The notes under the pieces: model-generated
The model's input: the letters and a program-made list of their open reading frames with translations, nothing else
Told to the model about the DNA's origin: nothing
The model's database searches: none
Made by a program: the position numbers and the translations under genes
Source of the DNA: Coprococcus phoceensis
GTDB taxonomy: Bacteria > Bacillota > Clostridia > Lachnospirales > Lachnospiraceae
Assembly: GCF_900104635.1 (NCBI RefSeq)
Contig: NZ_FNWC01000007.1
Coordinates: forward strand, 2,393,421-2,457,420
DNA length: 64,000 nt
Direction: 5' to 3'
Shown: piece after piece, positions 1 to 64,000 of the stretch
How the letters are laid out: the number at the start of each line of letters is the position of its first letter
Numbering within the stretch: position 1 is the stretch's first letter

Positions 1-1383
1 ACCCGCAGCAAGAACAATTTCATACTCCTTAAATACCGGATGCTCTTTTAATTTCTTTGCCAATGCCTTTGCACTGTCTACCCTGTCAAGCAGCCAGAAG
101 GTGTGCTTTAATTCGTCCCGCAATTCTTCCGTAGAAAATGGGAATTTTGTCTGTCTGGTCATGGCATCCAAAAATTTATCGACGGAAGATTCATGATTGA
201 ATTTTCCATTGGTAACAGCAAAAAACTCATTCAAATCGAAAGCATACTCTTCCGTTTCTCCGTTAATCTCTATGCCTTGTTGCAGCTCATCTTTGATAAT
301 TTCTGACATCTGATAAGTGTACAGATTAAGCTGCGGCAATGTTGCATACGGGTTTTCTTCCTCCTCTGAAGCATCCCAATCTCTCTTTTTCTTTTGTTCA
401 TCTGCATAGGTCCAGTTATAGATAGCATCATCTGCAAATTTATTATTGGCAAGTGCTTTAAATGGTGTACCTGACAAGTGCAACGTAAATTTACGTTTGA
501 TACGGTCAAATGCAACATCTGTTTTGTACGTATCCACGCCCTCATGTGCTTCGTCAATAACAAGGATGTCCCACTCCATATTGGCAACCTCACCTAATTT
601 GTTATGCTCTCCGCCAAAATAAATGGAACCTTTCATATCCTGCAAGGATACAAATTCAATACACTTTACATTGTCCCTGTCTTTTCCTGAGAGCAAATGT
701 GTATATTCCTCTCTTGTCAGCACACCTTGTTTTCCTTTCAGTGTATCAACCTCACTCACGAAAAGATAACCAGATTCATTCCCCAGAAACTTTGCATAAT
801 CTGAAAACCATGAGTTTGCAATCGCCGGTCGGTTTGTGACGATCAACACTTTTTCTGCCCCAGTTTTCTGCGCAAAATCGTAGACAGATAATGTCTTTCC
901 AAATCTCGGCTTGGCATTCCAAAGGAACTCTCCATTTTTATGAGTTGCTTGATAATCAACCGTCATTGTAACCGCACTCTGCTGCTCCTCACGCAATTTG
1001 TACGGAATCACTGTATCTGTGGTTTTTAATATTCCATGATCTTCTCTGAAATCACGAAACATCTGCTTTGATGTAGCACCATCCACATGAAACCACTCAT
1101 TATTCTTGCCTTTTTCCTGCTCTATACCGGATTTCCGCAAATAAGCATGAAAGTCCTTATCTATGAATGTCTCTCCTGAACCATCATCAAAAGTGGCATT
1201 CCCTTTCCATTCAAGCTGCCACTTGATATCCGCAGTGTGTGTCTGTTGATTGATACGAGTTTCTACATCCTGTTCCGTGTATCCTATCTTCGTCCAGCCA
1301 TTATGACGAACCACTTCTGGAGTGGAATAGCCATAAAGCATCGGAACTACCTGTTTGGTTGTCTGAATATTAGGTTTATTCAT
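1..1383 (-). CDS. GIY-YIG/DEAH helicase, restriction-type (3' end outside window)
   Basis: The frame starts at ATG 1383 and runs off the left edge, so about 460 N-terminal residues are visible. Residues 14-100 resemble a T5orf172/GIY-YIG nuclease-like domain (LYGYSTPEVV, GWTKIGYTE, then FHAYLRKSGIE and EWFHVD). A superfamily 2 helicase follows: motif I AKPRFGKT with Lys163, DEAH box IDEAH near 276-280, and motif III LSGTPFKAL near 303-311. The gene lies 11 bases downstream of the split adenine methyltransferase on the same strand, so the three probably form one restriction-modification or DNA-defence operon. The helicase would translocate DNA for cleavage. I see no classical PD-(D/E)XK motif in the visible part, and the C-terminus is unseen. 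Family assignment is by motif only. Confidence 0.8.
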   Translation of the reverse strand, partial: MNKPNIQTTKQVVPMLYGYSTPEVVRHNGWTKIGYTEQDVETRINQQTHTADIKWQLEWKGNATFDDGSGETFIDKDFHAYLRKSGIEQEKGKNNEWFHVDGATSKQMFRDFREDHGILKTTDTVIPYKLREEQQSAVTMTVDYQATHKNGEFLWNAKPRFGKTLSVYDFAQKTGAEKVLIVTNRPAIANSWFSDYAKFLGNESGYLFVSEVDTLKGKQGVLTREEYTHLLSGKDRDNVKCIEFVSLQDMKGSIYFGGEHNKLGEVANMEWDILVIDEAHEGVDTYKTDVAFDRIKRKFTLHLSGTPFKALANNKFADDAIYNWTYADEQKKKRDWDASEEEENPYATLPQLNLYTYQMSEIIKDELQQGIEINGETEEYAFDLNEFFAVTNGKFNHESSVDKFLDAMTRQTKFPFSTEELRDELKHTFWLLDRVDSAKALAKKLKEHPVFKEYEIVLAAG

Positions 1384-1394
1384 GCTATTCCTCC

Positions 1395-2456
1395 TCATCT
1401 GTGATTATCCACAACATTTTTTATGTATGCTATATCACTATCATTCAGTTGTATTTTACTATAAAGCTGTTCATCTATATTTCTGTTAAAATCTATAATT
1501 CCATTATTCAAAGAATAATCTTCTATATCAGGAACGAGCAAACCAAGTGATGTTAGTGCTTCATCAGTCATTAAAAATGCATATCTTACCACGTAACTTT
1601 TTGCATATTCATAGAAATTCTTAGCCTCTTCAAATGTCTTAAAGGATCGTAGTGCCACTCGTGATCTTCCATATGCGGAATAATTATCAATTATGGCTAT
1701 TTGGTTGTCTCTTTTTTGACCGCCTGCATTCGCACTAGAAACCACAACCTGAAATTCATCAATATATTCAGCATTCTGTTTGATTACACTTCTATCTGCC
1801 ACAAACCATTTTGCTCTGCCTGCTTTTCCTGCTTTATCATTAGTAAATAACTTTACTTCTTTTCTAACATCTATTTCTTCTCCATCAATATATTCCCTTA
1901 CTTTTGTTGGATTCTTTTCAACGAAATCACTTTCTATAGCAAATAACGATCGTGGCAAAATAGCATCATGCAAAAATTTGTAATTATTTTTTATAACAAA
2001 ATTTCTTATTTTACTGCTAATCTCAATATCATTTGGATTTAACGGCATTAAATCGCTTCCCGGATTATTTGCACGTACTTTTTTTTCTAATCCATTTTGT
2101 GAATATATATAATCAAATCCGCCTGTTGCCTTATCTTGTTTTTTTGTAACTATTGTTACTCCATCAGCTAAGTCAGCCGCACTTCCAAATACTTCTTTAG
2201 CATCTGGATAAAATTCAATAGATGCTAATTTACAATCATTTATTAAGTCTTTTCCAAACTGTTTCAATCCTTTTCCAGATTGATGCATCCATCTTCCACC
2301 CGGATATATCAAAACAGAGCTTTCTTTAGCAATTTTATCTGCTTGTATCTGAAAATGCTGAAAAATATTTTTCCTTGGTTTTTGTCCATTTGAAGTTGAC
2401 TCACTTTCAGCTTCTTCTTGATAGGGTGGATTTCCAATTACAAAATCAAACTTCAT
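1395..2456 (-). CDS. Adenine DNA methyltransferase, C-terminal subunit with NPPY motif
   Basis: A 353-residue protein that begins almost at the catalytic motif: IGNPPYQEE at residues 7-15 is motif IV (D/N-PPY) of Eco57I-type N6-adenine methyltransferases. The rest would be the target-recognition region. Motif I for SAM binding is absent here and lies in the upstream gene, whose TGA stop is one base before this ATG in another frame. The two chains together therefore make a split enzyme, read through tightly coupled translation. The likely role is to methylate adenines and protect host DNA from the helicase/nuclease protein encoded next. Split methyltransferases of this shape are known in Firmicutes, so I treat this as a real gene and not a frameshift. 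Confidence 0.8.
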   Translation of the reverse strand: MKFDFVIGNPPYQEEAESESTSNGQKPRKNIFQHFQIQADKIAKESSVLIYPGGRWMHQSGKGLKQFGKDLINDCKLASIEFYPDAKEVFGSAADLADGVTIVTKKQDKATGGFDYIYSQNGLEKKVRANNPGSDLMPLNPNDIEISSKIRNFVIKNNYKFLHDAILPRSLFAIESDFVEKNPTKVREYIDGEEIDVRKEVKLFTNDKAGKAGRAKWFVADRSVIKQNAEYIDEFQVVVSSANAGGQKRDNQIAIIDNYSAYGRSRVALRSFKTFEEAKNFYEYAKSYVVRYAFLMTDEALTSLGLLVPDIEDYSLNNGIIDFNRNIDEQLYSKIQLNDSDIAYIKNVVDNHR

Positions 2457-2457
2457 C

Positions 2458-3402
2458 TCATCTACCTTCCTTCATGCTTGTATACGTCAGCGACTTATCA
2501 CTGCGCCAGTCATAGATCCGACAGTACACCTCTTCCGGTTCTTCTGTATCCTGCTTTTGCGGCTCATCTGCTACAACAAAGTCAAATAGACTGAATTGAT
2601 GATATTCCTCTTTAGGCTTTCCAAATGGAATTGTCCCAGATATTCCGTCCATCTGCCACAAGTTCCAAACAATAACATTTACAATCTTTCGCAGTTCTGC
2701 ATCTGTTGGAGTTCTGCCCCACCTGTCCTGCATATAATCCACAAAAGTTATGAGTAAATTGATTCTTGCAATCAGAAGGCTATCTCCCTGAAATTCATAA
2801 CCGTACACACTCTGATATGCTCGAAGCACCCACTTGAACCATTCTTTTTCATTGACTGTGTTTTCATTTATCACACGCAGTTTTCTGTCCAAAATTCCTA
2901 TCCGTTTCTTAATCTCAAGCAGTTCCCCGGTAGCTGCATCATAGCGTGACACAATGTATGGAGCTTCGCCACAGGTAATTTCAAGCCTTTTAGAATCGAT
3001 ATATTTTTTCCAACCATCTTCTGTATCAAACTCTACTTTTTCTGTGTTCACCTGCCACTCCTGATTACGTTCAACATTAAAAACATCTTTTCTTCCAAAC
3101 CACTCCTCATCACAGTGGTTATTCATTTTGTTGCAAATCCATGATGGCGTGAACACCTCTGCTTTCGCTCTGGTGCGTTCCTGCTGTTGTTCCCTGTTCT
3201 TTAACACCCTCGGCTGTATCTCATACTGTGTAAATCCCTTTAAGATTTCTTCTGTCATCTGCTCAGTTTCCTTGATTGGAATGCCTTTGGAACTATATAC
3301 CGATGTTGCAAATATAATATTTTTCTTTGTTGTCTTATCCTTCAGCAACGCTTTAAGGTTTTTACTGACCGGATAAGCATTCAGATCAATTAACTTATCC
3401 AT
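2458..3402 (-). CDS. Adenine DNA methyltransferase, N-terminal SAM-binding subunit
   Basis: About 314 residues from ATG 3402. An in-frame ATG at 3414 exists, but the ribosome site GAGG sits 6 bases before 3402 and favours MDKLIDLNAYP. Around residues 84-96 is a motif X-like stretch (VFTPSWICNKM). Residues 142-149 (ITCGEAPY) sit where motif I (SAM binding) is expected, and FQGDSLLIARINLL is a plausible motif III. The catalytic NPPY motif is missing and starts the next gene one base downstream, so the protein should act as a pair with it. This is the first gene of the restriction-modification operon. A perfect 22-base palindrome lies about 45 bases upstream of its start. Confidence 0.75.
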   Translation of the reverse strand: MDKLIDLNAYPVSKNLKALLKDKTTKKNIIFATSVYSSKGIPIKETEQMTEEILKGFTQYEIQPRVLKNREQQQERTRAKAEVFTPSWICNKMNNHCDEEWFGRKDVFNVERNQEWQVNTEKVEFDTEDGWKKYIDSKRLEITCGEAPYIVSRYDAATGELLEIKKRIGILDRKLRVINENTVNEKEWFKWVLRAYQSVYGYEFQGDSLLIARINLLITFVDYMQDRWGRTPTDAELRKIVNVIVWNLWQMDGISGTIPFGKPKEEYHQFSLFDFVVADEPQKQDTEEPEEVYCRIYDWRSDKSLTYTSMKEGR

Positions 3403-3447
3403 TTTTATCCTCATTTCTAAAGCCGGCTATCCCTGATAGCCAGCTTG

Positions 3448-3469
3448 GAAAAAATGTATACATTTTTTC
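3448..3469. promoter_or_regulatory. 22-bp perfect palindrome upstream of the restriction-modification operon
   Basis: The palindrome is A-rich then T-rich, centred on ATGTATACAT, and sits in the leader of the methyltransferase operon. A related site at 3588-3604 has arms GAAATG and CATTTC around TATAC, and a third TGTATAC lies at 3573-3579. Repeated dyads of one core are typical of operators bound by a dimeric regulator. No controller protein is encoded beside it, so the binder is unknown. The AT-rich hairpin could instead be a weak terminator. Confidence 0.5.
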
Positions 3470-3587
3470 ATGAGAAAAATTTGAACTTATGACTGTGAAA
3501 TTTCATGAAGTTTTGACAGGAAATTACTGAATTTCGACTAATTTCGTGCTACAATATATAAGAATAGTTTTATGTATACGATTACTG

Positions 3588-3604
3588 GAAATGTATACCA
3601 TTTC
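3588..3604. promoter_or_regulatory. Second TGTATAC-type dyad
   Basis: Inverted repeat GAAATG-TATAC-CATTTC between the resolvase stop and the methyltransferase operon. It shares the TGTATAC core with the palindrome at 3448-3469, about 130 bases away. The two may be bound by the same regulator. Confidence 0.4.
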
Positions 3605-3624
3605 AGTTAGAACGCATGAACTAT

Positions 3625-4233
3625 TTAACTGGATTTTTCATATTTTACAGCTTTGCTATAAAACGTCTTAGGGCACATATTACAAGCCTTTGCAGCTTCT
3701 TCTATTGTGGTTTTCCCTGCTCTCCAATCTTTATGCATCTGATAAAAGTTTTCTGGAATTGGTAACGGCGGTCTACCAAATTTCACACCCCTTGCTTTTG
3801 CTGCAGCAATTCCCTCCGCTTGCCTTTGCTTGATATTAGTACGTTCATTTTCAGCAACATAACTAAGTAAAGCCAAAACAACATCACTAATAAATGTTCC
3901 GAGCAAATTCTTTTCTCTGCGTGTATCTAATAATGGCATATCAATAACTACAATATCTGCTTTCTTCTCTTTGGTAATAATACGCCATTGTTCATTCAAT
4001 TCCCCGTAATTCCTTCCCAGACGATCAATTGATTTGATATACAATACGCTGTTTTCATTCAATTTTCGCAACAAGCGTTTATACTGTGTTCTCTCAAAAT
4101 CTTTTCCAGACTGTTTGTCCATATAAATGTGATTTTCAGGTACTCCCATCTCTGTTAATGCAATCTTTTGTCTGTCCTCATTTTGCTCCTTTGATGACAC
4201 TCTCATATATCCATAGATGTTTATATCTCCCAT
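3625..4233 (-). CDS. Small serine recombinase (resolvase/invertase family)
   Basis: 202 residues, ATG 4233 with GGAGA upstream. The N-terminal catalytic domain opens with YGYMRVSSKEQNEDRQ; the serine in RVSS is the nucleophile of this family. SIDRLGRNY near residues 67-75 is the conserved DRLGR segment. A C-terminal helix-turn-helix follows (TIEEAAKACNMCPKTFYSK), preceded by KARGVKFGRPPLPIP, typical of Pin/Hin/Tn3-resolvase relatives. It could resolve element cointegrates or invert a segment. It lies between TnpV and the restriction-modification cargo, which suggests it arrived with that cargo. No crossover site could be identified. Confidence 0.88.
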   Translation of the reverse strand: MGDINIYGYMRVSSKEQNEDRQKIALTEMGVPENHIYMDKQSGKDFERTQYKRLLRKLNENSVLYIKSIDRLGRNYGELNEQWRIITKEKKADIVVIDMPLLDTRREKNLLGTFISDVVLALLSYVAENERTNIKQRQAEGIAAAKARGVKFGRPPLPIPENFYQMHKDWRAGKTTIEEAAKACNMCPKTFYSKAVKYEKSS

Positions 4234-4295
4234 ATATTTTTTCTCCTTCGTCCATCTATATTTATTATTTACATTTAAATCGAAATATAACCACT

Positions 4296-4324
4296 GGAAG
4301 ACTGATTCATAAAACCAGTCTTCC
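4296..4324 (-). terminator. Hairpin between TnpV and resolvase
   Basis: Nine-base arms GGAAGACTG and CAGTCTTCC separated by 11 bases, located 60-90 bases downstream of the TnpV stop. It lacks a clear U-run on the minus strand, so it is at best a partial terminator or mRNA-stabilising hairpin. Confidence 0.4.
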
Positions 4325-4383
4325 GATGCAATACATAATAATTATTTTAAGATTTCTGCTCTTACGATCTCCTCCGCACAAGC

Positions 4384-4716
4384 TCAGATATTATTCATTT
4401 TCCCAACCCATGCTATCTGATCCTGCATCTTCAATTCTTCTGTTACTCCCTGCTTTTCTTTCATCTGCTCCACCAGTCTGTCCATCATCTGATTACACTC
4501 CTCATCAATTTGATGCAGATGCTCATTCAACTTTCCTGCAAGCACCAACTCCAGATATAATCCTTTCCGATGCTCTTTCAAGTATGATTTTCTCAGCATT
4601 CCATACTTTCCAATCGGATATTCTATCTCTTCCGGAAGATACAGGTCTGGATAATACAGACCGTCCTCTCCTAAAGTATAACTGATTCCATTTTCTCCCA
4701 TAATGTATTTCTCCAT
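4384..4716 (-). CDS. TnpV-family transposon-encoded protein
   Basis: 110 residues from ATG 4716; AGGAGG seven bases upstream fixes the start. A longer in-frame reading overlaps the relaxase and is not needed. The sequence matches the TnpV signature: ISYTLGEDGLYYPDL, IGKYGMLRKSYLKEHRKG, GKLNEHLHQIDEE and the C-terminus DQIAWVGKMNNI. TnpV proteins accompany mobilizable elements of clostridia, and their biochemical role is not established. It starts 10 bases after the relaxase stop and is surely co-transcribed with it. Confidence 0.88.
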   Translation of the reverse strand: MEKYIMGENGISYTLGEDGLYYPDLYLPEEIEYPIGKYGMLRKSYLKEHRKGLYLELVLAGKLNEHLHQIDEECNQMMDRLVEQMKEKQGVTEELKMQDQIAWVGKMNNI

Positions 4717-4726
4717 GATTGTCCTC

Positions 4727-6253
4727 CTACCTTGCTCCCCGATCTTTGTTCTGACTACGGGTATGCTGTTTATTTTTCTGTTCATTCTGTATTTCTTGTT
4801 TCTTTTCTGCCAGCTTCGCCCTAATACCATGCGCTACTGGCTCTTTTCCTGTTTCTTTCTTCCATTTTTCTATTGCAGTTCGATACTGGCTATACTCAGT
4901 TTGAGAAGCCTTAAAATCTTTTAAAAATTCCTGTACACTTCTATATCCGATTTTCTGCACAATCCTTGGAAGATAATCTTTCATATCTCTAATCTGACTT
5001 TTCAATTCATCAATTTCATTCTGCAATTCTTTTTTCTTTCTTCCTTTAAACCATCCCTTTACCTCTGACAGTTCTTTCTTTTTTGCAGAAAGCTGTTTTT
5101 GTTTCTTCTGAATTGCACTATTTTGTTCTTCTAGTTCTTTATTCACTTTAAATAGTTTCGGATACTTTGATGCAAGCCTCGTCATTTTAGGTTGTTCCGG
5201 TTCTGCCTTTTCTTCTTTTGTTGTCTTGACTGCTGCCATGCTATTTTCAGCAACATACTCTGGGTGTTCAGTTTCCGTTCGCTCTGTCTGTTTTGGCACT
5301 TCCCTGGGTTTCTTAAACATCACACTTGCTATCAAAAACTCCAATGCCTCAACCGCCACTGTTACAACTCTGGAAAATAATCGTGGTCTGTTTCCACGCC
5401 TGGCAATTGATTTCCTAATCGGCTCCGTGATTTCTTTCCGCTTCACTTCCATTATCTTCGGTTCTGGCACTCCACTAATCAATGCCATATCAACAGCTCT
5501 GTTCCATTCCCGGCGTTTTTGGTTATCTGCTTCTATTTCCTGTGCCTTCGGATTATTTTTCCCGATTTTCTTTGTTGCAAGATAAACACTGCCACGCTCA
5601 AATACCTGTAGTTTCTGTTTCTCGTCCTGCACATAAATATTGATTAAATCTGTATAAGAATGCTTTACCTCATCCAGAAATGAATTACTCTTGAAGCGTT
5701 CATCTTTCGCAGTAAACAGCTTCTTCTCATAGACTTCTCCTTTCTTCACAATACTGCAGCCTTCTCGTATCTCACCATTTTCTCCCAGTATCTCTTTCTT
5801 GGTTCGGACATGTTTTCCATTTTCATTGTAAAACATATTTCTGCTGGCAATCTTAATGATTGGTTCATCCAATAGCTTCCGTTCTGCAAATATCAAATGA
5901 ATGTGATAATTGGTCTTTCTTTTATTGTGATGCAAAGCAGCAATACAATCTGTTCCATAATTCTGTTTAAAATGATTTGTAAAAAGTTGCAACAATCTGT
6001 CTGGCTGAAATTCTGTAAAGCTCTCTGGCAAAGCAATGATCAATTCTCTTGCCTCAATGCATTTGCCCTCCGTCCCGCTCTTTGCAAATTCTTCCTGATT
6101 ATATTTTGCAAGTTCCCGCCAAAATTTCCGTTCTGTGGTTTCATAAACTGCATAGAGGTTTTCCTGTTTTGCATGACTGGATATATAAGTGATCCTGCCT
6201 TTTACATTGCTTAGTTTTGTCATTTGAATAAATGAATTTCTTCCGATAGGCAC
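4727..6253 (-). CDS. MobA/MobL-family relaxase
   Basis: 508 residues. The N-terminal domain carries the metal-binding histidine motif of MOB relaxases (HHNKRKTNYHIHLIF, near residues 102-116), preceded by EARELIIALPESF. The C-terminal half is a charged coiled coil (QKKQKQLSAKKKELSEVKG). The enzyme would nick oriT on one strand, stay bound to the 5' end and lead the DNA to a host conjugation channel. Start: GTG 6253 has GGAGG only two bases away, while ATG 6223 (MTKLSNVKGR) has no nearby site; the N-terminus is therefore uncertain by 10 residues. The inverted repeat at 6364-6414 just upstream is a candidate nic region. TnpV follows at once. Confidence 0.88.
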   Translation of the reverse strand: MPIGRNSFIQMTKLSNVKGRITYISSHAKQENLYAVYETTERKFWRELAKYNQEEFAKSGTEGKCIEARELIIALPESFTEFQPDRLLQLFTNHFKQNYGTDCIAALHHNKRKTNYHIHLIFAERKLLDEPIIKIASRNMFYNENGKHVRTKKEILGENGEIREGCSIVKKGEVYEKKLFTAKDERFKSNSFLDEVKHSYTDLINIYVQDEKQKLQVFERGSVYLATKKIGKNNPKAQEIEADNQKRREWNRAVDMALISGVPEPKIMEVKRKEITEPIRKSIARRGNRPRLFSRVVTVAVEALEFLIASVMFKKPREVPKQTERTETEHPEYVAENSMAAVKTTKEEKAEPEQPKMTRLASKYPKLFKVNKELEEQNSAIQKKQKQLSAKKKELSEVKGWFKGRKKKELQNEIDELKSQIRDMKDYLPRIVQKIGYRSVQEFLKDFKASQTEYSQYRTAIEKWKKETGKEPVAHGIRAKLAEKKQEIQNEQKNKQHTRSQNKDRGAR

Positions 6254-6363
6254 TCCCTCCTTGTCTTCGGAAAAATAAATTCCGCTATATCATTTGTAAG
6301 TGGATGCATCGGCATCCGTTTACGAACTAACTGCCATTTCCGGCTACAATAGCTCCCGGCAGG

Positions 6364-6414
6364 GCGAAATATCCTGAGTACAAATCTTTGATTTGTGCGA
6401 TGGGTGTATTTCGC
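6364..6414. other. Candidate origin of transfer (nested inverted repeats)
   Basis: Outer arms GCGAAATA (6364-6371) and TATTTCGC (6407-6414) enclose an inner perfect hairpin ACAAATC-TTT-GATTTGT (6380-6396). The site lies 110-160 bases upstream of the MobA/MobL relaxase in otherwise non-coding DNA, the usual place for oriT of this relaxase group. The nic position cannot be assigned by eye. Confidence 0.45.
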
Positions 6415-6569
6415 TCTCAAACGCCGAGGGCTTTGTGAGATACTACCTGCTTATGCCATAACTTGTCTTTAGTTTTTTATTTTGGGCGTATCCGCCCCTT
6501 TTTTCTGCCCGTATCCGGGCTTATTTTTTACCCCTAACAACCAAACGGCTATTTTTCTTCCTGTCTGCT

Positions 6570-6797
6570 TTATTCCGGTATCCTTGCACGTACATACTCC
6601 AAATCTCCGCAATACGGTGTTCCAACCAAATACCATTCTCTCGCCAAATTCATTTCCATTCGTGTCTTTACCCACTGATCATCAACTAGAACTTCCAGAC
6701 ATTCTCCACAGTGAAATCCTGGATCAATCCATAAGTCTGATGACAATAATCCATATCTTTTGTTATAACTGTTGTAACCTAATCTTCCTTCTCTCAT
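6570..6797 (-). CDS. DUF5348-type small protein
   Basis: 75 residues, ATG 6797 with GGGAGA upstream. The segments FHCGECLEVLVDDQWVKTRM and WYLVGTPYCGDLEYVRARI match DUF5348 proteins, small beta-rich proteins found in clostridial mobilizable elements, often between the replication/ATPase gene and the relaxase. Function is unknown; the family looks like a nucleic-acid or protein-binding fold. About 170 bases of non-coding DNA separate it from the next gene upstream, including a GCCCTG-AAT-CAGGGC hairpin at 6836-6850. Confidence 0.7.
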   Translation of the reverse strand: MREGRLGYNSYNKRYGLLSSDLWIDPGFHCGECLEVLVDDQWVKTRMEMNLAREWYLVGTPYCGDLEYVRARIPE

Positions 6798-6971
6798 GGT
6801 GTCATTCTCCCTTCATTTATCATTTCCGCAGGGACGCCCTGAATCAGGGCCCCCTTTTGAAAAGTTTTTTCTTCGCCAATCAACTACCGGCTACACCTTA
6901 CAAACCCTCTCTTTGTCTGCTATTTACAGGTGCGTGGCACGCTCCTGTCATAAGGTCATCAAGCAGAATCT

Positions 6972-7214
6972 TTACCAACGAAAGTTCTCATGCAATCCAC
7001 ACTTATCCAAATACTCTTGTCTTGCCTTTTCCCGTTCTTCCTCGGTTGGTGCTGTTTTGAATGTTGTATATAACTGACGTTTTACCATACTGTCTAATTT
7101 TTCCATCAATGCTTTTTCTATCTCCGGCAGATATTCCTCATTCCCGGCAAGATGGTACTGGAACAATGCCAGTAATAAATCTTTTGGTATCTGCACCTGT
7201 GATTTTCTTTCCAT
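6972..7214 (-). CDS. Small conserved mobile-element protein (MERKSQVQIPK family)
   Basis: 80 residues with AAAGGAG upstream of ATG 7214. It is helical and charged, with a conserved end (TAPTEEEREKARQEYLDKCG). I recognise this family from clostridial mobilizable elements, where databases sometimes call it complexin-like; that name carries no functional evidence. It overlaps the 3' end of the ATPase gene by 97 bases in another frame, an unusually long overlap. Its good ribosome site and family match make it the more trustworthy of the two in the overlap. Confidence 0.65.
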   Translation of the reverse strand: MERKSQVQIPKDLLLALFQYHLAGNEEYLPEIEKALMEKLDSMVKRQLYTTFKTAPTEEEREKARQEYLDKCGLHENFRW

Positions 7215-8392
7215 GTTTCTCCTTTCCGTGACGATCGTGACGCTTGTTTTCCAACAAAGGCTAATCTGATCTTTCTTCCATCATGTCCCCGTTCTGTTTT
7301 ATACTGGATTCCATATTCCAAAATCAGACGTTCCAAGCTGACATTTAATTTTCGTGATAATGCGTTCGGCTGCATTTCCACCTGCAATACTTCCACAAGC
7401 TCTGTTGCTGTTCCTACCCACTCTGGCGTAGTTTCTGTTACAAGTTCTTTGATTTTTTCCAACACTGGATCTTCTGGTTCTTTCCAAAGTTCTGTTTCTG
7501 TCTTGGTAAGTTCCCAGACACATCTCTCCCGATTAAAGTTCAACCACAGTTTCTGGTCCTGCTGGTCACGACCTGCCACCTCCAGCACTGCCTTGTTATC
7601 TGTCCTTTTTTCTTTCTGCATAACGAATGCTCCATCCGCAGCTCCCAACAGTCCGTTTGTGCCGGAAATCATATCAAAACTGTCTAAGGATTCCATTTTT
7701 CTTGTGTGATGCACCACCAGAAAGCAAATTCCATAATGGTCACTGAATGCTTTCAGCTTCGTCACAATCTCATAGTCGCTGGCGTAGCTGAATTTATCTC
7801 CACCGACTTTCCGGACTTTCTGAAGCGTATCAATAATAATGAGCCTTGCGTCTTTATGATTTGTTACAAACTGCACAAGCTGCTGTTCCAATCCGACATT
7901 TAATGATTTAGACTTTGTAGCAAAATAAAAGTTCTCACTGCCTTCCATTCCAAACATCTGTGATAACCGCTTCTGCAACCTTGCATAATCATCTTCCAAT
8001 GCCAGATACAGAACCGTTCCCTGTCTGACTGAAAATCCCCACAATGGAAGTCCTTTACTGATGTGATACCCGATCTGTGCCATAAAGAATGATTTTCCAA
8101 TTTTCGGCGAACCAACAAACAGGTAAGTTCCGTTATATAGAAGTCCATCTATAATCGGCAGTTTTGGTGGATATGCGGTGTCGTATAATTCCATCATGGA
8201 AACTGTTTCCAGATCATCTGGATTCTTTTTATTTGCTGATTTTGCTGTATTTTCCGCATTATTTGTGGCTTGCAGATTGCCCTTACCGGGCAAATCTGCT
8301 ATACTTTGGTTGGTTAATTTATTACTTGATGGCTGTTCCACATCTGCGCCAACAGATGCAATCGGAGCAGTCATTTTTTCTTTTACTGTCAT
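7118..8392 (-). CDS. RecA-fold ATPase (RepA/KaiC-like helicase)
   Basis: 424 residues. Walker A is VGSPKIGKSFF (near 103-113) and Walker B is LIIIDTLQKVR (near 184-194). VVHHTRKMES and SGTNGLLGAADGAFVM fit the sensor loops of the RepA/DnaB-type hexameric helicases of plasmids and integrative elements. It probably unwinds element DNA for replication or maintenance after excision. The C-terminal 60 residues after HDGRKIRLAFV look low-quality (KQASRSSRKGETWKENHRC) and run 97 bases into the next gene, so a small frameshift near 7220-7250 may have extended it. The start overlaps the upstream mobilization gene by four bases (ATGA), showing translational coupling. Confidence 0.8.
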   Translation of the reverse strand: MTVKEKMTAPIASVGADVEQPSSNKLTNQSIADLPGKGNLQATNNAENTAKSANKKNPDDLETVSMMELYDTAYPPKLPIIDGLLYNGTYLFVGSPKIGKSFFMAQIGYHISKGLPLWGFSVRQGTVLYLALEDDYARLQKRLSQMFGMEGSENFYFATKSKSLNVGLEQQLVQFVTNHKDARLIIIDTLQKVRKVGGDKFSYASDYEIVTKLKAFSDHYGICFLVVHHTRKMESLDSFDMISGTNGLLGAADGAFVMQKEKRTDNKAVLEVAGRDQQDQKLWLNFNRERCVWELTKTETELWKEPEDPVLEKIKELVTETTPEWVGTATELVEVLQVEMQPNALSRKLNVSLERLILEYGIQYKTERGHDGRKIRLAFVGKQASRSSRKGETWKENHRCRYQKIYYWHCSSTILPGMRNICRR

Positions 8393-8712
8393 TCATTTTC
8401 CCCTTTCAATCCATACAATGTCTCTGCGACCAATCTCAGGGTACTCAGCAACTCTTCGTTTTCCTCACTGCATTTTTCCAGATGTTTCAATTCTTCATAA
8501 ATCTCTGCCATCTGATTTCGCAATGCTTTATACACTCTTGGATTTCCCTGTACCACAATTTGCCGATCAGTTAATCGTTTTGTGATATAGTCCTGCTTGC
8601 TAAGTCCTGACAATCGGACACATGCATCAATCTGCTCTGCTTCTTCCGGTGATACCCGGAATGCTACGATTTTGTTTCTCCATCTTCCTTTACTGTCCAG
8701 ATTTTTCTCCAT
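8389..8712 (-). CDS. MobC-like ribbon-helix-helix mobilization protein
   Basis: 107 residues. KIVAFRVSPEEAEQIDACVR followed by LSGLSKQDYITKRL is the beta-helix-helix of relaxosome accessory proteins, which bind near oriT and help the relaxase open DNA. The C-terminus (IYEELKHLEKCSEENEELL) is a coiled coil. It overlaps the integrase remnant by 23 bases upstream and the ATPase by four bases downstream, so the three were read as one operon. The original promoter was upstream of the integrase and may have been lost when that gene was truncated. Confidence 0.72.
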   Translation of the reverse strand: MEKNLDSKGRWRNKIVAFRVSPEEAEQIDACVRLSGLSKQDYITKRLTDRQIVVQGNPRVYKALRNQMAEIYEELKHLEKCSEENEELLSTLRLVAETLYGLKGENE

Positions 8713-9190
8713 TTAATTTTTCCATCCTTTCAATATCCAACTGTTCTGCCATCTGTGTCTGCTCACTTGGAAACAGATGTGCATATCGGTAAGTGATATC
8801 AATGCTCTCATGTCCCATTCGATCTGCAATTGCTAATACCGTAAATCCCATATTGATCAATAACGATACATGGGAATGTCTCAAATCATGCACACGAATT
8901 CGCTTCACCCCAGACACTTTTGATCCTCTGTTCATTTCATGATGCAGATAAGATTTCGAAATCGTGAAAATCCGTTCGTCCTCTTTCGGCTCATACAGCA
9001 TTTTCAGATAATCCTGCATCTCATCACACAAAAACTGTGGCATCTTAATGGTTCGATTACTTTTTAACGTCTTTGGTGGTGTAATCACATCTTCCCGGTG
9101 CAGTCTCTGATAGGACTTGTTAATCCGTAGTGTATGCGTTTCAAAATTGAAATCTGCCGGTGTAAGTGCTAATAACTCTGCTTTTGTCAA
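8690..9190 (-). pseudogene. Tyrosine integrase, catalytic domain only (5' truncated)
   Basis: 166 residues covering only the C-terminal catalytic part of a Tn916/phage-type tyrosine recombinase: box II HDLRHSHVSLL with His/Arg, GHESIDITYRYAHL with the second His and the Tyr nucleophile. The arm-binding and core-binding domains are missing, and so is the first catalytic Arg normally found in TGMRxGELL; here the text begins LTKAELLALTP. About 220 N-terminal residues are gone, and none of them appears elsewhere in the window. The break coincides with the 3' end of the serine recombinase operon, so insertion of the second element probably removed or separated the 5' half. Confidence 0.82.
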
Positions 9191-9200
9191 TATAAGTCTA

Positions 9201-9230
9201 AAAAAAAATTGCTTTTAATTCGCAAAAAGC
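9201..9230 (-). terminator. Rho-independent terminator of the serine recombinase operon
   Basis: Arms GCTTTT and AAAAGC (9211-9230) followed on the minus strand by a run of eight to nine U. It lies 48 bases after the stop of the last recombinase and directly before the truncated integrase, so it marks the end of element two. Confidence 0.7.
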
Positions 9231-9277
9231 ACCACTGTTTTCATCCAGTGATGCTCCTGCGAACAATCTTATTCCGT

Positions 9278-10852
9278 TTATGCTTTTTCTTCTTTGTAGA
9301 AAATGTCATCCATCTTCCAGCTTATCTCCATACGACCTGGTTCATAAATAAAGACTTTCTCAATAATCTTTGACAGCTGTATTTTGTCAAAATCCTGCAA
9401 TGCTGCAATCTCATTTACTTCCATTTCTTTTTCTGTTGCTTCATCACATTTTTTCTTCGCTACTGCAATCTCATTCTCCAATTCTGCTATCTGCAAAGTG
9501 ATTTCTGAAATACGGGAAGTCGTTTTTTCCAGTTCTTCCATATACCCTTCCTTGTCCAACACTTCTGAACGATAATCAGAATACAGTTTCATTTTTCTTG
9601 ACGAGAGTCGCTTTTTTTCACTTTCCAGTGTTGCGATATTTTCTTCTTTCAAAATTGTTTTATGCCATTCACTTTTCTTTTTCTCAAGATTTTCCGAAAT
9701 GAGTTGTGCCATATTTCTGGCTGCATCCAGTACTGTTTCTTCTGCTTCTTTCCTGTCCATTTTACTTTCCGCACACCCACTAAGACCGCTGATATGTGCC
9801 TGCATACAGCGATACCCAGTCTCTCTGCTGGTAAAACCAAGTCTTCTTCCACAGGTCGGGCAAAAGAAAATAGGGCAGGCTACTCCTCTTTTTGTAAGAA
9901 CTCTTTTCTGGTTAGTAAACGCTTTCTCATTTGCTTTCCGGAATAATTCATCGGATATAATTGGTTCATGTGCATTTTCTACAACAATCCACTCCTCTTT
10001 ATCATTGGAAACCAATTTATTGCTTCCTGTTCTTGCCACTCTCTTTTTATTCCAAATAATTTTTCCAAGATACACTTCATTTTTGAGCATATCTGAGATT
10101 GTTGTGACTGACCAAAGTTTCTTTTCTTTTTCGTTTTCTCTGTGCATTTTTATACCTTTTCTGCACATATACTCCCGGCATGTAAGCACATGGGTTTCGT
10201 TCAGATATTTTGCTATCTGTCCTTTAGTTTTCCCATCTGCCGCCATTGTGAATATCAGTTTCACTGTTTCAGCCGCTTCTGAGTCTATAACCAGATGATG
10301 CTTATCTTCTGGATCTTTAATATATCCATATTTTGGAAAAGCCGGCATATATTCACCGTTTTTAGCATGTGTTTTCATAGCAGAACGAACTTTTCTTGAC
10401 AAATCTCTGCTGTACATTGCGTTCAGCATATTTTTTAACGCTACACTCATTCCTCCAGTAAAACCAGAGGAATTGATACTGTCAAAACCATCGTTAATTG
10501 AGATAATTCGAATACCAAGAACCGGCAGGATTTTTTCCAGATAATTCCCCACTTCCAGATAATCTCTTCCAAATCTTGAAAAGTCCTTTATAACAATACT
10601 TTTTATACGTCCTGCTTTTGCATCCTCCATCATCCTCTGAAAGCCAGGACGGTTAAAGTTTGTACCACTGTACCCATCGTCTACATATTCAACTACTGGA
10701 CAGTTAGTAAATTCGTCCTGTTTTTTGATAAATTCGTTTATCAGCATTCTCTGTGCACTGACACTGTTACTTTCAGCTTTTATACTGCCATCTACATCAT
10801 TATCCTCCGACGAAAGTCTGATATAAACAGCGATACATTCTGTTACTGGCAT
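9278..10852 (-). CDS. Large serine recombinase 1
   Basis: 524 residues. The N-terminal resolvase domain has AVYIRLSSEDN (serine nucleophile near residue 14) and IKDFSRFGRDYLEVG. The recombinase domain ends in a zinc ribbon (CPTCGRRLGF with CMQAH) near 330-350, then a coiled coil (residues 385-485) of the kind that controls direction in phiC31-type integrases. It is the last of three tandem recombinases; GTG/ATG overlaps show coupled translation (its start overlaps the previous stop by 10 bases). Such trios integrate and excise elements at short sites and may each bind different att DNA. It is full length, with no sign of decay. Confidence 0.9.
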   Translation of the reverse strand: MPVTECIAVYIRLSSEDNDVDGSIKAESNSVSAQRMLINEFIKKQDEFTNCPVVEYVDDGYSGTNFNRPGFQRMMEDAKAGRIKSIVIKDFSRFGRDYLEVGNYLEKILPVLGIRIISINDGFDSINSSGFTGGMSVALKNMLNAMYSRDLSRKVRSAMKTHAKNGEYMPAFPKYGYIKDPEDKHHLVIDSEAAETVKLIFTMAADGKTKGQIAKYLNETHVLTCREYMCRKGIKMHRENEKEKKLWSVTTISDMLKNEVYLGKIIWNKKRVARTGSNKLVSNDKEEWIVVENAHEPIISDELFRKANEKAFTNQKRVLTKRGVACPIFFCPTCGRRLGFTSRETGYRCMQAHISGLSGCAESKMDRKEAEETVLDAARNMAQLISENLEKKKSEWHKTILKEENIATLESEKKRLSSRKMKLYSDYRSEVLDKEGYMEELEKTTSRISEITLQIAELENEIAVAKKKCDEATEKEMEVNEIAALQDFDKIQLSKIIEKVFIYEPGRMEISWKMDDIFYKEEKA

Positions 10853-12543
10853 AACTCAGCCTCCCGTTCTTTTGCATATTTTCTTAGTTCTTCCAACATA
10901 TCATCATACACCAAACGTACCGTAATAGAACCGCTTTCATGTATTTCGATTTTTTCTACAAAAGCATTGACCATTTCCTTTGTCAGCGTTCTCGTATTGC
11001 GGTATTTATTGATCAATGTTTCCCATTCTTCCTCTGTGTGAAAATTTTTTTCATATCCAACCTGATGCTTTAATAAAATTTCCATGTTATTCTGGATCTC
11101 TTTTTCTGTTTCCGCATCCTGCTTTGAAAATGTTTCATACTGCTCTGCATCAATAATACGGCACACATAATCCTCAAACAATCTTTCCCGGTGTACTGCC
11201 ACTTTTTCCAGTTCTTTCCGGCATTTCTTGATTTCCCTGTTAAACACATCATATTTTTTAATGCTTTCCTGTCTTTGATTCAACCGCCGAATCAAATCTA
11301 CATTTTCAACATATACATTGATATGTGCACGTATCACACGCAGTACATAATCATTCACTTCCAAATCAGTGATAGAATGTGGCGTACACTTCCCGTGGAG
11401 CTTATTATTTCCACAGTAAAACCTACGATGACTGTCTTTTGTTTTCCCATATAAATACATGGTTTTTCCACAGTCTGCACATACAATTTTCTGCTTGAAA
11501 AAGTTGAAGTCTCTTACATTATTGCCATTTGATTTACGAGCTTCATTAACCCGTTTTACGATATGACCAATCTTTTCCTGTACCTCATCAAAATCCTTTC
11601 TGCTCACAAGTGCCTCATGGGTATTTTTGATAATGATCCATTCTTCTTTCTGATTCATTTTCTGTCTCTGTGCTGCCCAGGAATCATTGGTAAACTGATT
11701 ATGCACACTATCACCGGCATAATATTGATTCTCAAGGATTTTGTGGACTGTTCCTCCACTCCATGTCCATGTCGCTGACTTTTCATTTGCTTTTCCTGCT
11801 TTATCCAGCTTGTAGGCTTTCGGGCAGAGATACCCATCCGCATTTAATTTCCGGGCAATCTCTGCATAAGTCATTCCATCAATAAAATACTGAAATATCT
11901 TTTTCACCACTGGTGCCGCTACCGGATCTGGAATCAGCTGATGAGGATTATCCTTGTCTTTTTCATAACCATAAGCCATCTGACCGGAAGGAAATTCGCC
12001 ATTTGCCCAGCTCGTCCGGTATGAACTTCTTATTTTCTTTGCCAAATCTCTGGAATAAAACTCATTATACACGTTTGACATGCTGATCAGCAGGCTTATG
12101 TCATCTCTGAACGAATCATAATGATCATTCACCGAAATAAAACGCACATTAAAGAATGGGAACACTCTTTCAATATAGCTTCCCGCCTCTACATAATTTC
12201 TTCCAAGCCTAGAAAGATCTTTAACAATAACACAGTCAATATTTCCCTCTTTGATGTCCTGCATCATCTCATTAAAACCATCTCTCTCAAAATTAGTTCC
12301 GGTTTTAGATATATCATAATATTCCTTTGCAACCACGATATCTTTCTGTTCTTTTACGAAATTATGAAGCAGAACCATCTGCGTTTCTATCGTATTTCTT
12401 TCTCTGTTCTTTTCACTCTCATAGGAAAGCCTTGCATAAAGGGCTGCATGTGAAACTTTTTCACACTGGTTTTCAGCTTCTGTAACCAAATTTTCTTTAT
12501 TTCCAACATTCACATAATCTACTTTTCTTGATTTTCGAGCCAT
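10843..12543 (-). CDS. Large serine recombinase 2
   Basis: 566 residues. The catalytic segment is ALYARLSYESEKN near residues 35-47, and VKDLSRLGRNYVEAG carries the conserved DRLGR-like loop. A zinc ribbon is at CADCGKTMYLYG with FYCGNNKLHGKC, and a C-terminal coiled coil follows. The first 30 residues (ARKSRKVDYVNVGNKENLV) are a basic extension not present in recombinase 1. The gene starts right after the stop of recombinase 3, and its ribosome site GGGAGG lies in that gene's 3' end. All three proteins are clearly related but strongly diverged, so this is an old functional set and not a recent tandem duplication. Confidence 0.9.
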   Translation of the reverse strand: MARKSRKVDYVNVGNKENLVTEAENQCEKVSHAALYARLSYESEKNRERNTIETQMVLLHNFVKEQKDIVVAKEYYDISKTGTNFERDGFNEMMQDIKEGNIDCVIVKDLSRLGRNYVEAGSYIERVFPFFNVRFISVNDHYDSFRDDISLLISMSNVYNEFYSRDLAKKIRSSYRTSWANGEFPSGQMAYGYEKDKDNPHQLIPDPVAAPVVKKIFQYFIDGMTYAEIARKLNADGYLCPKAYKLDKAGKANEKSATWTWSGGTVHKILENQYYAGDSVHNQFTNDSWAAQRQKMNQKEEWIIIKNTHEALVSRKDFDEVQEKIGHIVKRVNEARKSNGNNVRDFNFFKQKIVCADCGKTMYLYGKTKDSHRRFYCGNNKLHGKCTPHSITDLEVNDYVLRVIRAHINVYVENVDLIRRLNQRQESIKKYDVFNREIKKCRKELEKVAVHRERLFEDYVCRIIDAEQYETFSKQDAETEKEIQNNMEILLKHQVGYEKNFHTEEEWETLINKYRNTRTLTKEMVNAFVEKIEIHESGSITVRLVYDDMLEELRKYAKEREAELCQ

Positions 12544-14241
12544 TTATACGACCTCCCTCTTTTGAATTTCTATCCTTCCGTCTATACCTGTGCTGACATC
12601 ACATCCCACCGACTGTATCTGCCGTAACAGGGATTGATAACAGTCATCAAAATTAAATCTGACTTCAATATGTTTTTTATCATATACTAATATCTGGTCA
12701 ATCAGTTCAACAGCAACAGTTCTTGTAAGTTCTTGTATATTCTGATGCTCGGCAAAATAATCCAGCCAATGATATTTATCACTTTTTGATTCCATGACTT
12801 CACTGATCTGTTGATCAATGCTTCGGACTGCTTCCTCGGCTTTTTTCCGCTTTTCTGTGTACCCGTCATGAAGCTCTTTATAATCTTCTTTTGAAATGAT
12901 TCCTTCACGGAAATCTTCATATAGATAATCTCTTAATTCCCGGCATCGCTCGGCTTCTTTTTCTTTTGCTTCTTTTCTAATTTCCAGTTCTTTGATATCT
13001 AATTCTTGAAATGGTACTTCATGGATAAAATCCATGATTTTTTTCATATCAAGGATATTTTCAATATGGATTTTTACCAGTTCCAGTACTGTTTCTTCCA
13101 GTTTACCCATTGGTATTCTGTGTGCCGCACACGCTTTCGTGGCCGCATGTCTGGAACAGATATAGTAAGCATATACCTTTCCTCCTGCCGGAACATCCCG
13201 TTTGATCATCATTGCCCCACAGTCTCCACAAACCACAAGTCCAGATAATGGATATACCTTTTCCTCGTTCGGAGAAGTCCTTGTATCTATCCCTAATAAT
13301 CTCTGCACCAGTGCAAATTCTCGTTCTGATACGATAGCCTCATGATTTTTTTCAATTCTAACCCAATCAGTCTCCGGCTTTTTCAACAATTTTTTCACTT
13401 TATGGTTTGGTGTTGTTCTTTTTCCCTGCACCAGAGTTCCAGTGTATACTTCATTTTCAAGGATTCTTTTTACCGACATGGCGCTCCATTCTGCCTGTTC
13501 GTGTGTTTTAAAATTATCCTGAATCCTTATTCCAAGACTGTGCTTGTATTCCATTGGTGAAAGAACACCCTGTTTGTTCAATGCATTGGCAATTGCTGTC
13601 TGGCTCATACCTGATAATTTCATACGGTAAATTTCTTTGACGATACCTGCCGCATATACATCTATCACCAGTTTATTTTTATTATCTGAATCTTTCTGGT
13701 AGCCATACGGTGTAAACGCTCCAATATATTCCCCATTTTTTCTCTTTACTTCCAGGTGGCTTCTTATTTTGATAGAAATGTCACGGCAATATGCATCGTT
13801 AATGAGATTCTTGAAGGGAATCACGATTTCGTCTGCCTGACTTTTTCCTTCCAGGCTGTCATAATGATCATTGACCGCAATAAACCGCACGCCAAGTGCC
13901 GGAAATAATCTTTCGATATATTTTCCGGCATCAATATACTCACGTCCAAAACGGGAAAGGTCTTTTACAACGACACAATCCACAATTCCTTTTTTGATAT
14001 CTTCCAGCATCATCTGAAATGCAGGACGTTCAAAATTAGAACCGCTGTAACCGTCATCCACCCGTTCTGATACAACAACTATATCCTTTTTATCTTTTAG
14101 GAAATTTTTTATCAGATCTTTCTGATTTGAGATACTGTTGCTTTCACGCTTTCCAGCAGTAGCAACATCGCCATCTTCTTTCGATAAACGAACATAAATG
14201 GCTGCATGATAGATTTTCTTTGAATTGTTAATTTGATTCAT
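12544..14241 (-). CDS. Large serine recombinase 3
   Basis: 565 residues from ATG 14241. The frame is open further up to 14346, but AAGGAGG lies six bases before 14241, giving MNQINNSKKIYHAAIYVRLS. The catalytic motif is AIYVRLSKEDGD. CVVVKDLSRFGREYIDAG, a zinc ribbon (CGDCGAMMIKR with YYICSRHAATKAC) and a coiled coil follow. It is the promoter-proximal recombinase and follows the DUF6870 and PemK/MazF genes. As in other phiC31-type enzymes it would act on attP/attB without host factors. Those sites should lie near 9.2 kb and at the other end of the element. Confidence 0.9.
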   Translation of the reverse strand: MNQINNSKKIYHAAIYVRLSKEDGDVATAGKRESNSISNQKDLIKNFLKDKKDIVVVSERVDDGYSGSNFERPAFQMMLEDIKKGIVDCVVVKDLSRFGREYIDAGKYIERLFPALGVRFIAVNDHYDSLEGKSQADEIVIPFKNLINDAYCRDISIKIRSHLEVKRKNGEYIGAFTPYGYQKDSDNKNKLVIDVYAAGIVKEIYRMKLSGMSQTAIANALNKQGVLSPMEYKHSLGIRIQDNFKTHEQAEWSAMSVKRILENEVYTGTLVQGKRTTPNHKVKKLLKKPETDWVRIEKNHEAIVSEREFALVQRLLGIDTRTSPNEEKVYPLSGLVVCGDCGAMMIKRDVPAGGKVYAYYICSRHAATKACAAHRIPMGKLEETVLELVKIHIENILDMKKIMDFIHEVPFQELDIKELEIRKEAKEKEAERCRELRDYLYEDFREGIISKEDYKELHDGYTEKRKKAEEAVRSIDQQISEVMESKSDKYHWLDYFAEHQNIQELTRTVAVELIDQILVYDKKHIEVRFNFDDCYQSLLRQIQSVGCDVSTGIDGRIEIQKREVV

Positions 14242-14380
14242 CTTCATCCTCCTTAGTTTTACCTTTCCATCAACATTGGTAAAACCCAGAGGGTGAGTCG
14301 ATTTTGTCCTGATATGAATGAGGAGTCCTGAGTTCCTCGTCTCCATATTAACATAACTCTTCAGATTTTACCATCACTTT

Positions 14381-14629
14381 TTATACAGAAAGCAAAAGTT
14401 CCTCAAATGCATCTTCAAAAGATACTCCATTGTTTGCAAACCTTATTTTCACTTTTACATTTCCTATACAGACAAGATAGGGATTTCCCACCTGTCTGAG
14501 ATATTGAGCTATTCTTTTTTCCTTCGTCTGATTCCGGTCAATCCTTATTTTTCGGATATCCTTCAATTCCTTCAGATCCACATCATCAAAATCCGTTTCC
14601 AGATAGTTTCTATATTCTTCTGCAGTCAT
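14381..14629 (-). CDS. DUF6870-type small protein
   Basis: 82 residues, ATG 14629, with GGGAGAAGGG as ribosome site inside the end of the toxin-like gene (20-base overlap). The sequence TAEEYRNYLETDFDDVDLKEL and YLRQVGNPYLVCIGNVKVKI fits DUF6870, a family found beside serine recombinases in Lachnospiraceae elements. Function is not known. The tight coupling with the PemK/MazF gene suggests a possible partner or modulator. It does not look like a classic DNA-binding antitoxin. Confidence 0.7.
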   Translation of the reverse strand: MTAEEYRNYLETDFDDVDLKELKDIRKIRIDRNQTKEKRIAQYLRQVGNPYLVCIGNVKVKIRFANNGVSFEDAFEELLLSV

Positions 14630-14990
14630 GCCCTTCTCCCTCCATTCCCATCTGAATCCGTACTGCTTTCAGTACCCGATCCAGGCTCCACTTATTTACT
14701 CTTCCGCATTTCTCAATAATACATTTTGTAGAAATGCTCATAACCTGTTCAGCCAGTGCCAGACTTCCTTTTCGGATTCCTGTCATATCGTATTTACTGA
14801 TAAATACATGTGTTGGCAAATACCGCTTCTTATATATTCTTGATGTCAGCGGAACTACCGTTATGACTGAACTGTATGTATTGGCTTTATTATTACTCAC
14901 TACGATCACCGGTCTTACTCCACTCTGAACCGAAGTTGTCGGGAACATACCGAGATCCGCCCATAAGATATCTCCTCTTCGAATCGTCAC
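14610..14990 (-). CDS. PemK/MazF-family endoribonuclease toxin-like protein
   Basis: 126 residues. The start is GTG 14990, set by GGAGAG seven bases upstream. MTIRRGDILWADLG and SGVRPVIVVSNNKAN are the typical MazF N-terminus, and ITVVPLTSRIYKKRYLPTHV matches the central strand region; MazF enzymes cut single-stranded mRNA. No cognate antitoxin of MazE type is visible upstream. The neighbouring DUF6870 gene overlaps and could be the partner. In these elements a MazF-like gene in the recombinase operon may serve element stability, but that is inference. Confidence 0.85.
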   Translation of the reverse strand: MTIRRGDILWADLGMFPTTSVQSGVRPVIVVSNNKANTYSSVITVVPLTSRIYKKRYLPTHVFISKYDMTGIRKGSLALAEQVMSISTKCIIEKCGRVNKWSLDRVLKAVRIQMGMEGEGHDCRRI

Positions 14991-15566
14991 TTGTCATCTC
15001 TCCAATCTTTTTTATTTGTAAAGCATTCATAGCGCTATATTGGCTCCACAGGAATACGGCAGAGTTCCTTTCCAAAGTGGAAAGCTCTGCCGCATAACCT
15101 CTATAGCCAATTTGATTATTAAACAGTGCTCGCTCGATTCTATTTATCCTCGATACCCCGAATCGTTACTCCTGCATCTGCAGGAAGGGAATAATAACCT
15201 GCCCGGATGCATACTCCGGACCACAACCCGGAAACTCTCGTTTCCAGGCTCCAGCAGTTCATAGGTTTACCAGTTACAGACTTCTCAGGATCTGCAAGTG
15301 TATCGCATCTCATACGTATCATCGCATCACCAGCCTGCCAGCTGGCTTCGGTCAGTGCTTTTTCGCAGCATTACGGACGGGACTAAAAATCTTTGTTTTG
15401 TCTTATAATCCTATAGCGGCATCTTCCTCGTGCTCTCTGCATGAAATGTCACGTCAGTTATTATTGGATATTCAGTTATCATGGTTCATTTTAGGAAGTC
15501 CTTTAACTTCCTCTAATTACTAAAGTCAAATGACTTTGGCAGATGCAAAAGATTTTGAAAAATTTT
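14991..15566 (-). other. 576-base leader/intergenic region with several hairpins
   Basis: No convincing gene here. On the minus strand an open frame of about 75 codons around 15140-15370 lacks a start and ribosome site. The region contains a strong hairpin CGGCAGAG...CTCTGCCG at 15057-15092 with a paired CTTTCC/GGAAAG inner stem. Two short dyads follow: GGAAGT-CCTTTA-ACTTCC (15494-15511) and AAAGTCA-AA-TGACTTT (15522-15537). It separates the sigma factor from the toxin-recombinase operon, so it probably holds that operon's promoter and a structured leader or att-related DNA. Confidence 0.45.
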
Positions 15567-16040
15567 TTAAAAAAATTTATTCATATACATTTCACGCATC
15601 TTATTAAGAGTGGATTTCAGCTTGTATGACAGCATCTGTCTGGAAATACCCATGATCTCTGCCATCTGTGTCTGTGTCTTGTTTTCAAAGAAAATGCCAT
15701 AAATAATCATGCGTTCCTCTGAGTTCAGCTGATTGATCACTTTGTGAATATCCTGCTGTTCCATTTTTGTCAGTACACAATGCTCCACATCACAGTTCAG
15801 ATCTGGAAAATCCTCAATCATGAAGCCTTCTCCATCAATGGACTGACCGCTATAAGGTACTTCTCTCAGCATCTTATCCACAACCTCACCCAGTTCGTTC
15901 TTAATCTCAACTTTTTTTGCCTTGCTGCTTCTGTAAAAATTGTTCATCGCATACGCAACTTCTTTTGTAATCTCAATCATTTCTCCATCAATATTTGCGT
16001 AGTACTTTCCTTCATAAAAATATGGGTGTTCAATATACAT
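15567..16040 (-). CDS. Sigma-70-like (region 4) small sigma factor
   Basis: 157 residues. AGGAGG lies seven bases before ATG 16040 (MYIEHPYFYEGK), while ATG 16046 is too close to it and longer readings have no site. The C-terminal 60 residues form a sigma region 4 HTH (INQLNSEERMIIYGIFFENK, then QTQMAEIMGISRQMLSYKL). The N-terminal part (YYANIDGEMIEITKEVAYAM) is a beta-rich segment seen in element-borne sigma-like regulators. It likely drives the recombinase operon next to it, in the manner of ArpU/Tn916 orf regulators. No region 2 is recognisable, so it may be a regulator and not a full promoter-melting sigma. Confidence 0.75.
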   Translation of the reverse strand: MYIEHPYFYEGKYYANIDGEMIEITKEVAYAMNNFYRSSKAKKVEIKNELGEVVDKMLREVPYSGQSIDGEGFMIEDFPDLNCDVEHCVLTKMEQQDIHKVINQLNSEERMIIYGIFFENKTQTQMAEIMGISRQMLSYKLKSTLNKMREMYMNKFF

Positions 16041-16173
16041 ATCCATTCCTCCTGAATTTGAAATTTTGTTGCTCGTTTCAAATCCAGAAGGAGGACCTCT
16101 GTTTAGGATCATGCCTGCTCCGCCTTTATCCTGCCGGGATACGCCCGCAGTTATTGGCTGATAAATTCAGGCA

Positions 16174-16219
16174 CGAAAAAAAGCCCCAGTAGTTTTTTCT
16201 TAACTACTGAGGCTTTCGT
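16174..16219 (-). terminator. Rho-independent terminator
   Basis: Stem AGTAGTT/AACTACT extended by AAAGCC/GGCTTT, followed on the minus strand by seven U. It ends the operon of the membrane protein at 16367-16798. The rest of the 16041-16366 gap holds only the sigma factor leader. Confidence 0.8.
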
Positions 16220-16366
16220 CTCTTTATTGTATTCAGTTATCTATGCCTTCTTTCATCAGCATAATCATTGTATCAGGATAAAGTTCACAAAGTATCCGCA
16301 ATATGTTCCCATAAGTTCATGTCATTATTGAAATCGTACATATTTCAGTATAAAAAGTTCACCGTG

Positions 16367-16798
16367 TTATTCTTCTACTTCTTTTCCATCTATATATAGT
16401 TGAAATTTATCAGGATTATTGACTACATCATGGTCCTTTCCGTATTCTACAGGTCTATATTCGGCTGTCATTACCGATTTTCCATCTTCAATATCTTCTT
16501 TCCATAAATAGATGTTCATATCAAGGCTCGTCGCATATCCCCTGTCTGTGGAGAATTTTGTCGAATGAAAAGAATCATCCTTGTACATCTGCAAAAGTTC
16601 TCTTGCAAAAGCTTCTTTATCCTCGATATGTCCCCGGTTAGCAACCACGGTTATATTTTCATCTCGATTTACGGAAAATGTTCCAACTACATCCGGTTCG
16701 CTTTCCTTATGACCAGATTCAGATTTCCCATAAATACTTCCTGCAGCAATTATCAAGATGACTGCTCCTGAGATCACTGCAATTATCTTTTTCTTCAT
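16367..16798 (-). CDS. Single-pass membrane or secreted hypothetical protein
   Basis: 143 residues. An N-terminal hydrophobic segment (IIAVISGAVILIIAAGSIYG, residues 4-23) after three lysines is a signal anchor or signal peptide without a lipobox Cys. The rest is a soluble extracytoplasmic domain (FARELLQMYKDDSF, MNIYLWKEDIEDGKSVM). I do not recognise the family. It follows the Spo0A-C-like gene by seven bases and ends at a strong terminator, so the two form one operon. That operon starts at an operator shared with the XRE regulator upstream. Confidence 0.6.
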   Translation of the reverse strand: MKKKIIAVISGAVILIIAAGSIYGKSESGHKESEPDVVGTFSVNRDENITVVANRGHIEDKEAFARELLQMYKDDSFHSTKFSTDRGYATSLDMNIYLWKEDIEDGKSVMTAEYRPVEYGKDHDVVNNPDKFQLYIDGKEVEE

Positions 16799-16805
16799 AT
16801 TTTCA

Positions 16806-17018
16806 TTAATTTCCTTTTAGTTTTTTTACTGCGTAATTGATTACTTCTTCCGGTGTAGGTCTGTCTCCTTTAAGTGTCATTTTCTTCCATTCTTCCTGCA
16901 CAGCCGGATCAGGACTATCAAATCCTGCATCTATGGCTATCTGCATTTCTCTGCGTACTTCTTCTGGTGTTGTGTTGTACTTTTCTGCAATCTTCTCATA
17001 AATAGTTTTTTCTCTCAT
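16806..17018 (-). CDS. Small Spo0A C-terminal-like HTH protein
   Basis: 70 residues, ATG 17018 with GGAGGG upstream. KTIYEKIAEKYNTTPEEVRR and IDAGFDSPDP resemble the short proteins annotated as sporulation initiation factor Spo0A C-terminal-like, which keep part of the DNA-binding helical domain without a receiver. A direct role in sporulation is not supported. The dyad at 17051-17066 lies about 35 bases before its start, so it is probably repressed by the XRE protein encoded next. Confidence 0.65.
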   Translation of the reverse strand: MREKTIYEKIAEKYNTTPEEVRREMQIAIDAGFDSPDPAVQEEWKKMTLKGDRPTPEEVINYAVKKLKGN

Positions 17019-17050
17019 TTACCCGCCCTCCGGTTTCAAAGAATTATTTA

Positions 17051-17066
17051 TAGTTCTTTAGAACTA
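17051..17066. promoter_or_regulatory. Operator 1: TAGTTCT-TT-AGAACTA
   Basis: Perfect seven-base arms. It is located just upstream of the Spo0A-C-like gene and nearly identical to the palindrome at 17574-17593 upstream of the XRE regulator. A shared site in front of a regulator and its neighbour operon suggests binding by that regulator. Confidence 0.6.
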
Positions 17067-17173
17067 CTATATCATGATTCTCACTATGAAAAAAGATACT
17101 TTCACAAATGAAGCCATAAAAAAGAATAAAAAAAAGAAGAGCTTAATGCCCTTCGATTTCAATGCCTATTTCA

Positions 17174-17488
17174 TTAGTCTACCAAAGCTCTAACAGCATT
17201 TAAAATTCTTTTCTGCTCGTCCTTTGGCAATTTCCCTATCATATCAGATAATTCATTAGTAACACCTGTGACAGAATGTGTCACAACATCTATCAGTAGC
17301 GCATCAGCCGATACATCAAGTGCATTGGCAATTGCTACAAAGGTATCCAACTTTGTTACTTTCAGTCCTCTTTCTATCACACTGACATGTGTTGTACTTA
17401 AATTTACCAGCGCCGCCAGTTCTTCCTGTGTAAGATTTTTTGCTTCTCTTGCTGCTTTGATTCGCTGACCAACCGCTTTTAAATCCAT
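17174..17488 (-). CDS. XRE-family transcriptional regulator
   Basis: 104 residues from ATG 17488 (17491 is also possible; AAGGAGG lies just upstream of both). An HTH_3 domain covers residues 5-60 (GQRIKAAREAKNLTQEELAA, VSVIERGLKVTKLDTFVAIA). The C-terminus (LSDMIGKLPKDEQKRILNAV) is the short dimerisation tail common to element repressors of clostridia. Two matching operators, one before this gene and one before the next operon, fit autoregulation plus control of the 17018-16367 operon. Confidence 0.88.
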   Translation of the reverse strand: MDLKAVGQRIKAAREAKNLTQEELAALVNLSTTHVSVIERGLKVTKLDTFVAIANALDVSADALLIDVVTHSVTGVTNELSDMIGKLPKDEQKRILNAVRALVD

Positions 17489-17573
17489 CATAGCACCTCC
17501 TTCAGAACGATAATTCGGTCTAAAATTAGTATACTGATGGATAATTGAAAGATACAGAATCCGCAAATCAAGT

Positions 17574-17593
17574 TATAGTTCTATAGAACTATA
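17574..17593. promoter_or_regulatory. Operator 2: 20-bp perfect palindrome
   Basis: TATAGTTCTATAGAACTATA lies about 90 bases upstream of the XRE gene start. It shares the half-site TAGTTCT with operator 1 at 17051-17066. Its centre also resembles a -10 box, so binding would block RNA polymerase. Confidence 0.6.
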
Positions 17594-17620
17594 TTTCACT
17601 TTTTTATACATGCAACACAC

Positions 17621-17657
17621 AAAAAAGCCACCAGAAGAATTAGTATCCCCTGGTAGC
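17621..17657 (-). terminator. Terminator of the PD-(D/E)XK nuclease gene
   Basis: Stem GCTACCAG/CTGGTGGC with six U following on the minus strand, 25-60 bases after the stop codon at 17679. Confidence 0.75.
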
Positions 17658-17678
17658 TCCATTAAAATTTATCATTTG

Positions 17679-18518
17679 TTAATGTGCAACACTCATGCTC
17701 TCGTCAATCCATTTCTGTACCATTTGAGCACTTACATTAAGATAGTGGGCTATTTTATCAACTTTCATTCCATCCGCAGCCATGGATAATGCTGAGGCTT
17801 TTGCTTTTTTCAGCTCACCACTTTCAATACCTTCACTATAAATCTGTTCCATCTCACGGCACATGAATTCCACCCCTTTCTGTGTTTCCTTCAATTCGTA
17901 TACTCTGTCAGCAAGTATCTTACTGTGCATATCTTCTGCATTCTTACAGTGAAGATCATGCATCAGTCTGCCTAATTCTGTATCCTCTTGTTTCTTAGAA
18001 TTTACATAAATAATATGAGCTTCATCCTTAAAATTCTCACTGACTTCTTCGATTTTCCTGTCTATATGATAAATCGGAAGTCCGTATCCAAGTGCATCGT
18101 CTCTGGTGATAAAAATCACGTAGCTTTCCGGAAGGTCATCAAAATCCTGTCCTGGATTTAATGTGTTCATATCCATCAGACCACTATGATACCTTGCTCT
18201 TTTGGGAGATGCCCCTTCGTTGTCCTGTTGGATTTCTACATCCATCTGCTTGCCTTCAGAATCTCTGGCAACACAGTCCAGAATAGCTGAACGTCCCTGT
18301 AAATTCTTATAGTCCTTTTGAAGAACCTGATCAATCACTTTCAGATCCTTTTTATCCATAATTACCTGCAGAACATATTCTGTACATTCACGTTTCTTAA
18401 ATACATTCCGCATAAACACATCGCTCATGATGGTAAGGTTTTTTAAGATACCCTTGTATCTTTCGTAACGTGTTTCCAATTCTTCTGTTTTCACGGTTTC
18501 TGCTTTCGCCACGTTCAT
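17679..18518 (-). CDS. Rpn/PD-(D/E)XK nuclease family transposase-like protein
   Basis: 279 residues from ATG 18518, five bases after GGAGG; ATG 18530 has no site. The nuclease core has FMRNVFKKRECTEYVLQVIM, then AILDCVARDSEGKQMDVEIQ with the D...E-x-Q catalytic pattern (around residues 90-110), and ESYVIFITRDDALGYGLPIY. The C-terminal part is helical (MCREMEQIYSEGIESGELKK) and ends in a small HTH-like segment. These Rpn-related proteins are widespread and often multicopy in gut clostridia; some promote recombination. It is monocistronic, with its own terminator. Confidence 0.85.
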   Translation of the reverse strand: MNVAKAETVKTEELETRYERYKGILKNLTIMSDVFMRNVFKKRECTEYVLQVIMDKKDLKVIDQVLQKDYKNLQGRSAILDCVARDSEGKQMDVEIQQDNEGASPKRARYHSGLMDMNTLNPGQDFDDLPESYVIFITRDDALGYGLPIYHIDRKIEEVSENFKDEAHIIYVNSKKQEDTELGRLMHDLHCKNAEDMHSKILADRVYELKETQKGVEFMCREMEQIYSEGIESGELKKAKASALSMAADGMKVDKIAHYLNVSAQMVQKWIDESMSVAH

Positions 18519-18621
18519 TCTCGCCTCCATTCTTTGCTGTGTCAGGACAGATTCCTAAATGTCTCCTATCCCAATTTCATCTTAACATCAAAACCAGCTT
18601 TTCACAAGCCACTATTTTATC

Positions 18622-18993
18622 CTACACCACTTGAAAACAATAATTTCCAATCAGCTTCGTCCAACTATTATATTTATTCTTTTCACACACCTTTCGGCAA
18701 ATTTCATTTTCCATCAATACACAGAACATCTTATCATAATCAAATGCCCAAACAGCACCATTCACATGGTTTTCCACTGCTTTCTGATCTATGCTTTTCA
18801 AGCGTGTGACCATTTTCTCAATTTCTCCATTTCCCAAGTTACCGATATTTTTGCAGATAAACCGAAAGAAATTCAACGTTGCATATTCGTCATGCCAATG
18901 GAACTCTTCTGGATTGTTTTTAATTTTACTGACTCGCTGCTGTTCTTTGATTATCTGAGCAGCTACACCTTTCATCGAATCTTCGTATCTCAT
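18622..18993 (-). CDS. Hypothetical protein
   Basis: 123 residues from ATG 18993 (AGGTG six bases upstream); an in-frame GTG at 19002 is an alternative. I do not recognise the family. It is soluble, helical and charged, with EEFHWHDEYATLNFFRFICK and a Trp/Cys-rich end. It directly follows the gene at 19003-19584 with stop and start regions touching, so the two are coupled and probably act together in the element. Confidence 0.55.
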   Translation of the reverse strand: MRYEDSMKGVAAQIIKEQQRVSKIKNNPEEFHWHDEYATLNFFRFICKNIGNLGNGEIEKMVTRLKSIDQKAVENHVNGAVWAFDYDKMFCVLMENEICRKVCEKNKYNSWTKLIGNYCFQVV

Positions 18994-19002
18994 ATTATTC
19001 AC

Positions 19003-19584
19003 CTACTCTTCCTCAACGCCCAGTGACGGTTTAAATCTTTTATCCTTTGCCTGCGGTACCACGATCTCATAAAAATAAAATCCTAAATACCCAAGTGCCT
19101 GCTTCTTCATTTTATAAAAAGAAGTCCTGCCTATTCCCAACTCCTGTTGTACTTCCACATCTGTCTTATTATAATGACTGCAAAAACAGGAATGAAGGAT
19201 TTCACTGAGCATCACACCATTCGGTGCATAGAACTTCACCAAAGTCATTCCCCGATAGATCATGTCCGACAATCCATAAATAATCATCAGATTATTCATC
19301 TCCCGGTGCATCTTTGGCACGTTCAGCTGATGATTATAAATGCTCAGGTAGCTTAACGCATATGCCATATCTTCATTGATCTTCTCCTGGCACTCCATAT
19401 CCAGTTCTTCCAATACGACCTGATTTTCCAAAATCAGCTTCTGGTAACTTGTCATCAGTTCTTTAATATCAGTATAATGTCTTTCGATTGTAACTTCCAG
19501 ATAATCCTGTGCATGGCTTGCCATCTGGAAGGTAATCTCTTTCATTGATTTAATTGCATAATCTCTGTCTGTCATCAGTTTCAA
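19003..19584 (-). CDS. Hypothetical helical protein with C-terminal HTH-like segment
   Basis: 193 residues reading from TTG 19584; ATG 19575 is also possible, since AAGGAG is equally poor in spacing for both. The first 130 residues are alpha-helical. Residues 140-165 (KTDVEVQQELGIGRTSFYKM) look like the recognition helices of an ArpU/sigma-like regulator, followed by a short C-terminal tail. It may be a transcription factor of the element. No closer assignment is possible by eye. Confidence 0.55.
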   Translation of the reverse strand: MKLMTDRDYAIKSMKEITFQMASHAQDYLEVTIERHYTDIKELMTSYQKLILENQVVLEELDMECQEKINEDMAYALSYLSIYNHQLNVPKMHREMNNLMIIYGLSDMIYRGMTLVKFYAPNGVMLSEILHSCFCSHYNKTDVEVQQELGIGRTSFYKMKKQALGYLGFYFYEIVVPQAKDKRFKPSLGVEEE

Positions 19585-19825
19585 AATCTCCTTATCATCA
19601 TCACACTAACTGGCGGTCTTTCAGACCAGTTCGCTTTCCCCATGATTTTGATGGGAAGCAATTACTTACTACAATTTGCAGAAGCGGATATCCAAAAGGC
19701 ATTGTGGGAGTTGCCTTTGCTGACCGGAATCCATCTTCTTATGTAAAACCTGCAGGAATATAAAGGGAAAGTGACTATCCCTGCCGGTTAATAATCCAAA
19801 TAATATCGTCTATACCTATCTCTCC

Positions 19826-20065
19826 TTATGCTGTTTTTCTCTCCATAAACCATTTATCCACTTCGTAAAACAAATGGCTTTCCTGTCCCTGTATCATACA
19901 GGTGTACATCATTCCTACACCGCCTGCCTTTCTGCTGGCGCATCGCTCGATTTTCAAAATTCTGTCAATGCTATACTTTCTTCCATCCTCCCATGTAAAA
20001 AATATGGGAACCAGCTGTCCGTCTTTCCGAAACTCTGCCACTACATCTACATATACTTTGTTCAT
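19826..20065 (-). CDS. Small hypothetical protein of the SOS/polymerase operon
   Basis: 79 residues, ATG 20065 after GAGGTG. It is beta-rich: VYVDVVAEFRKDGQLVPIFF, WEDGRKYSIDRILKIE, MYTCMIQGQESHLFYEV. This small protein typically follows the LexA-HTH and Y-family polymerase genes in clostridial elements, but its function is not known to me. It is the last gene of the three-gene operon; the following 240 bases contain no gene, only a GGTCT-TTC-AGACC hairpin near 19618. Confidence 0.6.
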   Translation of the reverse strand: MNKVYVDVVAEFRKDGQLVPIFFTWEDGRKYSIDRILKIERCASRKAGGVGMMYTCMIQGQESHLFYEVDKWFMERKTA

Positions 20066-20077
20066 GCCGACACCTCA

Positions 20078-20290
20078 CTATAAAATCTCGATTGCTCTTG
20101 GCGATGCCGGAATCCTTCGGATATATCCGTTTTGCTCCAACTGCTTGATTCTGGAAAAAGCAGATGATGTTGATTTCACCCCGATCAACTCTCCAAATTC
20201 CCGAACTGTCGGCGGATATCCATGCTCCTTCGTATAATTCAAAATACACTGATAACTTTCTTCCTGTTTTCTGGTTAATGCTTTTTTCAA
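20078..20290 (-). CDS. LexA N-terminal-type winged HTH protein
   Basis: 70 residues starting at TTG 20290, seven bases after GGAGG. RKQEESYQCILNYTKEHGYP followed by PTVREFGELIGVKSTSSAFS is the LexA DNA-binding domain. There is no autoprotease domain, so by itself it cannot respond to RecA. It lies between the polymerase and the small gene and may be a co-regulator or decoy that binds SOS boxes. Full-length S24 cleavage is supplied by the divergent gene at 21747. Confidence 0.8.
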   Translation of the reverse strand: MKKALTRKQEESYQCILNYTKEHGYPPTVREFGELIGVKSTSSAFSRIKQLEQNGYIRRIPASPRAIEIL

Positions 20291-20304
20291 ATCTATCCCT
20301 CCAA

Positions 20305-21552
20305 TTACCCATGAAAATAACTGTGTGGATGGACCGTGTGCGTACCAGCGTCTAAGTGGGATAAGACTTTATCCTGGTACATTGCCGCTCGCTGTATACT
20401 GAAATATCCAAACCGTCGTCTTATCTCATCTACAGTACGATCCAGCTTCTCTAACTTTTCTTTTTTCTCCTGATTTCCAAATAAATCCAACTGCACGGGA
20501 ATATCATCTAACACAAGATCCGCAGCTCGGATTCCCAGGCTTCTAATGGGATGTTCCCATTTGTAATTATCTTTAAATAGCTGAAATGCTGCAGTTACAA
20601 TCTCATTTGTAATATTCGTTGGCTGTCGTAAATGTATCTGTCTGGAAAAACTATACAATCCATTATCTCGAACTGTAATTTCTACTGTTTTGCATTTAAA
20701 TCCATGTTTCCGCAATCGTGCAGCTACACTTTCTGCCAATGCTATTTGAATGATCCAAACATCCAGATCATTTTCCAGATCTCTCGGTGTTGTGGTGCTA
20801 TTACCTATCGACTTTACTGGAGCTTCATACCCTTCCTTGCAAACCGGATCTTCATCCCAGCCATTTGCGAAAGCCCATAATACATTTCCTATTTTTCCAA
20901 AATGGCTCTCTAACAACTTTTCGTCTGATTCCGCAAGTTGCCCGATTGTCCGGATTCCAAGTTTTTGCAATTTCTTATTTGTCTGTCTTCCGACATAAAG
21001 CAAATCTGACGCAGGAAGCTGCCATATCCTGTCTTTATAATTTTCTCGATTAAACTCTGTGATTGCATCCGGCTTTTTGTAATCTGAACCAAGTTTCGCA
21101 TAAATCTTATTCCAGGAAATTCCAATACTCACTGTTACTCCAAGTTCGTATTTAATCCGATGGCTGATTTCTCTCGCAATCGTCATTCCGCTTCCTTTCA
21201 GATTTCCACTATCTGATACATCCAGCCAGGCTTCATCAATTCCATATGGCTCAATTTTATCTGTATACTCTGAATAGATTTCCCTTGCCATTTGAGAAAA
21301 TCGCAAATATAAATCCATCCGTGGTGGTACAAAAATAATTTCCGGGTAAACCTGTTTCGCCTGCCATAATGCCATTCCGGTTTTTACTCCTTTTTTCTTG
21401 GCAATATAATTTGCTGTCAGCACAATTCCATGCCGGGCTTCCGGATCACCACCGACTGCCAGAGGCATTCCAGCAAATTCCGGATGATGTAGCATTTCTA
21501 CACTGGCATAAAAACAGTTCATATCACTATGCAGGATCACACGCTCACTCAA
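20305..21552 (-). CDS. Y-family DNA polymerase (UmuC/DinB-like)
   Basis: 415 residues from TTG 21552; GGGAGG lies eight bases upstream, so the upstream in-frame TTG at 21597 is rejected. Palm motifs are present: HSDMNCFYASVEML with the metal-binding Asp, and YGIDEAWLDVSD with the Asp-Glu pair near residues 105-115. A little-finger domain follows, and QLDLFG near the end is a beta-clamp-type motif. It would copy across damaged DNA with low fidelity. It is first gene of an operon with the LexA-HTH and a small protein, and is divergent from an S24 repressor. The shared promoter carries two operator-like sites. Confidence 0.92.
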   Translation of the reverse strand: MSERVILHSDMNCFYASVEMLHHPEFAGMPLAVGGDPEARHGIVLTANYIAKKKGVKTGMALWQAKQVYPEIIFVPPRMDLYLRFSQMAREIYSEYTDKIEPYGIDEAWLDVSDSGNLKGSGMTIAREISHRIKYELGVTVSIGISWNKIYAKLGSDYKKPDAITEFNRENYKDRIWQLPASDLLYVGRQTNKKLQKLGIRTIGQLAESDEKLLESHFGKIGNVLWAFANGWDEDPVCKEGYEAPVKSIGNSTTTPRDLENDLDVWIIQIALAESVAARLRKHGFKCKTVEITVRDNGLYSFSRQIHLRQPTNITNEIVTAAFQLFKDNYKWEHPIRSLGIRAADLVLDDIPVQLDLFGNQEKKEKLEKLDRTVDEIRRRFGYFSIQRAAMYQDKVLSHLDAGTHTVHPHSYFHG

Positions 21553-21622
21553 ACTTTTCACCTCCCAGCTGCTTCCTTCAACATAATGTCTTATCAATTT
21601 CTGTATGTTTAGTATATATCGA

Positions 21623-21676
21623 CATTTCGGAGATAGTCAAGTAACATCTTGGTTGTATTTTCTCCATTTCGGAGAT
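21623..21676. promoter_or_regulatory. Paired operator sites in the polymerase/repressor divergent promoter
   Basis: The 12-mer CATTTCGGAGAT occurs at 21623-21634 and 21665-21676, exactly 42 bases apart, about four helical turns. The second copy is part of a dyad TCTCC-ATTTC-GGAGA (21661-21675). Identical phasing on one DNA face suggests cooperative binding by the S24 repressor encoded to the right. Confidence 0.6.
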
Positions 21677-21746
21677 TATTGTTGATTTTATTTCTAACAT
21701 ACGGTATAATGCATATAGAAAATTCAAATAGAAATGAGGCGAACAA

Positions 21747-22478
21747 ATGCGTGATTTCGGGGAAATATTAGCAGAAAATAGAAAAAAGAAAGGATACTCT
21801 CAATCAGATCTGGTAAACCTGCTTTCTCAGGAAGGTATTCAGGTCACTACAAAAGCACTCTCCAAATGGGAGAACAATGCACGAGAACCCGCTTTACATG
21901 TTTTCCTGACACTTTGCCAGTTACTTGATATCGAAGATATATATGAATCCTTCTTTGGAGAAAATCCATATAACATTATGAGTGGATTGAATGAAGAAGG
22001 CAGAAATAAATTGATTGAATTTGCTGATATTTTGAAAGCTTCTAAAAAGTTTTCTCCACTGTCTGCAAAGATTATCCCATTCCATCATCCTGTAGAAATT
22101 ACCTGGGAACCAGTTTCTGCTGGTACTGGAAATTACCTGGAAGATTCTGTAAAAGAAACCTATGACGTAGGACATCTTGCTCCTGAGCAGACTGACTTTG
22201 GTGTGCGGATCTCTGGTGATAGTATGGAGCCACTTTATCATACAGACGATGTTGCATGGATTCAGAAAAAAGATTCTCTTGCTAATGGTGAAATTGGAAT
22301 CTTCTATCTCAACGGCAATACTTACATCAAGGAATTACACGATGAGCCAGATGGTGTTTATCTGATCTCTTTAAATCAAAAATATCGTCCTATCCAAGTT
22401 TTGGAATCTGACTCTTTTAAGATTTTTGGAAAAGTAATCGGGAAATGCAAAGGTGCAGAAATTCCAGGATTTCATTAG
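21747..22478 (+). CDS. XRE-S24 self-cleaving repressor (LexA/CI-like)
   Basis: 243 residues. The HTH spans 5-60 (GEILAENRKKKGYSQSDLVN). The S24 peptidase domain shows all expected parts: cleavage site VSAGTG with Ala125-Gly126, nucleophile in RISGDSMEP (Ser159), general base in TYIKEL (Lys195). After DNA damage, activated RecA should trigger self-cleavage and lift repression of the divergent polymerase operon. It is the only plus-strand regulator in this part, sharing a 190-base control region with the polymerase. The set works like UmuD/LexA plus UmuC and probably also gates transfer of the element. Confidence 0.92.
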   Translation: MRDFGEILAENRKKKGYSQSDLVNLLSQEGIQVTTKALSKWENNAREPALHVFLTLCQLLDIEDIYESFFGENPYNIMSGLNEEGRNKLIEFADILKASKKFSPLSAKIIPFHHPVEITWEPVSAGTGNYLEDSVKETYDVGHLAPEQTDFGVRISGDSMEPLYHTDDVAWIQKKDSLANGEIGIFYLNGNTYIKELHDEPDGVYLISLNQKYRPIQVLESDSFKIFGKVIGKCKGAEIPGFH

Positions 22479-22534
22479 ATTTCAACAGCAGGTTCATGAT
22501 CCTACTGATAACAATAAGCAAAGGAAGTGATTGA

Positions 22535-22735
22535 ATGGCAATCAATAATACATTAAAAGATATTCGTGAAGAACGGAATCTCATTCAAGCAGATTTGGCT
22601 GAAGCCATAGGTTCCTGCAGCCAGACGATAGGCCGCATCGAACGTGGAGAACGAAATCCCTCTCTTGAGATTGCAATCCGGCTGGCACATTACCTGAAAG
22701 TGCCTGTAGAAGATATTTTTCAAGTTGAAGACTGA
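22535..22735 (+). CDS. Small XRE-family regulator
   Basis: 66 residues consisting only of an HTH_3 domain: LKDIREERNLIQADLAEAIG, TIGRIERGERNPSLEIAI, and the usual ending YLKVPVEDIF. The start follows AGGAAG by eight bases. It lies 56 bases downstream of the S24 repressor and is probably co-transcribed with it. Such minimal Cro-like proteins often counteract a longer repressor, so the pair may form a switch. Confidence 0.85.
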   Translation: MAINNTLKDIREERNLIQADLAEAIGSCSQTIGRIERGERNPSLEIAIRLAHYLKVPVEDIFQVED

Positions 22736-22749
22736 AGCACAACAGCCAG

Positions 22750-22776
22750 AAAACCGAGGAGTAAAATCCCCGGTTT
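22750..22776. terminator. Bidirectional terminator between converging genes
   Basis: Arms AAAACCG-A-GGA and TCC-CCGGTTTT around GTAAAA. It lies between the plus-strand XRE gene and the minus-strand MmcQ/YjbR gene and has U-rich tracts on both sides. Confidence 0.75.
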
Positions 22777-22792
22777 TCCTTTTGCTCAAAAA

Positions 22793-23227
22793 TCACTGTA
22801 ATCCACTTACATTTTCTTCTTTTCTGCCTGCTCCGTCAATCAGGTCATAGCTCATATCCAAAAAGTCCAATGTCTTCGCTTCACTGACTGAACCATCCAG
22901 TAAAATCGTGATCCAGTGCTGTTTATTCATATGGTATCCTGGTAAAAATCCATAAGTCTGAATAATCATGCTGGTCATTTCTGGATCGCACTTTACGTCC
23001 ATGATGGCAACCAGATCATTTCCCTCTAATCCCAACTTAGATTTCTCAACTGTCATGAATACTGCATACCATTTTCCATTTTTATGACGAAGTACAGCAC
23101 TGTCTGGCGATTTACTCCATAAATATTCTGGAACTGTACCGTACTGTTTCTGCACGTATTCAAAGATTTCTTCCGTCTTCACAATCTTTTCAACTCCTGA
23201 TTCTTCTGATATCCTGTCCATAATCAT
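22793..23227 (-). CDS. MmcQ/YjbR-family protein
   Basis: 144 residues. EIFEYVQKQYGTVPEYLWSK, then AVLRHKNGKWYAVFMTV, GLEGNDLVAIMDVKCDPEM and PGYHMNKQHWITILLDGSV are the complete MmcQ/YjbR fold (CyaY-like). Family members bind DNA or act in stress responses, but the role is not established. It is a common passenger in clostridial elements. It converges on the XRE gene and has its own promoter region shared with the oriT zone to the right. Confidence 0.85.
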   Translation of the reverse strand: MIMDRISEESGVEKIVKTEEIFEYVQKQYGTVPEYLWSKSPDSAVLRHKNGKWYAVFMTVEKSKLGLEGNDLVAIMDVKCDPEMTSMIIQTYGFLPGYHMNKQHWITILLDGSVSEAKTLDFLDMSYDLIDGAGRKEENVSGLQ

Positions 23228-23322
23228 ACCACATTTTTGTATGCCATACTACCTGCCAAATTCTTTTGCATTTCTCTTATTCTTCTGACTTTATCTAATA
23301 GAGGGGTAAAACAGCAAGGACA

Positions 23323-23401
23323 GGAAGTGTATATACACTTCCGAAAAACCAACAATTTAGGGAACCCTGCCCTAAATTAAAAACTCAGAAGTCACTACTT
23401 C
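23323..23401. other. Candidate origin of transfer for the second relaxase
   Basis: Three dyads in a row upstream of mobC: a 20-bp perfect palindrome GGAAGTGTATATACACTTCC (23323-23342), AATTTAGGG...CCCTAAATT (23354-23378) and GAAGT-CACT-ACTTC (23388-23401). Dense repeats directly before a mobC-relaxase pair are the hallmark of oriT. The nic site is not assigned. Confidence 0.6.
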
Positions 23402-23429
23402 GAAGAACCAATGAAAGGAGAATCTGCCT

Positions 23430-23753
23430 ATGGCAAAGAGAAAAAGAAATATACAAATTTTGTTTTGTGTTTCCCCGGAAGAAAAAAAGCTGATTCGCAG
23501 AAAGATGATTGAATCAAAAACAAAAAATATGGGAGCTTACCTTCGTAAAATGGCAATCGACGGTTACATCGTCAACACCGACACTACTCCGCTAAAGAAA
23601 CAGTATGAGGAAATGCACAAGATTGGCGTAAATATCAATCAGATTGCGAAAAAAGTAAACAGCACCGGAGATCTGTATCCGGAAGAAATGCAAGAATTGA
23701 AAGAGATGGTGAAAGAATTATGGCGTATCTTAAGATCTTCCCCATTAAAGTAA
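23430..23753 (+). CDS. MobC relaxosome accessory protein
   Basis: 107 residues with AAAGGAG upstream. NIQILFCVSPEEKKLIRRKM begins a ribbon-helix-helix, and MGAYLRKMAIDGYI plus IGVNINQIAKKVN are hallmarks of plasmid MobC proteins (IG-N-NQIA motif). It binds oriT and melts it for the relaxase. The relaxase start lies 34 bases inside this gene, so translation is coupled. It differs from the shorter RHH protein at 8389-8712, supporting two separate mobilizable elements. Confidence 0.9.
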   Translation: MAKRKRNIQILFCVSPEEKKLIRRKMIESKTKNMGAYLRKMAIDGYIVNTDTTPLKKQYEEMHKIGVNINQIAKKVNSTGDLYPEEMQELKEMVKELWRILRSSPLK

Positions 23754-25081
23754 CAGACAAGAAAGCTCTGGACTATATTACAAATCCAGATAAGACAGAT
23801 GAAAAACTGTTAGTTTCCAGTTTTGGCTGTTCCCCGGAAACTGCAGATCTTGAATTTTCTATGACAAGAGAAATGGCAAAAAAGAACGGTATGGATAAAG
23901 GTGATAACCTGGCATTTCATCTGATCCAGTCGTTCAAGCCTGGTGAGGTTGATGCAGAAACCGCCCATCGCTTAGGGCAGCAATTTGCAGACGAAGTACT
24001 AAAAGGAAAATATGAATATGTGATCAGCACCCATGTTGATAAAAATCACATTCATAACCATATCATCTTCAACGCTGCAAGTTTTGTTGATCATCACAAG
24101 TATGTTTCCAATAAGCGGAGCTACCATAAAATCTGCCGGATTAGTAATCGTATCTGCCATGAAAATGGTCTTGTCACCAGTATGCCAACCGGAGAAAAAG
24201 GTAAAAGCTATAAAGAGAACCTGGAATATCACCGTGGAACCAGCTGGAAAGCCAAACTGCGTGTTGCTGTAGATAAAGCTATCTGGTCTTCTATCAACTA
24301 TGAGGAATTTCTACAAAAGATGCAGTTAGCAGGATATGAAGTTCGACAGGGAAAACATCTGTCCTTCCGTGCACCGGAACAGAAAAACTTCACTTATATG
24401 AAATCTCTCGGAAGCTATTATTCGGAAGAAAATGTCCGTATCCGTCTGGTTAAAAATCGTAGCAAAGCGAAAGCTCCAAAGCATCTGTCCAGAGAAGCTC
24501 GCCTGTATATCAATATCTCCACGTATGTTACAACCGGCAATCGAGAAGGCTTTGAACGATGGGCAAAACTCAATAATCTGAAAGAGGCAGCCCGCACCTT
24601 CAACTATCTTTCCGAAAATAACCTGCTGAATTATGAAGATTTCCAGCAGCATCTTTCTGATGTTAATGCTTCTGTTAAAGCGGCTGAGCAGAGAATAACG
24701 CAAATCAACAATGATCTGAGCACGCAGAAAGTCATTCAGAAACACTGTGATTCTTACCGGCTCTGTCGTAAAGTGATTGAAGATTGCAAATCTGCTAAAA
24801 ATCCAAAAGCATACAGGACCAAACATCAGGCAGAATACCAACTCCACGATTCACTAAAAAAAGAGCTTCAGGATCTCGGTGTTACCAAAATCCCAAGCTC
24901 TAATAAAATCCAGAAGCAAATTGAAAATCTTGAATCTGAACAGGCTGCTACTATCCGGGAAAAACAGGAATTGCAGAAAAAGCAAAAGACACTGGAGATC
25001 ATTAGACAGAATTTCACCGCACTGCTCGATGCTCCCATATTTCGTGAATCTATTGAAAACAAACGAGAAAACAGCTTATAA
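23720..25081 (+). CDS. MobP-type relaxase/mobilization nuclease
   Basis: 453 residues. LAFHLIQSFKPGEVDAETAH followed by HVDKNHIHNHIIFNAASFVD carries the three-histidine metal site (near residues 113-127). The catalytic Tyr is expected in the first 30 residues (ALDYITNP). A coiled-coil C-terminus covers residues 320-440. It would nick at the repeats at 23.3-23.4 kb and pilot the strand through a host conjugation pore; no mating-pore genes lie next to it. Full length, no decay. It is the main mobility gene of the second element and lies close to its SOS-like switch. Confidence 0.92.
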   Translation: MAYLKIFPIKVTDKKALDYITNPDKTDEKLLVSSFGCSPETADLEFSMTREMAKKNGMDKGDNLAFHLIQSFKPGEVDAETAHRLGQQFADEVLKGKYEYVISTHVDKNHIHNHIIFNAASFVDHHKYVSNKRSYHKICRISNRICHENGLVTSMPTGEKGKSYKENLEYHRGTSWKAKLRVAVDKAIWSSINYEEFLQKMQLAGYEVRQGKHLSFRAPEQKNFTYMKSLGSYYSEENVRIRLVKNRSKAKAPKHLSREARLYINISTYVTTGNREGFERWAKLNNLKEAARTFNYLSENNLLNYEDFQQHLSDVNASVKAAEQRITQINNDLSTQKVIQKHCDSYRLCRKVIEDCKSAKNPKAYRTKHQAEYQLHDSLKKELQDLGVTKIPSSNKIQKQIENLESEQAATIREKQELQKKQKTLEIIRQNFTALLDAPIFRESIENKRENSL

Positions 25082-25086
25082 ATGTT

Positions 25087-25113
25087 TGAGGTGTCCTATA
25101 ATTTGACACCTCA
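25087..25113 (+). terminator. Hairpin after the relaxase gene
   Basis: Nine-base perfect arms TGAGGTGTC and GACACCTCA, six bases after the relaxase stop. No good U-run follows, so termination may be partial. Confidence 0.5.
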
Positions 25114-25282
25114 CTACATCTTGCCTGTCCTAATAGACTGAATAAGTTTTTGAATAAATCTCGATAATTTGCAGATGAATATTCACTCACTTTTTATCTA
25201 CTCTAACAAATTCTTGTTTTCTCCATTCATATATTTCAAAATAATCATTGATTCTTTCTTTTTCTAATTTATCAAAAAATCA

Positions 25283-25324
25283 AAACTATCATAAAGAATT
25301 TTAAATATTCTGCTATGATAGTTT
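25283..25324. repeat. Large hairpin in a gene-free stretch
   Basis: Arms AAACTATCATA and TATGATAGTTT with an inner AGAAT/ATTCT pair. It lies in the 340-base AT-rich gap 25082-25421 between the relaxase and the XRE membrane gene. It may mark the element end or be an att-related dyad. Nothing else coding is seen in this gap. Confidence 0.4.
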
Positions 25325-25421
25325 CGATTATGTTATCTACAGAGTACTATACAGTTAAACAAAAGTGTACCTCTTAACTCAAATTACATAGGCCTGCTTC
25401 CTTATTTGTTCGGTTTTTATA

Positions 25422-26138
25422 TTATAAATATGCAGCATCATAATATGTAACCATTTTGCATAAAATAGTCTCTATTGTATCTTTATATGTATTCAATACA
25501 GTATCATCATCTTTTGATAAATCATTGTATTCTATTGTTTTGTTAGTCGCTATCGTTCCTGTAATTTGATGATCCAAGCCATAGTCTATATTAAAAGTGT
25601 ATTGTTGCTCATCGTAATTCAAAAGAATATTACAAGAGAACTTCTCATTTCTATATGTTGAAGTAATCTGTTGAAGATTAAATCCGAATTTCATAAATGG
25701 TAATTTTTGATTTGGCAACTCATATATTATATCTTCATCGTACAGCACATAGAGTCCATTTTCCAACTCAAATCCCAAACTTTTAACATTAGAAACAAAG
25801 CCTTCCTCTTTTCTCACTGCATTTATTTTCCAAATCCCCAAAACAGCTACATAAACACATCCTATAATACAGAAAATCGGTAATATTCTTTTTAAAGTAC
25901 GAAAAATTTTTTGTGTCATATCTATTTTGCTTACAAATTTATGATCCTCATTTAATAATGAATCCAGAGAGAAATTATATGTATTACAAATAGTTATGAT
26001 CAGCTGTAAATCAGGCATACTTTTTTCATTTTCCCAACTTGAAACAGTCTGCCTTGTGACACCAAATTTATTAGCATACTCCTCTTGCGTCATATTATTA
26101 TCTTGCCTTGTTTTCTTAATCATTTCTGCTATGGTCAT
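25422..26138 (-). CDS. XRE regulator with transmembrane segment
   Basis: 238 residues. HTH_3 at 1-60 (IKKTRQDNNMTQEEYANKFG, SSWENEKSMPDLQLIITIC), one membrane span near 84-106 (ILPIFCIIGCVYVAVLGIW), and an external domain of about 130 residues with no family I know. Membrane-tethered XRE proteins of this shape may sense an outside signal and act on nearby promoters. It converges on the relaxase and is transcribed away from the transposase remnant. It could control the bacteriocin-like genes 2 kb away, but no operator is visible. Confidence 0.82.
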   Translation of the reverse strand: MTIAEMIKKTRQDNNMTQEEYANKFGVTRQTVSSWENEKSMPDLQLIITICNTYNFSLDSLLNEDHKFVSKIDMTQKIFRTLKRILPIFCIIGCVYVAVLGIWKINAVRKEEGFVSNVKSLGFELENGLYVLYDEDIIYELPNQKLPFMKFGFNLQQITSTYRNEKFSCNILLNYDEQQYTFNIDYGLDHQITGTIATNKTIEYNDLSKDDDTVLNTYKDTIETILCKMVTYYDAAYL

Positions 26139-26332
26139 TGAACTTGTTTTTTTACCTCCCGTTAATTATCATAATCTCTCGGAATCTTTAGCTCAGTAAA
26201 ATCAAGGCTTGCAGATTCCTTTTTTATTAAAATCCCCTACTTTTTTGTCCAAAAAGTCTTGACAAATCGCTCAAAATTTGCAGCGAAGCCGATTGAATAT
26301 ATTTTATTTTCATCGACTGGAGGGCGATTTTT

Positions 26333-27632
26333 ATGTTACCTGTTAATTCCGGCGGTCATACCGCCTATCAAACTTTTGTACTCGAAAACCTTCGTAAATA
26401 TTATCCGGATCCCACTGTTTTTGCTAAATCAACATGGGACATCATCGAACGTTTTTGGAATCTCGATCTTTCTTATACCGATGAACTGCTCCGCGGCAAA
26501 TACTCTGTCTTTGGTCCAAAACCAAGGACTCCTTCCTGTATGCAACGTTCTTATCTTCTTTCCATTGATTTTAAAGTCCATTTCCTTACCGATTGGGCTG
26601 CTCAATTGAAGATAAATCCACTCTATGCAATCCTCAGCGGATTCCAGTTTGGTGATACTCCCGGTGTCGGCACTTTCTATGACTTCCTTGACAGGCTTTA
26701 GGATTCTGATTCTGATAATCTTTCTCCTCATATCCATCCTATAAAAAAGAAGAAGGTCAAAAAAAACAAAACAAAAAGGCGATAAGGCAGAACCCATTGG
26801 AAAAGTCACAGTTGAACAACTTTTCCAATCTATGGAACATTCTTCTTTTTCCATAGATGAACAGCCTTATGCTTCTCTTTTCAAGATTTATGATCATGAA
26901 TTTTTATCGATCTCCATATCCAAAGGATTGATTGATATCTCCAATCTTTCCATTGCCGGCGATGGAATGCCTGTTACAACATCTGCACGCGAACGGAAGC
27001 ACCGTATTTGCAAATGTTCCAAAAGTGGAATTACTTCCTGCCATTGTGACTGTTACTTTTCCCAGCCTGACTGTGACATCGGTTATGATTCTTCTAGAGA
27101 ATGCTTTTACCATGGCTACCACTTATATATATTGGTTGCAGCGAACTCAGAAAGCGACCTGCCTTTATTTCCTTTATTCAATCCTGCATCAAAGCATGAT
27201 TCTCATGGGTTTTTGGAAGCTTTTACCATTGGAAAAGATGGTGTCCCTATCTGCAAAGCAGGACGAAAAATGAATCATGGCGGTTCTGAGCCTTCAAAGA
27301 CACGGTTAAAATTCCGTTGTCCGCTTGCCAGCCGTAAATACGGATGTTCTTGTAGCACTCCCTACTCAGACTCCAAATATGGGAGAACCGTTCATCTTGC
27401 AATGAAAGATAATCCAAGACTGATCAATTTTCCGCCTCGTGACAGTGAAGAATGGAAACTGGAATACAATGCCAGGACTTCGGCTGAACATTCGAATAAA
27501 CGTGAGAAAATAGACTTTCAATTAGAAAGCGGCAGAGACACCGCTCAACTAAGATGTGGTACTGCCGCCTGTATCACATCCTCATGCTTCAGCATTTGGA
27601 TGTCTGGAATTTGCCCTTTGAATCCACCCTAG
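26333..27632 (+). pseudogene. DDE transposase, broken by stop and frameshift
   Basis: The first part encodes 122 residues (YQTFVLENLRKYYPDPTVFA) and ends at TAG 26699-26701, where the following in-frame text DSDSDNLSPH suggests a former Trp codon. A frameshift in the A-rich run near 26760-26780 then moves the frame to the second part (GDKAEPIGKVTVEQLFQ to the stop at 27632). The second part keeps AGDGMPV and SKHDSHGF, likely the first two catalytic acids of a DDE transposase. At least two lesions make it inactive. The terminal repeats of the insertion sequence were not found, and its family is not assigned with confidence. Confidence 0.75.
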
Positions 27633-27783
27633 CAAAGTTGATTTTAAATGTGGCATAATCCTTTGATCATTATACACTATTTTTCAGGCATGGCGACAGT
27701 TATGTCTATTTTCCATGTTCTTTTTTCTGTTTCGAATCATATTTACTTTTCAAAGTACACATTTCGGCTGTTACCGATAATAA

Positions 27784-29916
27784 TCACTCAGGATTCCGAG
27801 AAATTATTATCTGATTATATTCTAAATTATTTTCTAATAAATGTGAATGCTTATTTTTATGTAGCTTTCCAGTGCTATCAATAAATAAAACTATATCATT
27901 ATCATTTAACAGATTTGTGTTATGCGAAATAATTATACATGTTTGTTCCAAGAGTTTTTTTCTTATATAATCTATTATAAGATTCTCACTTTCAAAATCC
28001 AAATGACAGGTTGCCTCGTCAAATATATATATTGGAACATTTCGCATCATAGCTCTAGCAAGAGCAACCCGCTGTTTTTCACCACCGGACAAATTAGTGC
28101 CATTCTCCGATAAATAGCTATCTAAACTAAGAGATCTGGAACTCATCATTTGACTAATTCCCATTGCCTCAATAACTTCATCGAATAATAGTTGGTTACA
28201 ATCCTTTTCCCACATTAAAATATTTTCTTGAATTGAACCTGAAAATATTTCGGATTCCTGAGATAAATATAGGACTTGTTTTGATAAATCAGAAATGTTT
28301 AAATTTCTGTCATTCCCCCATACGATTTCCCCTTTATTATATTTTACCAATCCAGCGATTGTTTTTGCTAATGTTGATTTTCCGCACCCACTAGAGCCCA
28401 TCAAAAAAACTTTTTCACCTGCTTCTATGGTAAAAGAAATATTTTTTAATATAGGAACATCATAGCCATATGCAATATCCAAGTTATCTACACATATTTT
28501 TCCACTAATTTCATTATTGCTTTCTGAAATTTCTGTAGATTTATTATATGCAAATATATCTTCTATTCTACGGAACGTAAGTATTGTTTCTTGCAAAGAT
28601 GGTAGAATGCCAAGTAAATTTTTAACCGGAGATAGGAAAAAGCCTATAAAACTTTCAAATGCAAGTAGCGTACCTAACGACATATTACCTGCAATAACTG
28701 AATAAATTCCATATGCTAAGATTATCAACATAACCATATGTTCTATTGCCCTTAAAGTTTCCCCTAAAATTATGGATAATTTGCTTAAAATATACTCTTG
28801 ATTTTTTACAAATTTGATTTCCTTTCTCATTTTCTTCATATAATTGCTGTTTTCAAAACTCTTTAAAGACATTAAATTCTCGATTGTTTCTTTTATGTGT
28901 GTTATTAACAAAGATTCTTTGTCCATAATAGTTTTACTTAATTTAAAGAGTTTTTGTTTAGAAATAACAAATGAAATTATATAAGCAGCAACTATAACCA
29001 AGACCAAATAGAACATAATAGGACTAATACCTATTAAAATAATTGCTCCGGCAATCAAAGAAATACATTCCAAAACTACAAAAGAAAATACGGAGGACAT
29101 GGTTTCAACAACTACAGATAATCTATAATATCTATCCAGAACACCTCCACTTGTATAATCGTCCTTTTTTTGAATAGAAATATTTAATAATGATTCCACA
29201 AATTGATTTTGAAGTGTAATTTCCAGCTCCATTTTTAAGTAAGCAATAAGTTTTCCTTTTACTATAGACAAGATACTTACAAGTAAATAGCATCCCCCCA
29301 TCACTATAAAAAAAGATTTTAATTGTGGTGTAAATGTCGGAATGCCTATTTCAATTTGATCAATTATATTCTTATATAAAAAGGTTGTAATTACACTAAT
29401 TGCCATAAGTATAACCGAAAATATCACTAATAAAGCAAGGAGCTTTTTCTGTTGAAATAGAGCTGTCCAACATACTGACTTTTTAGGTAGCACCACTCTA
29501 TCTATTTCTAAAATCTCCGTAATAATTATAGCATAACTTGACCATATTAAATCAAAATATTCTTTTGTAATAATACGTTTTCCTTTATTCGGATCCCATA
29601 AAAAAACCTTACTATTATTTGTCTTATACAGTACGACATAGTGATATTCATCATCTTCATTTATCATAATAATAATAGGCTTTTTCTCTTCAGATAATAA
29701 AGAATACAACTCTATATTAGTGCCTTCAACCGCCAACGATTTCATTCCGATAGTACGAAACACTTCTGTTATTCCGTATAGGCTTAATCCATCATTACCA
29801 AGAAATATATTTTTTCTGAGTGCTGTTTCATCGACACAAATTTTTAAAAACTTGCATATAGTTAATATACACGCTAATCCACAATCATTTTCATCATGTT
29901 GTAAACAACCTCTCAT
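27784..29916 (-). CDS. C39-peptidase ABC exporter for double-glycine-type peptides
   Basis: 710 residues from ATG 29916, after GAAGGA; the open frame continues upstream but overlaps the precursor gene. The C39 protease domain has QHDENDCGLACI with Cys12, His92 in EYHYVVL and Asp108 in LWDPNKG. Six membrane helices lie at 155-450. The ATPase has Walker A MGSSGCGKST (506-515), signature LSGGEKQR (609-616) and IFDEATCHLD (631-640). The enzyme cuts leaders after GG/GA/AG and exports the mature peptide. Two small genes with such leaders sit directly upstream on the same strand, separated by a perfect 19-bp hairpin. No lanthionine, radical-SAM or other modification gene is present, so an unmodified bacteriocin or peptide signal is expected. 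Confidence 0.93.
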   Translation of the reverse strand: MRGCLQHDENDCGLACILTICKFLKICVDETALRKNIFLGNDGLSLYGITEVFRTIGMKSLAVEGTNIELYSLLSEEKKPIIIMINEDDEYHYVVLYKTNNSKVFLWDPNKGKRIITKEYFDLIWSSYAIIITEILEIDRVVLPKKSVCWTALFQQKKLLALLVIFSVILMAISVITTFLYKNIIDQIEIGIPTFTPQLKSFFIVMGGCYLLVSILSIVKGKLIAYLKMELEITLQNQFVESLLNISIQKKDDYTSGGVLDRYYRLSVVVETMSSVFSFVVLECISLIAGAIILIGISPIMFYLVLVIVAAYIISFVISKQKLFKLSKTIMDKESLLITHIKETIENLMSLKSFENSNYMKKMRKEIKFVKNQEYILSKLSIILGETLRAIEHMVMLIILAYGIYSVIAGNMSLGTLLAFESFIGFFLSPVKNLLGILPSLQETILTFRRIEDIFAYNKSTEISESNNEISGKICVDNLDIAYGYDVPILKNISFTIEAGEKVFLMGSSGCGKSTLAKTIAGLVKYNKGEIVWGNDRNLNISDLSKQVLYLSQESEIFSGSIQENILMWEKDCNQLLFDEVIEAMGISQMMSSRSLSLDSYLSENGTNLSGGEKQRVALARAMMRNVPIYIFDEATCHLDFESENLIIDYIRKKLLEQTCIIISHNTNLLNDNDIVLFIDSTGKLHKNKHSHLLENNLEYNQIIISRNPE

Positions 29917-29934
29917 ATTACTTTCCTTCTTTCT

Positions 29935-29975
29935 AAATACAGAGAGGGTTGGAATATCCAACCCTCTCTGTATTT
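29935..29975 (-). terminator. Perfect 19-bp hairpin between precursors and exporter
   Basis: Arms AAATACAGAGAGGGTTGGA and its exact complement with a 3-base loop. It sits 12 bases after the stop of precursor 1 and 18 bases before the exporter start, and only three U follow the stem. This is best read as an attenuator that lets a minority of transcripts continue into the exporter, or as an mRNA processing and stability element. Either gives an excess of precursor over exporter. Confidence 0.7.
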
Positions 29976-29986
29976 GCTTATTGCGG

Positions 29987-30196
29987 TTACTGACAACTAC
30001 TCTTTTCACAGTAGAACACGCTAACCTTATCTGCATGAGCTGGATATTTCGCTACATGAGCATCAGCTGCTTCTCCGGCTGCTGCATAAGAACTATATGC
30101 TTTACTTGTAAAATTAGCCCAATCTCTACAGATCCAATGATAGTGTCCCTTGCCCGCTCTAATTTCCTGTGCTTTCTCAACTGTTAATGCTTTCAT
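29987..30196 (-). CDS. Bacteriocin-like precursor peptide 1
   Basis: 69 residues, ATG 30196 with AAAGGAG eight bases upstream. The 15-residue leader ALTVEKAQEIRAG has Leu at -12, Ile at -4 and Ala-Gly at -2/-1, a short form of the double-glycine leader cut by C39 peptidases. The predicted core (54 residues) starts KGHYHWIC and has Cys23, Cys63 and Cys68 plus His18, 20, 47 and 54. Precursor 2 shares about 25 positions, including HW-x-C, NF-x-SK-x-Y, AD-x-H and KY..H..KV. I know no named bacteriocin with this pattern. The C/H spacing looks like a zinc-binding or disulphide fold. Confidence 0.75.
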   Translation of the reverse strand: MKALTVEKAQEIRAGKGHYHWICRDWANFTSKAYSSYAAAGEAADAHVAKYPAHADKVSVFYCEKSSCQ

Positions 30197-30319
30197 ACCT
30201 TTGTCTCCTTTCTTCGAAGTTTGATACGTACAACTATTACACCTTCAAGATAAACTATTTTCCATAATTACTCAAGCAAATACACCCTTACATCCATGTC
30301 AAATAGGCTTTACATCCGC

Positions 30320-30532
30320 TTATTCCCCACATTTTCTATGACAAGTAAGGATAAATACTTTCTTTTTATGATTCCTATATTTATCTCTATGCCTATCCGC
30401 AACTTTACCTACTTCTGATAGGCTGCAGTAATATGGCTTACTGATAAAGTTAAGTTTGTCAAAACATACCCAATGAAAATGAGCATTACCTGCTCGAAGT
30501 TCTCTTGCTTTCTCTGTGCTTATAACTTTCAT
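30320..30532 (-). CDS. Bacteriocin-like precursor peptide 2
   Basis: 70 residues, ATG 30532 seven bases after GGGAGG. The leader VISTEKARELRAG mirrors that of precursor 1 (Ile -12, Leu -4, Ala-Gly end). The core starts NAHFHWVC and is strongly basic at its end (HRDKYRNHKKKV). It has four Cys (23, 36, 64, 68) where precursor 1 has three. Two different but related cores made from one operon suggest either a two-peptide bacteriocin or two variants. It is promoter-proximal, with dyads of the type ACA-N-TGT upstream. Confidence 0.72.
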   Translation of the reverse strand: MKVISTEKARELRAGNAHFHWVCFDKLNFISKPYYCSLSEVGKVADRHRDKYRNHKKKVFILTCHRKCGE

Positions 30533-30608
30533 ATGATTACCTCCCTTAAAAATATTTTTATTAATTTAAATATAACCCCCGCACTAAAATAGAGAAAGAA
30601 AAACCTTC

Positions 30609-30655
30609 TTTACATTATGTAAAATCACTCTTTTATTCTTATTATCTACAATGTA
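30609..30655. promoter_or_regulatory. Control region between precursor genes and ABC operon, with two dyads
   Basis: TTTACATTATGTAAA (30609-30623) and TACA-A-TGTA (30647-30655) lie in the 187-base divergent promoter region. They share ACAnTGT-like halves and may be one regulator's sites controlling both directions. No dedicated regulator or kinase gene lies next to the cluster. Confidence 0.45.
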
Positions 30656-30719
30656 AATACTTCTTTGCTTTACTTTTTATGCTTTTCGCCATCATAATAT
30701 AGTCAAAGGAGGGAGTTAT

Positions 30720-31577
30720 ATGATATTAAAACTTATGATTGTAGAAATCAAACGGTATCTAAGATCTTTATATTATCTGGTCGTACTATTTATTCTATTT
30801 TTGATTCACATGCTTGGCCTAAAAGGAGGTGTGCCATTTTTATTTTGGGGAGATGATTTTTTAGAGAATGTAAATTTTATCTGTATAGTTCTTTCCCTTT
30901 TAATGTCAGTCTATATTTGTAATGAGTTTTCTTATGGTACAGTACAAAATAAACTTTATTTAGGGTACAAAAAAAACCAAATTTATATAGCGGAAGTAAT
31001 TGCTTGCAGCGTATGTGGAAGCAGCCTTGTATTACTTGATTCTTTATTTTATCTATTAGGTTGCCTTCTTAGGAAACAGGAACTTACTCATTCATTCTCA
31101 TATATTATGACTAATACTCTGATTTTTATGATTACAATTGGTTCTGTTTCTGTTATTATTTGTAGTTTTAGTTTACTTGCGAAGAAACGTTTGATAACGC
31201 AGTTCTTACTTGTATTCTTTGCCATATTTCTTATAAATAGTGGTCGAAAAACCCTTGCTACATTAACAGACTACGAAAGTGTATTTGTAGAAATAAATGA
31301 GGAAAACGATCCTGCGTCAAAAGATTTAATAGAAAGTTTTACAGAAGAACTAAACGCTACTTATCGGACACAATTAAATATGAAGATTACCTTATCCCCA
31401 TATGCTCAATGTAACTTTTCTTCATATATAACTACAGAACGGCCAGAGGATAAGCCAAAACAATCATTTTTATTTAAAAATCGTGACTATCATATAGACT
31501 TTGTGATTGCTGATGTCATTCTTTCACTGTTCATCATTTTAGTAAGTGTAAATATATTTAAAAAGCAAAATATTTAA
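30720..31577 (+). CDS. ABC-2-type permease A (candidate immunity)
   Basis: 285 residues with AAAGGAGG upstream. Six hydrophobic segments (YYLVVLFILFLIHMLGL, ICIVLSLLMSVYICNEF and others) with the large external loop before the last helix typical of LanE/G-like and bacitracin-type permeases. EFSYGTVQNKLYLGYKKNQI is a variant of the family EFxxGTxxxkl signature. It is the first gene of a permease-ATPase-permease operon divergent from the precursor peptides. Such transporters expel peptide from the producer's membrane. It is clearly paralogous to permease B; the near-common text before the last helix is SPYAQ-N. Confidence 0.8.
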   Translation: MILKLMIVEIKRYLRSLYYLVVLFILFLIHMLGLKGGVPFLFWGDDFLENVNFICIVLSLLMSVYICNEFSYGTVQNKLYLGYKKNQIYIAEVIACSVCGSSLVLLDSLFYLLGCLLRKQELTHSFSYIMTNTLIFMITIGSVSVIICSFSLLAKKRLITQFLLVFFAIFLINSGRKTLATLTDYESVFVEINEENDPASKDLIESFTEELNATYRTQLNMKITLSPYAQCNFSSYITTERPEDKPKQSFLFKNRDYHIDFVIADVILSLFIILVSVNIFKKQNI

Positions 31578-31589
31578 AGGAGGAGCCTT

Positions 31590-32261
31590 ATGAATTACAT
31601 TGTAACAACAACCAATATTACAAAACAATACAAGGATACAACTGCATTGAATAACGTATCTGTTCATATTCCTAGAGGTTCTATTTACGGATTAGTCGGG
31701 AATAATGGTGCTGGAAAAACAACTCTTATGAGACTATTATTAGGATTACAAAACCCTACCTCTGGTCAGATAAAAATCGCTGACAACATAAAAACGGGAG
31801 CTATATTAGAAACTCCTGCAGTATATCCGTATTGGTCTGCCAAACGAAACTTGAAATATCAGCTATCCTTGATAAAAAATCCAAAGTACAGTGTTTCTGA
31901 ATTACTTAAAATAGTAGGATTAAAAGATACACGTAAACCACTTATACAGTATTCCCTTGGTATGAAACAACGTTTAGGGCTTGCATTAGCTCTTGCTAAT
32001 CAACCGGATTTATTATTCCTTGATGAACCATTAAATGGCTTAGATCCTTCCGGGATACGTCAAATTAGAAATTTAATTAAAGCCTTGAGTGAAGACCACG
32101 GAGTAACTATAGTAATTTCAAGTCATATTCTTGATGAATTACAAAAAATTGTCACTCATATAGGATTTCTGAAAGACGGAATTTTAATTCATGAATGTAA
32201 AAATAGTGAAATAACAGAAGAATCATTAGAAGAATTCTATTTCGATGAATTTGAACAGTAA
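31590..32261 (+). CDS. ABC transporter ATPase (candidate immunity)
   Basis: 223 residues. Walker A is VGNNGAGKTTLMR (36-48), the signature is SLGMKQRLGLALAL, and Walker B is LLFLDEPLNGLDPSG. The short size and C-terminus fit the bacitracin/lantibiotic-type ATPases (BcrA/LanF). The gene is 12 bases after permease A and overlaps the region upstream of permease B; AAGGAGG for permease B lies right after its stop. Together with two different permeases it would form a heterodimeric exporter. Confidence 0.92.
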   Translation: MNYIVTTTNITKQYKDTTALNNVSVHIPRGSIYGLVGNNGAGKTTLMRLLLGLQNPTSGQIKIADNIKTGAILETPAVYPYWSAKRNLKYQLSLIKNPKYSVSELLKIVGLKDTRKPLIQYSLGMKQRLGLALALANQPDLLFLDEPLNGLDPSGIRQIRNLIKALSEDHGVTIVISSHILDELQKIVTHIGFLKDGILIHECKNSEITEESLEEFYFDEFEQ

Positions 32262-32274
32262 GGAGGAATGGTTC

Positions 32275-33117
32275 ATGAATAAATTATTACGTGTCGAATT
32301 ATCACGAAGACTAACTTCTATAATATACATTGGTGAAATTATACTATTATTAGTTTATAATTTTTTAGAGATATCTGGATCAACGTATGGTTTTGAAGTT
32401 AATATACCATATTTCCTTTTTAATAAAACTACATTAATATGTATATTTATTTCAATAAATGTGTCTCTAAAACTTAGTCAAGAGTTAGACAATAGAACTA
32501 TTAACAACAAATTATTTTGTGGTTATAATAAATCGACATTTTACAAAACAGAACTCCTCGTTGGAATCATAGAAGGAACACTTTTGCTCTTAGCTGATAC
32601 AATATCAGTAATATTACTTGGAATATTCCAGAATTATGAGTTAAATATATCTTACATTGATTTATTTATTAATTTTATAATAGCCCTTATAATCATCTCA
32701 ACTGTGGCAATAATTTCAACAATACTCTCCGTTCTAATAAATAATAGAATTTTTTCTATATTTATTGTAATCGGTTTAACCCTTCTGCTTTTATATGGTG
32801 GAAAAGAAACAGTGCATACTCTAAATCAGCCAGTACAAACCACTCTATTTAGTATCGATGGGGAATTACGAGATAATCCGCTTTATGCTGAGGGCGCAGA
32901 GAGAACCATACACAATATACATCTATTTTCTTCTCCATATGCACAAGCAAATTATGTGCCTTATTTGCTGCATGAAGAAAAACAAGAAAAGTTTGATAAT
33001 TCATTGATTCTAAAGAACAGTCCTTATCACCTGGAATTTCTAATAACTGATATATTAGGAGGGATATTTTTATATCTCCTAGGAAGTTATTTATTTAATA
33101 AACGCAATCTACAATGA
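32275..33117 (+). CDS. ABC-2-type permease B (candidate immunity)
   Basis: 280 residues from ATG 32275, eight bases after AAGGAGG; a reading from 32245 would overlap the ATPase and lacks a site. It has six membrane segments and the external loop SSPYAQANYVPYLLHEE that aligns with the loop of permease A. Its codon use is very AT-rich, like the rest of the cluster. The operon ends at the border to decayed element DNA, since only eight or so bases separate its stop from the fragment of an XRE gene. The cluster therefore seems to be a separate insertion. Confidence 0.8.
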   Translation: MNKLLRVELSRRLTSIIYIGEIILLLVYNFLEISGSTYGFEVNIPYFLFNKTTLICIFISINVSLKLSQELDNRTINNKLFCGYNKSTFYKTELLVGIIEGTLLLLADTISVILLGIFQNYELNISYIDLFINFIIALIIISTVAIISTILSVLINNRIFSIFIVIGLTLLLLYGGKETVHTLNQPVQTTLFSIDGELRDNPLYAEGAERTIHNIHLFSSPYAQANYVPYLLHEEKQEKFDNSLILKNSPYHLEFLITDILGGIFLYLLGSYLFNKRNLQ

Positions 33118-33436
33118 GATTGCACATTTTAAATTTGCAAAATCAGAATATTGGACACAAGCCTATGTTGCGGAATTAGTAGACCGTGACTCCCATACCA
33201 TTATGAATATTGAGAACAAAGGTCAATATCCCAGCTTCAACCTTTTTGTTAAACTCATTACTATGTTTGACGTTTCAGTTGACCAGTTTATTCATGCGGA
33301 CGGAGGGGCAAGGTCAAGCTCTTGCAGAAAGCACATTGATGTGCTTCTGAACTCCATGAATGAAAAAGAGCTTGTCGTGATAGAAGCCACAGCCGAAGGC
33401 ATTAAGAAAGCCAGAGAAACGGAGGTTCCAGAATAA
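33118..33436 (+). pseudogene. XRE-family regulator, 5' truncated
   Basis: The frame reads without a start right after the permease: AHFKFAKSEYWTQAYVAELV, then DSHTIMNIENKGQYPSFNLF and a C-terminus ending KKARETEVPE. This is the XRE regulator that faces the relaxase in Tn1549-like conjugative elements. The first 10-15 residues, with the start codon, are gone. It opens the scrap region and shows where the bacteriocin cluster joined older element DNA. Confidence 0.7.
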
Positions 33437-33605
33437 GAGCCTCTGTTTTTTTGCGCCATTTTAGGGGCTGCCGCTAAGTGGCAAGCAATGCCTCTGTGGC
33501 CACAAGTGGCACAAAGGCGGCTTGTTGGGGCTCGCCCCAAACCCGTATCTTCAGGCCAACATGGTCCGAAGTGTCAGCGTCGCTTTGCTCCTTGTTTTCA
33601 TAATC

Positions 33606-33770
33606 TCAACGCTCCTTTTCCTGCTTTCTTCCCGGTTCAGTGTAGCCCATCAAAGTGTCAATGTTCGCCTTGATCGTGACGATCTCCTGCATATCCCATC
33701 GTGCCTTTTGATATTCCCCATAGAACTGTTTTTTCTTTGCTGTAAGCTTACGGCCTTCTTCCTTCAGCAC
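33606..33770 (-). pseudogene. Relaxase C-terminal fragment (Tn1549-type)
   Basis: About 54 residues in frame to TGA 33606: LKEEGRKLTAKKKQFYGEYQ, ARWDMQEIVTIKANIDTLMG, GRKQEKER. This is the end of the Tn1549/CTn-type relaxase, lying as expected opposite the XRE gene. The nuclease domain is missing. At its left junction (about 33771) it is joined to the start of an IS30-type transposase. Confidence 0.65.
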
Positions 33771-33853
33771 ATCTCAGTAAATGAAGCTCGTTCTCTTAAG
33801 CAAACTTCTATTGTGGCTCTTTCATCAAGAACCAGATGTACATTCTTAGCCAT
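33771..33853 (-). pseudogene. IS30-family transposase, N-terminal 27 codons only
   Basis: ATG 33853 starts AKNVHLVLDERATIEVCLRE, the opening HTH of IS30-type transposases, then runs into relaxase DNA and stops. Upstream (33854-34125) I see only AT-rich DNA with a direct repeat TTGCAA(C/T)ACTAA near 33925 and 33951. This looks like an insertion-sequence-mediated deletion joint. Confidence 0.55.
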
Positions 33854-34125
33854 GGTATTCTCCTTGGATAACGCCATCCGGACTCTATTGCAGAGCCACA
33901 ACTATAACTAGATATCAAGAGGTTTGCAACACTAACTTCTATGATATATTTTGCAATACTAAGTGCCAGTTTTTGAATAGACTGGAATTTAATTTTCCAA
34001 TTCACCAATTATCGAGATATCCAATACCTCTTCCGCCTGCCGTTCATTATAACATTCACTCCATATTTACGCATAAAAAAGGATGCAGGGATTGACTCCC
34101 TACACCCTTCATTAGAATTATAATG

Positions 34126-34530
34126 TTACACCTGTCTTACACCCCGATCAGCCCCTCTCTCAGGCTTATCTTTTCCCTGCTTTTCTTGAATAATCCTCTT
34201 ATTAATCTCAAGTCGTTCATGAATGGATAATTTCTTATCTTTTCCATCTCCCGCCTGCTTCTGCTGTGCCGGTTTTCTATCTGTTTTTCCTACATCCTTA
34301 ACAACTGCATTCGCTTCGGTACTTGTTACCCTCTCATCTGCTCTTCCTTCATATCTTTCTGCTATCTGCTGTTCTCGTCTCTCCTTCACACCTTTTTCCT
34401 CCAGATTACAAAAACTCTGCAGATACGGAAGCACATGATTCTGCATGTCTGTCAGATCTTCCATATACTTTTGGAACTCTTCACTTCCTTTGCCTTTCTG
34501 GTAATTGATCCAATACTCATCTGTAAAAAA
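34126..34530 (-). pseudogene. 3' fragment of a YodL/LPD-type element protein
   Basis: About 130 residues: TDEYWINYQKGKGSEEFQKY, MEDLTDMQNHVLPYLQSFCN, then a variable linker, then SIHERLEINKRIIQEKQGKD and KPERGAD. It aligns end to end with the C-terminus of the 51881-54637 protein, including the last 30 residues, but the DNA differs at many positions. It comes from a second, related conjugative element. Upstream, homology stops abruptly at about 34530. Confidence 0.8.
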
Positions 34531-34563
34531 GTATAAACGATATTATGATTGTAATCTTCATAT

Positions 34564-35495
34564 TTATTTTACAGTGTCAAAATACCCGATAATTCCTATG
34601 CATACGTCTTTCTTCATTGGCGACCACAGCGTTTGCAATTTCATTTTATACTTCTGACTATTATTTTCCACTGTCGCTTTTATCTGCACAGAGATTTCTT
34701 TATTTTGTACAGATGTCTGGTGTAACAAAATCCGAATATATTGAACATCTTCTTCATTTACTCCGAATTCTTTGAACAGATCAATTTTCGGATTATTTCT
34801 CTGACATAATATCTGCCGTTTTCCATTTAATATAGTGAGCTGACCTGAAACCGCATTGTAATCAATCGAATTCATTCCACTGTTCGATTTGAAGAAATCG
34901 ATTTTTTCCTGCATGACCTTGAATTGTCCACATTGTCCGTCCAGGATCATTTGAATCGCTGTATCATGATCAAAAGCTTTCTTATAGCATCTTTCACTTG
35001 TAAGCGCATCATAAACATCAACAATCGATACCACCTGTGCGGAGATTGGTATTTTTTCACCTTTCAATCCATCCGGATAGCCCTTTCCATCCCATCTTTC
35101 ATGATTCCACCTGCAGATTTCCCATGCGGTATATACCAGTGGATGATCTTGTGGAAAATCCATGTCCTTAATTATAGCCGCGCCAAGCTCACTATGGGTT
35201 TTCATAATCTTAAATTCTTCATCGGTAAGTCTGCCTGGTTTATTCAATATTTCTTCCGGAATACGAATCTTACCAATATCATGAAGGGAAGAAGCAGTTG
35301 TAATCAAAGCAATATCTGCCTCTGTCAAAGGATAAGCATCTGTTACTTTTACCAGTTGTCTAGCATCATCTCCGTTGCTGTTTTAATATGCAGGATGTGT
35401 TCTCTGCTCTCGCTGTTACGGGATCCCAATATATTACTCATAATCTGGATCATGATATTATTATTTTCTTCTTTTTCGTAAACCTGATCATAAAC
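34564..35495 (-). pseudogene. HD-GYP response-regulator output domain, frameshifted and truncated
   Basis: Main part 34564-35328: SLHDIGKIRIPEEILNKPGR, THSELGAAIIKD, WNHERWDGKGYPDGL and VVSIVDVYDALTSERCYKKA are the HD and GYP motifs of cyclic-di-GMP phosphodiesterases. A one-base shift near 35370 separates it from the preceding helix (NNNIMIQIMSNILGSRNSES). The receiver domain and start are missing, replaced by ParM DNA at about 35490. It is not expected to work. Confidence 0.78.
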
Positions 35496-36225
35496 CACAT
35501 TGATTCGCTTCTTGCAGTACTGCGCGAACTACTTTCTCCTCATAGAATCCTTTTTTCCCTTGTATAATACTGTCAATATCCGCTTCTTCCAGCAACACAT
35601 CATAATCCGCACGCATCCGAGCTGTAATCCGGTTGTAAAGACTAATGATTCCCGTTTCCATAGAGTCACAGATCTCCATATCCTCAATTCCGGAACGGAA
35701 CATCAGATAATCTGTTGTAAATCCACCAATGTCCACACCTACTACTTTAGGGTAAGAACGTATCTCCCGGTGCTACAGCATAATCGCCGCATAATCCTGG
35801 GGAAATGCCATAACATCTGTGATAGTTACATGATATTCTTTTTGCTTATAATTAAATTGAAGCATTTCTCCAGTTCCCCGGAAAAACGTCTCATATTTAT
35901 CATAGAGTTCCGCAAAATGCTTCGGCGGCAGTCCTATTGGCATTTGAACTTGGATTAAATCACCTTTTTCGATATTCGGGTTTAATTCCAGTTCCTTTGC
36001 TATTCCTAAAAGTGTCAATAAGAAAAATCTTTGATCGGCAGTCTTATCTCTCTGATATGGAATTCTCCGGTTACTCGGCACATAAAATTTTCCGTTATAC
36101 TCCAAATAATCAATTCCCCTGCCTGGGCTAATATCACTTTCGCTGATTCCAGTCGTAAATACTGTATGAACCGTTTTGATATTTCTGTTTCCATGGTCGA
36201 TTGCAATTCTGATTCGCTTTATCAT
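35488..36225 (-). pseudogene. ParM/StbA-type actin-like segregation protein, nonsense-mutated
   Basis: N-terminal part from ATG 36225 (KRIRIAIDHGNRNIKTVHT, then SNRRIPYQRD) to a TAG at 35773-35775. The same frame goes on at once with HREIRSYPKVVGVDIGGFTT, the second phosphate-binding loop, so the TAG most likely replaced a CAG. The C-terminal 60 or so residues are lost where the gene meets the HD-GYP fragment. An internal GTG 35736 could give only a useless piece. Plasmid or ICE partition is therefore lost. Confidence 0.8.
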
Positions 36226-36245
36226 ATAGAATCTCTCCTTTTTTC

Positions 36246-36302
36246 TTTTCTACTTATTACATACGTTTTCTGTGCGTGAAACGCAAAATAATAAGTAGAA
36301 AA
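36246..36302. repeat. Candidate centromere/operator dyad upstream of ParM remnant
   Basis: 14-base perfect arms TTTTCTACTTATTA (36246-36259) and TAATAAGTAGAAAA (36289-36302), with an inner hairpin GCGT-GAA-ACGC (36274-36284). It lies 20-75 bases upstream of the ParM start, where parC-like sites that also act as operators are found. Confidence 0.5.
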
Positions 36303-36345
36303 TCATAAAAAGACCTTCTATATTATTATATGTAAGTTCTCGCTG

Positions 36346-36717
36346 TCATCCCTTATCCTTTTCATGATGCTGCTTTAGTTTAAAAAAGGATTCATCACTG
36401 ACACAGTGTTCAATACGGCAGGCTTCAGTTTCCGCTATATTTGGGCTGACTCCAGCAGATATAAGCTGTTCCTTAAAGAATTTATGTCGCTCATAAATTT
36501 TCTCTGCAACTTTTCGCCCTTCCTCTGTTAAAGAAATAAAGTGCTTATCGCCCTTTGTAAGAAAACCGCCGTCACATAAAACGCTAACTGCATGAGATAC
36601 ACTAGGCTTTGATACTCCTACATAGCGAGCAACATCTACTGAACGTACCTCTCCTATTTTCTTTTGAAGTACTAACACGGCCTCTAAATAATCCTCTCCC
36701 GACTCATATAGGTGCAT
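36346..36717 (-). CDS. DtxR/MntR-family metal-dependent regulator
   Basis: 123 residues, ATG 36717 after GGAGG. A winged HTH (DYLEAVLVLQKKIGEVRSVD, GVSKPSVSHAVSVLCDGGFL) and the dimer/metal domain (ISAGVSPNIAETEACRIEHC) with Glu, Cys and His ligands in the family positions. There is no SH3-like third domain. It would sense Fe or Mn and repress uptake genes when metal is sufficient. It lies at the end of the metallophore-type island, like EqbA in the equibactin locus of Streptococcus equi ICESe2. The dyad GTTAG-N6-CTAAC, found before three operons here, is a reasonable target. Confidence 0.88.
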   Translation of the reverse strand: MHLYESGEDYLEAVLVLQKKIGEVRSVDVARYVGVSKPSVSHAVSVLCDGGFLTKGDKHFISLTEEGRKVAEKIYERHKFFKEQLISAGVSPNIAETEACRIEHCVSDESFFKLKQHHEKDKG

Positions 36718-37014
36718 TTAAATCCTCCAAACATATAAGTGTAGACTATTCAATACCCAACAACCAGTTGGGACTTTATCCTCCCATTGTTTAAGCTGTA
36801 TAATAATTAGGCATAAATCTAGCTATGTATCCTGGATCATATGTATTTAAAAAACTCAATCAGCCCTTCATTGCCACCGTTCATTTATCCAAGTCGAACT
36901 ACCATCGTTCGTTTGAGTTCACAGAAAATAGCGTCAGGAACGCAGAAGACTTTTTAACTAATTAGCAACTATACATTTACTTACATTTCAACGTGAACGA
37001 TTTCCACCACTTTT

Positions 37015-37560
37015 TTAATCCAAACTTGACTTCTGATCATTTTCTCTTTTACATATTCTATATTTTTCAACCTCTTGTTTTTTGTTTTGAATAACCCCCA
37101 GAATAGTTTCTGCTACAATAATCCAATCAGGATCTAACATCATTGCATGACATATATTTGGAAAAATTACAGTTGTTGCCCCTAAATCATTTCCCATTTT
37201 AACCAAGTCATTTAATATAATCCCCCTATCCGCAAAACTACCAATAATTATTATTTTTTTATCATTCGGCAAATATGGTAATATAAATGGTTTTAACAAT
37301 TGGATAGATAGCTTAAAAGAGCCTTTGGCAAATTTTTCTTCGTAGTTCTGAATAACACTTTTGTTTAATCGATTCGAGAAATAAATATCCGATAAATTAT
37401 ATGAAGAAATATGTTTACCAAAAATACTAATATAATTTCTAAACATACCTCTATTAGTAGCAGGCGCTAAAAGTACAATTTTTGAAGAAATATCTGGAAG
37501 TAAATCTAATAACTTTAATGCTATAGCCTTCTCTCTCAAAGGCAGTGTATCAATATCCAA
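37015..37560 (-). pseudogene. Alpha/beta hydrolase, C-terminal half only
   Basis: 181 codons from a TTG with poor ribosome spacing. The text KIVLLAPATNRGMFRNYISI matches the strand after the nucleophile elbow, IIIGSFADRGIILND the acid-bearing strand, and NICHAMMLDPDWIIVAETI the catalytic His. The oxyanion and Ser nucleophile parts are missing. The ending is like that of the intact hydrolase at 44766 (VCHDMMLDPDWRNIADLI), so the two were paralogues at the two ends of the transporter operon. The missing half probably went with a deletion at about 37560. Confidence 0.7.
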
Positions 37561-37566
37561 TCTTCT

Positions 37567-37617
37567 GCCTTAAAATGTATTTCCTCCCTTATTGGGTGTC
37601 CGAATACATTTTAAGGC
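37567..37617. repeat. 15-bp perfect inverted repeat between ECF ATPase and hydrolase remnant
   Basis: GCCTTAAAATGTATT (37567-37581) and AATACATTTTAAGGC (37603-37617) with a 21-base spacer that contains a GGGAGG. It lies exactly at the truncated hydrolase's 5' border. No U-run is present. It could be an operator, the footprint of a small mobile repeat, or a terminator. Confidence 0.5.
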
Positions 37618-37658
37618 CATTCTAAGAAATTATTTTTCATTCTATTTCACACTTAGAC

Positions 37659-39131
37659 TTAATTTGCGAAAGAAAAAAACTCTGCAATACGTTTTTTATT
37701 ATCCTCTGTCCATCTGCCACTCCATACCGTTTTGCCATGCTCAATAAACACAAAGTAATTACAGCATTTTGCAATCAATTCCGGATCATGAGTTATAATA
37801 AACAATGTTTTCCCCATATCGCTAAGCCTTTGCAAATTGTCAGCAACTTCCAGCATATGATGATAGTCCAGACCACTAGTCGGCTCGTCAAATACCAAAA
37901 TTTCTTTGTCCGATGCAATTGCACTTCCTATTGCTACCCGTTGCTTTTGACCACCGGATAATGACATCGGATGCAGTTCTTTATACTCTAATAGATTCAA
38001 ACTGCTAAGTATTTCCTCCGTTTGGTTTTTATCGGTCTGTTCGTCCTGCCCTTGCATACTGAGCATAATTTCATCAGACACGCTTTCCGTAAAAAGCTGA
38101 TGATTTACATCCTGCATGACCATATAACACTTTTTGATTCGCTGCTTTGCTCCCAAAATTTCTTTTCCGATTTGCAGCGTACCTTTTGCCGATTTCTCCA
38201 ATCCACACAAACATTTTGCAAATGTGGTCTTTCCTGCTCCATTATCTCCAAGAATTCCTACAATCGCTCCTTGCGGAACGGACATTTTCGGTATATTCAT
38301 TGCTTCTATCTTTCCATATGAGAACAAAAAATCTTTAACTTCAATGGAACTGTCTCCTATAACCACATTCGGTATGTTGCTAAAGCGAGCTGGATGAAGG
38401 GAACGGAGCCCCATCGTCCGAAGCTGCTCTTCACTAAATTGTGCAAATGCAGTGGCAGACATATCCTTTTCAATCCGGCCATTTTTTAAGTAAATCACCC
38501 GGTCTGCAATATCCATCAAATAATAAAGCCTATGTTCTGCAATAATAACCGTCTTGCCCATCGATTTCCATTTTGCAACAATGTGCTTCAAATCAGCAAT
38601 CGTAGCCACATCAAGATTCGAGGACGGTTCATCCAGCACGAAAATTTCCGGCTCCATAGCAGAAACAGATGCACACGCTATTTTCTGTTTTTCGCCGCCA
38701 GAAAGGGCGAACAAGCTGCGGTCAAGCAACTTTTGTATTCTCAATTCTCCTGTAACCTGCCCAATCCGCCTATATATCTCTTCCTTTGGTAATCCGATGT
38801 TCTCACATCCAAAAGCAATCTCCCCAGTAGTATCCACATTAAAGAACTGGGAGCGTGGATTCTGAAATACAGAACCGACCACCTTTGAAAGCTCGTACAG
38901 CGGTGTTTTAGTTGTTTCCTTTCCGTTTACCAATACAATCCCATCCAGTTTTCCCTCATAGTATTCTGGTGTCAATCCATTAATCAATCGGGTAAGTGTT
39001 GTTTTACCGCAACCAGATTCTCCACAAAGCAAAACTATCTGTCCATCCGGGATTGTTAAGTTTAAATCATAAACACCGCTCTCTCGCTCTGTGCTTTGAT
39101 AAGTAAAAGTGACATTTTGAAATTCAATCAT
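37659..39131 (-). CDS. ECF transporter double ATPase (A component)
   Basis: 490 residues from ATG 39131 (AGGAGG ten bases upstream). Two fused ABC ATPases: Walker A LLCGESGCGKTTLT near 32-45 and GILGDNGAGKTTFAK near 297-311; signatures ALSGGEKQK and SLSGGQKQR; Walker B EIFVLDEPSSNLD and EILVFDEPTSGLD. It powers the T and S components encoded just upstream; the three genes overlap or nearly touch. Double A subunits are common with MptD-type S proteins. In the equibactin-like context it would help take up a metal chelate or a related small molecule. Confidence 0.92.
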   Translation of the reverse strand: MIEFQNVTFTYQSTERESGVYDLNLTIPDGQIVLLCGESGCGKTTLTRLINGLTPEYYEGKLDGIVLVNGKETTKTPLYELSKVVGSVFQNPRSQFFNVDTTGEIAFGCENIGLPKEEIYRRIGQVTGELRIQKLLDRSLFALSGGEKQKIACASVSAMEPEIFVLDEPSSNLDVATIADLKHIVAKWKSMGKTVIIAEHRLYYLMDIADRVIYLKNGRIEKDMSATAFAQFSEEQLRTMGLRSLHPARFSNIPNVVIGDSSIEVKDFLFSYGKIEAMNIPKMSVPQGAIVGILGDNGAGKTTFAKCLCGLEKSAKGTLQIGKEILGAKQRIKKCYMVMQDVNHQLFTESVSDEIMLSMQGQDEQTDKNQTEEILSSLNLLEYKELHPMSLSGGQKQRVAIGSAIASDKEILVFDEPTSGLDYHHMLEVADNLQRLSDMGKTLFIITHDPELIAKCCNYFVFIEHGKTVWSGRWTEDNKKRIAEFFSFAN

Positions 39132-39145
39132 AGATTTGCCACCTC

Positions 39146-39871
39146 CTACAAACAAGCCCACACCAGCAGACCAGCCGAAAGTACGGCAATAATGAGGTCA
39201 TATACTGTAAAACCAATGTGTGCAATACTCGTTCTGTGTTTTAATCCCCCTAACCCTCTGGTGAGTGCTGCCGCTGATAATTCATCCCCAATTTTGACAA
39301 CAGACATCATCAACGGAATTACCCGGTATTCCAAAAGTGCAGTAGGATTTTGCCAGAACTTCTTTGTTCCAAACTGAATTTCACGCATCCGCATAGCGTC
39401 CGTAATAGCTGCCGATTCTTCCCCTAATGTTGGAATAAAACGAAAAACAACAGTAATCGGAATGATGAACGCCTCCGGAACATGCCATTTCTCCATAGCA
39501 GCCACAAATTCATCGGTGGATGTAGATTCAATAATGTAATAGCCCAACATAAAAATCGGGAATAAACGAATCACCATTGCAACTAGCAGCACAGAAACCA
39601 TGTTCAGGATTGCCGGCAATACATACATCCCCTGCGTCAGCTTTGCTACAATTGCCAAAGCGAACAGCCCTCCATAAATGAGAGCCGTCCGCATTTGGCG
39701 ATTAATCAATAGCAAGGTCAACGGGATTATCGCCACCGCAGCATCCATCGCAAGATTCTCATATACAAAGAACATCAACATTGTAACAAACGCCATAAAT
39801 AAGACTTTTGTACGCGAATCAAGATAAAAGCCTTTCTTTTTGGGTGGTTGATAAGCCTCGTACCGTTCCAT
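39146..39871 (-). CDS. ECF transporter transmembrane component T
   Basis: 241 residues. About five membrane spans (VLFMAFVTMLMFFVYENLAM, VAIIPLTLLLI and others) and the coupling helices with AAITDAMRMREIQFG and SAAALTRGLGG, the two Ala-Arg-Gly type motifs of CbiQ/EcfT that contact the ATPases. Its ATG overlaps the S-component stop (TAATG), and the A-component start region lies inside its 3' end. It is part of the same operon and appears intact. Confidence 0.9.
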   Translation of the reverse strand: MERYEAYQPPKKKGFYLDSRTKVLFMAFVTMLMFFVYENLAMDAAVAIIPLTLLLINRQMRTALIYGGLFALAIVAKLTQGMYVLPAILNMVSVLLVAMVIRLFPIFMLGYYIIESTSTDEFVAAMEKWHVPEAFIIPITVVFRFIPTLGEESAAITDAMRMREIQFGTKKFWQNPTALLEYRVIPLMMSVVKIGDELSAAALTRGLGGLKHRTSIAHIGFTVYDLIIAVLSAGLLVWACL

Positions 39872-40458
39872 TAGACAATGCCTGCCCTTTCAAAATGTTT
39901 TTTCAACATCTTACGTCCAAGCAATGCTCCTAACAGAGAGCCAATGAATATAATTGCTATTGCGGCAATTCCCATCCATGAAGGCATATAATGGGCTAAC
40001 TCGCTTGCATACTGTTCCCCCATAGATGCCTCTACCTGTGCCATATATGTATCTGCCATCACCCACATTGGAGCCTGACAACCGATCATACCGCAGGAGA
40101 ACAACCAATAACCAATCACATCCACTTTAAAGTTCTTATATTTTCCCGCCTTTAATACCAAATCAGCAATCAGTCCAAATACAACGTAACCTACTATTGC
40201 TGTCCATGTATATCCCATAAAGAACCAAAAAACGCCACAAATCACAGACATAATTGTAACCATACCAAATTTCTCAGTCTTTGTCAGAAACAACATAAAT
40301 GGGATTCCAGAAATCAGCGGAATCAATACATACAAGAACGGATAAAGCACCGGAATTGCATTGAGCATACCTGCAACGAAAAAGAATACGATGTAGATAG
40401 CGGTATAAATACCGACATTGATAAGGTCTTTCGCTTTGAGCTTTTTATTTGTTTCCAT
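39871..40458 (-). CDS. MptD-family ECF S component
   Basis: 195 residues, AAGGAGG upstream. Six membrane segments (DLINVGIYTAIYIVFFFVAG, VLYPFLYVLIPLISGIPFM, GMVTIMSVICGVFWFFMGYT). The pattern fits the Trep_Strep/MptD group of substrate-binding ECF proteins. The substrate of this group is not established; its repeated pairing with two fused ABC proteins and NRPS metallophore genes points to a metal complex. It lies between the two-ABC pair and the T/A genes in one operon. Confidence 0.85.
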   Translation of the reverse strand: METNKKLKAKDLINVGIYTAIYIVFFFVAGMLNAIPVLYPFLYVLIPLISGIPFMLFLTKTEKFGMVTIMSVICGVFWFFMGYTWTAIVGYVVFGLIADLVLKAGKYKNFKVDVIGYWLFSCGMIGCQAPMWVMADTYMAQVEASMGEQYASELAHYMPSWMGIAAIAIIFIGSLLGALLGRKMLKKHFERAGIV

Positions 40459-40525
40459 TTTAGAGAACCCTCCTTAAAATTTGTTATTTATCTATTTGAC
40501 TGCTGCAAAACAGTACAAATCCTGT

Positions 40526-42268
40526 TTAGTTGCCGGCATTCAGCTTCCAGCCGATTGCCTCCTTACGCCCAAGTACAAAATCAGCATAAATGCCCTGCTG
40601 TTTAATCAAATCGTCATGTTTACCCTGCTGCACGATTTTTCCGTTATCCACCACCAGTATCTGGTCTGCGTTCCGCACCGTTTTCAGCCTGTGTGCAATC
40701 ATAATGATTGTTTTATCCTTTGTCAGTTCCTCAATGGCTTTCTGCAGGCGATCCTCGTTCTCAGGGTCTACATTTGCAGTTGCTTCATCTAAAATAACGA
40801 TAGGCGCATCTTTTAACATAGCCCTTGCAATGCTGAGCCTTTGCTTTTCACCTCCGGAAAGAGAAGCTCCTCCCTCACCGATAACCGTATTGTAACCGTC
40901 AGGAAGCGCCTCGATAAAATCATCACAGCAGGCTCTTTTTGCTGCCGCAACAACTTCGGCATGGGTAGCCTCCGGTCTGCCAAACTTAATGTTATTTTCA
41001 ATCGTATCTGCAAAAAGATAGACATTCTGGAACACCATGCTAATCTGCTCCATCAGGGATTCCAGCGTGTAATCCCTCACATCTTTTCCGCCAATCTTAA
41101 CCGAGCCGCTATTTACATCCCAAAACCGGGCAATCAGGTTACAAAGCGTTGTTTTGCCGGAACCAGAGGGACCGATCACTGCGGTAGTGGTTTTGTCTGG
41201 AATCTGCAAGTTGATTCCATGAAGAATTTCTTTGCTTTCATAGGCGAAATGCACATCATCAAATACAATGTCATGTTTCTTCACAGCAAGTGCTTTGCCG
41301 CTTTCGTCCATCTGCTCCATGTCCTCTGTCTGTAATGTTCTTTCGATGCTACTGTCTGCCAGACGCAGCATGGAAATACCCATTCCGAACAGCTTGATCT
41401 GCCCAAACACCAGAAATGACATAATAATCACCATCAAAGTATTAACTAATGTCATTGTTCCATTTATCCAGAACACAACCGCTGCCAGCATCATGCCGAT
41501 ACCCGCAATCTGCAATACAAGCTCCTGAAAAATCGTGTAAGGCGTCATAAGCTGCTCCATACCAAGATTGCTTTTCCGGTTATATTCCAGCGCATCCTGA
41601 AGATTTTTATCGCCCCGCCCACTCAGGTTAAAAGACTTGATAACGCCCATTCCCTGCACATATTCCAGAACAGTTTCAACAAGAGCCGTTTGAGATTTTT
41701 GCGAGTTAGGCGCAATGACAGCAGATTTTTTCTCCATAGAAGATACAACCAGCAGATACACGATGATTCCTGCTGCGGCAATCAGCCCGATCCTCCAGTC
41801 AAAAATTAAAATCATTATAGTAAACACAACCGTTCCTATAACGCCGCCTAAAATATTTACCAATGTCATAGGAACCAGATTTTCAATATTGCCAAGTACC
41901 GTTGTACATACTCCAGTTACCTCGCCCAAACTGTTCTCGTTAAAAAATCCCATAGGCACACTTTTTAGGCGGTTCCCAATAGAAACCCTCCGGTTAGCTG
42001 CCATGAAATAGCCGGCGTGTGTCTGCTGTAATTTTGAGAAACGGCTGGTAACTGCATTTCCAATAATGCTGACGACCATAAAGGCAAGGGAAATCCAGAC
42101 AGTTTTCATATCCTTATCTCCGTTTGTCAGTGCCATTACCACAAAGTAAATTGCACCAATCTCAAACATATGGAAAACAGCGTTCAGAAAACTTACCGCC
42201 ACGGATTTATTGATATTGCCTCTTTCCTCACCGGAAAACTCCCATATTTTTTTGAATGTACCAATCAT
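40526..42268 (-). CDS. ABC permease-ATPase fusion B (YbtQ/IrtB-like)
   Basis: 580 residues: six helices up to about 310 (SFLNAVFHMFEIGAIYFVVM and others), then an ATPase with AVIGPSGSGKTTLC, signature SLSGGEKQRLS, and IVILDEATANVDPE. The start overlaps the upstream partner stop by four bases (ATGA), so the two form a heterodimer. Fused pairs with exporter topology act as importers of siderophore complexes in YbtPQ and IrtAB, and the neighbours here support that role. By sequence alone, a drug exporter pair cannot be excluded. Confidence 0.87.
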   Translation of the reverse strand: MIGTFKKIWEFSGEERGNINKSVAVSFLNAVFHMFEIGAIYFVVMALTNGDKDMKTVWISLAFMVVSIIGNAVTSRFSKLQQTHAGYFMAANRRVSIGNRLKSVPMGFFNENSLGEVTGVCTTVLGNIENLVPMTLVNILGGVIGTVVFTIMILIFDWRIGLIAAAGIIVYLLVVSSMEKKSAVIAPNSQKSQTALVETVLEYVQGMGVIKSFNLSGRGDKNLQDALEYNRKSNLGMEQLMTPYTIFQELVLQIAGIGMMLAAVVFWINGTMTLVNTLMVIIMSFLVFGQIKLFGMGISMLRLADSSIERTLQTEDMEQMDESGKALAVKKHDIVFDDVHFAYESKEILHGINLQIPDKTTTAVIGPSGSGKTTLCNLIARFWDVNSGSVKIGGKDVRDYTLESLMEQISMVFQNVYLFADTIENNIKFGRPEATHAEVVAAAKRACCDDFIEALPDGYNTVIGEGGASLSGGEKQRLSIARAMLKDAPIVILDEATANVDPENEDRLQKAIEELTKDKTIIMIAHRLKTVRNADQILVVDNGKIVQQGKHDDLIKQQGIYADFVLGRKEAIGWKLNAGN

Positions 42269-44007
42269 GCCACGTCACCGTCCTTTGCCCCAATATGCGC
42301 CTGCCACATGGATTCATACAACGGGCAGCTTTCCCTAAGTTCCTCATGCCTGCCGCTCGCCATTATTCTGCCATCCTTAACTACCACAATTTTATCTGCG
42401 TCCTTAATGGTTGACAGCCTGTGTGCAATAACAATTACCGTTTTCCCTTTTACAAGTTTTGCAATGGCTTCCTGTATGACCGCTTCATTTTCCGGGTCTA
42501 TATATGCCGTGGCTTCATCCAGAATGACTATCGGAGCATCTTTCAGCATCGCCCTTGCAATGGCAATCCGCTGACGTTCTCCGCCGGAAAGATGCGCCCC
42601 TCCGCTACCTACCTTTGTGTCATAACCCTTTTCAAGTTCACGGATAAACCCGTCACAGCCTGCCGCCCTGCAAGCAGCCTCTATCTCTGCATCCGTGGCC
42701 GACATTCTTCCCATTCGGATATTTTCACGGACAGTTTCATCAAACAGAAAATTATCCTGAGATACAAAAGCCGCCTGATCATACAACTGCTTCAGAGGAA
42801 TTTTCTTTTCATCCACGCCGCCTATTGTCACTGTTCCGCTTTGCACATCCCAAAAACCTGCTATCAGCTTTGCAATAGTCGACTTGCCTGAACCGGACGG
42901 ACCTACCAGAGCCGTCATGGTTCCAGCCGGAATTGCAAGGCTCACATCGTGAAGTATTTCTTTATCTCCGTGATACCCGAAAGACACATGGGAAAGCCCT
43001 ATATCCATCTTTCCAAATGTGACGGTTTTTTCTTCATGCTGTTGTTCCTCTGCAAGAAGAACTTCATCCACCGATTCCACCGTTGTTCCCACTTGTGCAA
43101 GCGTATCCACAAAATTCATAGCAGCCATCAATGGCCCCGTAATACCTAAAGCCAAAATGACGGTTGTAATAAATACTTCTGCTGACAAACTTCCCCCACG
43201 GTAAAAAACAAAACCGACGGGGAGAATCGTAATCAATGTGGCAGGTACAATCGAGTAAGCCATCGACATACCAAACTGGCTTTTTTTCATCCAGTTATAG
43301 TAATATTTCGCATTGGCTTTCACTCTGTCTGAAAATTTGGCATATGAACTTTTTCCCTGGTTAAATGCCTTAATTACCTCAATGCCGTTAATGTATTCTA
43401 CAATCGTTTCATTCATTTCCTTTGTTGTTCCGACAGCTCCCTCATAGTCCTTACTGTAAGAACCCATGACCGTCATTAGGAAAACCATGCCTGCCGGAAT
43501 GGAAACAAGCGACAGGAGCGCCATGCGCCAGTCAAGGATAAACAGGTAAACAATAATCAGTATCGGCCCTGCTATATTTGCCGTCAGCTCCGGAAACAAA
43601 TGCGCCAGTGTTGTTTCCATACCGTCCACCTGATCCACAATAAGCTGTTTCATCTTCCCACTGGACATATCTGTCACTGTTCCAAGAGGGAGTTTCGGCA
43701 GTTTTGCCAATATTTTTTGGCGGATAGTTTTTAAAACGGAAAAGGTTGCCTTATGTGATATGGACAGCGCCAAGGTATAAAGCAGTGTCCGCACTAAATA
43801 GCCTGCCATCCCAATGCACAGCCATTTGAAGTACAATGACATATCCCTATTTCCTTCAAGCAGATTCACAATCATCTGCGCCGCAGCAAAGTATGGAAGC
43901 ATCCCGCCTAAGACACCGAGAAATGCGCTGATAACCGCACAAATCAGTCCTGAATGCTGCGATTTTCCAAGCTCCCAAACACGGAGTAATGGATTTTGTT
44001 TTTGCAT
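42265..44007 (-). CDS. ABC permease-ATPase fusion A (YbtP/IrtA-like)
   Basis: 580 residues, ATG 44007 with AAGGAGG. Membrane part 20-310 (AVISAFLGVLGGMLPYFAAA). ATPase with ALVGPSGSGKSTIAK, HLSGGERQRIAIARAM and IVILDEATAYIDPE. It is the first gene of the five-gene transport operon ABC-ABC-S-T-A. The dyad GTTAGTTTTTGCTAAC sits 20 bases upstream of the start and a TetR-type half-site at 44085-44095 further up. Two levels of control, metal and TetR ligand, are thus likely. Confidence 0.88.
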   Translation of the reverse strand: MQKQNPLLRVWELGKSQHSGLICAVISAFLGVLGGMLPYFAAAQMIVNLLEGNRDMSLYFKWLCIGMAGYLVRTLLYTLALSISHKATFSVLKTIRQKILAKLPKLPLGTVTDMSSGKMKQLIVDQVDGMETTLAHLFPELTANIAGPILIIVYLFILDWRMALLSLVSIPAGMVFLMTVMGSYSKDYEGAVGTTKEMNETIVEYINGIEVIKAFNQGKSSYAKFSDRVKANAKYYYNWMKKSQFGMSMAYSIVPATLITILPVGFVFYRGGSLSAEVFITTVILALGITGPLMAAMNFVDTLAQVGTTVESVDEVLLAEEQQHEEKTVTFGKMDIGLSHVSFGYHGDKEILHDVSLAIPAGTMTALVGPSGSGKSTIAKLIAGFWDVQSGTVTIGGVDEKKIPLKQLYDQAAFVSQDNFLFDETVRENIRMGRMSATDAEIEAACRAAGCDGFIRELEKGYDTKVGSGGAHLSGGERQRIAIARAMLKDAPIVILDEATAYIDPENEAVIQEAIAKLVKGKTVIVIAHRLSTIKDADKIVVVKDGRIMASGRHEELRESCPLYESMWQAHIGAKDGDVA

Positions 44008-44026
44008 ATAGGTTCCTCCTTGATAA

Positions 44027-44042
44027 GTTAGTTTTTGCTAAC
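44027..44042. promoter_or_regulatory. Operator GTTAG-N6-CTAAC, copy 1 (transport operon)
   Basis: GTTAGTTTTTGCTAAC lies between the promoter region and the ribosome site of the ABC operon. Copies 2 and 3 lie at 48477-48492 and 51375-51390 before the biosynthesis and agr operons. TTAG...CTAA halves resemble sites of DtxR-type repressors. Confidence 0.65.
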
Positions 44043-44084
44043 CATATATTAAAAAAATATAGTAGCCAATAAGAAGATAACAAA

Positions 44085-44095
44085 GTGTGCTAACA
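44085..44095 (+). promoter_or_regulatory. GTGTGCTAACA repeat, copy 1
   Basis: The same 11-mer occurs at 44789-44799, so it brackets the TetR gene: one copy before the ABC operon, one just before the TetR start. This is the typical layout for TetR autoregulation plus target control. Confidence 0.5.
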
Positions 44096-44144
44096 AAAAT
44101 CGCAAACTAAGTTATCTATCAGGCAAAAAAGTGTGGCCTTTTAT

Positions 44145-44765
44145 TCAAAGACCATGCACTTTCCGCCAACCGGCTGTAATAAACTCTGCCAGTGTATGCG
44201 TTGCCTGAATTGCTTCTTCTTTCGTGTAGTCATGCAGGACTGTTTCAAAGATACAGGAGTAATAAGCATGATTCAGCATATGCAGCTCTTTCAGTCCAAG
44301 CCGTTTATATTTAATTCCCTTTTCTTCAAGAACATCGTACATTTTCAACGTGTCCTGAACTTCTTTTTCTACCATCCAGTCAGTAAAGTCAACATATTTT
44401 GTTCCATCCGCACAATGCAGAAGAAGTTTGAACGAATCAAAGTGGCTGAAAATAAATTCAATAAACTCGACCATTGTTTCAACCGAAACATTCCACAAAT
44501 CAGTCATGTTGTCAACAGATATATAATCAAAGCATCGCTCTCCTGCAGCATCATACCTTTTACGAATCCCCTCGACAGCAGGCTCAACCAATGCCGAGAA
44601 CAATGCCGCCTTATCTTCAAAGTGCCGATAGTATGCTCCAGTCGTAATCCCCGCACCCTTGCAAAGCTCCCGAAGATTTGTGCGTTCATAGCCATTTTTA
44701 AGGAATAGCTGCTTTCCACTTTCTAAAATCTTCTCATGGGTAGTCTCATAAGTGCCAACTGCCAT
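44145..44765 (-). CDS. TetR-family regulator
   Basis: 206 residues, ATG 44765 with AAGGAGGTG. HTH at 5-55 (THEKILESGKQLFLKNGYER, LCKGAGITTGAYYRHFEDKA); the ligand domain follows (FIFSHFDSFKLLLHCADG). It starts immediately at the hydrolase stop and precedes the ABC operon on the same strand. The 11-mer GTGTGCTAACA lies before both its own start and the ABC operon. It likely senses the cargo molecule or a toxic precursor. Confidence 0.9.
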   Translation of the reverse strand: MAVGTYETTHEKILESGKQLFLKNGYERTNLRELCKGAGITTGAYYRHFEDKAALFSALVEPAVEGIRKRYDAAGERCFDYISVDNMTDLWNVSVETMVEFIEFIFSHFDSFKLLLHCADGTKYVDFTDWMVEKEVQDTLKMYDVLEEKGIKYKRLGLKELHMLNHAYYSCIFETVLHDYTKEEAIQATHTLAEFITAGWRKVHGL

Positions 44766-45575
44766 TTATTCACCTCCTTGATGCGCCTGTGTGCTAACAT
44801 AGTTATCATTATAATTATCCCCACTTTTTTTGTCAATAGTTTTTTCTATAAATTTGAAAATTAAATCTGCTATATTTCTCCAATCCGGATCAAGCATCAT
44901 ATCATGACATACACTATCTACAATCTTCAACTCCGCGGTGTGTATTTTAGCATTGTCTTTAACTGCCTGCAGAATTACACATTGGTCATTATATGATCCA
45001 ATTACCAGGGTTGGAATTTTTCTAACATATATAGAGAATTTTTTTTGACGTTTCATCATGGCATACTCAACCTTTTTTGACTCTTTATCTAATAATGACA
45101 TATAGTATTCTTTTTGTTCTGAATCTAACCTTTCTGAAAAAAGAATATACTCCAAATTATTTTTTCTCTGCTTTTTACTCATCTGTAGTAATTGTAAAAA
45201 ATTATTTCTTACTGGCATTGGTGTAATTAAAACAACTGACTGTATTGAAGAGTATATTTCTTCCAAGCACATCTGTGCGATTCTGCATCCCAATGAATGT
45301 GCTATCAAGATAATTTTTCCATCAATTATATCTATAGTCTTTATTAGATCTTCTACCATATCCTTGACTACTATCTGATCAACATTTTCTATTCTTTCAC
45401 TGTTACCGTGATTTCTAAAGCTCATAGCATAAACATTATATCCATGAGCATAAAAAAACGGTATGAAATGTTCTTCCCAACACCATGCTGCATGATATGC
45501 TCCATGCACAAATAAAATGGTATTCTTATTTAACAGACTTACTTTTTTTATAATTTCCAATTGCATAACAAGCAT
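44766..45575 (-). CDS. Alpha/beta hydrolase
   Basis: 269 residues from ATG 45575, which overlaps the stop of the methyltransferase remnant (TAATG); ATG 45566 is also possible. Motifs: FVHGAYHAAWCWEEH (oxyanion region), AHSLGCRIAQMC with the Ser nucleophile, and DSVCHDMMLDPDW with the catalytic His. The acid is probably Asp in IGSYNDQCV. In metallophore loci such enzymes act as editing thioesterases or open the chelate; a similar but truncated gene lies at 37015. It is intact and probably translated with the TetR gene. Confidence 0.8.
   Translation of the reverse strand: MLVMQLEIIKKVSLLNKNTILFVHGAYHAAWCWEEHFIPFFYAHGYNVYAMSFRNHGNSERIENVDQIVVKDMVEDLIKTIDIIDGKIILIAHSLGCRIAQMCLEEIYSSIQSVVLITPMPVRNNFLQLLQMSKKQRKNNLEYILFSERLDSEQKEYYMSLLDKESKKVEYAMMKRQKKFSIYVRKIPTLVIGSYNDQCVILQAVKDNAKIHTAELKIVDSVCHDMMLDPDWRNIADLIFKFIEKTIDKKSGDNYNDNYVSTQAHQGGE
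44789..44799 (+). promoter_or_regulatory. GTGTGCTAACA repeat, copy 2
   Basis: It lies 24 bases upstream of the TetR start, within the 3' end of the hydrolase gene, and matches the copy at 44085-44095. Confidence 0.45.
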
Positions 45576-45832
45576 TACTCCTTTGTACAATAAAAAAGTT
45601 TCTGTCCCAAAACCTCCAAATATTCACCATATCCTGGAAACTCTTCACTATTACAAAACCCATTTTCTTCAAGAATCTCCAGCCATTGTTTTCTATTCAG
45701 AAACATGGTATTTGTCGCTTTTCTCTGATCCTTTGGTTCTGTCATCATAAAAGACTGCGTTATGAGGATATCCGGAACATCCTCTACAGTTTCTATGATA
45801 AGTAAAATTCCACCTGGTTTCATTACACTATT
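45575..45832 (-). pseudogene. NRPS-type methyltransferase domain, C-terminal remnant
   Basis: About 82 residues starting inside the fold: MKPGGILLIIETVEDVP is the strand-4 KPGG motif of class I methyltransferases as found in NRPS/PKS, and FLNRKQWLEILEENGFCNSE the following helix. The SAM-binding half is lost. It is joined at about 45825-45832 to the start half of the aryl-acid ligase. A TAATG at the joint makes it look like a small gene, but no ribosome site is present. Confidence 0.7.
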
Positions 45833-46206
45833 TCGGCTACAACGTACGCTGTCGGCTTGGCCAGTGCTATGATCCCCTCTAATTCTGCTTCCCTGTGAGC
45901 CGGCAGCATCATGATCGGTACAGTCCTAATCTTCGCAAGGGCAAAGAGAACCGCGACAAAAGAGATTCTGTTCGGCATCTGCACAAGTACCTTATCATCT
46001 TTGCAGATACCTTTCTCCATAAAATACTGTCCTATGCAGATTGCTTTCTGATTCAGTTCCAAATAGGTAATTTTCTTTTCACTGTCTGTAACTGCAATCT
46101 CGTCTCCATATTGCACTGCTCATTTATCAAGCTACTTTCACAGGCTTAACTTCTCACAGCCTTCCAGATCTTCATATTGTTCCATATTCTTTTTATAGCC
46201 TGCCAT
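45823..46206 (-). pseudogene. Aryl-acid AMP ligase (DhbE/YbtE-like), N-terminal remnant with three stops
   Basis: From ATG 46206 (nine bases after GGAAGG in the PPTase end) the frame reads MAGYKKNMEQYEDLEGCEKL, then TGA, TAG and TGA within 10 codons, then AVQYGDEIAVTDSEKKITYL and VQMPNRISFVAVLFALAKIR, MMLPAHREAELEG. PAHR is typical of 2,3-dihydroxybenzoate/salicylate ligases. It breaks off near residue 125, before the ATP-binding loop. Multiple stops plus truncation mean no activity. The gene once activated the aryl cap of a siderophore. Confidence 0.8.
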
Positions 46207-46212
46207 TTTGTA

Positions 46213-46899
46213 TTACCTTCCTTTCCCCTGCACCGCTGCATATGCGGCATAATCTTTTATCAGAATCGGATATAATTTCCATCCAGATTTTATCTTTCCT
46301 TTTTCTATAATCTTGTTTTCCCTGACAGAAAAGAAGTCCATTCCCTTGTTCAAACCGATACCCAGCGCTTTGAGATGCGCCTCTCTTGCTGCCCAGTACT
46401 GATAGAACCGTTCAGGGCTTTCTGTTTCCTGAATTTCTGCCGCTTCTTCTTCCGTAAAGAAATTTTTGGCAATCTCCATATATTCTGAGATCTCTCCCAT
46501 TTCCTGCACATCAATTCCCACAGCCTGTCGGCTGGCAAATATTGCCAGCACCCATTCTCCGGAATGGGAAAGGTTAAATGTGATCTTCCTTTGTCCCGGC
46601 GGTGCCTTCCAGTACAATTTCCCGTATTTTCCCTGTCTTAAAACAATCTTATCCTCACCTGAATACTCTTTCAAAAACATTCTCACAGCAATCTTTCCTG
46701 CAAGATAACGCATTTTATCTTCATGAAAACGGTAATGTTTCGCCTTCTGGCATTCTTCCTTTTCTAAAATAGGTTTATACCTATTCCAAAAGGTTTCCAG
46801 TTCTCTCCACCGAAGTTTCCAGATGTGTACCTCTACTGTATGCAGTTCCAGCTTTCCCATATTCAAAAGTTCCCGGTTTCCGTATAATTCAATTTTCAT
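46213..46899 (-). CDS. Sfp-type 4'-phosphopantetheinyl transferase
   Basis: About 228 residues; ATG 46899 overlaps the thioesterase end (ATG 46860 is an alternative). Motifs: YGKLYWKAPPGQRKITFNLS, HSGEWVLAIFASRQAVGIDV with the metal-binding Asp, FFTEEEAAEI, and YWAAREAHLKALG, where the usual WxxKEA has Arg for Lys. It would charge carrier domains of the NRPS with phosphopantetheine. The NRPS itself is gone, but the enzyme looks intact and could serve other carriers. It sits between the type II thioesterase and the ligase remnant in one operon. Confidence 0.9.
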   Translation of the reverse strand: MKIELYGNRELLNMGKLELHTVEVHIWKLRWRELETFWNRYKPILEKEECQKAKHYRFHEDKMRYLAGKIAVRMFLKEYSGEDKIVLRQGKYGKLYWKAPPGQRKITFNLSHSGEWVLAIFASRQAVGIDVQEMGEISEYMEIAKNFFTEEEAAEIQETESPERFYQYWAAREAHLKALGIGLNKGMDFFSVRENKIIEKGKIKSGWKLYPILIKDYAAYAAVQGKGR

Positions 46900-47635
46900 C
46901 CGGAACACCCAGAAGGCATTTCTGTACTTCTGACAGAACAGCTTCTTCCTGTTCCCGAATGTAAAAGTGCCCGCCTTCGAACATATGGCAGTGGAACGCC
47001 CCTTCTGTATATTTCCCCCACTCTTTCATTGCTGCTTCATCTGCTTCCCGGTCATTCCGTCCTCCAAACGCCTCAATCGGACTGCGTAAAGTGATAAGAT
47101 CTTTATCATAATACGTTTCATCCATTGTAAAATCAGCTCGCAGCATAGGCAGAAAGAAATCCAAAAGTTCCTGGTTTTCCAGTATCTCCTTTGGCGTTCC
47201 TTCAAATCTGCCGAGTACCTTTTTAAATTCGTCATCTGGAAGATGATAGATTGGATTGGGTTCTGGAATACTTGGGATACGACTTCCTGATACCATGAAG
47301 CATCGGGCTGTCTTTCCTCTTTTTTCCATTCTTTTTTCTAACTCATAGGCAATCTTTCCGCCCATGCTATGTCCCCAGAATGCATACGGTCCTCTTATGT
47401 TTTCCCATATAGTTTCCTCCAATTCATCTAACATATCCGTCATATTATGATACGGCTTTTCCATAATCCTTTCTTCCCTGCCCGGTAGCTGGATCGGACA
47501 AACAGTTATGGTATCTTTCATTTTTTGAACCCAAGAATTGTATGCGGAAGCCCCGCCGCCAGCAAAAGGGAAACAAAATAATGTTATATTTTGGGAGTTA
47601 ATATTCTCACCGTTTTTCAAAAGCCTTTGATTCAT
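46889..47635 (-). CDS. Type II thioesterase (NRPS editing)
   Basis: 248 residues from ATG 47635, seven bases after GGAGGAGG; it overlaps the acetyltransferase stop by four bases. [20 protein letters not shown] is the N-terminal signature, [17 protein letters not shown] holds Ser of [16 protein letters not shown] the acid and [12 protein letters not shown] the catalytic His. Such GrsT/YbtT-type enzymes remove wrong groups from carrier domains. It is complete, although its assembly line is missing. It links the locus firmly to non-ribosomal peptide synthesis. Confidence 0.92.
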
Positions 47636-48458
47636 GTTAATCCTCCTCCAGAAATCGGTTGTAATTTCATCTCCATAAAATCTGAAAATATCTTTGTTGA
47701 AGGTGATACAGATTGCGTTACCCATGCGTTTCCACCAATAATAGAATTTTTTCCAATCACTGTATTGCCTCCTAAGATTGTAGCTCCCGCATAAATTGTT
47801 ACATTATCTTCAACAGTAGGATGCCGTTTCAACCATTTCTGTTTATGACCTCCGCGAGTTGACAAAGCTCCCAAAGTCACACCCTGATATATTTTTACAT
47901 GATTCCCAATAACAGCAGTTTCTCCGATTACAACTCCTGTTCCATGATCAATGAAGAAGCTCTCTCCAATTTCTGCTCCTGGATGGATATCTATTCCTGT
48001 TATTGAATGTGCGTACTCTGTCATAATTCTTGGTAAAATAGGAACTTTCAATTTATACAGACAATTAGCTGTCCTTTGAATAAGTATTGCCAAAGGACCT
48101 GGATAAGCCGCTATGATTTCCTCATAACTCTTCGCAGCCGGATCACCTCATATGCCGCTTTCATATCTGATATTACCAACTGCTGCAGATAGGGCAGCAT
48201 TGCTCGAAATTTTCTCATCACTTCCTCTGTTCCCCTATCTTCATCTAAAAAATCCAAATGCTTTTTTAAAACCTCTTGAATCATCTGGATCGTATATCTT
48301 TCGTTCTTTTCCACATTTGACCAATATTCTATATAGAAAAATTTTCTTAACAAATAGACAAATTCCTGAGTCCATTTATTATCCAAAGATTTTTCTAAAA
48401 CTTCCTTAATTTGAAATATATCATTATCGTTTCCCAGTAGTTTTTTATTATCTATCAA
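47632..48458 (-). pseudogene. Serine O-acetyltransferase (EpsC/CysE type), frameshifted
   Basis: First part from TTG 48458 (AAAGGA seven bases upstream) ends [19 protein letters not shown] missing base near 48145-48148 explains this: adding one restores [20 protein letters not shown] and leads straight into [20 protein letters not shown]. The catalytic part is complete: [40 protein letters not shown] (left-handed beta helix) and [12 protein letters not shown]. It would supply O-acetylserine for cysteine, the thiazoline building block. The second part alone has no start signal, so activity is doubtful. Confidence 0.82.
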
Positions 48459-48470
48459 TCTTTCATCCTT

Positions 48471-49067
48471 TCATAAGTTAGTAATTCCTAACTTGTTTCC
48501 AAAAAAATTTTGGCTTTTGCCTAATATCAGTCCACTTGCTAAAATTATATGAGCCACTGCAATCCCTTTAGCAACTATCAAAATTCCGATATCACCAAAA
48601 CAGAAAGCCAATACACATTCTATAATTAACAATTTTCTTGCAGATTTCCCATAAACCTTTCTTTCTTTTTCATCCAATCTTTTGTGTCCAGTGTCTACTG
48701 GAGACAATAAAAATATAACAGCAATAGCAATGAGCCATACTATACAGAATGTAATCCCAAGCTCCGAATTAATTGCTAAATATTTTCCACAAATAAAAAT
48801 CAGGAAACCGGAAACACAAATGCAGCTTACAGATCTTTTCAAATGAATTCCGCCAACGTACTGTCTTAAAATAACAAATGGCAGTAAAAAGCTGAACATC
48901 TCTAACCAGTTTCCCGTTATGATACCCAATGCAATAATAATAGAATATATAAGGATTCTGCTTAACAGCAGTCGATAAGCATATTCATACAAACTGCGTT
49001 CTTCTTCTTTAAGAATCCCCCATCGGCTTTGTAAATTATACAGCCAGTCTATCACTTTCTTCTGCAT
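48471..49067 (-). CDS. agrB: AgrB-family autoinducer peptide protease
   Basis: 198 residues. The catalytic His and Cys are in PFVILRQYVGGIHLKRSVSC, the hallmark of AgrB. Membrane segments surround it (ILIYSIIIALGIITG, GITFCIVWLIAIAVIFLLS). It cuts the AgrD precursor at its C-terminus and forms the thiolactone. Its ATG shares bases with the agrD stop (TAATG). The last codons contain the GTTAG-N6-CTAAC dyad that also lies upstream of the acetyltransferase start. It appears fully intact. Confidence 0.92.
   Translation of the reverse strand: MQKKVIDWLYNLQSRWGILKEEERSLYEYAYRLLLSRILIYSIIIALGIITGNWLEMFSFLLPFVILRQYVGGIHLKRSVSCICVSGFLIFICGKYLAINSELGITFCIVWLIAIAVIFLLSPVDTGHKRLDEKERKVYGKSARKLLIIECVLAFCFGDIGILIVAKGIAVAHIILASGLILGKSQNFFGNKLGITNL
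48477..48492. promoter_or_regulatory. Operator GTTAG-N6-CTAAC, copy 2 (biosynthesis operon)
   Basis: GTTAGTAATTCCTAAC, extended by one more base pair on each side to AAGTTAG/CTAACTT, 19 bases upstream of the acetyltransferase start and inside the end of agrB. Same half-sites and spacing as copies at 44027 and 51375. Confidence 0.55.
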
Positions 49068-49222
49068 TAAAATTTCCTCAGTCTTTTAACCTCGTCCGGT
49101 TCTTCTTCTTGAAAATATAACCAATTGCAAGCAAGATTCGCTGAACGCATCGTCAGCCTGAGCGCCAAAGCATTGATTCCTTCTAATATTTTAGTTGTCA
49201 TTACATTTAATATTTTTTCCAT
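49067..49222 (-). CDS. agrD: AgrD cyclic-lactone autoinducer precursor
   Basis: 51 residues, ATG 49222 with AAAGGAGG nine bases before. The amphipathic N-terminal leader (MEKILNVMTTKILEGINAL), the core region SANLACNWLYF with a single Cys34, and the acidic tail QEEEPDEVKRLRKF fit AgrD exactly. The mature signal is probably a thiolactone from Cys34 to Tyr38 or Phe39, with a short N-terminal tail of unknown length. It lies between agrC and agrB on the same strand, overlapping agrB by a base. Confidence 0.88.
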   Translation of the reverse strand: MEKILNVMTTKILEGINALALRLTMRSANLACNWLYFQEEEPDEVKRLRKF

Positions 49223-49256
49223 ATCAATTTGCCTCCTTTTTTTCGTGATTCTACTA

Positions 49257-49314
49257 AAAAATCGCCCCTATTTCAATTATCCCGGCTAAAATGGTAATTT
49301 TTTGGGCGATTTTT
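49257..49314 (-). promoter_or_regulatory. Inverted repeat between agrC and agrD
   Basis: Arms AAAAATCGCCC (49257-49267) and GGGCGATTTTT (49304-49314) 36 bases apart. The U-rich end on the minus strand could make it an attenuator that sets agrD/agrB against agrCA, or the arms may be AgrA sites for an agrDB promoter. The 100-base gap contains no other feature. Confidence 0.45.
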
Positions 49315-49322
49315 GCATTCTT

Positions 49323-50633
49323 CTATTTAACTGTAAAAACAATCTTAACTGAAAACTCCTCCTCGCCAGCTTCTATCTTCATGACTCCTCCATATTTTTC
49401 AACCAATTTACCTACTGTATGTAATCCGATCCCATGATTTTCCGGATTTCTCTTTGTGCTTATATAATGTTCTCTTTCCTTTATCAGCGGAAGAATATAG
49501 CTATTATAAAACTCCATTACCAAAAGATGACCCTCATTCCCCATATACATATTACAAATCACATGTTGGTCTTTCTTTGTCTTTTCAGCAGCCTCGATTG
49601 CATTGTACAAAAGATTCCCCACAATAGAAATCAAATCCAGGTCTTCTATAAAATCTGTTCTAAGATTATTTCCAAGCTTGATTTTATACAATATGCCTTT
49701 TGATTCGGCGACAAATTTTCTTTCACATAAAATACTGTTTAGAACCGGATCAGCGCAGTAACTATAATTTTTCAGTTCCTCCATCCGGATCCCCAAATGT
49801 CTCACCATGCTATCCAGTTCAAGATTTTTCCCATTTTCTATCAAACTCGCCGCAGTACAAAGAAATTTATTCACATCATGCAGAAAAACCCTTTTATCTT
49901 CGTTTACCTTATTGATATATTTCTGATTGATATTTTCAGCTTTACTTTTCTGATAAAGCAATTCCATCTTTTTTACTTCTTCAGACTTCTCAATTAATTT
50001 ATCAAAGACTGCAAATATACAGATATTCGTCATTAACAACAATGCTGCCCCAATAGGAATCATGATACGATTCACGCCAGTAAAAGAAATCTGCGAATAA
50101 TATATACACATAAAAATGATAATTGTCGCCGCCGGCAGAGTTAACAGCACAGTAAACAATTTATTTTCAATCGTCTGGTAATTTTTCTTTCTCGTGATCT
50201 GGTTAAAACATTTTACTAATAAAAATGTAATTGTGCTCATCAACAAAAGTGACAGCAACTTTTCCAACTCTGAATGAAAGTTATTTTCTGTCCCGGTTAC
50301 TCCATAAGCCCCTGTAATTACAGCAAACAAAAACTCAGGTACTATAGCCAGCATATAATAGCAACAGGCCAAAATAATTTTCTTCCATACACTTCCTTGG
50401 AAAATGACAATAGAGGCAATAGTATAGCAGACAGGAACCATCATAATATTGACAAACGTAGACTCTATATGATTCACACCAAGAATAACCAATGCCGTTA
50501 CGCCATATATTAGAATCCTTTTCCAACAGGTTTTAATCCTATATGGGAACATATTCTTACCGAAATCATTCAGCATAAGCATTTGGAAACTGCCAATCAA
50601 AGCATCACTTAGCAAACTCATCAGATCAACCAT
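49323..50633 (-). CDS. agrC: AgrC-type sensor histidine kinase
   Basis: 436 residues. About six membrane helices in the first 210 residues form the peptide sensor (ILIYGVTALVILGVNHIEST, IFQGSVWKKIILACCYYML). Then comes the kinase: phosphoacceptor His in RVFLHDVNKFLCTAA, N box in VGNLLYNAIEAAEKT, G box in NHGIGLHTVGKLVEKYGG. It detects the cyclic peptide made by AgrD/AgrB and phosphorylates AgrA. Its start overlaps the end of agrA by eight bases. Typical length for AgrC; intact. Confidence 0.92.
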   Translation of the reverse strand: MVDLMSLLSDALIGSFQMLMLNDFGKNMFPYRIKTCWKRILIYGVTALVILGVNHIESTFVNIMMVPVCYTIASIVIFQGSVWKKIILACCYYMLAIVPEFLFAVITGAYGVTGTENNFHSELEKLLSLLLMSTITFLLVKCFNQITRKKNYQTIENKLFTVLLTLPAATIIIFMCIYYSQISFTGVNRIMIPIGAALLLMTNICIFAVFDKLIEKSEEVKKMELLYQKSKAENINQKYINKVNEDKRVFLHDVNKFLCTAASLIENGKNLELDSMVRHLGIRMEELKNYSYCADPVLNSILCERKFVAESKGILYKIKLGNNLRTDFIEDLDLISIVGNLLYNAIEAAEKTKKDQHVICNMYMGNEGHLLVMEFYNSYILPLIKEREHYISTKRNPENHGIGLHTVGKLVEKYGGVMKIEAGEEEFSVKIVFTVK

Positions 50634-51360
50634 TCCTTTCCCTCAGATATTCAAACAGTGCCTCGGTAAACTCTTCTTTCTTTGCTCTTGAAACATTCAG
50701 TTCTATTCCGCATTTCAACCGTAGTACGCCTTTTTCTAACCCTTCTACTTTTCCCAAATTAACAATGTAACTATAATGCGCCTGTGCAAATCCCTGATCT
50801 TTTAGCTGTTCATATAATTCTCCAAACGCTTCTCTGCACCGAACTGTCTCTTTTTCTTGCTCTTTCACAATGGTTATCTCACATCCTCTTTTGGCTCTGG
50901 AAACATATAAGATATTTTCCACATATATGCGTATTATCTTCCCCGCCGATGTCACCGTTACCGCATAGTCATTCAGAAAGCGTCTCTTTACCTCAGTCAT
51001 AATAGCTGCAATTTCCCGGCGTAAGCTGGTATCGTGTAAGTCCTTCATAATATACCGAAAGGGCTGCCCAAAATTAATACTGTCCACTGTCGGCTCAAAA
51101 TAACTGGAACAGAAGATTAAAACTGCATCTTTGTTATAATTTCTCAATTTTAATGCTGTTTGGTTTCCATCCAACCCCGGCATACGGATATCTATAAAGA
51201 CCAATTCGTGGAGAATATCCGTATGTTTCAAAAGTTCATTTCCTGATTCGTATTCATAAAATCTGATTTCATTTTCAGGCAAACTATTTTTATGCTCTAT
51301 AATCTCCCTGATCGTTTTTCTATATCTTTTATCATCATCACAAATCGCTATCTTATACAT
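50626..51360 (-). CDS. agrA: AgrA-type LytTR response regulator
   Basis: 244 residues, ATG 51360 with GGGAGG. The receiver has IAICDDDKRYRKTI, phospho-acceptor Asp in LVFIDIRMPGLDG, and FCSSY. The C-terminal LytTR DNA-binding domain includes KIIRIYVENILYVSRAKRGC and GFAQAHYSYIVNLGKVEGLE. It would activate promoters in response to the autoinducer. It is the first gene of the agr operon, and a GTTAG-N6-CTAAC dyad lies 15 bases before its start. Order agrA-agrC-agrD-agrB, followed at once by the biosynthesis genes. Confidence 0.92.
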   Translation of the reverse strand: MYKIAICDDDKRYRKTIREIIEHKNSLPENEIRFYEYESGNELLKHTDILHELVFIDIRMPGLDGNQTALKLRNYNKDAVLIFCSSYFEPTVDSINFGQPFRYIMKDLHDTSLRREIAAIMTEVKRRFLNDYAVTVTSAGKIIRIYVENILYVSRAKRGCEITIVKEQEKETVRCREAFGELYEQLKDQGFAQAHYSYIVNLGKVEGLEKGVLRLKCGIELNVSRAKKEEFTEALFEYLRERNG

Positions 51361-51374
51361 AATCCTCCCTAATT

Positions 51375-51390
51375 GTTAGTTGCAGCTAAC
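51375..51390. promoter_or_regulatory. Operator GTTAG-N6-CTAAC, copy 3 (agr operon)
   Basis: GTTAGTTGCAGCTAAC, 15 bases upstream of agrA. It matches copy 1 at 13 of 16 positions. Position between promoter and start is the same as in copies 1 and 2. Confidence 0.65.
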
Positions 51391-51446
51391 CTTATTTCAT
51401 AAAAAAACCATCCCGCAGAATTTTGCCATGAGATTATCTCTTACTT

Positions 51447-51686
51447 CTATAACTCCGGTTCCAACTCTGCAAAGATGGAATCTCCAAAAAATTCTGGTAT
51501 TGTGATTTCTAATCCATCACACAATTTCTTGATTGTAACTACGCCTACATTCTTACTCTGCCCATACAAAATATTCTTCAGCGTTGATGGCGGAACACCA
51601 GAACGTATCGCCGCCTCATTCACGGTAATATCCTTTTGCCTTATCAATTCTTCAAGACGATATATAACTGCTGTTTTCATATCCAT
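51447..51686 (-). CDS. Small XRE-family regulator
   Basis: 79 residues from ATG 51686 (AAGGTGG eight bases upstream; longer GTG form at 51698 is less likely). HTH: RLEELIRQKDITVNEAAIRS, SGVPPSTLKNILYGQSKNVG, TIKKLCDGLEITIPEFFGD. This YQGQ-type short XRE is common in Firmicutes chromosomes and elements. It lies between the agr operon and the conjugative element. It may be a chromosomal border gene or an agr modulator; nothing in the sequence decides this. The 190 bases to its right hold no gene. Confidence 0.85.
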   Translation of the reverse strand: MDMKTAVIYRLEELIRQKDITVNEAAIRSGVPPSTLKNILYGQSKNVGVVTIKKLCDGLEITIPEFFGDSIFAELEPEL

Positions 51687-51880
51687 GATTTCTACCACCT
51701 TTTCTCTATTCTATATAAATTGCCCGTAAAAGGTCGCCCATATATAGTCTTTTTGAACAAAGATACCTCTTTGTAAGCTTTGTATACTTTCGTGGTAGAT
51801 AATTCAGCATTTTTACCAAAACAAAAAAAAGCCGAAAGCCACATTGTTATCCGTGACCTCCGACTCCTTTCTATCTCATA

Positions 51881-54637
51881 CTACATCGTCCTTACATCCA
51901 AATCAGCCCCTCTCTCCGGCTTATCTTTTCCCTGTTTTTCCTGAATGATTCTCTTATTGATTTCCAAGCGTTCATGGATTGACGGTTTTTTCTCTTTTTC
52001 TGTCATTGCTCTCTTTTGTGCTACTGGCTTTCTTTCAGCTTTCCCTGCGTCCTTAACTGCTGTATTTGCTTCAATGCCAGCTCTTGGCGCAGCTTCTCTG
52101 CTCTCAGTTTTCTCTGCTACCTGCTGTTCTCGTCTCTCCTGCACACCTTTTTCTTCCAGGCTGCAAAAGCTCTGCAAATACGGCAACACATGATTCTGCA
52201 TATCCGTCAGATCTTCCATATACTTCTGGTACTCTTCATTGCCTTTTCCTTGCTGATAGCTGATCCAGCTTTCATCTGTCAGTTTCATTTCATTCTGCAT
52301 CTTTAACTGACTGATGATACCGCCGTTTCCGGTACCAATATCTATCTTACCTTGAAAATGGTGCAACATCTTGTCACCTTTCTCAGCATAATATACTGTA
52401 AAAAACATCTGTGCTGTCGTTTTTGGTTCGTTGGTGTTTTGATCACGATCAGCATACCAGGTTTTGTCCTGTTCTACGGTTCTTGAATCCAAATCAGATA
52501 ACTTCTGGCATCTTGGCTTCCCTAGCTCACTTTTCTCACAATAATTCACATACACCATTGGTTCCATATCTTTTGGAAGCTCCGGTTCATAGGCTTTCAG
52601 CCTTTCAATCAATATACCTGCACGCACAGACTGGTCACATTCTTCATCTACAATATCCTTCAAGTAAGAAACATAGTAATAAATATTGCCGCTTTGTAAA
52701 TCCAGCATTACTTCCTGTACCGTATTTTCTCCCCTCTCCACGTTATCTCGGTACTCATACGGATCAAAAGCTTCTGCAATCTCATCCAGTGCCTCTGCCA
52801 GCTGTTCTGTGGTCATCTTCTCTGGATACATTGCTTCCCGAACATCCCGCATCGGTACATACTTATAATCCGGCAATGCTTCATGAATTTTCTCAATTCC
52901 TTCCCGTACCAGTGCAAGCTCCCCATAAAACCGAACATCATCCATCAGATTCCCAAATACGGTATTTCCTTTTACGATTGCAAATTCAGCTTCATCGTAG
53001 TAACTGTCTTCCGGATCACGATAGATAATTCCCATTGAGCATCCGAGATAAGCTGTTTCTGGATTCTCCCTATATTTTTCATAGACTGTAGCTATCTGAT
53101 TAACATCGGTACTTTTTTCATATGCTCCCATATCATGAAACTCATCACATTCTGTGGCAAAATATTCCAGATAAGGTTCTTTCTTCGGTGGCATATTGTT
53201 GAGGACGTTATCAATCATGTTATAATTCGCCTCTTCCAGTTCCTCCACCTTTGCCAAAGGCTTATATTCGCCCTGGCTTTTCTGAATCTCTGCCATTACA
53301 ACCTCATCCATTTCTTCTACCTTTTCCATCAACTGATCATACTCCCCACGGATGCGTTTCCCAGTCCAGCCTTCGTCTTCCAAAAGTTCCTCTGCCGCTT
53401 CTTCAATAGAAATTTCATCATTTTCATAGACGCCACCATCCATCAGACGGAAATCTTCATCGTAAAAGGAATAATCGTATCCTTCTTCTGTCCTCTGAAT
53501 AGCAAAATACCGTTCTCCTACCTCATATGCCAGTTCACTAAGAACCTGTTCTTCCAGATTCAAGAAAGAATCCAGCTGTTCAAAACTGATACTGTCTACA
53601 AAATGAGCGGTTACTTTTTCCCCGTCATTCAGAACTACGATATCACTGACTGACAGGGAATGCCCACGGAAATCTTCCGGTCTATCAATGTTGAACCTTT
53701 CAAAAATATCATCCAGTGACATATTTCCCAGTAATTCGCCAACATAGACCAGCTTATAATCTTCTTTTTTTATCTGCATACCATGACTTTCAATAAAACG
53801 CATATTCATAAATGCATAGTTTTCGCCCGGTGAATCATCCTTGATCTGATAAATACCAAAGGTTCGCCTTGTTCCTAACAGCAGGTTTGCCTCTTTTAAA
53901 GACTGAATCTGTGGATATTTTTGCATTTCCCATTCCAGGTTACGAAAACGCTCCCGTTCTGCCATGGACATCTGATAATGCTCCGGTCCTCGTTCGATTT
54001 CCATGTGTTCCGTGACATAGATCGGTGACGAAAAATTAGTGATCAGATAGATATCTGCTCCGGCATCGTATAATTTCAATGCTTCTTCCTGGTCAATGAC
54101 ACTCATGGGCTCCTGAAATGCTCCAAAATCTTCATCGGCATAATCCAGATCCTGATTCCTTATCCGTTCCCACATCTGCGATTCCATTCCAAACAGACCT
54201 TCATGTGCCTGTATCATTTCTTTACTTGCATACTCTCCCTTGCCGCCATCGCTGCCCAGGCAATAAATCTTAGAACCCATTCTGTGATAATCTAAGGCTG
54301 CTTCCTTTCTAAGCGGTACCATGTCCTCTGCTGTATATCCATAATCTCGAAGTTCCAACTTGCCTATGGTTGGATCTGGTAAGTCCTGAATATCCATTCT
54401 TGCATCATCCAGTAAATCCTCTACACCTTCTTCATCTGCCTTGTTCAATGCATCTGCCAGATTTCTTACCAGAGTCCTAACTTTCTCTTCCTCACCGATC
54501 AGATTCGCATATTCAAAAATCTGTTCTTTTACATCTGTTGGAAATTCTATGCCTCTACTCTCTGCCTGAGCGATCCGTTCCTGCGTATATTCCTGCATTT
54601 TCTTTGTTTCTCTACCTGTTATCCTGTTTCTTGCCAT
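51881..54637 (-). CDS. Large YodL/LPD-type conjugative-element protein
   Basis: 918 residues from ATG 54637, eight bases after GGGAGG. Very acidic. Recognisable parts are a DUF3849-like segment near 115-165 (DYHRMGSKIYCLGSDGGKGE), a YodL-like segment near 270-315 (TFGIYQIKDDSPGENYAFMN) followed by FRGHSLSVSDIVVLNDGEKV, and a disordered C-terminus ending SIHERLEINKRIIQEKQGKD. Such proteins travel in conjugative elements beside the giant methyltransferase/helicase; they may act as anti-restriction or DNA-protection cargo in the recipient, which is inference. A diverged copy of its 3' end lies at 34126-34530. Confidence 0.82.
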   Translation of the reverse strand: MARNRITGRETKKMQEYTQERIAQAESRGIEFPTDVKEQIFEYANLIGEEEKVRTLVRNLADALNKADEEGVEDLLDDARMDIQDLPDPTIGKLELRDYGYTAEDMVPLRKEAALDYHRMGSKIYCLGSDGGKGEYASKEMIQAHEGLFGMESQMWERIRNQDLDYADEDFGAFQEPMSVIDQEEALKLYDAGADIYLITNFSSPIYVTEHMEIERGPEHYQMSMAERERFRNLEWEMQKYPQIQSLKEANLLLGTRRTFGIYQIKDDSPGENYAFMNMRFIESHGMQIKKEDYKLVYVGELLGNMSLDDIFERFNIDRPEDFRGHSLSVSDIVVLNDGEKVTAHFVDSISFEQLDSFLNLEEQVLSELAYEVGERYFAIQRTEEGYDYSFYDEDFRLMDGGVYENDEISIEEAAEELLEDEGWTGKRIRGEYDQLMEKVEEMDEVVMAEIQKSQGEYKPLAKVEELEEANYNMIDNVLNNMPPKKEPYLEYFATECDEFHDMGAYEKSTDVNQIATVYEKYRENPETAYLGCSMGIIYRDPEDSYYDEAEFAIVKGNTVFGNLMDDVRFYGELALVREGIEKIHEALPDYKYVPMRDVREAMYPEKMTTEQLAEALDEIAEAFDPYEYRDNVERGENTVQEVMLDLQSGNIYYYVSYLKDIVDEECDQSVRAGILIERLKAYEPELPKDMEPMVYVNYCEKSELGKPRCQKLSDLDSRTVEQDKTWYADRDQNTNEPKTTAQMFFTVYYAEKGDKMLHHFQGKIDIGTGNGGIISQLKMQNEMKLTDESWISYQQGKGNEEYQKYMEDLTDMQNHVLPYLQSFCSLEEKGVQERREQQVAEKTESREAAPRAGIEANTAVKDAGKAERKPVAQKRAMTEKEKKPSIHERLEINKRIIQEKQGKDKPERGADLDVRTM

Positions 54638-54718
54638 ATAAGTTCCTCCCGTATTCTGAAAGAAGGCATAACCCACAGAACATTCTTTCTGCCAGATTAT
54701 GCCATCTTCCTTGTTTTC

Positions 54719-55788
54719 TTATTCCAGACCGAAGTCCCGTTTTCTATTCTCCTTGCCAGTTTCACTTTCCCGCTGACTCTTTTCTTTATAAATCTGCAGC
54801 TTCTCATGGATAGAACCTCGTGCCGGTCTTTCTTCTTTCTCTTTTGATTCCGACTGCTCTGTTTCTGTATCTTCCCGTTCATCCATATTGAGAAGTGCAT
54901 TTAATTCTGACAGACGCTCCAGTTTTTGGTTCAGTTCCTCTTCTTTTGGAAATGGCTTCCCGACTTCCTCTTTGGCATTTGCCAGCTGCTCCTGTACCGT
55001 TTCCAGCCGTTGCTCTGCTTCTGCCAGTTTCTCCGGATAGCTTTCCAAAAGATTATTGATACGAGTGATATTTCCCAGGGCATCTGCCCCCAACCGAACT
55101 TTAGCTACCGATTCATGCTTTACAGACAGGATAAACTCTTTGCTCCAGCTGTCGAATTGGATTCTCATGTTGAATCCCTGATAGCTTCCAATGTCCATAG
55201 CTGCATCTACAGACTTAATGTCTTTGCAGACCGCCAGAAGTGCCGCACCTGCTTCTTTCTTTTCTGTGAATACTTTGCCACTGATTTCCATAGAAAACTG
55301 CTCTGGATCTATGATTTTATGCTCAGAAAAATGAGCGATGTCTGCCTTGTAGCTGTCAATGATCTCCGTCAGTTTTGCAATCTGTTGCGGAAAATTTCTT
55401 GCAATATCATCTTCCAGACGGTACTGGTTATTCATGTGATTGGCTTTTAAAAGTTTCAACTTTGCTACGTCCACATCCAATGCCATCTTCTCTTTTACTG
55501 CCGGATTTCCGGTTGCAAGTGCTTTGACCTCTGCATAGGAGAGCGCCGCTTCGTCCACATCTTCACAACTTCTGACCGGTGCTTTGCTCGTCATAATCTG
55601 GGAAATGAATTTCTGCTTGTTCTCGATCAACTGCCACATATAACTGTCGAAAGTGGATTCTGTTACATACCGGAAGATATGAACCTTTTTGTTATGGTTT
55701 CCCTGACGGATAATACGTCCTTCCCTCTGTTCCAAGTCAGACGGTTTCCAGCCAATATCCAAATGATGCAGGGCAATCAGACGGTCCT
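54719..55788 (-). CDS. Methyltransferase/SNF2 helicase, 3' exon after the intron
   Basis: 356 codons starting mid-gene. Joined to position 58547 the text reads TNVQDRLIALHHLDIGWKPS, then helicase motif VI DLEQREGRIIRQGNHNKKVH. After it come a helical C-terminal region (LEDDIARNFPQQIAKLTEII, EKLAEAEQRLETVQEQLANA) and a tail ARGSIHEKLQIYKEK similar to that of the neighbouring YodL-type protein. No start codon of its own is needed if the intron splices. Without splicing the helicase lacks motif VI and would be dead. Confidence 0.88.
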
Positions 55789-55908
55789 ATAGTGATAGGT
55801 AATCCTTTGATGTTATCTCCAGATTTTCCCCCACTTCACACCGGACGTGAGAGTTTCCCCTCATCCGGCGTTCCATCATCAGTAACTTCTACTTTTTAAC
55901 ATCGTAAC

Positions 55909-57822
55909 TTACAGTTCCTTATCAAGTGCTTTTACGTCTATTTCCTCTAATCCTGCATTTTTTCTTATGGTATTTACTTTCCGTCTTTGATTACTTTCCA
56001 GTTTGTATTTGTTTAGAATACGCTTGATTTCTTTGTTGTCCTGACTTTTTATCAGCCTTTCCATCTCTTTATGCACAATAATCAGATTATTATATTTATC
56101 ATCACCGCCACAAGATTTTGGTATTTTACGGACACACCGCATATTTTCCGAAGTTAGAGGCAGCTTGCAAATTGCACATTTTCCTCTTTGTGCCACAAAC
56201 AGCGAAACGCAGTTATCATTAAATTCTACAGTTTCATTACTGATAGGGTTTCTCATAAGTTCATGCACCCTCTCTATATCTACAGTTTCTAATTGTTTGT
56301 GTATTTCTTTTCTTCCCTCAGCTGTATATTTATTTACTACAGCCTTTTTGTGGAGCGGAACACGATGTTGCACATATCCTATTGGGACTAATGGCACACC
56401 GTTTATAAATCGCAGTTCTTTACTTTTTCCATATCTTTCTGAAAGATATGGTGTTAATGCTTCGTTAGTTCTGCGTTTCACTCTTGTATTTAATCTGATT
56501 TTTATGCTTGTCTTGATTTCATAGGCTAAAGTCTGTATATCTGGATTTACGCACGTTGCCATGCTGTAATAATTCTGCATTCCCATGACAAAGCTATTAT
56601 AATCCCGAATTGCATACTCACCGGCTCTGCTTCCATTCGTTTTCTGTATTGCTATGATTCTCTCTTTTGCGTTGGTTTTTATTTTCTTCAAAGCCTTTTC
56701 TGAGATATGTGATTTTACTACATACTTATCGACTGGCGGTTTACATTTTGTGTCCTTGCCTTTCTTATGCACTTTTATCCTAAATCCTAAAAATTCCGAA
56801 TAACTGTGTTTTAGATTGACAATTTTTGATTTTTCTGGACTAATATCCAGTCCTAGCCTTGTTTTGAGCCATTGTTTTGTGGCTTCAAACATTACAACCG
56901 CATCTTTGTGTTTCCTGCAAAAGATTTTAAAATCATCAGCGTACCTTACGATGAAGCACTCTTTTAATGTGCTGTTCCGCAAAGCCCTGTACTTCTTTGA
57001 TTTCGATTGAGTTCCATTCGCCTTTATTGCTTCTTTATAGACGTGTCTTGTAGGCATAAATTCCCACTGGCTGGCAATCCACCAGTCAAGTTCATTCAAC
57101 ACCACATTCGATAACAATGGTGAGATAATCGACCCTTGAGCTGTGCCTTTCTCTGGAAAACCGATTTCTGCAATTTCTCCTTTTAACATGGCTGAAATAA
57201 TACTAATGAGCTTTTTATCCTGTATTCCTATCGTCCACAACTGTTTTAATAGTTTTCCGTGGCTGACATTATCGAAAAATCCTTTAATGTCAATATCCAC
57301 CACGATATACAGTTTGTTGCTCTGTATAAGTTTCTCTGCCTGTGCAAGTGCATTTTCCACACCTCTATTTGGGCGGAATCCATTGCTTCTATCGTGAAAT
57401 TTTGCTTCACATATCGGCTCTAACACTTGCAGAATACATTGCTGTATCAGCCTGTCTTCAATCGAGGCAATCCCAAGTGGCCTTTTCTTTCCATTACCTT
57501 TGTCAATCTCCACTCGTCTGATGGCTTTCGGCGTGTACCATTCCAGTTTGTTACGGACAAGTTCGATGACCTCTTTTTCAGTCATTTTTGCTAAATGCTC
57601 TATCGTTTTTCCGTCAACCCCCGGCGTGGTACTTCCATCATTTTTTTTCATGTTTCGATAGGCGAGTTTGATATTTTCTTCCATCAAAATCAATTCCATC
57701 AGGTTTCTAAATTTCCTGTTTTCTAAACTTTTCTGGTATAGTTCGTCAAATATCTCCTGCAATCCATAATACTCAATGTTTCTTAGAGTCTGACGTTTCA
57801 GCACTTTCTTCGGCACTGCCAA
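55909..57822 (-). CDS. ltrA: Group II intron reverse transcriptase/maturase with HNH endonuclease
   Basis: 637 residues (TTG 57822; an internal GTG two codons on is an alternative). Fingers/palm: TTPGVDGKTIEHLAKMTEKE, KRPLGIASIEDRLIQQCILQ, SNGFRPNRGVENAL, then GTAQGSIISPLLSNVVLNEL and catalytic RYADDFKIFC. A maturase X domain follows (SEFLGFRIKVHKKGKD). The C-terminus is an HNH zinc domain (CAICKLPLTSENMRCVRKIP, CGGDDKYNNLIIVH). It helps the RNA fold and splice, and reverse-transcribes it into new DNA targets. All motifs are present, so the intron may still move. It is the usual length of this family. Confidence 0.93.
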   Translation of the reverse strand: MAVPKKVLKRQTLRNIEYYGLQEIFDELYQKSLENRKFRNLMELILMEENIKLAYRNMKKNDGSTTPGVDGKTIEHLAKMTEKEVIELVRNKLEWYTPKAIRRVEIDKGNGKKRPLGIASIEDRLIQQCILQVLEPICEAKFHDRSNGFRPNRGVENALAQAEKLIQSNKLYIVVDIDIKGFFDNVSHGKLLKQLWTIGIQDKKLISIISAMLKGEIAEIGFPEKGTAQGSIISPLLSNVVLNELDWWIASQWEFMPTRHVYKEAIKANGTQSKSKKYRALRNSTLKECFIVRYADDFKIFCRKHKDAVVMFEATKQWLKTRLGLDISPEKSKIVNLKHSYSEFLGFRIKVHKKGKDTKCKPPVDKYVVKSHISEKALKKIKTNAKERIIAIQKTNGSRAGEYAIRDYNSFVMGMQNYYSMATCVNPDIQTLAYEIKTSIKIRLNTRVKRRTNEALTPYLSERYGKSKELRFINGVPLVPIGYVQHRVPLHKKAVVNKYTAEGRKEIHKQLETVDIERVHELMRNPISNETVEFNDNCVSLFVAQRGKCAICKLPLTSENMRCVRKIPKSCGGDDKYNNLIIVHKEMERLIKSQDNKEIKRILNKYKLESNQRRKVNTIRKNAGLEEIDVKALDKEL

Positions 57823-58546
57823 AGTCGGCTGTCCGCCTTTCTTAGTCTTACTCGAACCTTTGATTCATTACGAATTAAATTTCGATTCTTACTGATTGAC
57901 TGGAGCCTATCCCTCCACGGCTTATTATCACCGCTTCATTGGTACTGTGGCTCCACTTTCAGTCAGATAAAAGCAGGTTATACTAATGTCAATCGCTTTC
58001 CCTGCTAACACTTCATTGCGTGTAAACACTCCGTGTTCTGACCTTCCCTTGTTCCGATATTCCTATCTGTTCATGCCGCCCTTAGGTGTAGCCTATAAGC
58101 CTGTATGCTTGCCAGTGCCTGTAACACTGTAAGGTATTTCATAACGTCCATTTTTACTTTACCTCACATACCCCGTAGATTTACGGTTATGACATTTCTG
58201 CCATATCACGCTTTAGACTCGTACACTCGGCTGTTCGTCTGCTGTTTTACCAGCTATCCTCACCATAGGCAGTTTATAGACCTCCGGCATATAGGACACA
58301 CCATCCACCTCTGGACAGCTTTCGACAACTTAATGTTTCGGTGCCTCTCTGCCGACTTCAACGAGCTTCGCACATACAGCGTTTTACACCGCCTTTGCAC
58401 GTCGTAGTATCAAGGGGAGCGTTTCAGGGCGTTACCCCATCATTCCACTCCTCGGAATATCAGTTAGCTGAATAGATTCAGCCGTCGATTTTAGTTCTAA
58501 TACAGGATTTATCCCACATTAGAGTTTGTACGACAACAAGTCGCAC
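57823..58546 (-). ncRNA. Group II intron ribozyme 5' part (domains I-III)
   Basis: 724 bases without a gene between the 5' splice site and the maturase frame. Density of GC-rich stems and the GUGCGAC start fit the catalytic RNA. Exon-binding sequences could not be assigned by eye. Confidence 0.8.
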
Positions 58547-61500
58547 GCACATTGGTTCCCGCACCCATTTTTGCTGTTGAGCCAATCAAAAAACGAACCT
58601 GCCCGGATTTCACTTTTCCAAACAGCTCCGTCTTTTTTGCTTCTGTATTTGCATCATGAATAAAAGCAATCTCTTTTTCCGGTACACCTTTCTCCATCAG
58701 TTTTTGCTTCAAGTCATCATAAACATTGAAACTGCCATCACCTTTTGGTGTGCTCAAATCACAGAAAATCAACTGTGCTGATTTCTGTGCTGCTGTATCT
58801 TTCCAGATTTTATAGCTTTTCTCTGCACAGACTGCTATTTTGCTTTCCGGATTATCCGGCAACAATTCGTTCACTAAACGCTGATCCAGTGCTAACTTCC
58901 TTCCGTCATTGGTAATTTTCAGCATATTATCGACCGAGGCATCTACCCCTCCGTTTCTGACAACTTCTGCACGTTCTCCAAGGCTTTCTACGATTTCTTT
59001 CTGCTGTTCCGTTGGTTTCAGCACCACTGTTTCATATTCCGCTTCCGGCACTGGAAGCTTTAATTGATCGGAAGTCTTGATATCTGCAATCTCCTTGAAC
59101 ATATTCATCAGTTCCGGAATATTAAAAAACCGTGCAAATCTGGACTTTGCACGATATCCTGTTCCTTCGGGTGCAAGCTCGATACTCGTTACAACTTCTC
59201 CAAAAGTAGAGGCCCACGAATCAAACAATCCAAGTCCCATATTTTGTAATTTGCTGTTCTGCAGATACCGCTGCATAACATATAATTCCGTCATGCTGTT
59301 GCTGATCGGTGTGCCCGTAGCAAAGGTAATGCCTTTTCCTCCGGTAATCTCATCCAGATACTGACATTTATTGAACATATCTGCCGACTTCTGTGCTTCG
59401 TTCTGTGCAATCCCGGCTACATTTCTCATTTTTGTATAAAGAAACGCATTTTTATAGCTGTGTGCTTCATCTACATACAAGTGATCCACTCCCAGTTCTT
59501 CAAACGTAACTACCTGATCTTTTTTCTCTTTCTGATTCAGTTTTTCCAGCCTTGTCTGCAGTGTCTTTCTGGTCTTTTCAATCTGTTTGACGGTATAACG
59601 CCCGCCATCCTGTTCATACCTTGCACTCTGAATTGCCATTTCCAGATCATCAATCTGCTTCCGCAACATGGCTTCCTGACGTTCATCAGAGATTGGAATA
59701 CGCTCAAACTGGGAATGTCCAATGATAATAGCATCATAATTTCCCATAGCGATTCTGGCACAGAACTTCTTTCGATTTGCCGGTTCAAAATCTTTCTTCG
59801 TTGCCACCAGGATATTGGCACCCGGATATAACTGCAGGAACTCAGCTCCCCACTGCTCTGTCAAATGGTTTGGAACGACAAAGAGGTTTTTCTGAGATAA
59901 TCCCAGGCGTTTACTCTCCATTGCCGCCGCTACCATTTCGTAGGTCTTCCCAGCTCCTACTACGTGTGCCAGAAGCACATTATCACCATAAAGCTGGTGT
60001 GCGACAGCGTTTTTCTGATGTGGGCGAAGTTCAATTTCCGGGTTCATTCCTGGGAAAGTTAAATGACTGCCATCGTATTCACGGGGACGGATGCTGTTAA
60101 ATCGTTCATTGTACACCTTTACCAGTCGTTCACGCCTCTGCTGATCTTTAAAAATCCAGTCTTTAAATGCTGCTTTCATGGCATCCTGCTTCTGTGATGC
60201 CAGCATGGTTTCTTTCTTATTGAGGACACGGATCTCATCACCATTTTCATTGACACTCTTATCATAGATGCGTACATCTTTCAGGTTCAGGGTATCTTCC
60301 AGAATCTTATAGGCATTTGCTCTCTCAGTTCCATACGTTGCATAGGCAAACGCATTTTTGGGACTGTCGGCATTCTTTCCTGTAATCCTCCACTCACCAT
60401 TTACCTCAGAGAATTTCACCTGTATTTCTTTCTGAAGCAAATACCATGGTGTATGCAATGTTTCTTGCATAAAATCCTGATAATCCGAAGGTTCAATCCA
60501 GGTAGCTCCAATACGCACTTCAATCTCCGATGCTTCCAGATCTCTCGGCTGAACTGCCTCTAGTGCACGCACATTCGATGTGAATTCCGGATGATTCTCT
60601 GCAAAAGTTCTCGCAGTATTTAATTTATCCCTAACATTTCCGGAGAGATATTCATCTCCGCTTTCCCACTGGTCTGTCAGTGGATTTTTGAAGATAACTC
60701 CAACCAGCTCTTCTGTAATTTTCTCTTCGGTCTTTCCGGTCAGCTGTACCATATAAGGGAGGTCTACCTTCGCCCTTTCGTTAAGAGACAATGCCAGTGC
60801 TTCTGTGGCAGTCTCCACACTTGTCACAGCTACCGCCTTTTTTATGGTTCGTTTGGTGAACATGTCCGCTTTCCGCTTCAATGTTCCATCTTCATTCAAG
60901 TCTTCCAGAGAACACAGCAGACAATAAGAAGAGTCATCAGAAAACGCCCGTTTGTTGGCATTACTTCCAATGACTCCATACTTTGCCGTGTAGGTATCAT
61001 ATACCTGATTCAGTTTTTCCTGCTGTTTCTGGATTTCTTCATCTGTGACGTTTTCCTCCATCTGCATAGCGATCAGCTCTCGGACAGTATCACGGATTGC
61101 AACCATCCCTTTTACACGTTCTGCAGTAGCGGCAGGCATCTTCACCTGATTCATCAAAGAGTTGACACGGTAATATACCTGATCATCTACCACCGTATAA
61201 CTGTAATTTCGCACATTTGGATCTGCTGGAATACTCTCTGGCATCTCATCCAGTTCTGTCTCCACATCTACTGCCGGTGCCATACTTCCCTTGATGTGTT
61301 TTACAGCTTCTTGTAACTGTAATTCCAGATCAGCTCCTTCCATTGGAGCACAGGTTGTTTCCATACCATACGGACCGGACACTTCTTTCATCTCACCCAG
61401 AATCATTTCCGGATGCTGAACAAAATACTGATTGACTGTAATGCCATTGACATCACTATCCAGATTTATCCATTCCGGCATTTCTTTCGTAAGGCTTTCC

Positions 61501-64000
61501 CTCTTTTGGAAAAACAAGATATCAGCACTGACTTCTGTTCCCGCATTTGCCTTAAAAGCTGTGTTCGGCAGTCGGATTGCTCCCAACAGATCTGCCCGCT
61601 CTGCCAGATATTTCCGGACTTCCGGTGACGCCTTATCCATAGTTCCCTTTGTTGTGATCAGTGCCGCCACACCACCTGGACGTAACTGATCTATAGTCTT
61701 GGCGAGAAAGTAATCATGGATCATGAAATTGTAGCGATCATACTGACGGTCATTGACCTTGTATGCACCAAATGGCACATTTCCAATCGCCACATCAAAA
61801 AAATCATTAGGATAATCTGTCTTCTCAAAACCTTTGATCTGAATATTGGCATCTGTATAGAGCAGCTTTGCAATTCTACCGCTGATACTGTCCAGTTCCA
61901 CACCATAAAGTTTGGACTGATTTAGATTCTCTGGAAGCATTCCAAAGAAGTTCCCGACTCCCATAGACGGCTCCAGGATATTTCCTTTTGTAAATCCCAG
62001 ATTCTCCAACACCTGATACATACTTTCAATCACAATCGGCTGTGTATAATGAGCATTTAAGGTGGAAGCTCTGGCTGCAGCATATTCCTCTGGTGTAAGA
62101 ACCGTCTTTAATTCCAAATATTCTGTCTCCCATGCAGCTTTTGTCTCATCAAATGCATCTGCAAGACCTCCCCAGCCAACGTACCTGGATAAGATTTCCT
62201 GTTCTTCCGGTGTTGCATTGCGGTTCTCATCCTCACATTTCTTTAACAACTGGATAGCCATGATATTTGCTCGGAATTTCTCCTTCGGTGTTCCCTGTCC
62301 AAGTTCATCATCTGTGATACGGAAGTTCGTTGCTGGAATCGGTTCTGCTATTCCGTTAATCTCTTCCAAAGATTCTTTTTCTTCCGATACCTCAACTTCT
62401 CCAGATAATTCTTTTTCTTTTTTATCATAATCTGTCCACACACGTTGAGAAATAGCAGTAAAATACGAGGACTCTTCCTCCATAATTTCTTCCCTGATTT
62501 CACGTAATTCATCTAAGGTATCCGCATTTACAGTTTTGTTGTGATAATGATAATAAAGTACTTCTTGTCCGAGTTTTACATCCAGACGTTCCAATTCTTG
62601 TGTTGACATTCGATTCCAAATATCATCTTTTTCCGTATGAATCGTGAAACCTTCTCCATCATCATGATATTCTAATGTGTATTGAAGTCGATTCTCTTCT
62701 CCCTTAACTTTGCAATCAAAATCATGGATTGTTGTTCTGGTACCGGACATATATTCTGAATCAACTAATTGCAAATCCATTATATCTTCAGCGGTCAAAG
62801 CATCCTGCTCCAGCTGTTCTCCTAACATCTGCTGTGCCGCTTCCAAATCTGCCAATCTTTGTGCTTCCTGACGCTCTTCGTACTTTTCCATTTCTTCCGG
62901 TGACAAATAATCATCTGTGCGGATTAACTGACGAACACGTTCTGCAACTTTGTTCCACTTTAATAAAACTTCTACCTCTGGACTGCCAATTTTCCCTTTT
63001 GCAAGTTTTAATCCTTTTGCATCATGGGATGCGTCGGAAGCATCTGCTCCTGGTATTCCGGGTGAAGAACCACCTGTTCCATACTCATTTTTCAGGAATT
63101 CAGCTGCATCTTTCATATCATGGTGCTCCATGAAATATTCATAAATCCGGTTACGTCCTCCGGCAGTAATGCCGCCTCTTCTTAACACTGCATCTATTTC
63201 ATCCTGTGTGATAAAGGATAGCGCCGGCCGCTCTACCTTGAATTGCTGATCCACCCAGGAAAAATCTCTCTGGAGGTCACGAAAGCGCTGAAAATACACT
63301 GGATTGTGCTGTATTTCCCAGCGATGATAATCTTCTGGATTCTTTTCCATATCTTCCTGAAGCCATTCAAAACGATAGGCTGTCGCAGCTGCTTCCTCCG
63401 GTTCTGTCCAAGCCGCCCCCACCACGTCCCGCCAGTCAGAATAAGACAACTGCTCTTCTCTGTTTCTGCTCGTATCACGGAAATGGAGTGCCAGAAGATC
63501 TGTCATTTCTTTCTGTTCCTGCTCGATAGCATTATTGGAGATAAGATTATCAACGTAATTTCCCTCCTCATACATATCCTGGATCCTGTCAGCAGCTTCT
63601 TCCCACGTAACGATACGGTCAAAGTTTCTTCTTGCAGAGTCACCTCTCCGGATACGAATACCATCGTTGTCGTACCAGATACTGATTTTCTGACCATCTA
63701 TGGTAAATCCTTTTCCTCCAGTACCATATTCATCTTTCAGGAAGCTTTGCTTTTCTTCATTATCCAGACCTTCGATCAATCTTGCAGTAATGTGAAACAG
63801 TGTATTTTTCTGTCCGCTTCCTGTTCTGAGAATATCGTCTACCACTTCATCCGAAATAAGAAAAGCGGCTGGCTGTTCTAATGCAGCTGCCGCTTTCCTT
63901 ATTTCTCCTAACTGTTCCTCTTCTGTTGGGAACAGGCTTAACTGTAAATAATCTCCTGAATCACCAGCTCCTCTGCCTGTGCCTTGATCTGGTTCATGTG
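58547..64000 (-). CDS. Giant N6-adenine methyltransferase/SNF2 helicase, 5' exon (start outside window)
   Basis: The frame is open from the right edge ([20 protein letters not shown]) to the intron, more than 1800 codons. It starts with two repeats around [12 protein letters not shown] and [13 protein letters not shown], each followed by a Trp-rich W...VA.R. helix. The methyltransferase has [20 protein letters not shown] (motif I) and [15 protein letters not shown] (NPPF-like motif IV with Val). The helicase has [38 protein letters not shown] and [14 protein letters not shown]. It is a hallmark cargo of large Firmicutes conjugative elements and probably protects incoming element DNA. Beyond the intron it continues at 55788. 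Confidence 0.9.

Follow-up and report, generated by a model that had tools for sequence, protein, structure and literature searches.

Two small related genes lie upstream of a C39-peptidase ABC exporter in Coprococcus phoceensis, with a second ABC operon diverging from them. Is this a bacteriocin locus, and if so, of which kind? The locus was analysed within a stretch of 64,000 nucleotides, hereafter the window. The reading that we favour, with somewhat better than even confidence, is a bacteriocin-like system whose unmodified peptides are exported by the C39 transporter, with self-protection of a LanFEG-like type and a regulator of its own. On the best reading, its novelty would lie in a new precursor family within a known kind of system.

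Organization and distribution of the cassette

The cassette comprises two precursor genes, P1 and P2, and the C39 peptidase-ABC exporter, with a permease-ATPase-permease operon divergent from these (Table 1). The initial annotation had described two related small precursor genes, an immunity-type ABC operon and the lack of a modification gene, and each description held. P1 and P2 are 45% identical across 66 residues (pairwise E 1e-21), and AGGAG (P1) and GGAGG (P2) lie just 5′ of the start codons. All three operon genes are present, and no modification gene adjoins the peptide genes. Apart from an IS-like remnant, further large non-overlapping ORFs are absent from the cassette, and Rfam gave zero matches across positions 25000-34000.

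Table 1. Features of the cassette region (window coordinates).
Feature	Position	Strand	Basis
Membrane-tethered HTH (XRE-type) regulator, 238 aa	25422..26138	-	Pfam HTH_3; hydropathy; homologues in G324 and G402
IS-like remnant between exporter and regulator	26168..27810		ORFs, Pfam, repeat analysis
C39 peptidase-containing ABC exporter, 710 aa	27784..29916	-	Pfam; PDB 4ry2 alignment; cassette homologues
19-bp hairpin between P1 and exporter, without U-run	29935..29975	-	Folding against shuffles
Precursor P1, 69 aa	29987..30196	-	ORF; homologues in two other genera
22-bp conserved element, GGATGTAAAG-N5-TTGACAT	30296..30317	-	Locus comparison; genome scan
Precursor P2, 70 aa	30320..30532	-	ORF; similarity to P1 and homologues; core modelled
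Palindrome TTTACATTATGTAAA, half-sites as in the 22-bp element	30609..30623		Divergent promoter region
ABC-2-type permease 1, 285 aa, six hydrophobic segments	30720..31577	+	ORF; homologues in same position
ABC ATPase	31590..32261	+	NCBIfam TIGR03740 (lantibiotic protection ATPase), best model
ABC-2-type permease 2, 280 aa	32275..33117	+	ABC2_membrane_2, E 3.3e-4, below cut-off

The complete cassette was found at just two other places: Lachnospira sp. UBA2821 (locus G402, peptides G402a and G402b) and Lachnospiraceae bacterium AC2012 (locus G324, a single peptide). Six protein types co-occur at all three peptide-bearing loci, and the linkage of peptide homologues to a C39 exporter, a check that the initial annotation had proposed, was seen at each. 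Protein identity between loci is 28-71% (peptides 29-49%, exporters 42-52%, permeases 28-40%, regulators 34-44%, ATPases 65-71%), yet the same genes recur in the same orientation, together with the 22-bp element. Since all parts are kept at three divergent loci, the peptide family is not a product of chance.

The rarity of the cassette is based on 1320 genome look-ups with peptide queries (the same genomes partly repeated), one scan by pattern across 84,980 species genomes, viral contigs scanned four times with the peptides and once with the exporter, and a tblastn search of plasmids and phages with P2; the remaining whole-genome searches used queries other than the peptides. Weak peptide matches were dropped before counting in five look-ups (3/5, 2/5, 5/6, 1/2 and 1/3 of the matching genomes). 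The matches dropped here and for the regulator outer domain were partial, with E values from 2.8e-4 to 0.0082, several containing stops or lying within long frames. For one of these matches (L015), the ORF list shows no such peptide. AC2012 does not appear in the main text of a survey of rumen bacteriocins (PMC13289728), and a literature search on this strain returned nothing fitting among the matches listed.

Precursor leaders and the C39 exporter

P1 consists of the leader MKALTVEKAQEIRAG and a core of 54 aa, and P2 of the leader MKVISTEKARELRAG and a core of 55 aa. The best-scoring partner of G402a is P1 and that of G402b is P2; from such similarities, P1 and G402a may tentatively be grouped as type 1, and P2, the G324 peptide and G402b as type 2. 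AG-type leaders with hydrophobic residues at positions -12 and -4 had been proposed. The hydrophobic residues were confirmed in all five family members (L/I/V at -12, I/L/V at -4). The AG rule holds only in part: the putative cut is preceded by AG in three precursors, by GG in the G324 peptide and by AT in G402b. A homologue lacking the AG position had been named beforehand as a sign against the proposal, and G402b is such a homologue, the other four having AG or GG. The cassette leaders differ in two respects from those described for C39 exporter substrates. The motifs given in the available part of PMC6363468 are GG, GA and GS, without the AG found in most cassette peptides, and PCAT1 substrates, in the accessible text of PMC6959990, carry Leu at position -7, where this family has A, T or S.

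The exporter matches Pfam Peptidase_C39, ABC_membrane and ABC_tran. Its Cys12, His92 and Asp108, reported as intact in the initial annotation, align with a Cys, a His and an Asp in the solved structure of transporter 4ry2 and are invariant across the three cassette exporters. These domains and residues place it among the C39 peptidase-containing ABC exporters (PCAT/AMS). We set its start at the ATG at 29916, whereas the mechanical ORF begins farther upstream, at 30036. It is 52% and 46% identical to its two cassette homologues; among 116 genomes it is set apart, the best match being the G402 homologue (52%) and the next best reaching 29%. Plasmids gave matches below 60% identity throughout, and the eight matches listed stand at 28-29%.

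The hairpin between P1 and the exporter has a folding energy of -32.2 kcal/mol (z -8.0), equalled by none of 200 shuffles. It may serve in mRNA processing or in attenuation. The matching place in G324 lacks a hairpin of this kind, and G402 has just about 20 bp there.

The divergent ABC operon

LanFEG transporters, as described in the available part of PMC4239024, combine one ATPase with two different permeases in producer self-immunity, and the immunity and peptide genes are co-regulated. The cassette operon likewise combines one ATPase with two ABC-2-type permeases that differ from each other (27% identity), adjoining the peptide genes. TIGR03740 is the best NCBIfam model for the ATPase at all three loci (220 bits in the window, 212 in G324, 215 in G402), although none of the three reaches the curated cut-off of 309.75 bits. 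The window ATPase is 70-71% identical to its two counterparts. Permease 1 has homologues in the same position in G402 (40% identical) and G324 (39%), with a Pfam match below cut-off. LanE/LanG-type NCBIfam models are unmatched by both window permeases and by permease 2 of G402 and G324. The cassette departs from LanFEG in its permease-ATPase-permease order, its sub-threshold ATPase and its unrecognised permeases. Unlike LanFEG systems, it also contains no LanI-like or lanthionine-enzyme gene, and no lanthionine synthetase gene was found among the cassette genes of the three loci.

Other relatives of permease 1 occur at 19 loci in the family (L032-L050), with neighbouring ATPases 44.8-50.2% identical to that of the window, the match at L048 being partial; permease 2 is weakly matched too at seven of them. 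These were rejected as examples of the same operon: at five loci read by ORF, a stretch of about 3.3 kb showed one permease, and four of the five have an ATPase of 304 residues, so that the layout differs.

A conserved DNA element and a membrane-tethered regulator

Each cassette locus has one exact copy of the 22-bp element, beside the peptide genes and identically spaced; the remaining 77 of the 80 genomes chosen contain no exact copy. We propose that it serves as the operator of a regulator. The 992 bp of intergenic DNA contain 11 half-sites of the form TTKACAT/ATGTMAA, where first-order Markov simulations gave 0.73 +/- 0.85 (11 reached in 0 of 2000). This count comes from the very DNA in which the motif was first noticed, and from three related loci. 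Exact matches in ten stretches of viral contigs were treated as chance because the pieces (1.6-13.6 kb) carry no peptide or exporter signature. With one mismatch allowed, the C. phoceensis genome has a further site, which does not exceed the rate in controls (3 matches in 80 genomes). Scanning the region for sigma-70 promoters gave one promoter-like site against 3.2 expected, thus no excess.

The regulator has an HTH at residues 7-60, a single transmembrane segment at 85-103 by hydropathy and about 135 residues predicted outside. In this it resembles membrane-tethered one-component transcription regulators, from which it differs by its XRE-type HTH, an outer domain reaching no Pfam or NCBIfam cut-off, and its place in a peptide-export cassette. 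PADLOC and NCBIfam matches (e.g. RmrA, RstR) fall on the HTH part. A literature search on this regulator type gave nothing fitting among the matches listed. The regulator homologue lies directly 3′ of the exporter in G324 and G402; in the window, the IS-like remnant separates the two genes. The remnant has 24-nt inverted repeats (83%), the right one overlapping the last codons of the exporter, and interrupted frames; to the eye these resemble a transposase, but they have no Pfam match. The HTH regulator, the 22-bp element and this insertion had been overlooked in the initial annotation.

The position of the regulator could also point to peptide signalling, with the exported mini-proteins as pheromones sensed by its outer domain and the ABC operon as an output or detoxification device. 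The outer domain gave only two genuine matches, its own and that of G402, in 200 sampled family genomes, the conserved element adjoins the peptide genes, and C39 exporters secrete quorum peptides as well, according to the available part of PMC6363468. Three of five genomes matching the outer domain had been dropped as partial matches; G324 carries the domain yet is absent from the matches, presumably because it was not sampled. We nevertheless consider signalling improbable. Pheromones are typically smaller than folded cores of 52-58 residues, and a signal needs no dedicated three-part LanFEG-like pump. Pheromone and bacteriocin roles can moreover coexist.

Conservation and predicted fold of the core

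The five cores share ten invariant positions, six of them His or Cys. They are hydrophilic (GRAVY -0.5 to -0.95) and have no hydrophobic segment. The P2 core model (pLDDT 88.6, pTM 0.70) predicts a soluble beta-beta-alpha-beta mini-protein. The core pattern had been claimed to fit no known bacteriocin class, and the searches bear this out: across all five peptides, curated cut-offs were reached in neither Pfam nor NCBIfam, models of known bacteriocin precursor families included, PHROGs gave no match at E 0.001, and P1 and P2 have zero PADLOC matches. No significant relative of the precursors was found in the PDB. Weak matches to an SHQ1-like CS domain (E 0.017), phrog_10214 (E 0.0085) and gingipain chains in the PDB (E 0.41) were judged to be chance, as was DUF7609 (E 0.025), whose model reaches its cut-off neither in 14 control genomes nor in the C. 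phoceensis genome.

Every member has three conserved Cys (P2 has a non-conserved fourth), an odd number, so that all cannot pair inside one molecule. Together with the invariant His, this could suit a secreted metal-binding peptide whose His/Cys set would do the work, in zinc scavenging or delivery or as a metal-loaded toxin. This we regard as rather unlikely: neither a solute-binding protein nor an uptake permease was seen among the cassette genes, and the peptides did not significantly match any zinc protein in sequence or structure. A literature search on bacteriocins that bind zinc or are rich in histidine gave no papers. Least probable is a strict class IIb-type bacteriocin requiring both partners: the two-peptide system proposed initially holds for the window and G402, each with two different adjacent precursors that pair best across the loci, but AC2012 has the whole cassette with one peptide gene, which weakens the two-peptide requirement, and P1 and P2, unlike class IIb partners, are mutually homologous, lack a hydrophobic segment and were not modelled as helical amphiphiles.

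Discussion

C. phoceensis, a gut-type bacterium, carries a rare, self-contained gene set that probably serves to make, export and protect against one or two small folded His/Cys-rich peptides. The favoured bacteriocin-like system resembles class II bacteriocins with C39/PCAT transporters (the PCAT1 system, PDB 4ry2): a short leader, a C39-ABC exporter encoded next to the peptides and no adjoining modification enzyme. It differs from them in precursors below the Pfam and NCBIfam cut-offs, in the predicted alpha/beta fold with invariant His and Cys, and in the mostly AG leaders with small -7 residues. With no hydrophobic segment, the hydrophilic cores stand apart from typical pore-forming class II peptides. 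The peptides are most likely weapons against neighbouring bacteria.

The cassette would then be a compact, mobile, bacteriocin-like unit. One operon would give rise to the precursors, the exporter and, originally, the regulator. The C39 domain would cut the 15-residue leader after AG/GG as the exporter moves the core out. Outside, the unmodified core would fold into the beta-beta-alpha-beta mini-protein, with the invariant Cys and His holding it together through a metal ion, a disulphide or both, and may act at the envelope of related bacteria. The divergent pump would clear the core from the producer's own membrane. On the outer side, the tethered HTH protein could respond to the peptide or to envelope stress, and it could control both operons by binding the TTKACAT/ATGTMAA half-sites.

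A bolder form of this proposal, which we hold only tentatively, is a new class of antibacterial alpha/beta mini-proteins, exported by C39 transporters without modification and stabilised by a metal or a disulphide. They would share an invariant HW-x-C...H...H...C...C pattern and dedicated LanFEG-like immunity, and the HTH sensor would read the secreted peptide and drive both operons via the 22-bp element. If the peptides are antibacterial, their folded His/Cys scaffold is one that the curated family models used here do not recognise, and family-based genome mining would therefore miss such peptides. The cassette, with its proposed operator, may also serve as a small model for studying how a single membrane-tethered regulatory protein might tie peptide production to self-protection.

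Organization of the cassette

As described in the initial annotation, two related small genes lie upstream of a C39 exporter, and a permease-ATPase-permease operon diverges from them. Their products, P1 and P2 (69 and 70 residues), are 45% identical across 66 residues. Among solved structures, the exporter is closest to 4ry2, an ABC-type bacteriocin transporter (249.5 bits). The exporter residues Cys12, His92 and Asp108, reported as intact, match the Cys, His and Asp of the 4ry2 peptidase domain and are invariant in all three cassette exporters. A 19-bp hairpin without a U-run is found between P1 and the exporter, and the peptide/exporter ratio may be set there; it has no counterpart at the matching place in Lachnospiraceae bacterium AC2012.

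Features of the cassette, its relatives and its surroundings (window positions unless a locus is named)
Feature	Position	Strand	Remark
Relaxase, MobA/VirD2-type	23430-25081	+	adjoins cassette
HTH-TM regulator, 238 residues	25422-26138	-	downstream of exporter, same strand; overlooked initially
IS-like remnant	26168-27810		between exporter and regulator; ends are inverted repeats
C39 peptidase-ABC exporter	27784-29916	-	start ATG 29916, end 27784; Peptidase_C39, ABC_membrane, ABC_tran
Hairpin	29935-29975	-	between P1 and exporter
Precursor gene P1	29987-30196	-	upstream of exporter
22-bp element	30296-30317		between P2 and P1
Precursor gene P2	30320-30532	-	upstream of exporter
Palindrome	30609-30623
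Permease-ATPase-permease operon	30720-33117	+	divergent from peptide genes
Thioesterase to hydrolase genes	44769-47725	-	beside agr-type locus
agr-type locus	48474-51360	-	response-regulator-like ORF 50626-51360
22-bp element, L020 (Lachnospira sp. UBA2821)	7247-7268		upstream of peptide G402a
22-bp element, L021 (strain AC2012)	9414-9435		between peptide and exporter

The regulator has an HTH_3 N-terminus (Pfam, E 1.1e-13), a single hydrophobic segment (residues 85-103) and an outer part of 135 residues with no Pfam match above cut-off. In AC2012 and UBA2821 the gene immediately after the exporter, in the same orientation, encodes a homologue of the regulator. The IS-like remnant is bounded by 24-nt inverted repeats (83%; 26168-26191 and 27787-27810), and its broken frames, transposase-like by eye, matched no Pfam family. 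The right repeat runs over the final codons of the exporter gene, and the encoded tail (ISRNPE) is unlike those of the homologues, so a few C-terminal residues were probably replaced when the element inserted.

The relaxase (PF03432, 126.8 bits) has a small upstream partner ORF; the position of this pair next to the cassette suggests a mobilisable element. Further away, the agr-type locus encodes AgrB (PF04647, 102 bits), a GHKL-type kinase (HATPase_c_5) and an ORF judged response-regulator-like by eye from its N-terminal sequence. Beside it lie pieces of a small carrier-protein pathway, possibly a degraded biosynthetic cluster: genes for a thioesterase, a 4'-phosphopantetheinyl transferase and an alpha/beta hydrolase, and a short AMP-binding fragment.

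Conservation and rarity

Beyond the window's own peptides, 392 genomes from the order yielded one genuine relative, in AC2012; a profile of three sequences, run against 397 genomes of the family, added UBA2821, which carries two. No additional peptide relative was detected among 398 genomes of the phylum or in searches of 61, 61 and 10 related genomes. A scan of 84,980 species genomes returned the UBA2821 and AC2012 loci, a result bounded by what its two patterns catch. P2 had no plasmid or phage match, and the peptides had none in viral contigs.

All three loci retain the linkage of the peptides to a C39 gene and share one order: permease 2, ATPase, permease 1 (divergent), peptide(s), exporter, regulator. 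Between-locus identities are 65-71% for the ATPase, 42-52% for exporters, 34-44% for regulators, 29-49% for peptides, 29-40% for permease 2 and 28-40% for permease 1. The best exporter match outside the cassette is only 29% identical (116 genomes). An ordinary class II-like cluster (genome G026, L055 794-3714) has two GG-leader peptides ahead of a C39 exporter 29% identical to that of the window.

One contig (G416, C48; L031 1-956) starts with an ATPase end, recognized by eye, and a permease 2 sharing 37.5% identity with that of AC2012; this fragment is probably a piece of a fourth cassette. No close exporter (best E 3.6e-37) and no 22-bp element were found in the assembly, which is only 88% complete.

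Precursor peptides

The five precursors align along their entire length, with M1, H20, W21, C23, S31, Y34, H47, Y51, H54, C63 and C68 invariant (P1 numbering); six of the 10 invariant core positions are His or Cys. P1 is the best-scoring partner of G402a, and P2 that of the AC2012 peptide and of G402b, the second UBA2821 peptide, which suggests two types: type 1 with P1 and G402a, and type 2 with P2, G402b and the AC2012 peptide. The top partner of P1 itself is P2 (65.9 bits), slightly ahead of G402a (63.2).

The leaders of the two window peptides had been called AG-type. Hydrophobic residues at -12 and -4 occur in all five, but AG in only three, with GG in AC2012 and AT in G402b. Because published C39 substrates have Leu at -12 and -7 followed by GG, GA or GS (PMC6959990, PMC6363468), the leader as read from sequence is a variant of these.

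The cores, in which no hydrophobic segment was found, are hydrophilic; they are also basic, with a net charge of +1 to +10 from K, R, D and E. The P2 core model (pLDDT 88.6, pTM 0.70; five models range from 70.4 to 88.6) predicts a strand (3-8), short strands, helices 23-36 and 38-43 and a strand (44-49), and the full-length P1 model (78.5) has the same elements; both rest on only five sequences. Structure comparison gave no significant match to the predicted fold. In line with the proposal that the core fits no familiar bacteriocin class, the precursor family, its His/Cys pattern and its predicted fold had no above-cut-off or significant match in the family, structure and defence libraries used; the outer domain of the regulator had none either. 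Nothing resembling these appeared among the matches listed from open-licence literature.

A conserved DNA element

The element GGATGTAAAG-N5-TTGACAT occurs once per locus with identical spacing. Allowing one mismatch in 80 chosen genomes, the exact element was confined to the three cassette carriers; a reversed control pattern gave 3 matches. Since these carriers defined the pattern, independent evidence comes only from the 77 remaining genomes, which lack the exact element. A one-mismatch copy elsewhere in the window's own genome (L093, G000:C7:1120669-1120690), near genes acyl-carrier-like and AMP-binding-like by eye, could be chance. Ten viral stretches likewise contain the exact element, with no sign of the cassette.

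The intergenic DNA of the cassettes (992 bp) contains 11 TTKACAT half-sites, both strands counted, compared to 0.73 +/- 0.85 expected (largest 5 in 2000 first-order Markov simulations), although this count uses the DNA of related loci that suggested the motif and is no independent test. The palindrome TTTACATTATGTAAA has a near copy in UBA2821. We propose element, half-sites and palindrome as candidate binding sites of the regulator.

Possible function

Systems in which a C39 transporter exports a peptide and an ABC pump protects the producer are already known. The top curated model for the ATPase in all three loci is TIGR03740, the lantibiotic protection subunit (220, 212 and 215 bits, all under the 309.75 cut-off). 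LanFEG pumps comprise one ATPase and two different permeases, mostly confer producer immunity, and are typically co-regulated with the peptide genes (PMC4239024); the cassette operon resembles them in its one ATPase and two permeases. That the peptides act as signals seems unlikely, and a part in metal handling less likely still; these two readings may overlap. The single peptide of the AC2012 locus speaks against a strict two-peptide mechanism; the window, initially described as "two-peptide", and UBA2821 each carry two. The most economical reading, which we consider rather probable, is an unmodified bacteriocin-like product, because the cassette combines a C39 exporter and a LanFEG-like pump with, as first noted, no modification enzyme.
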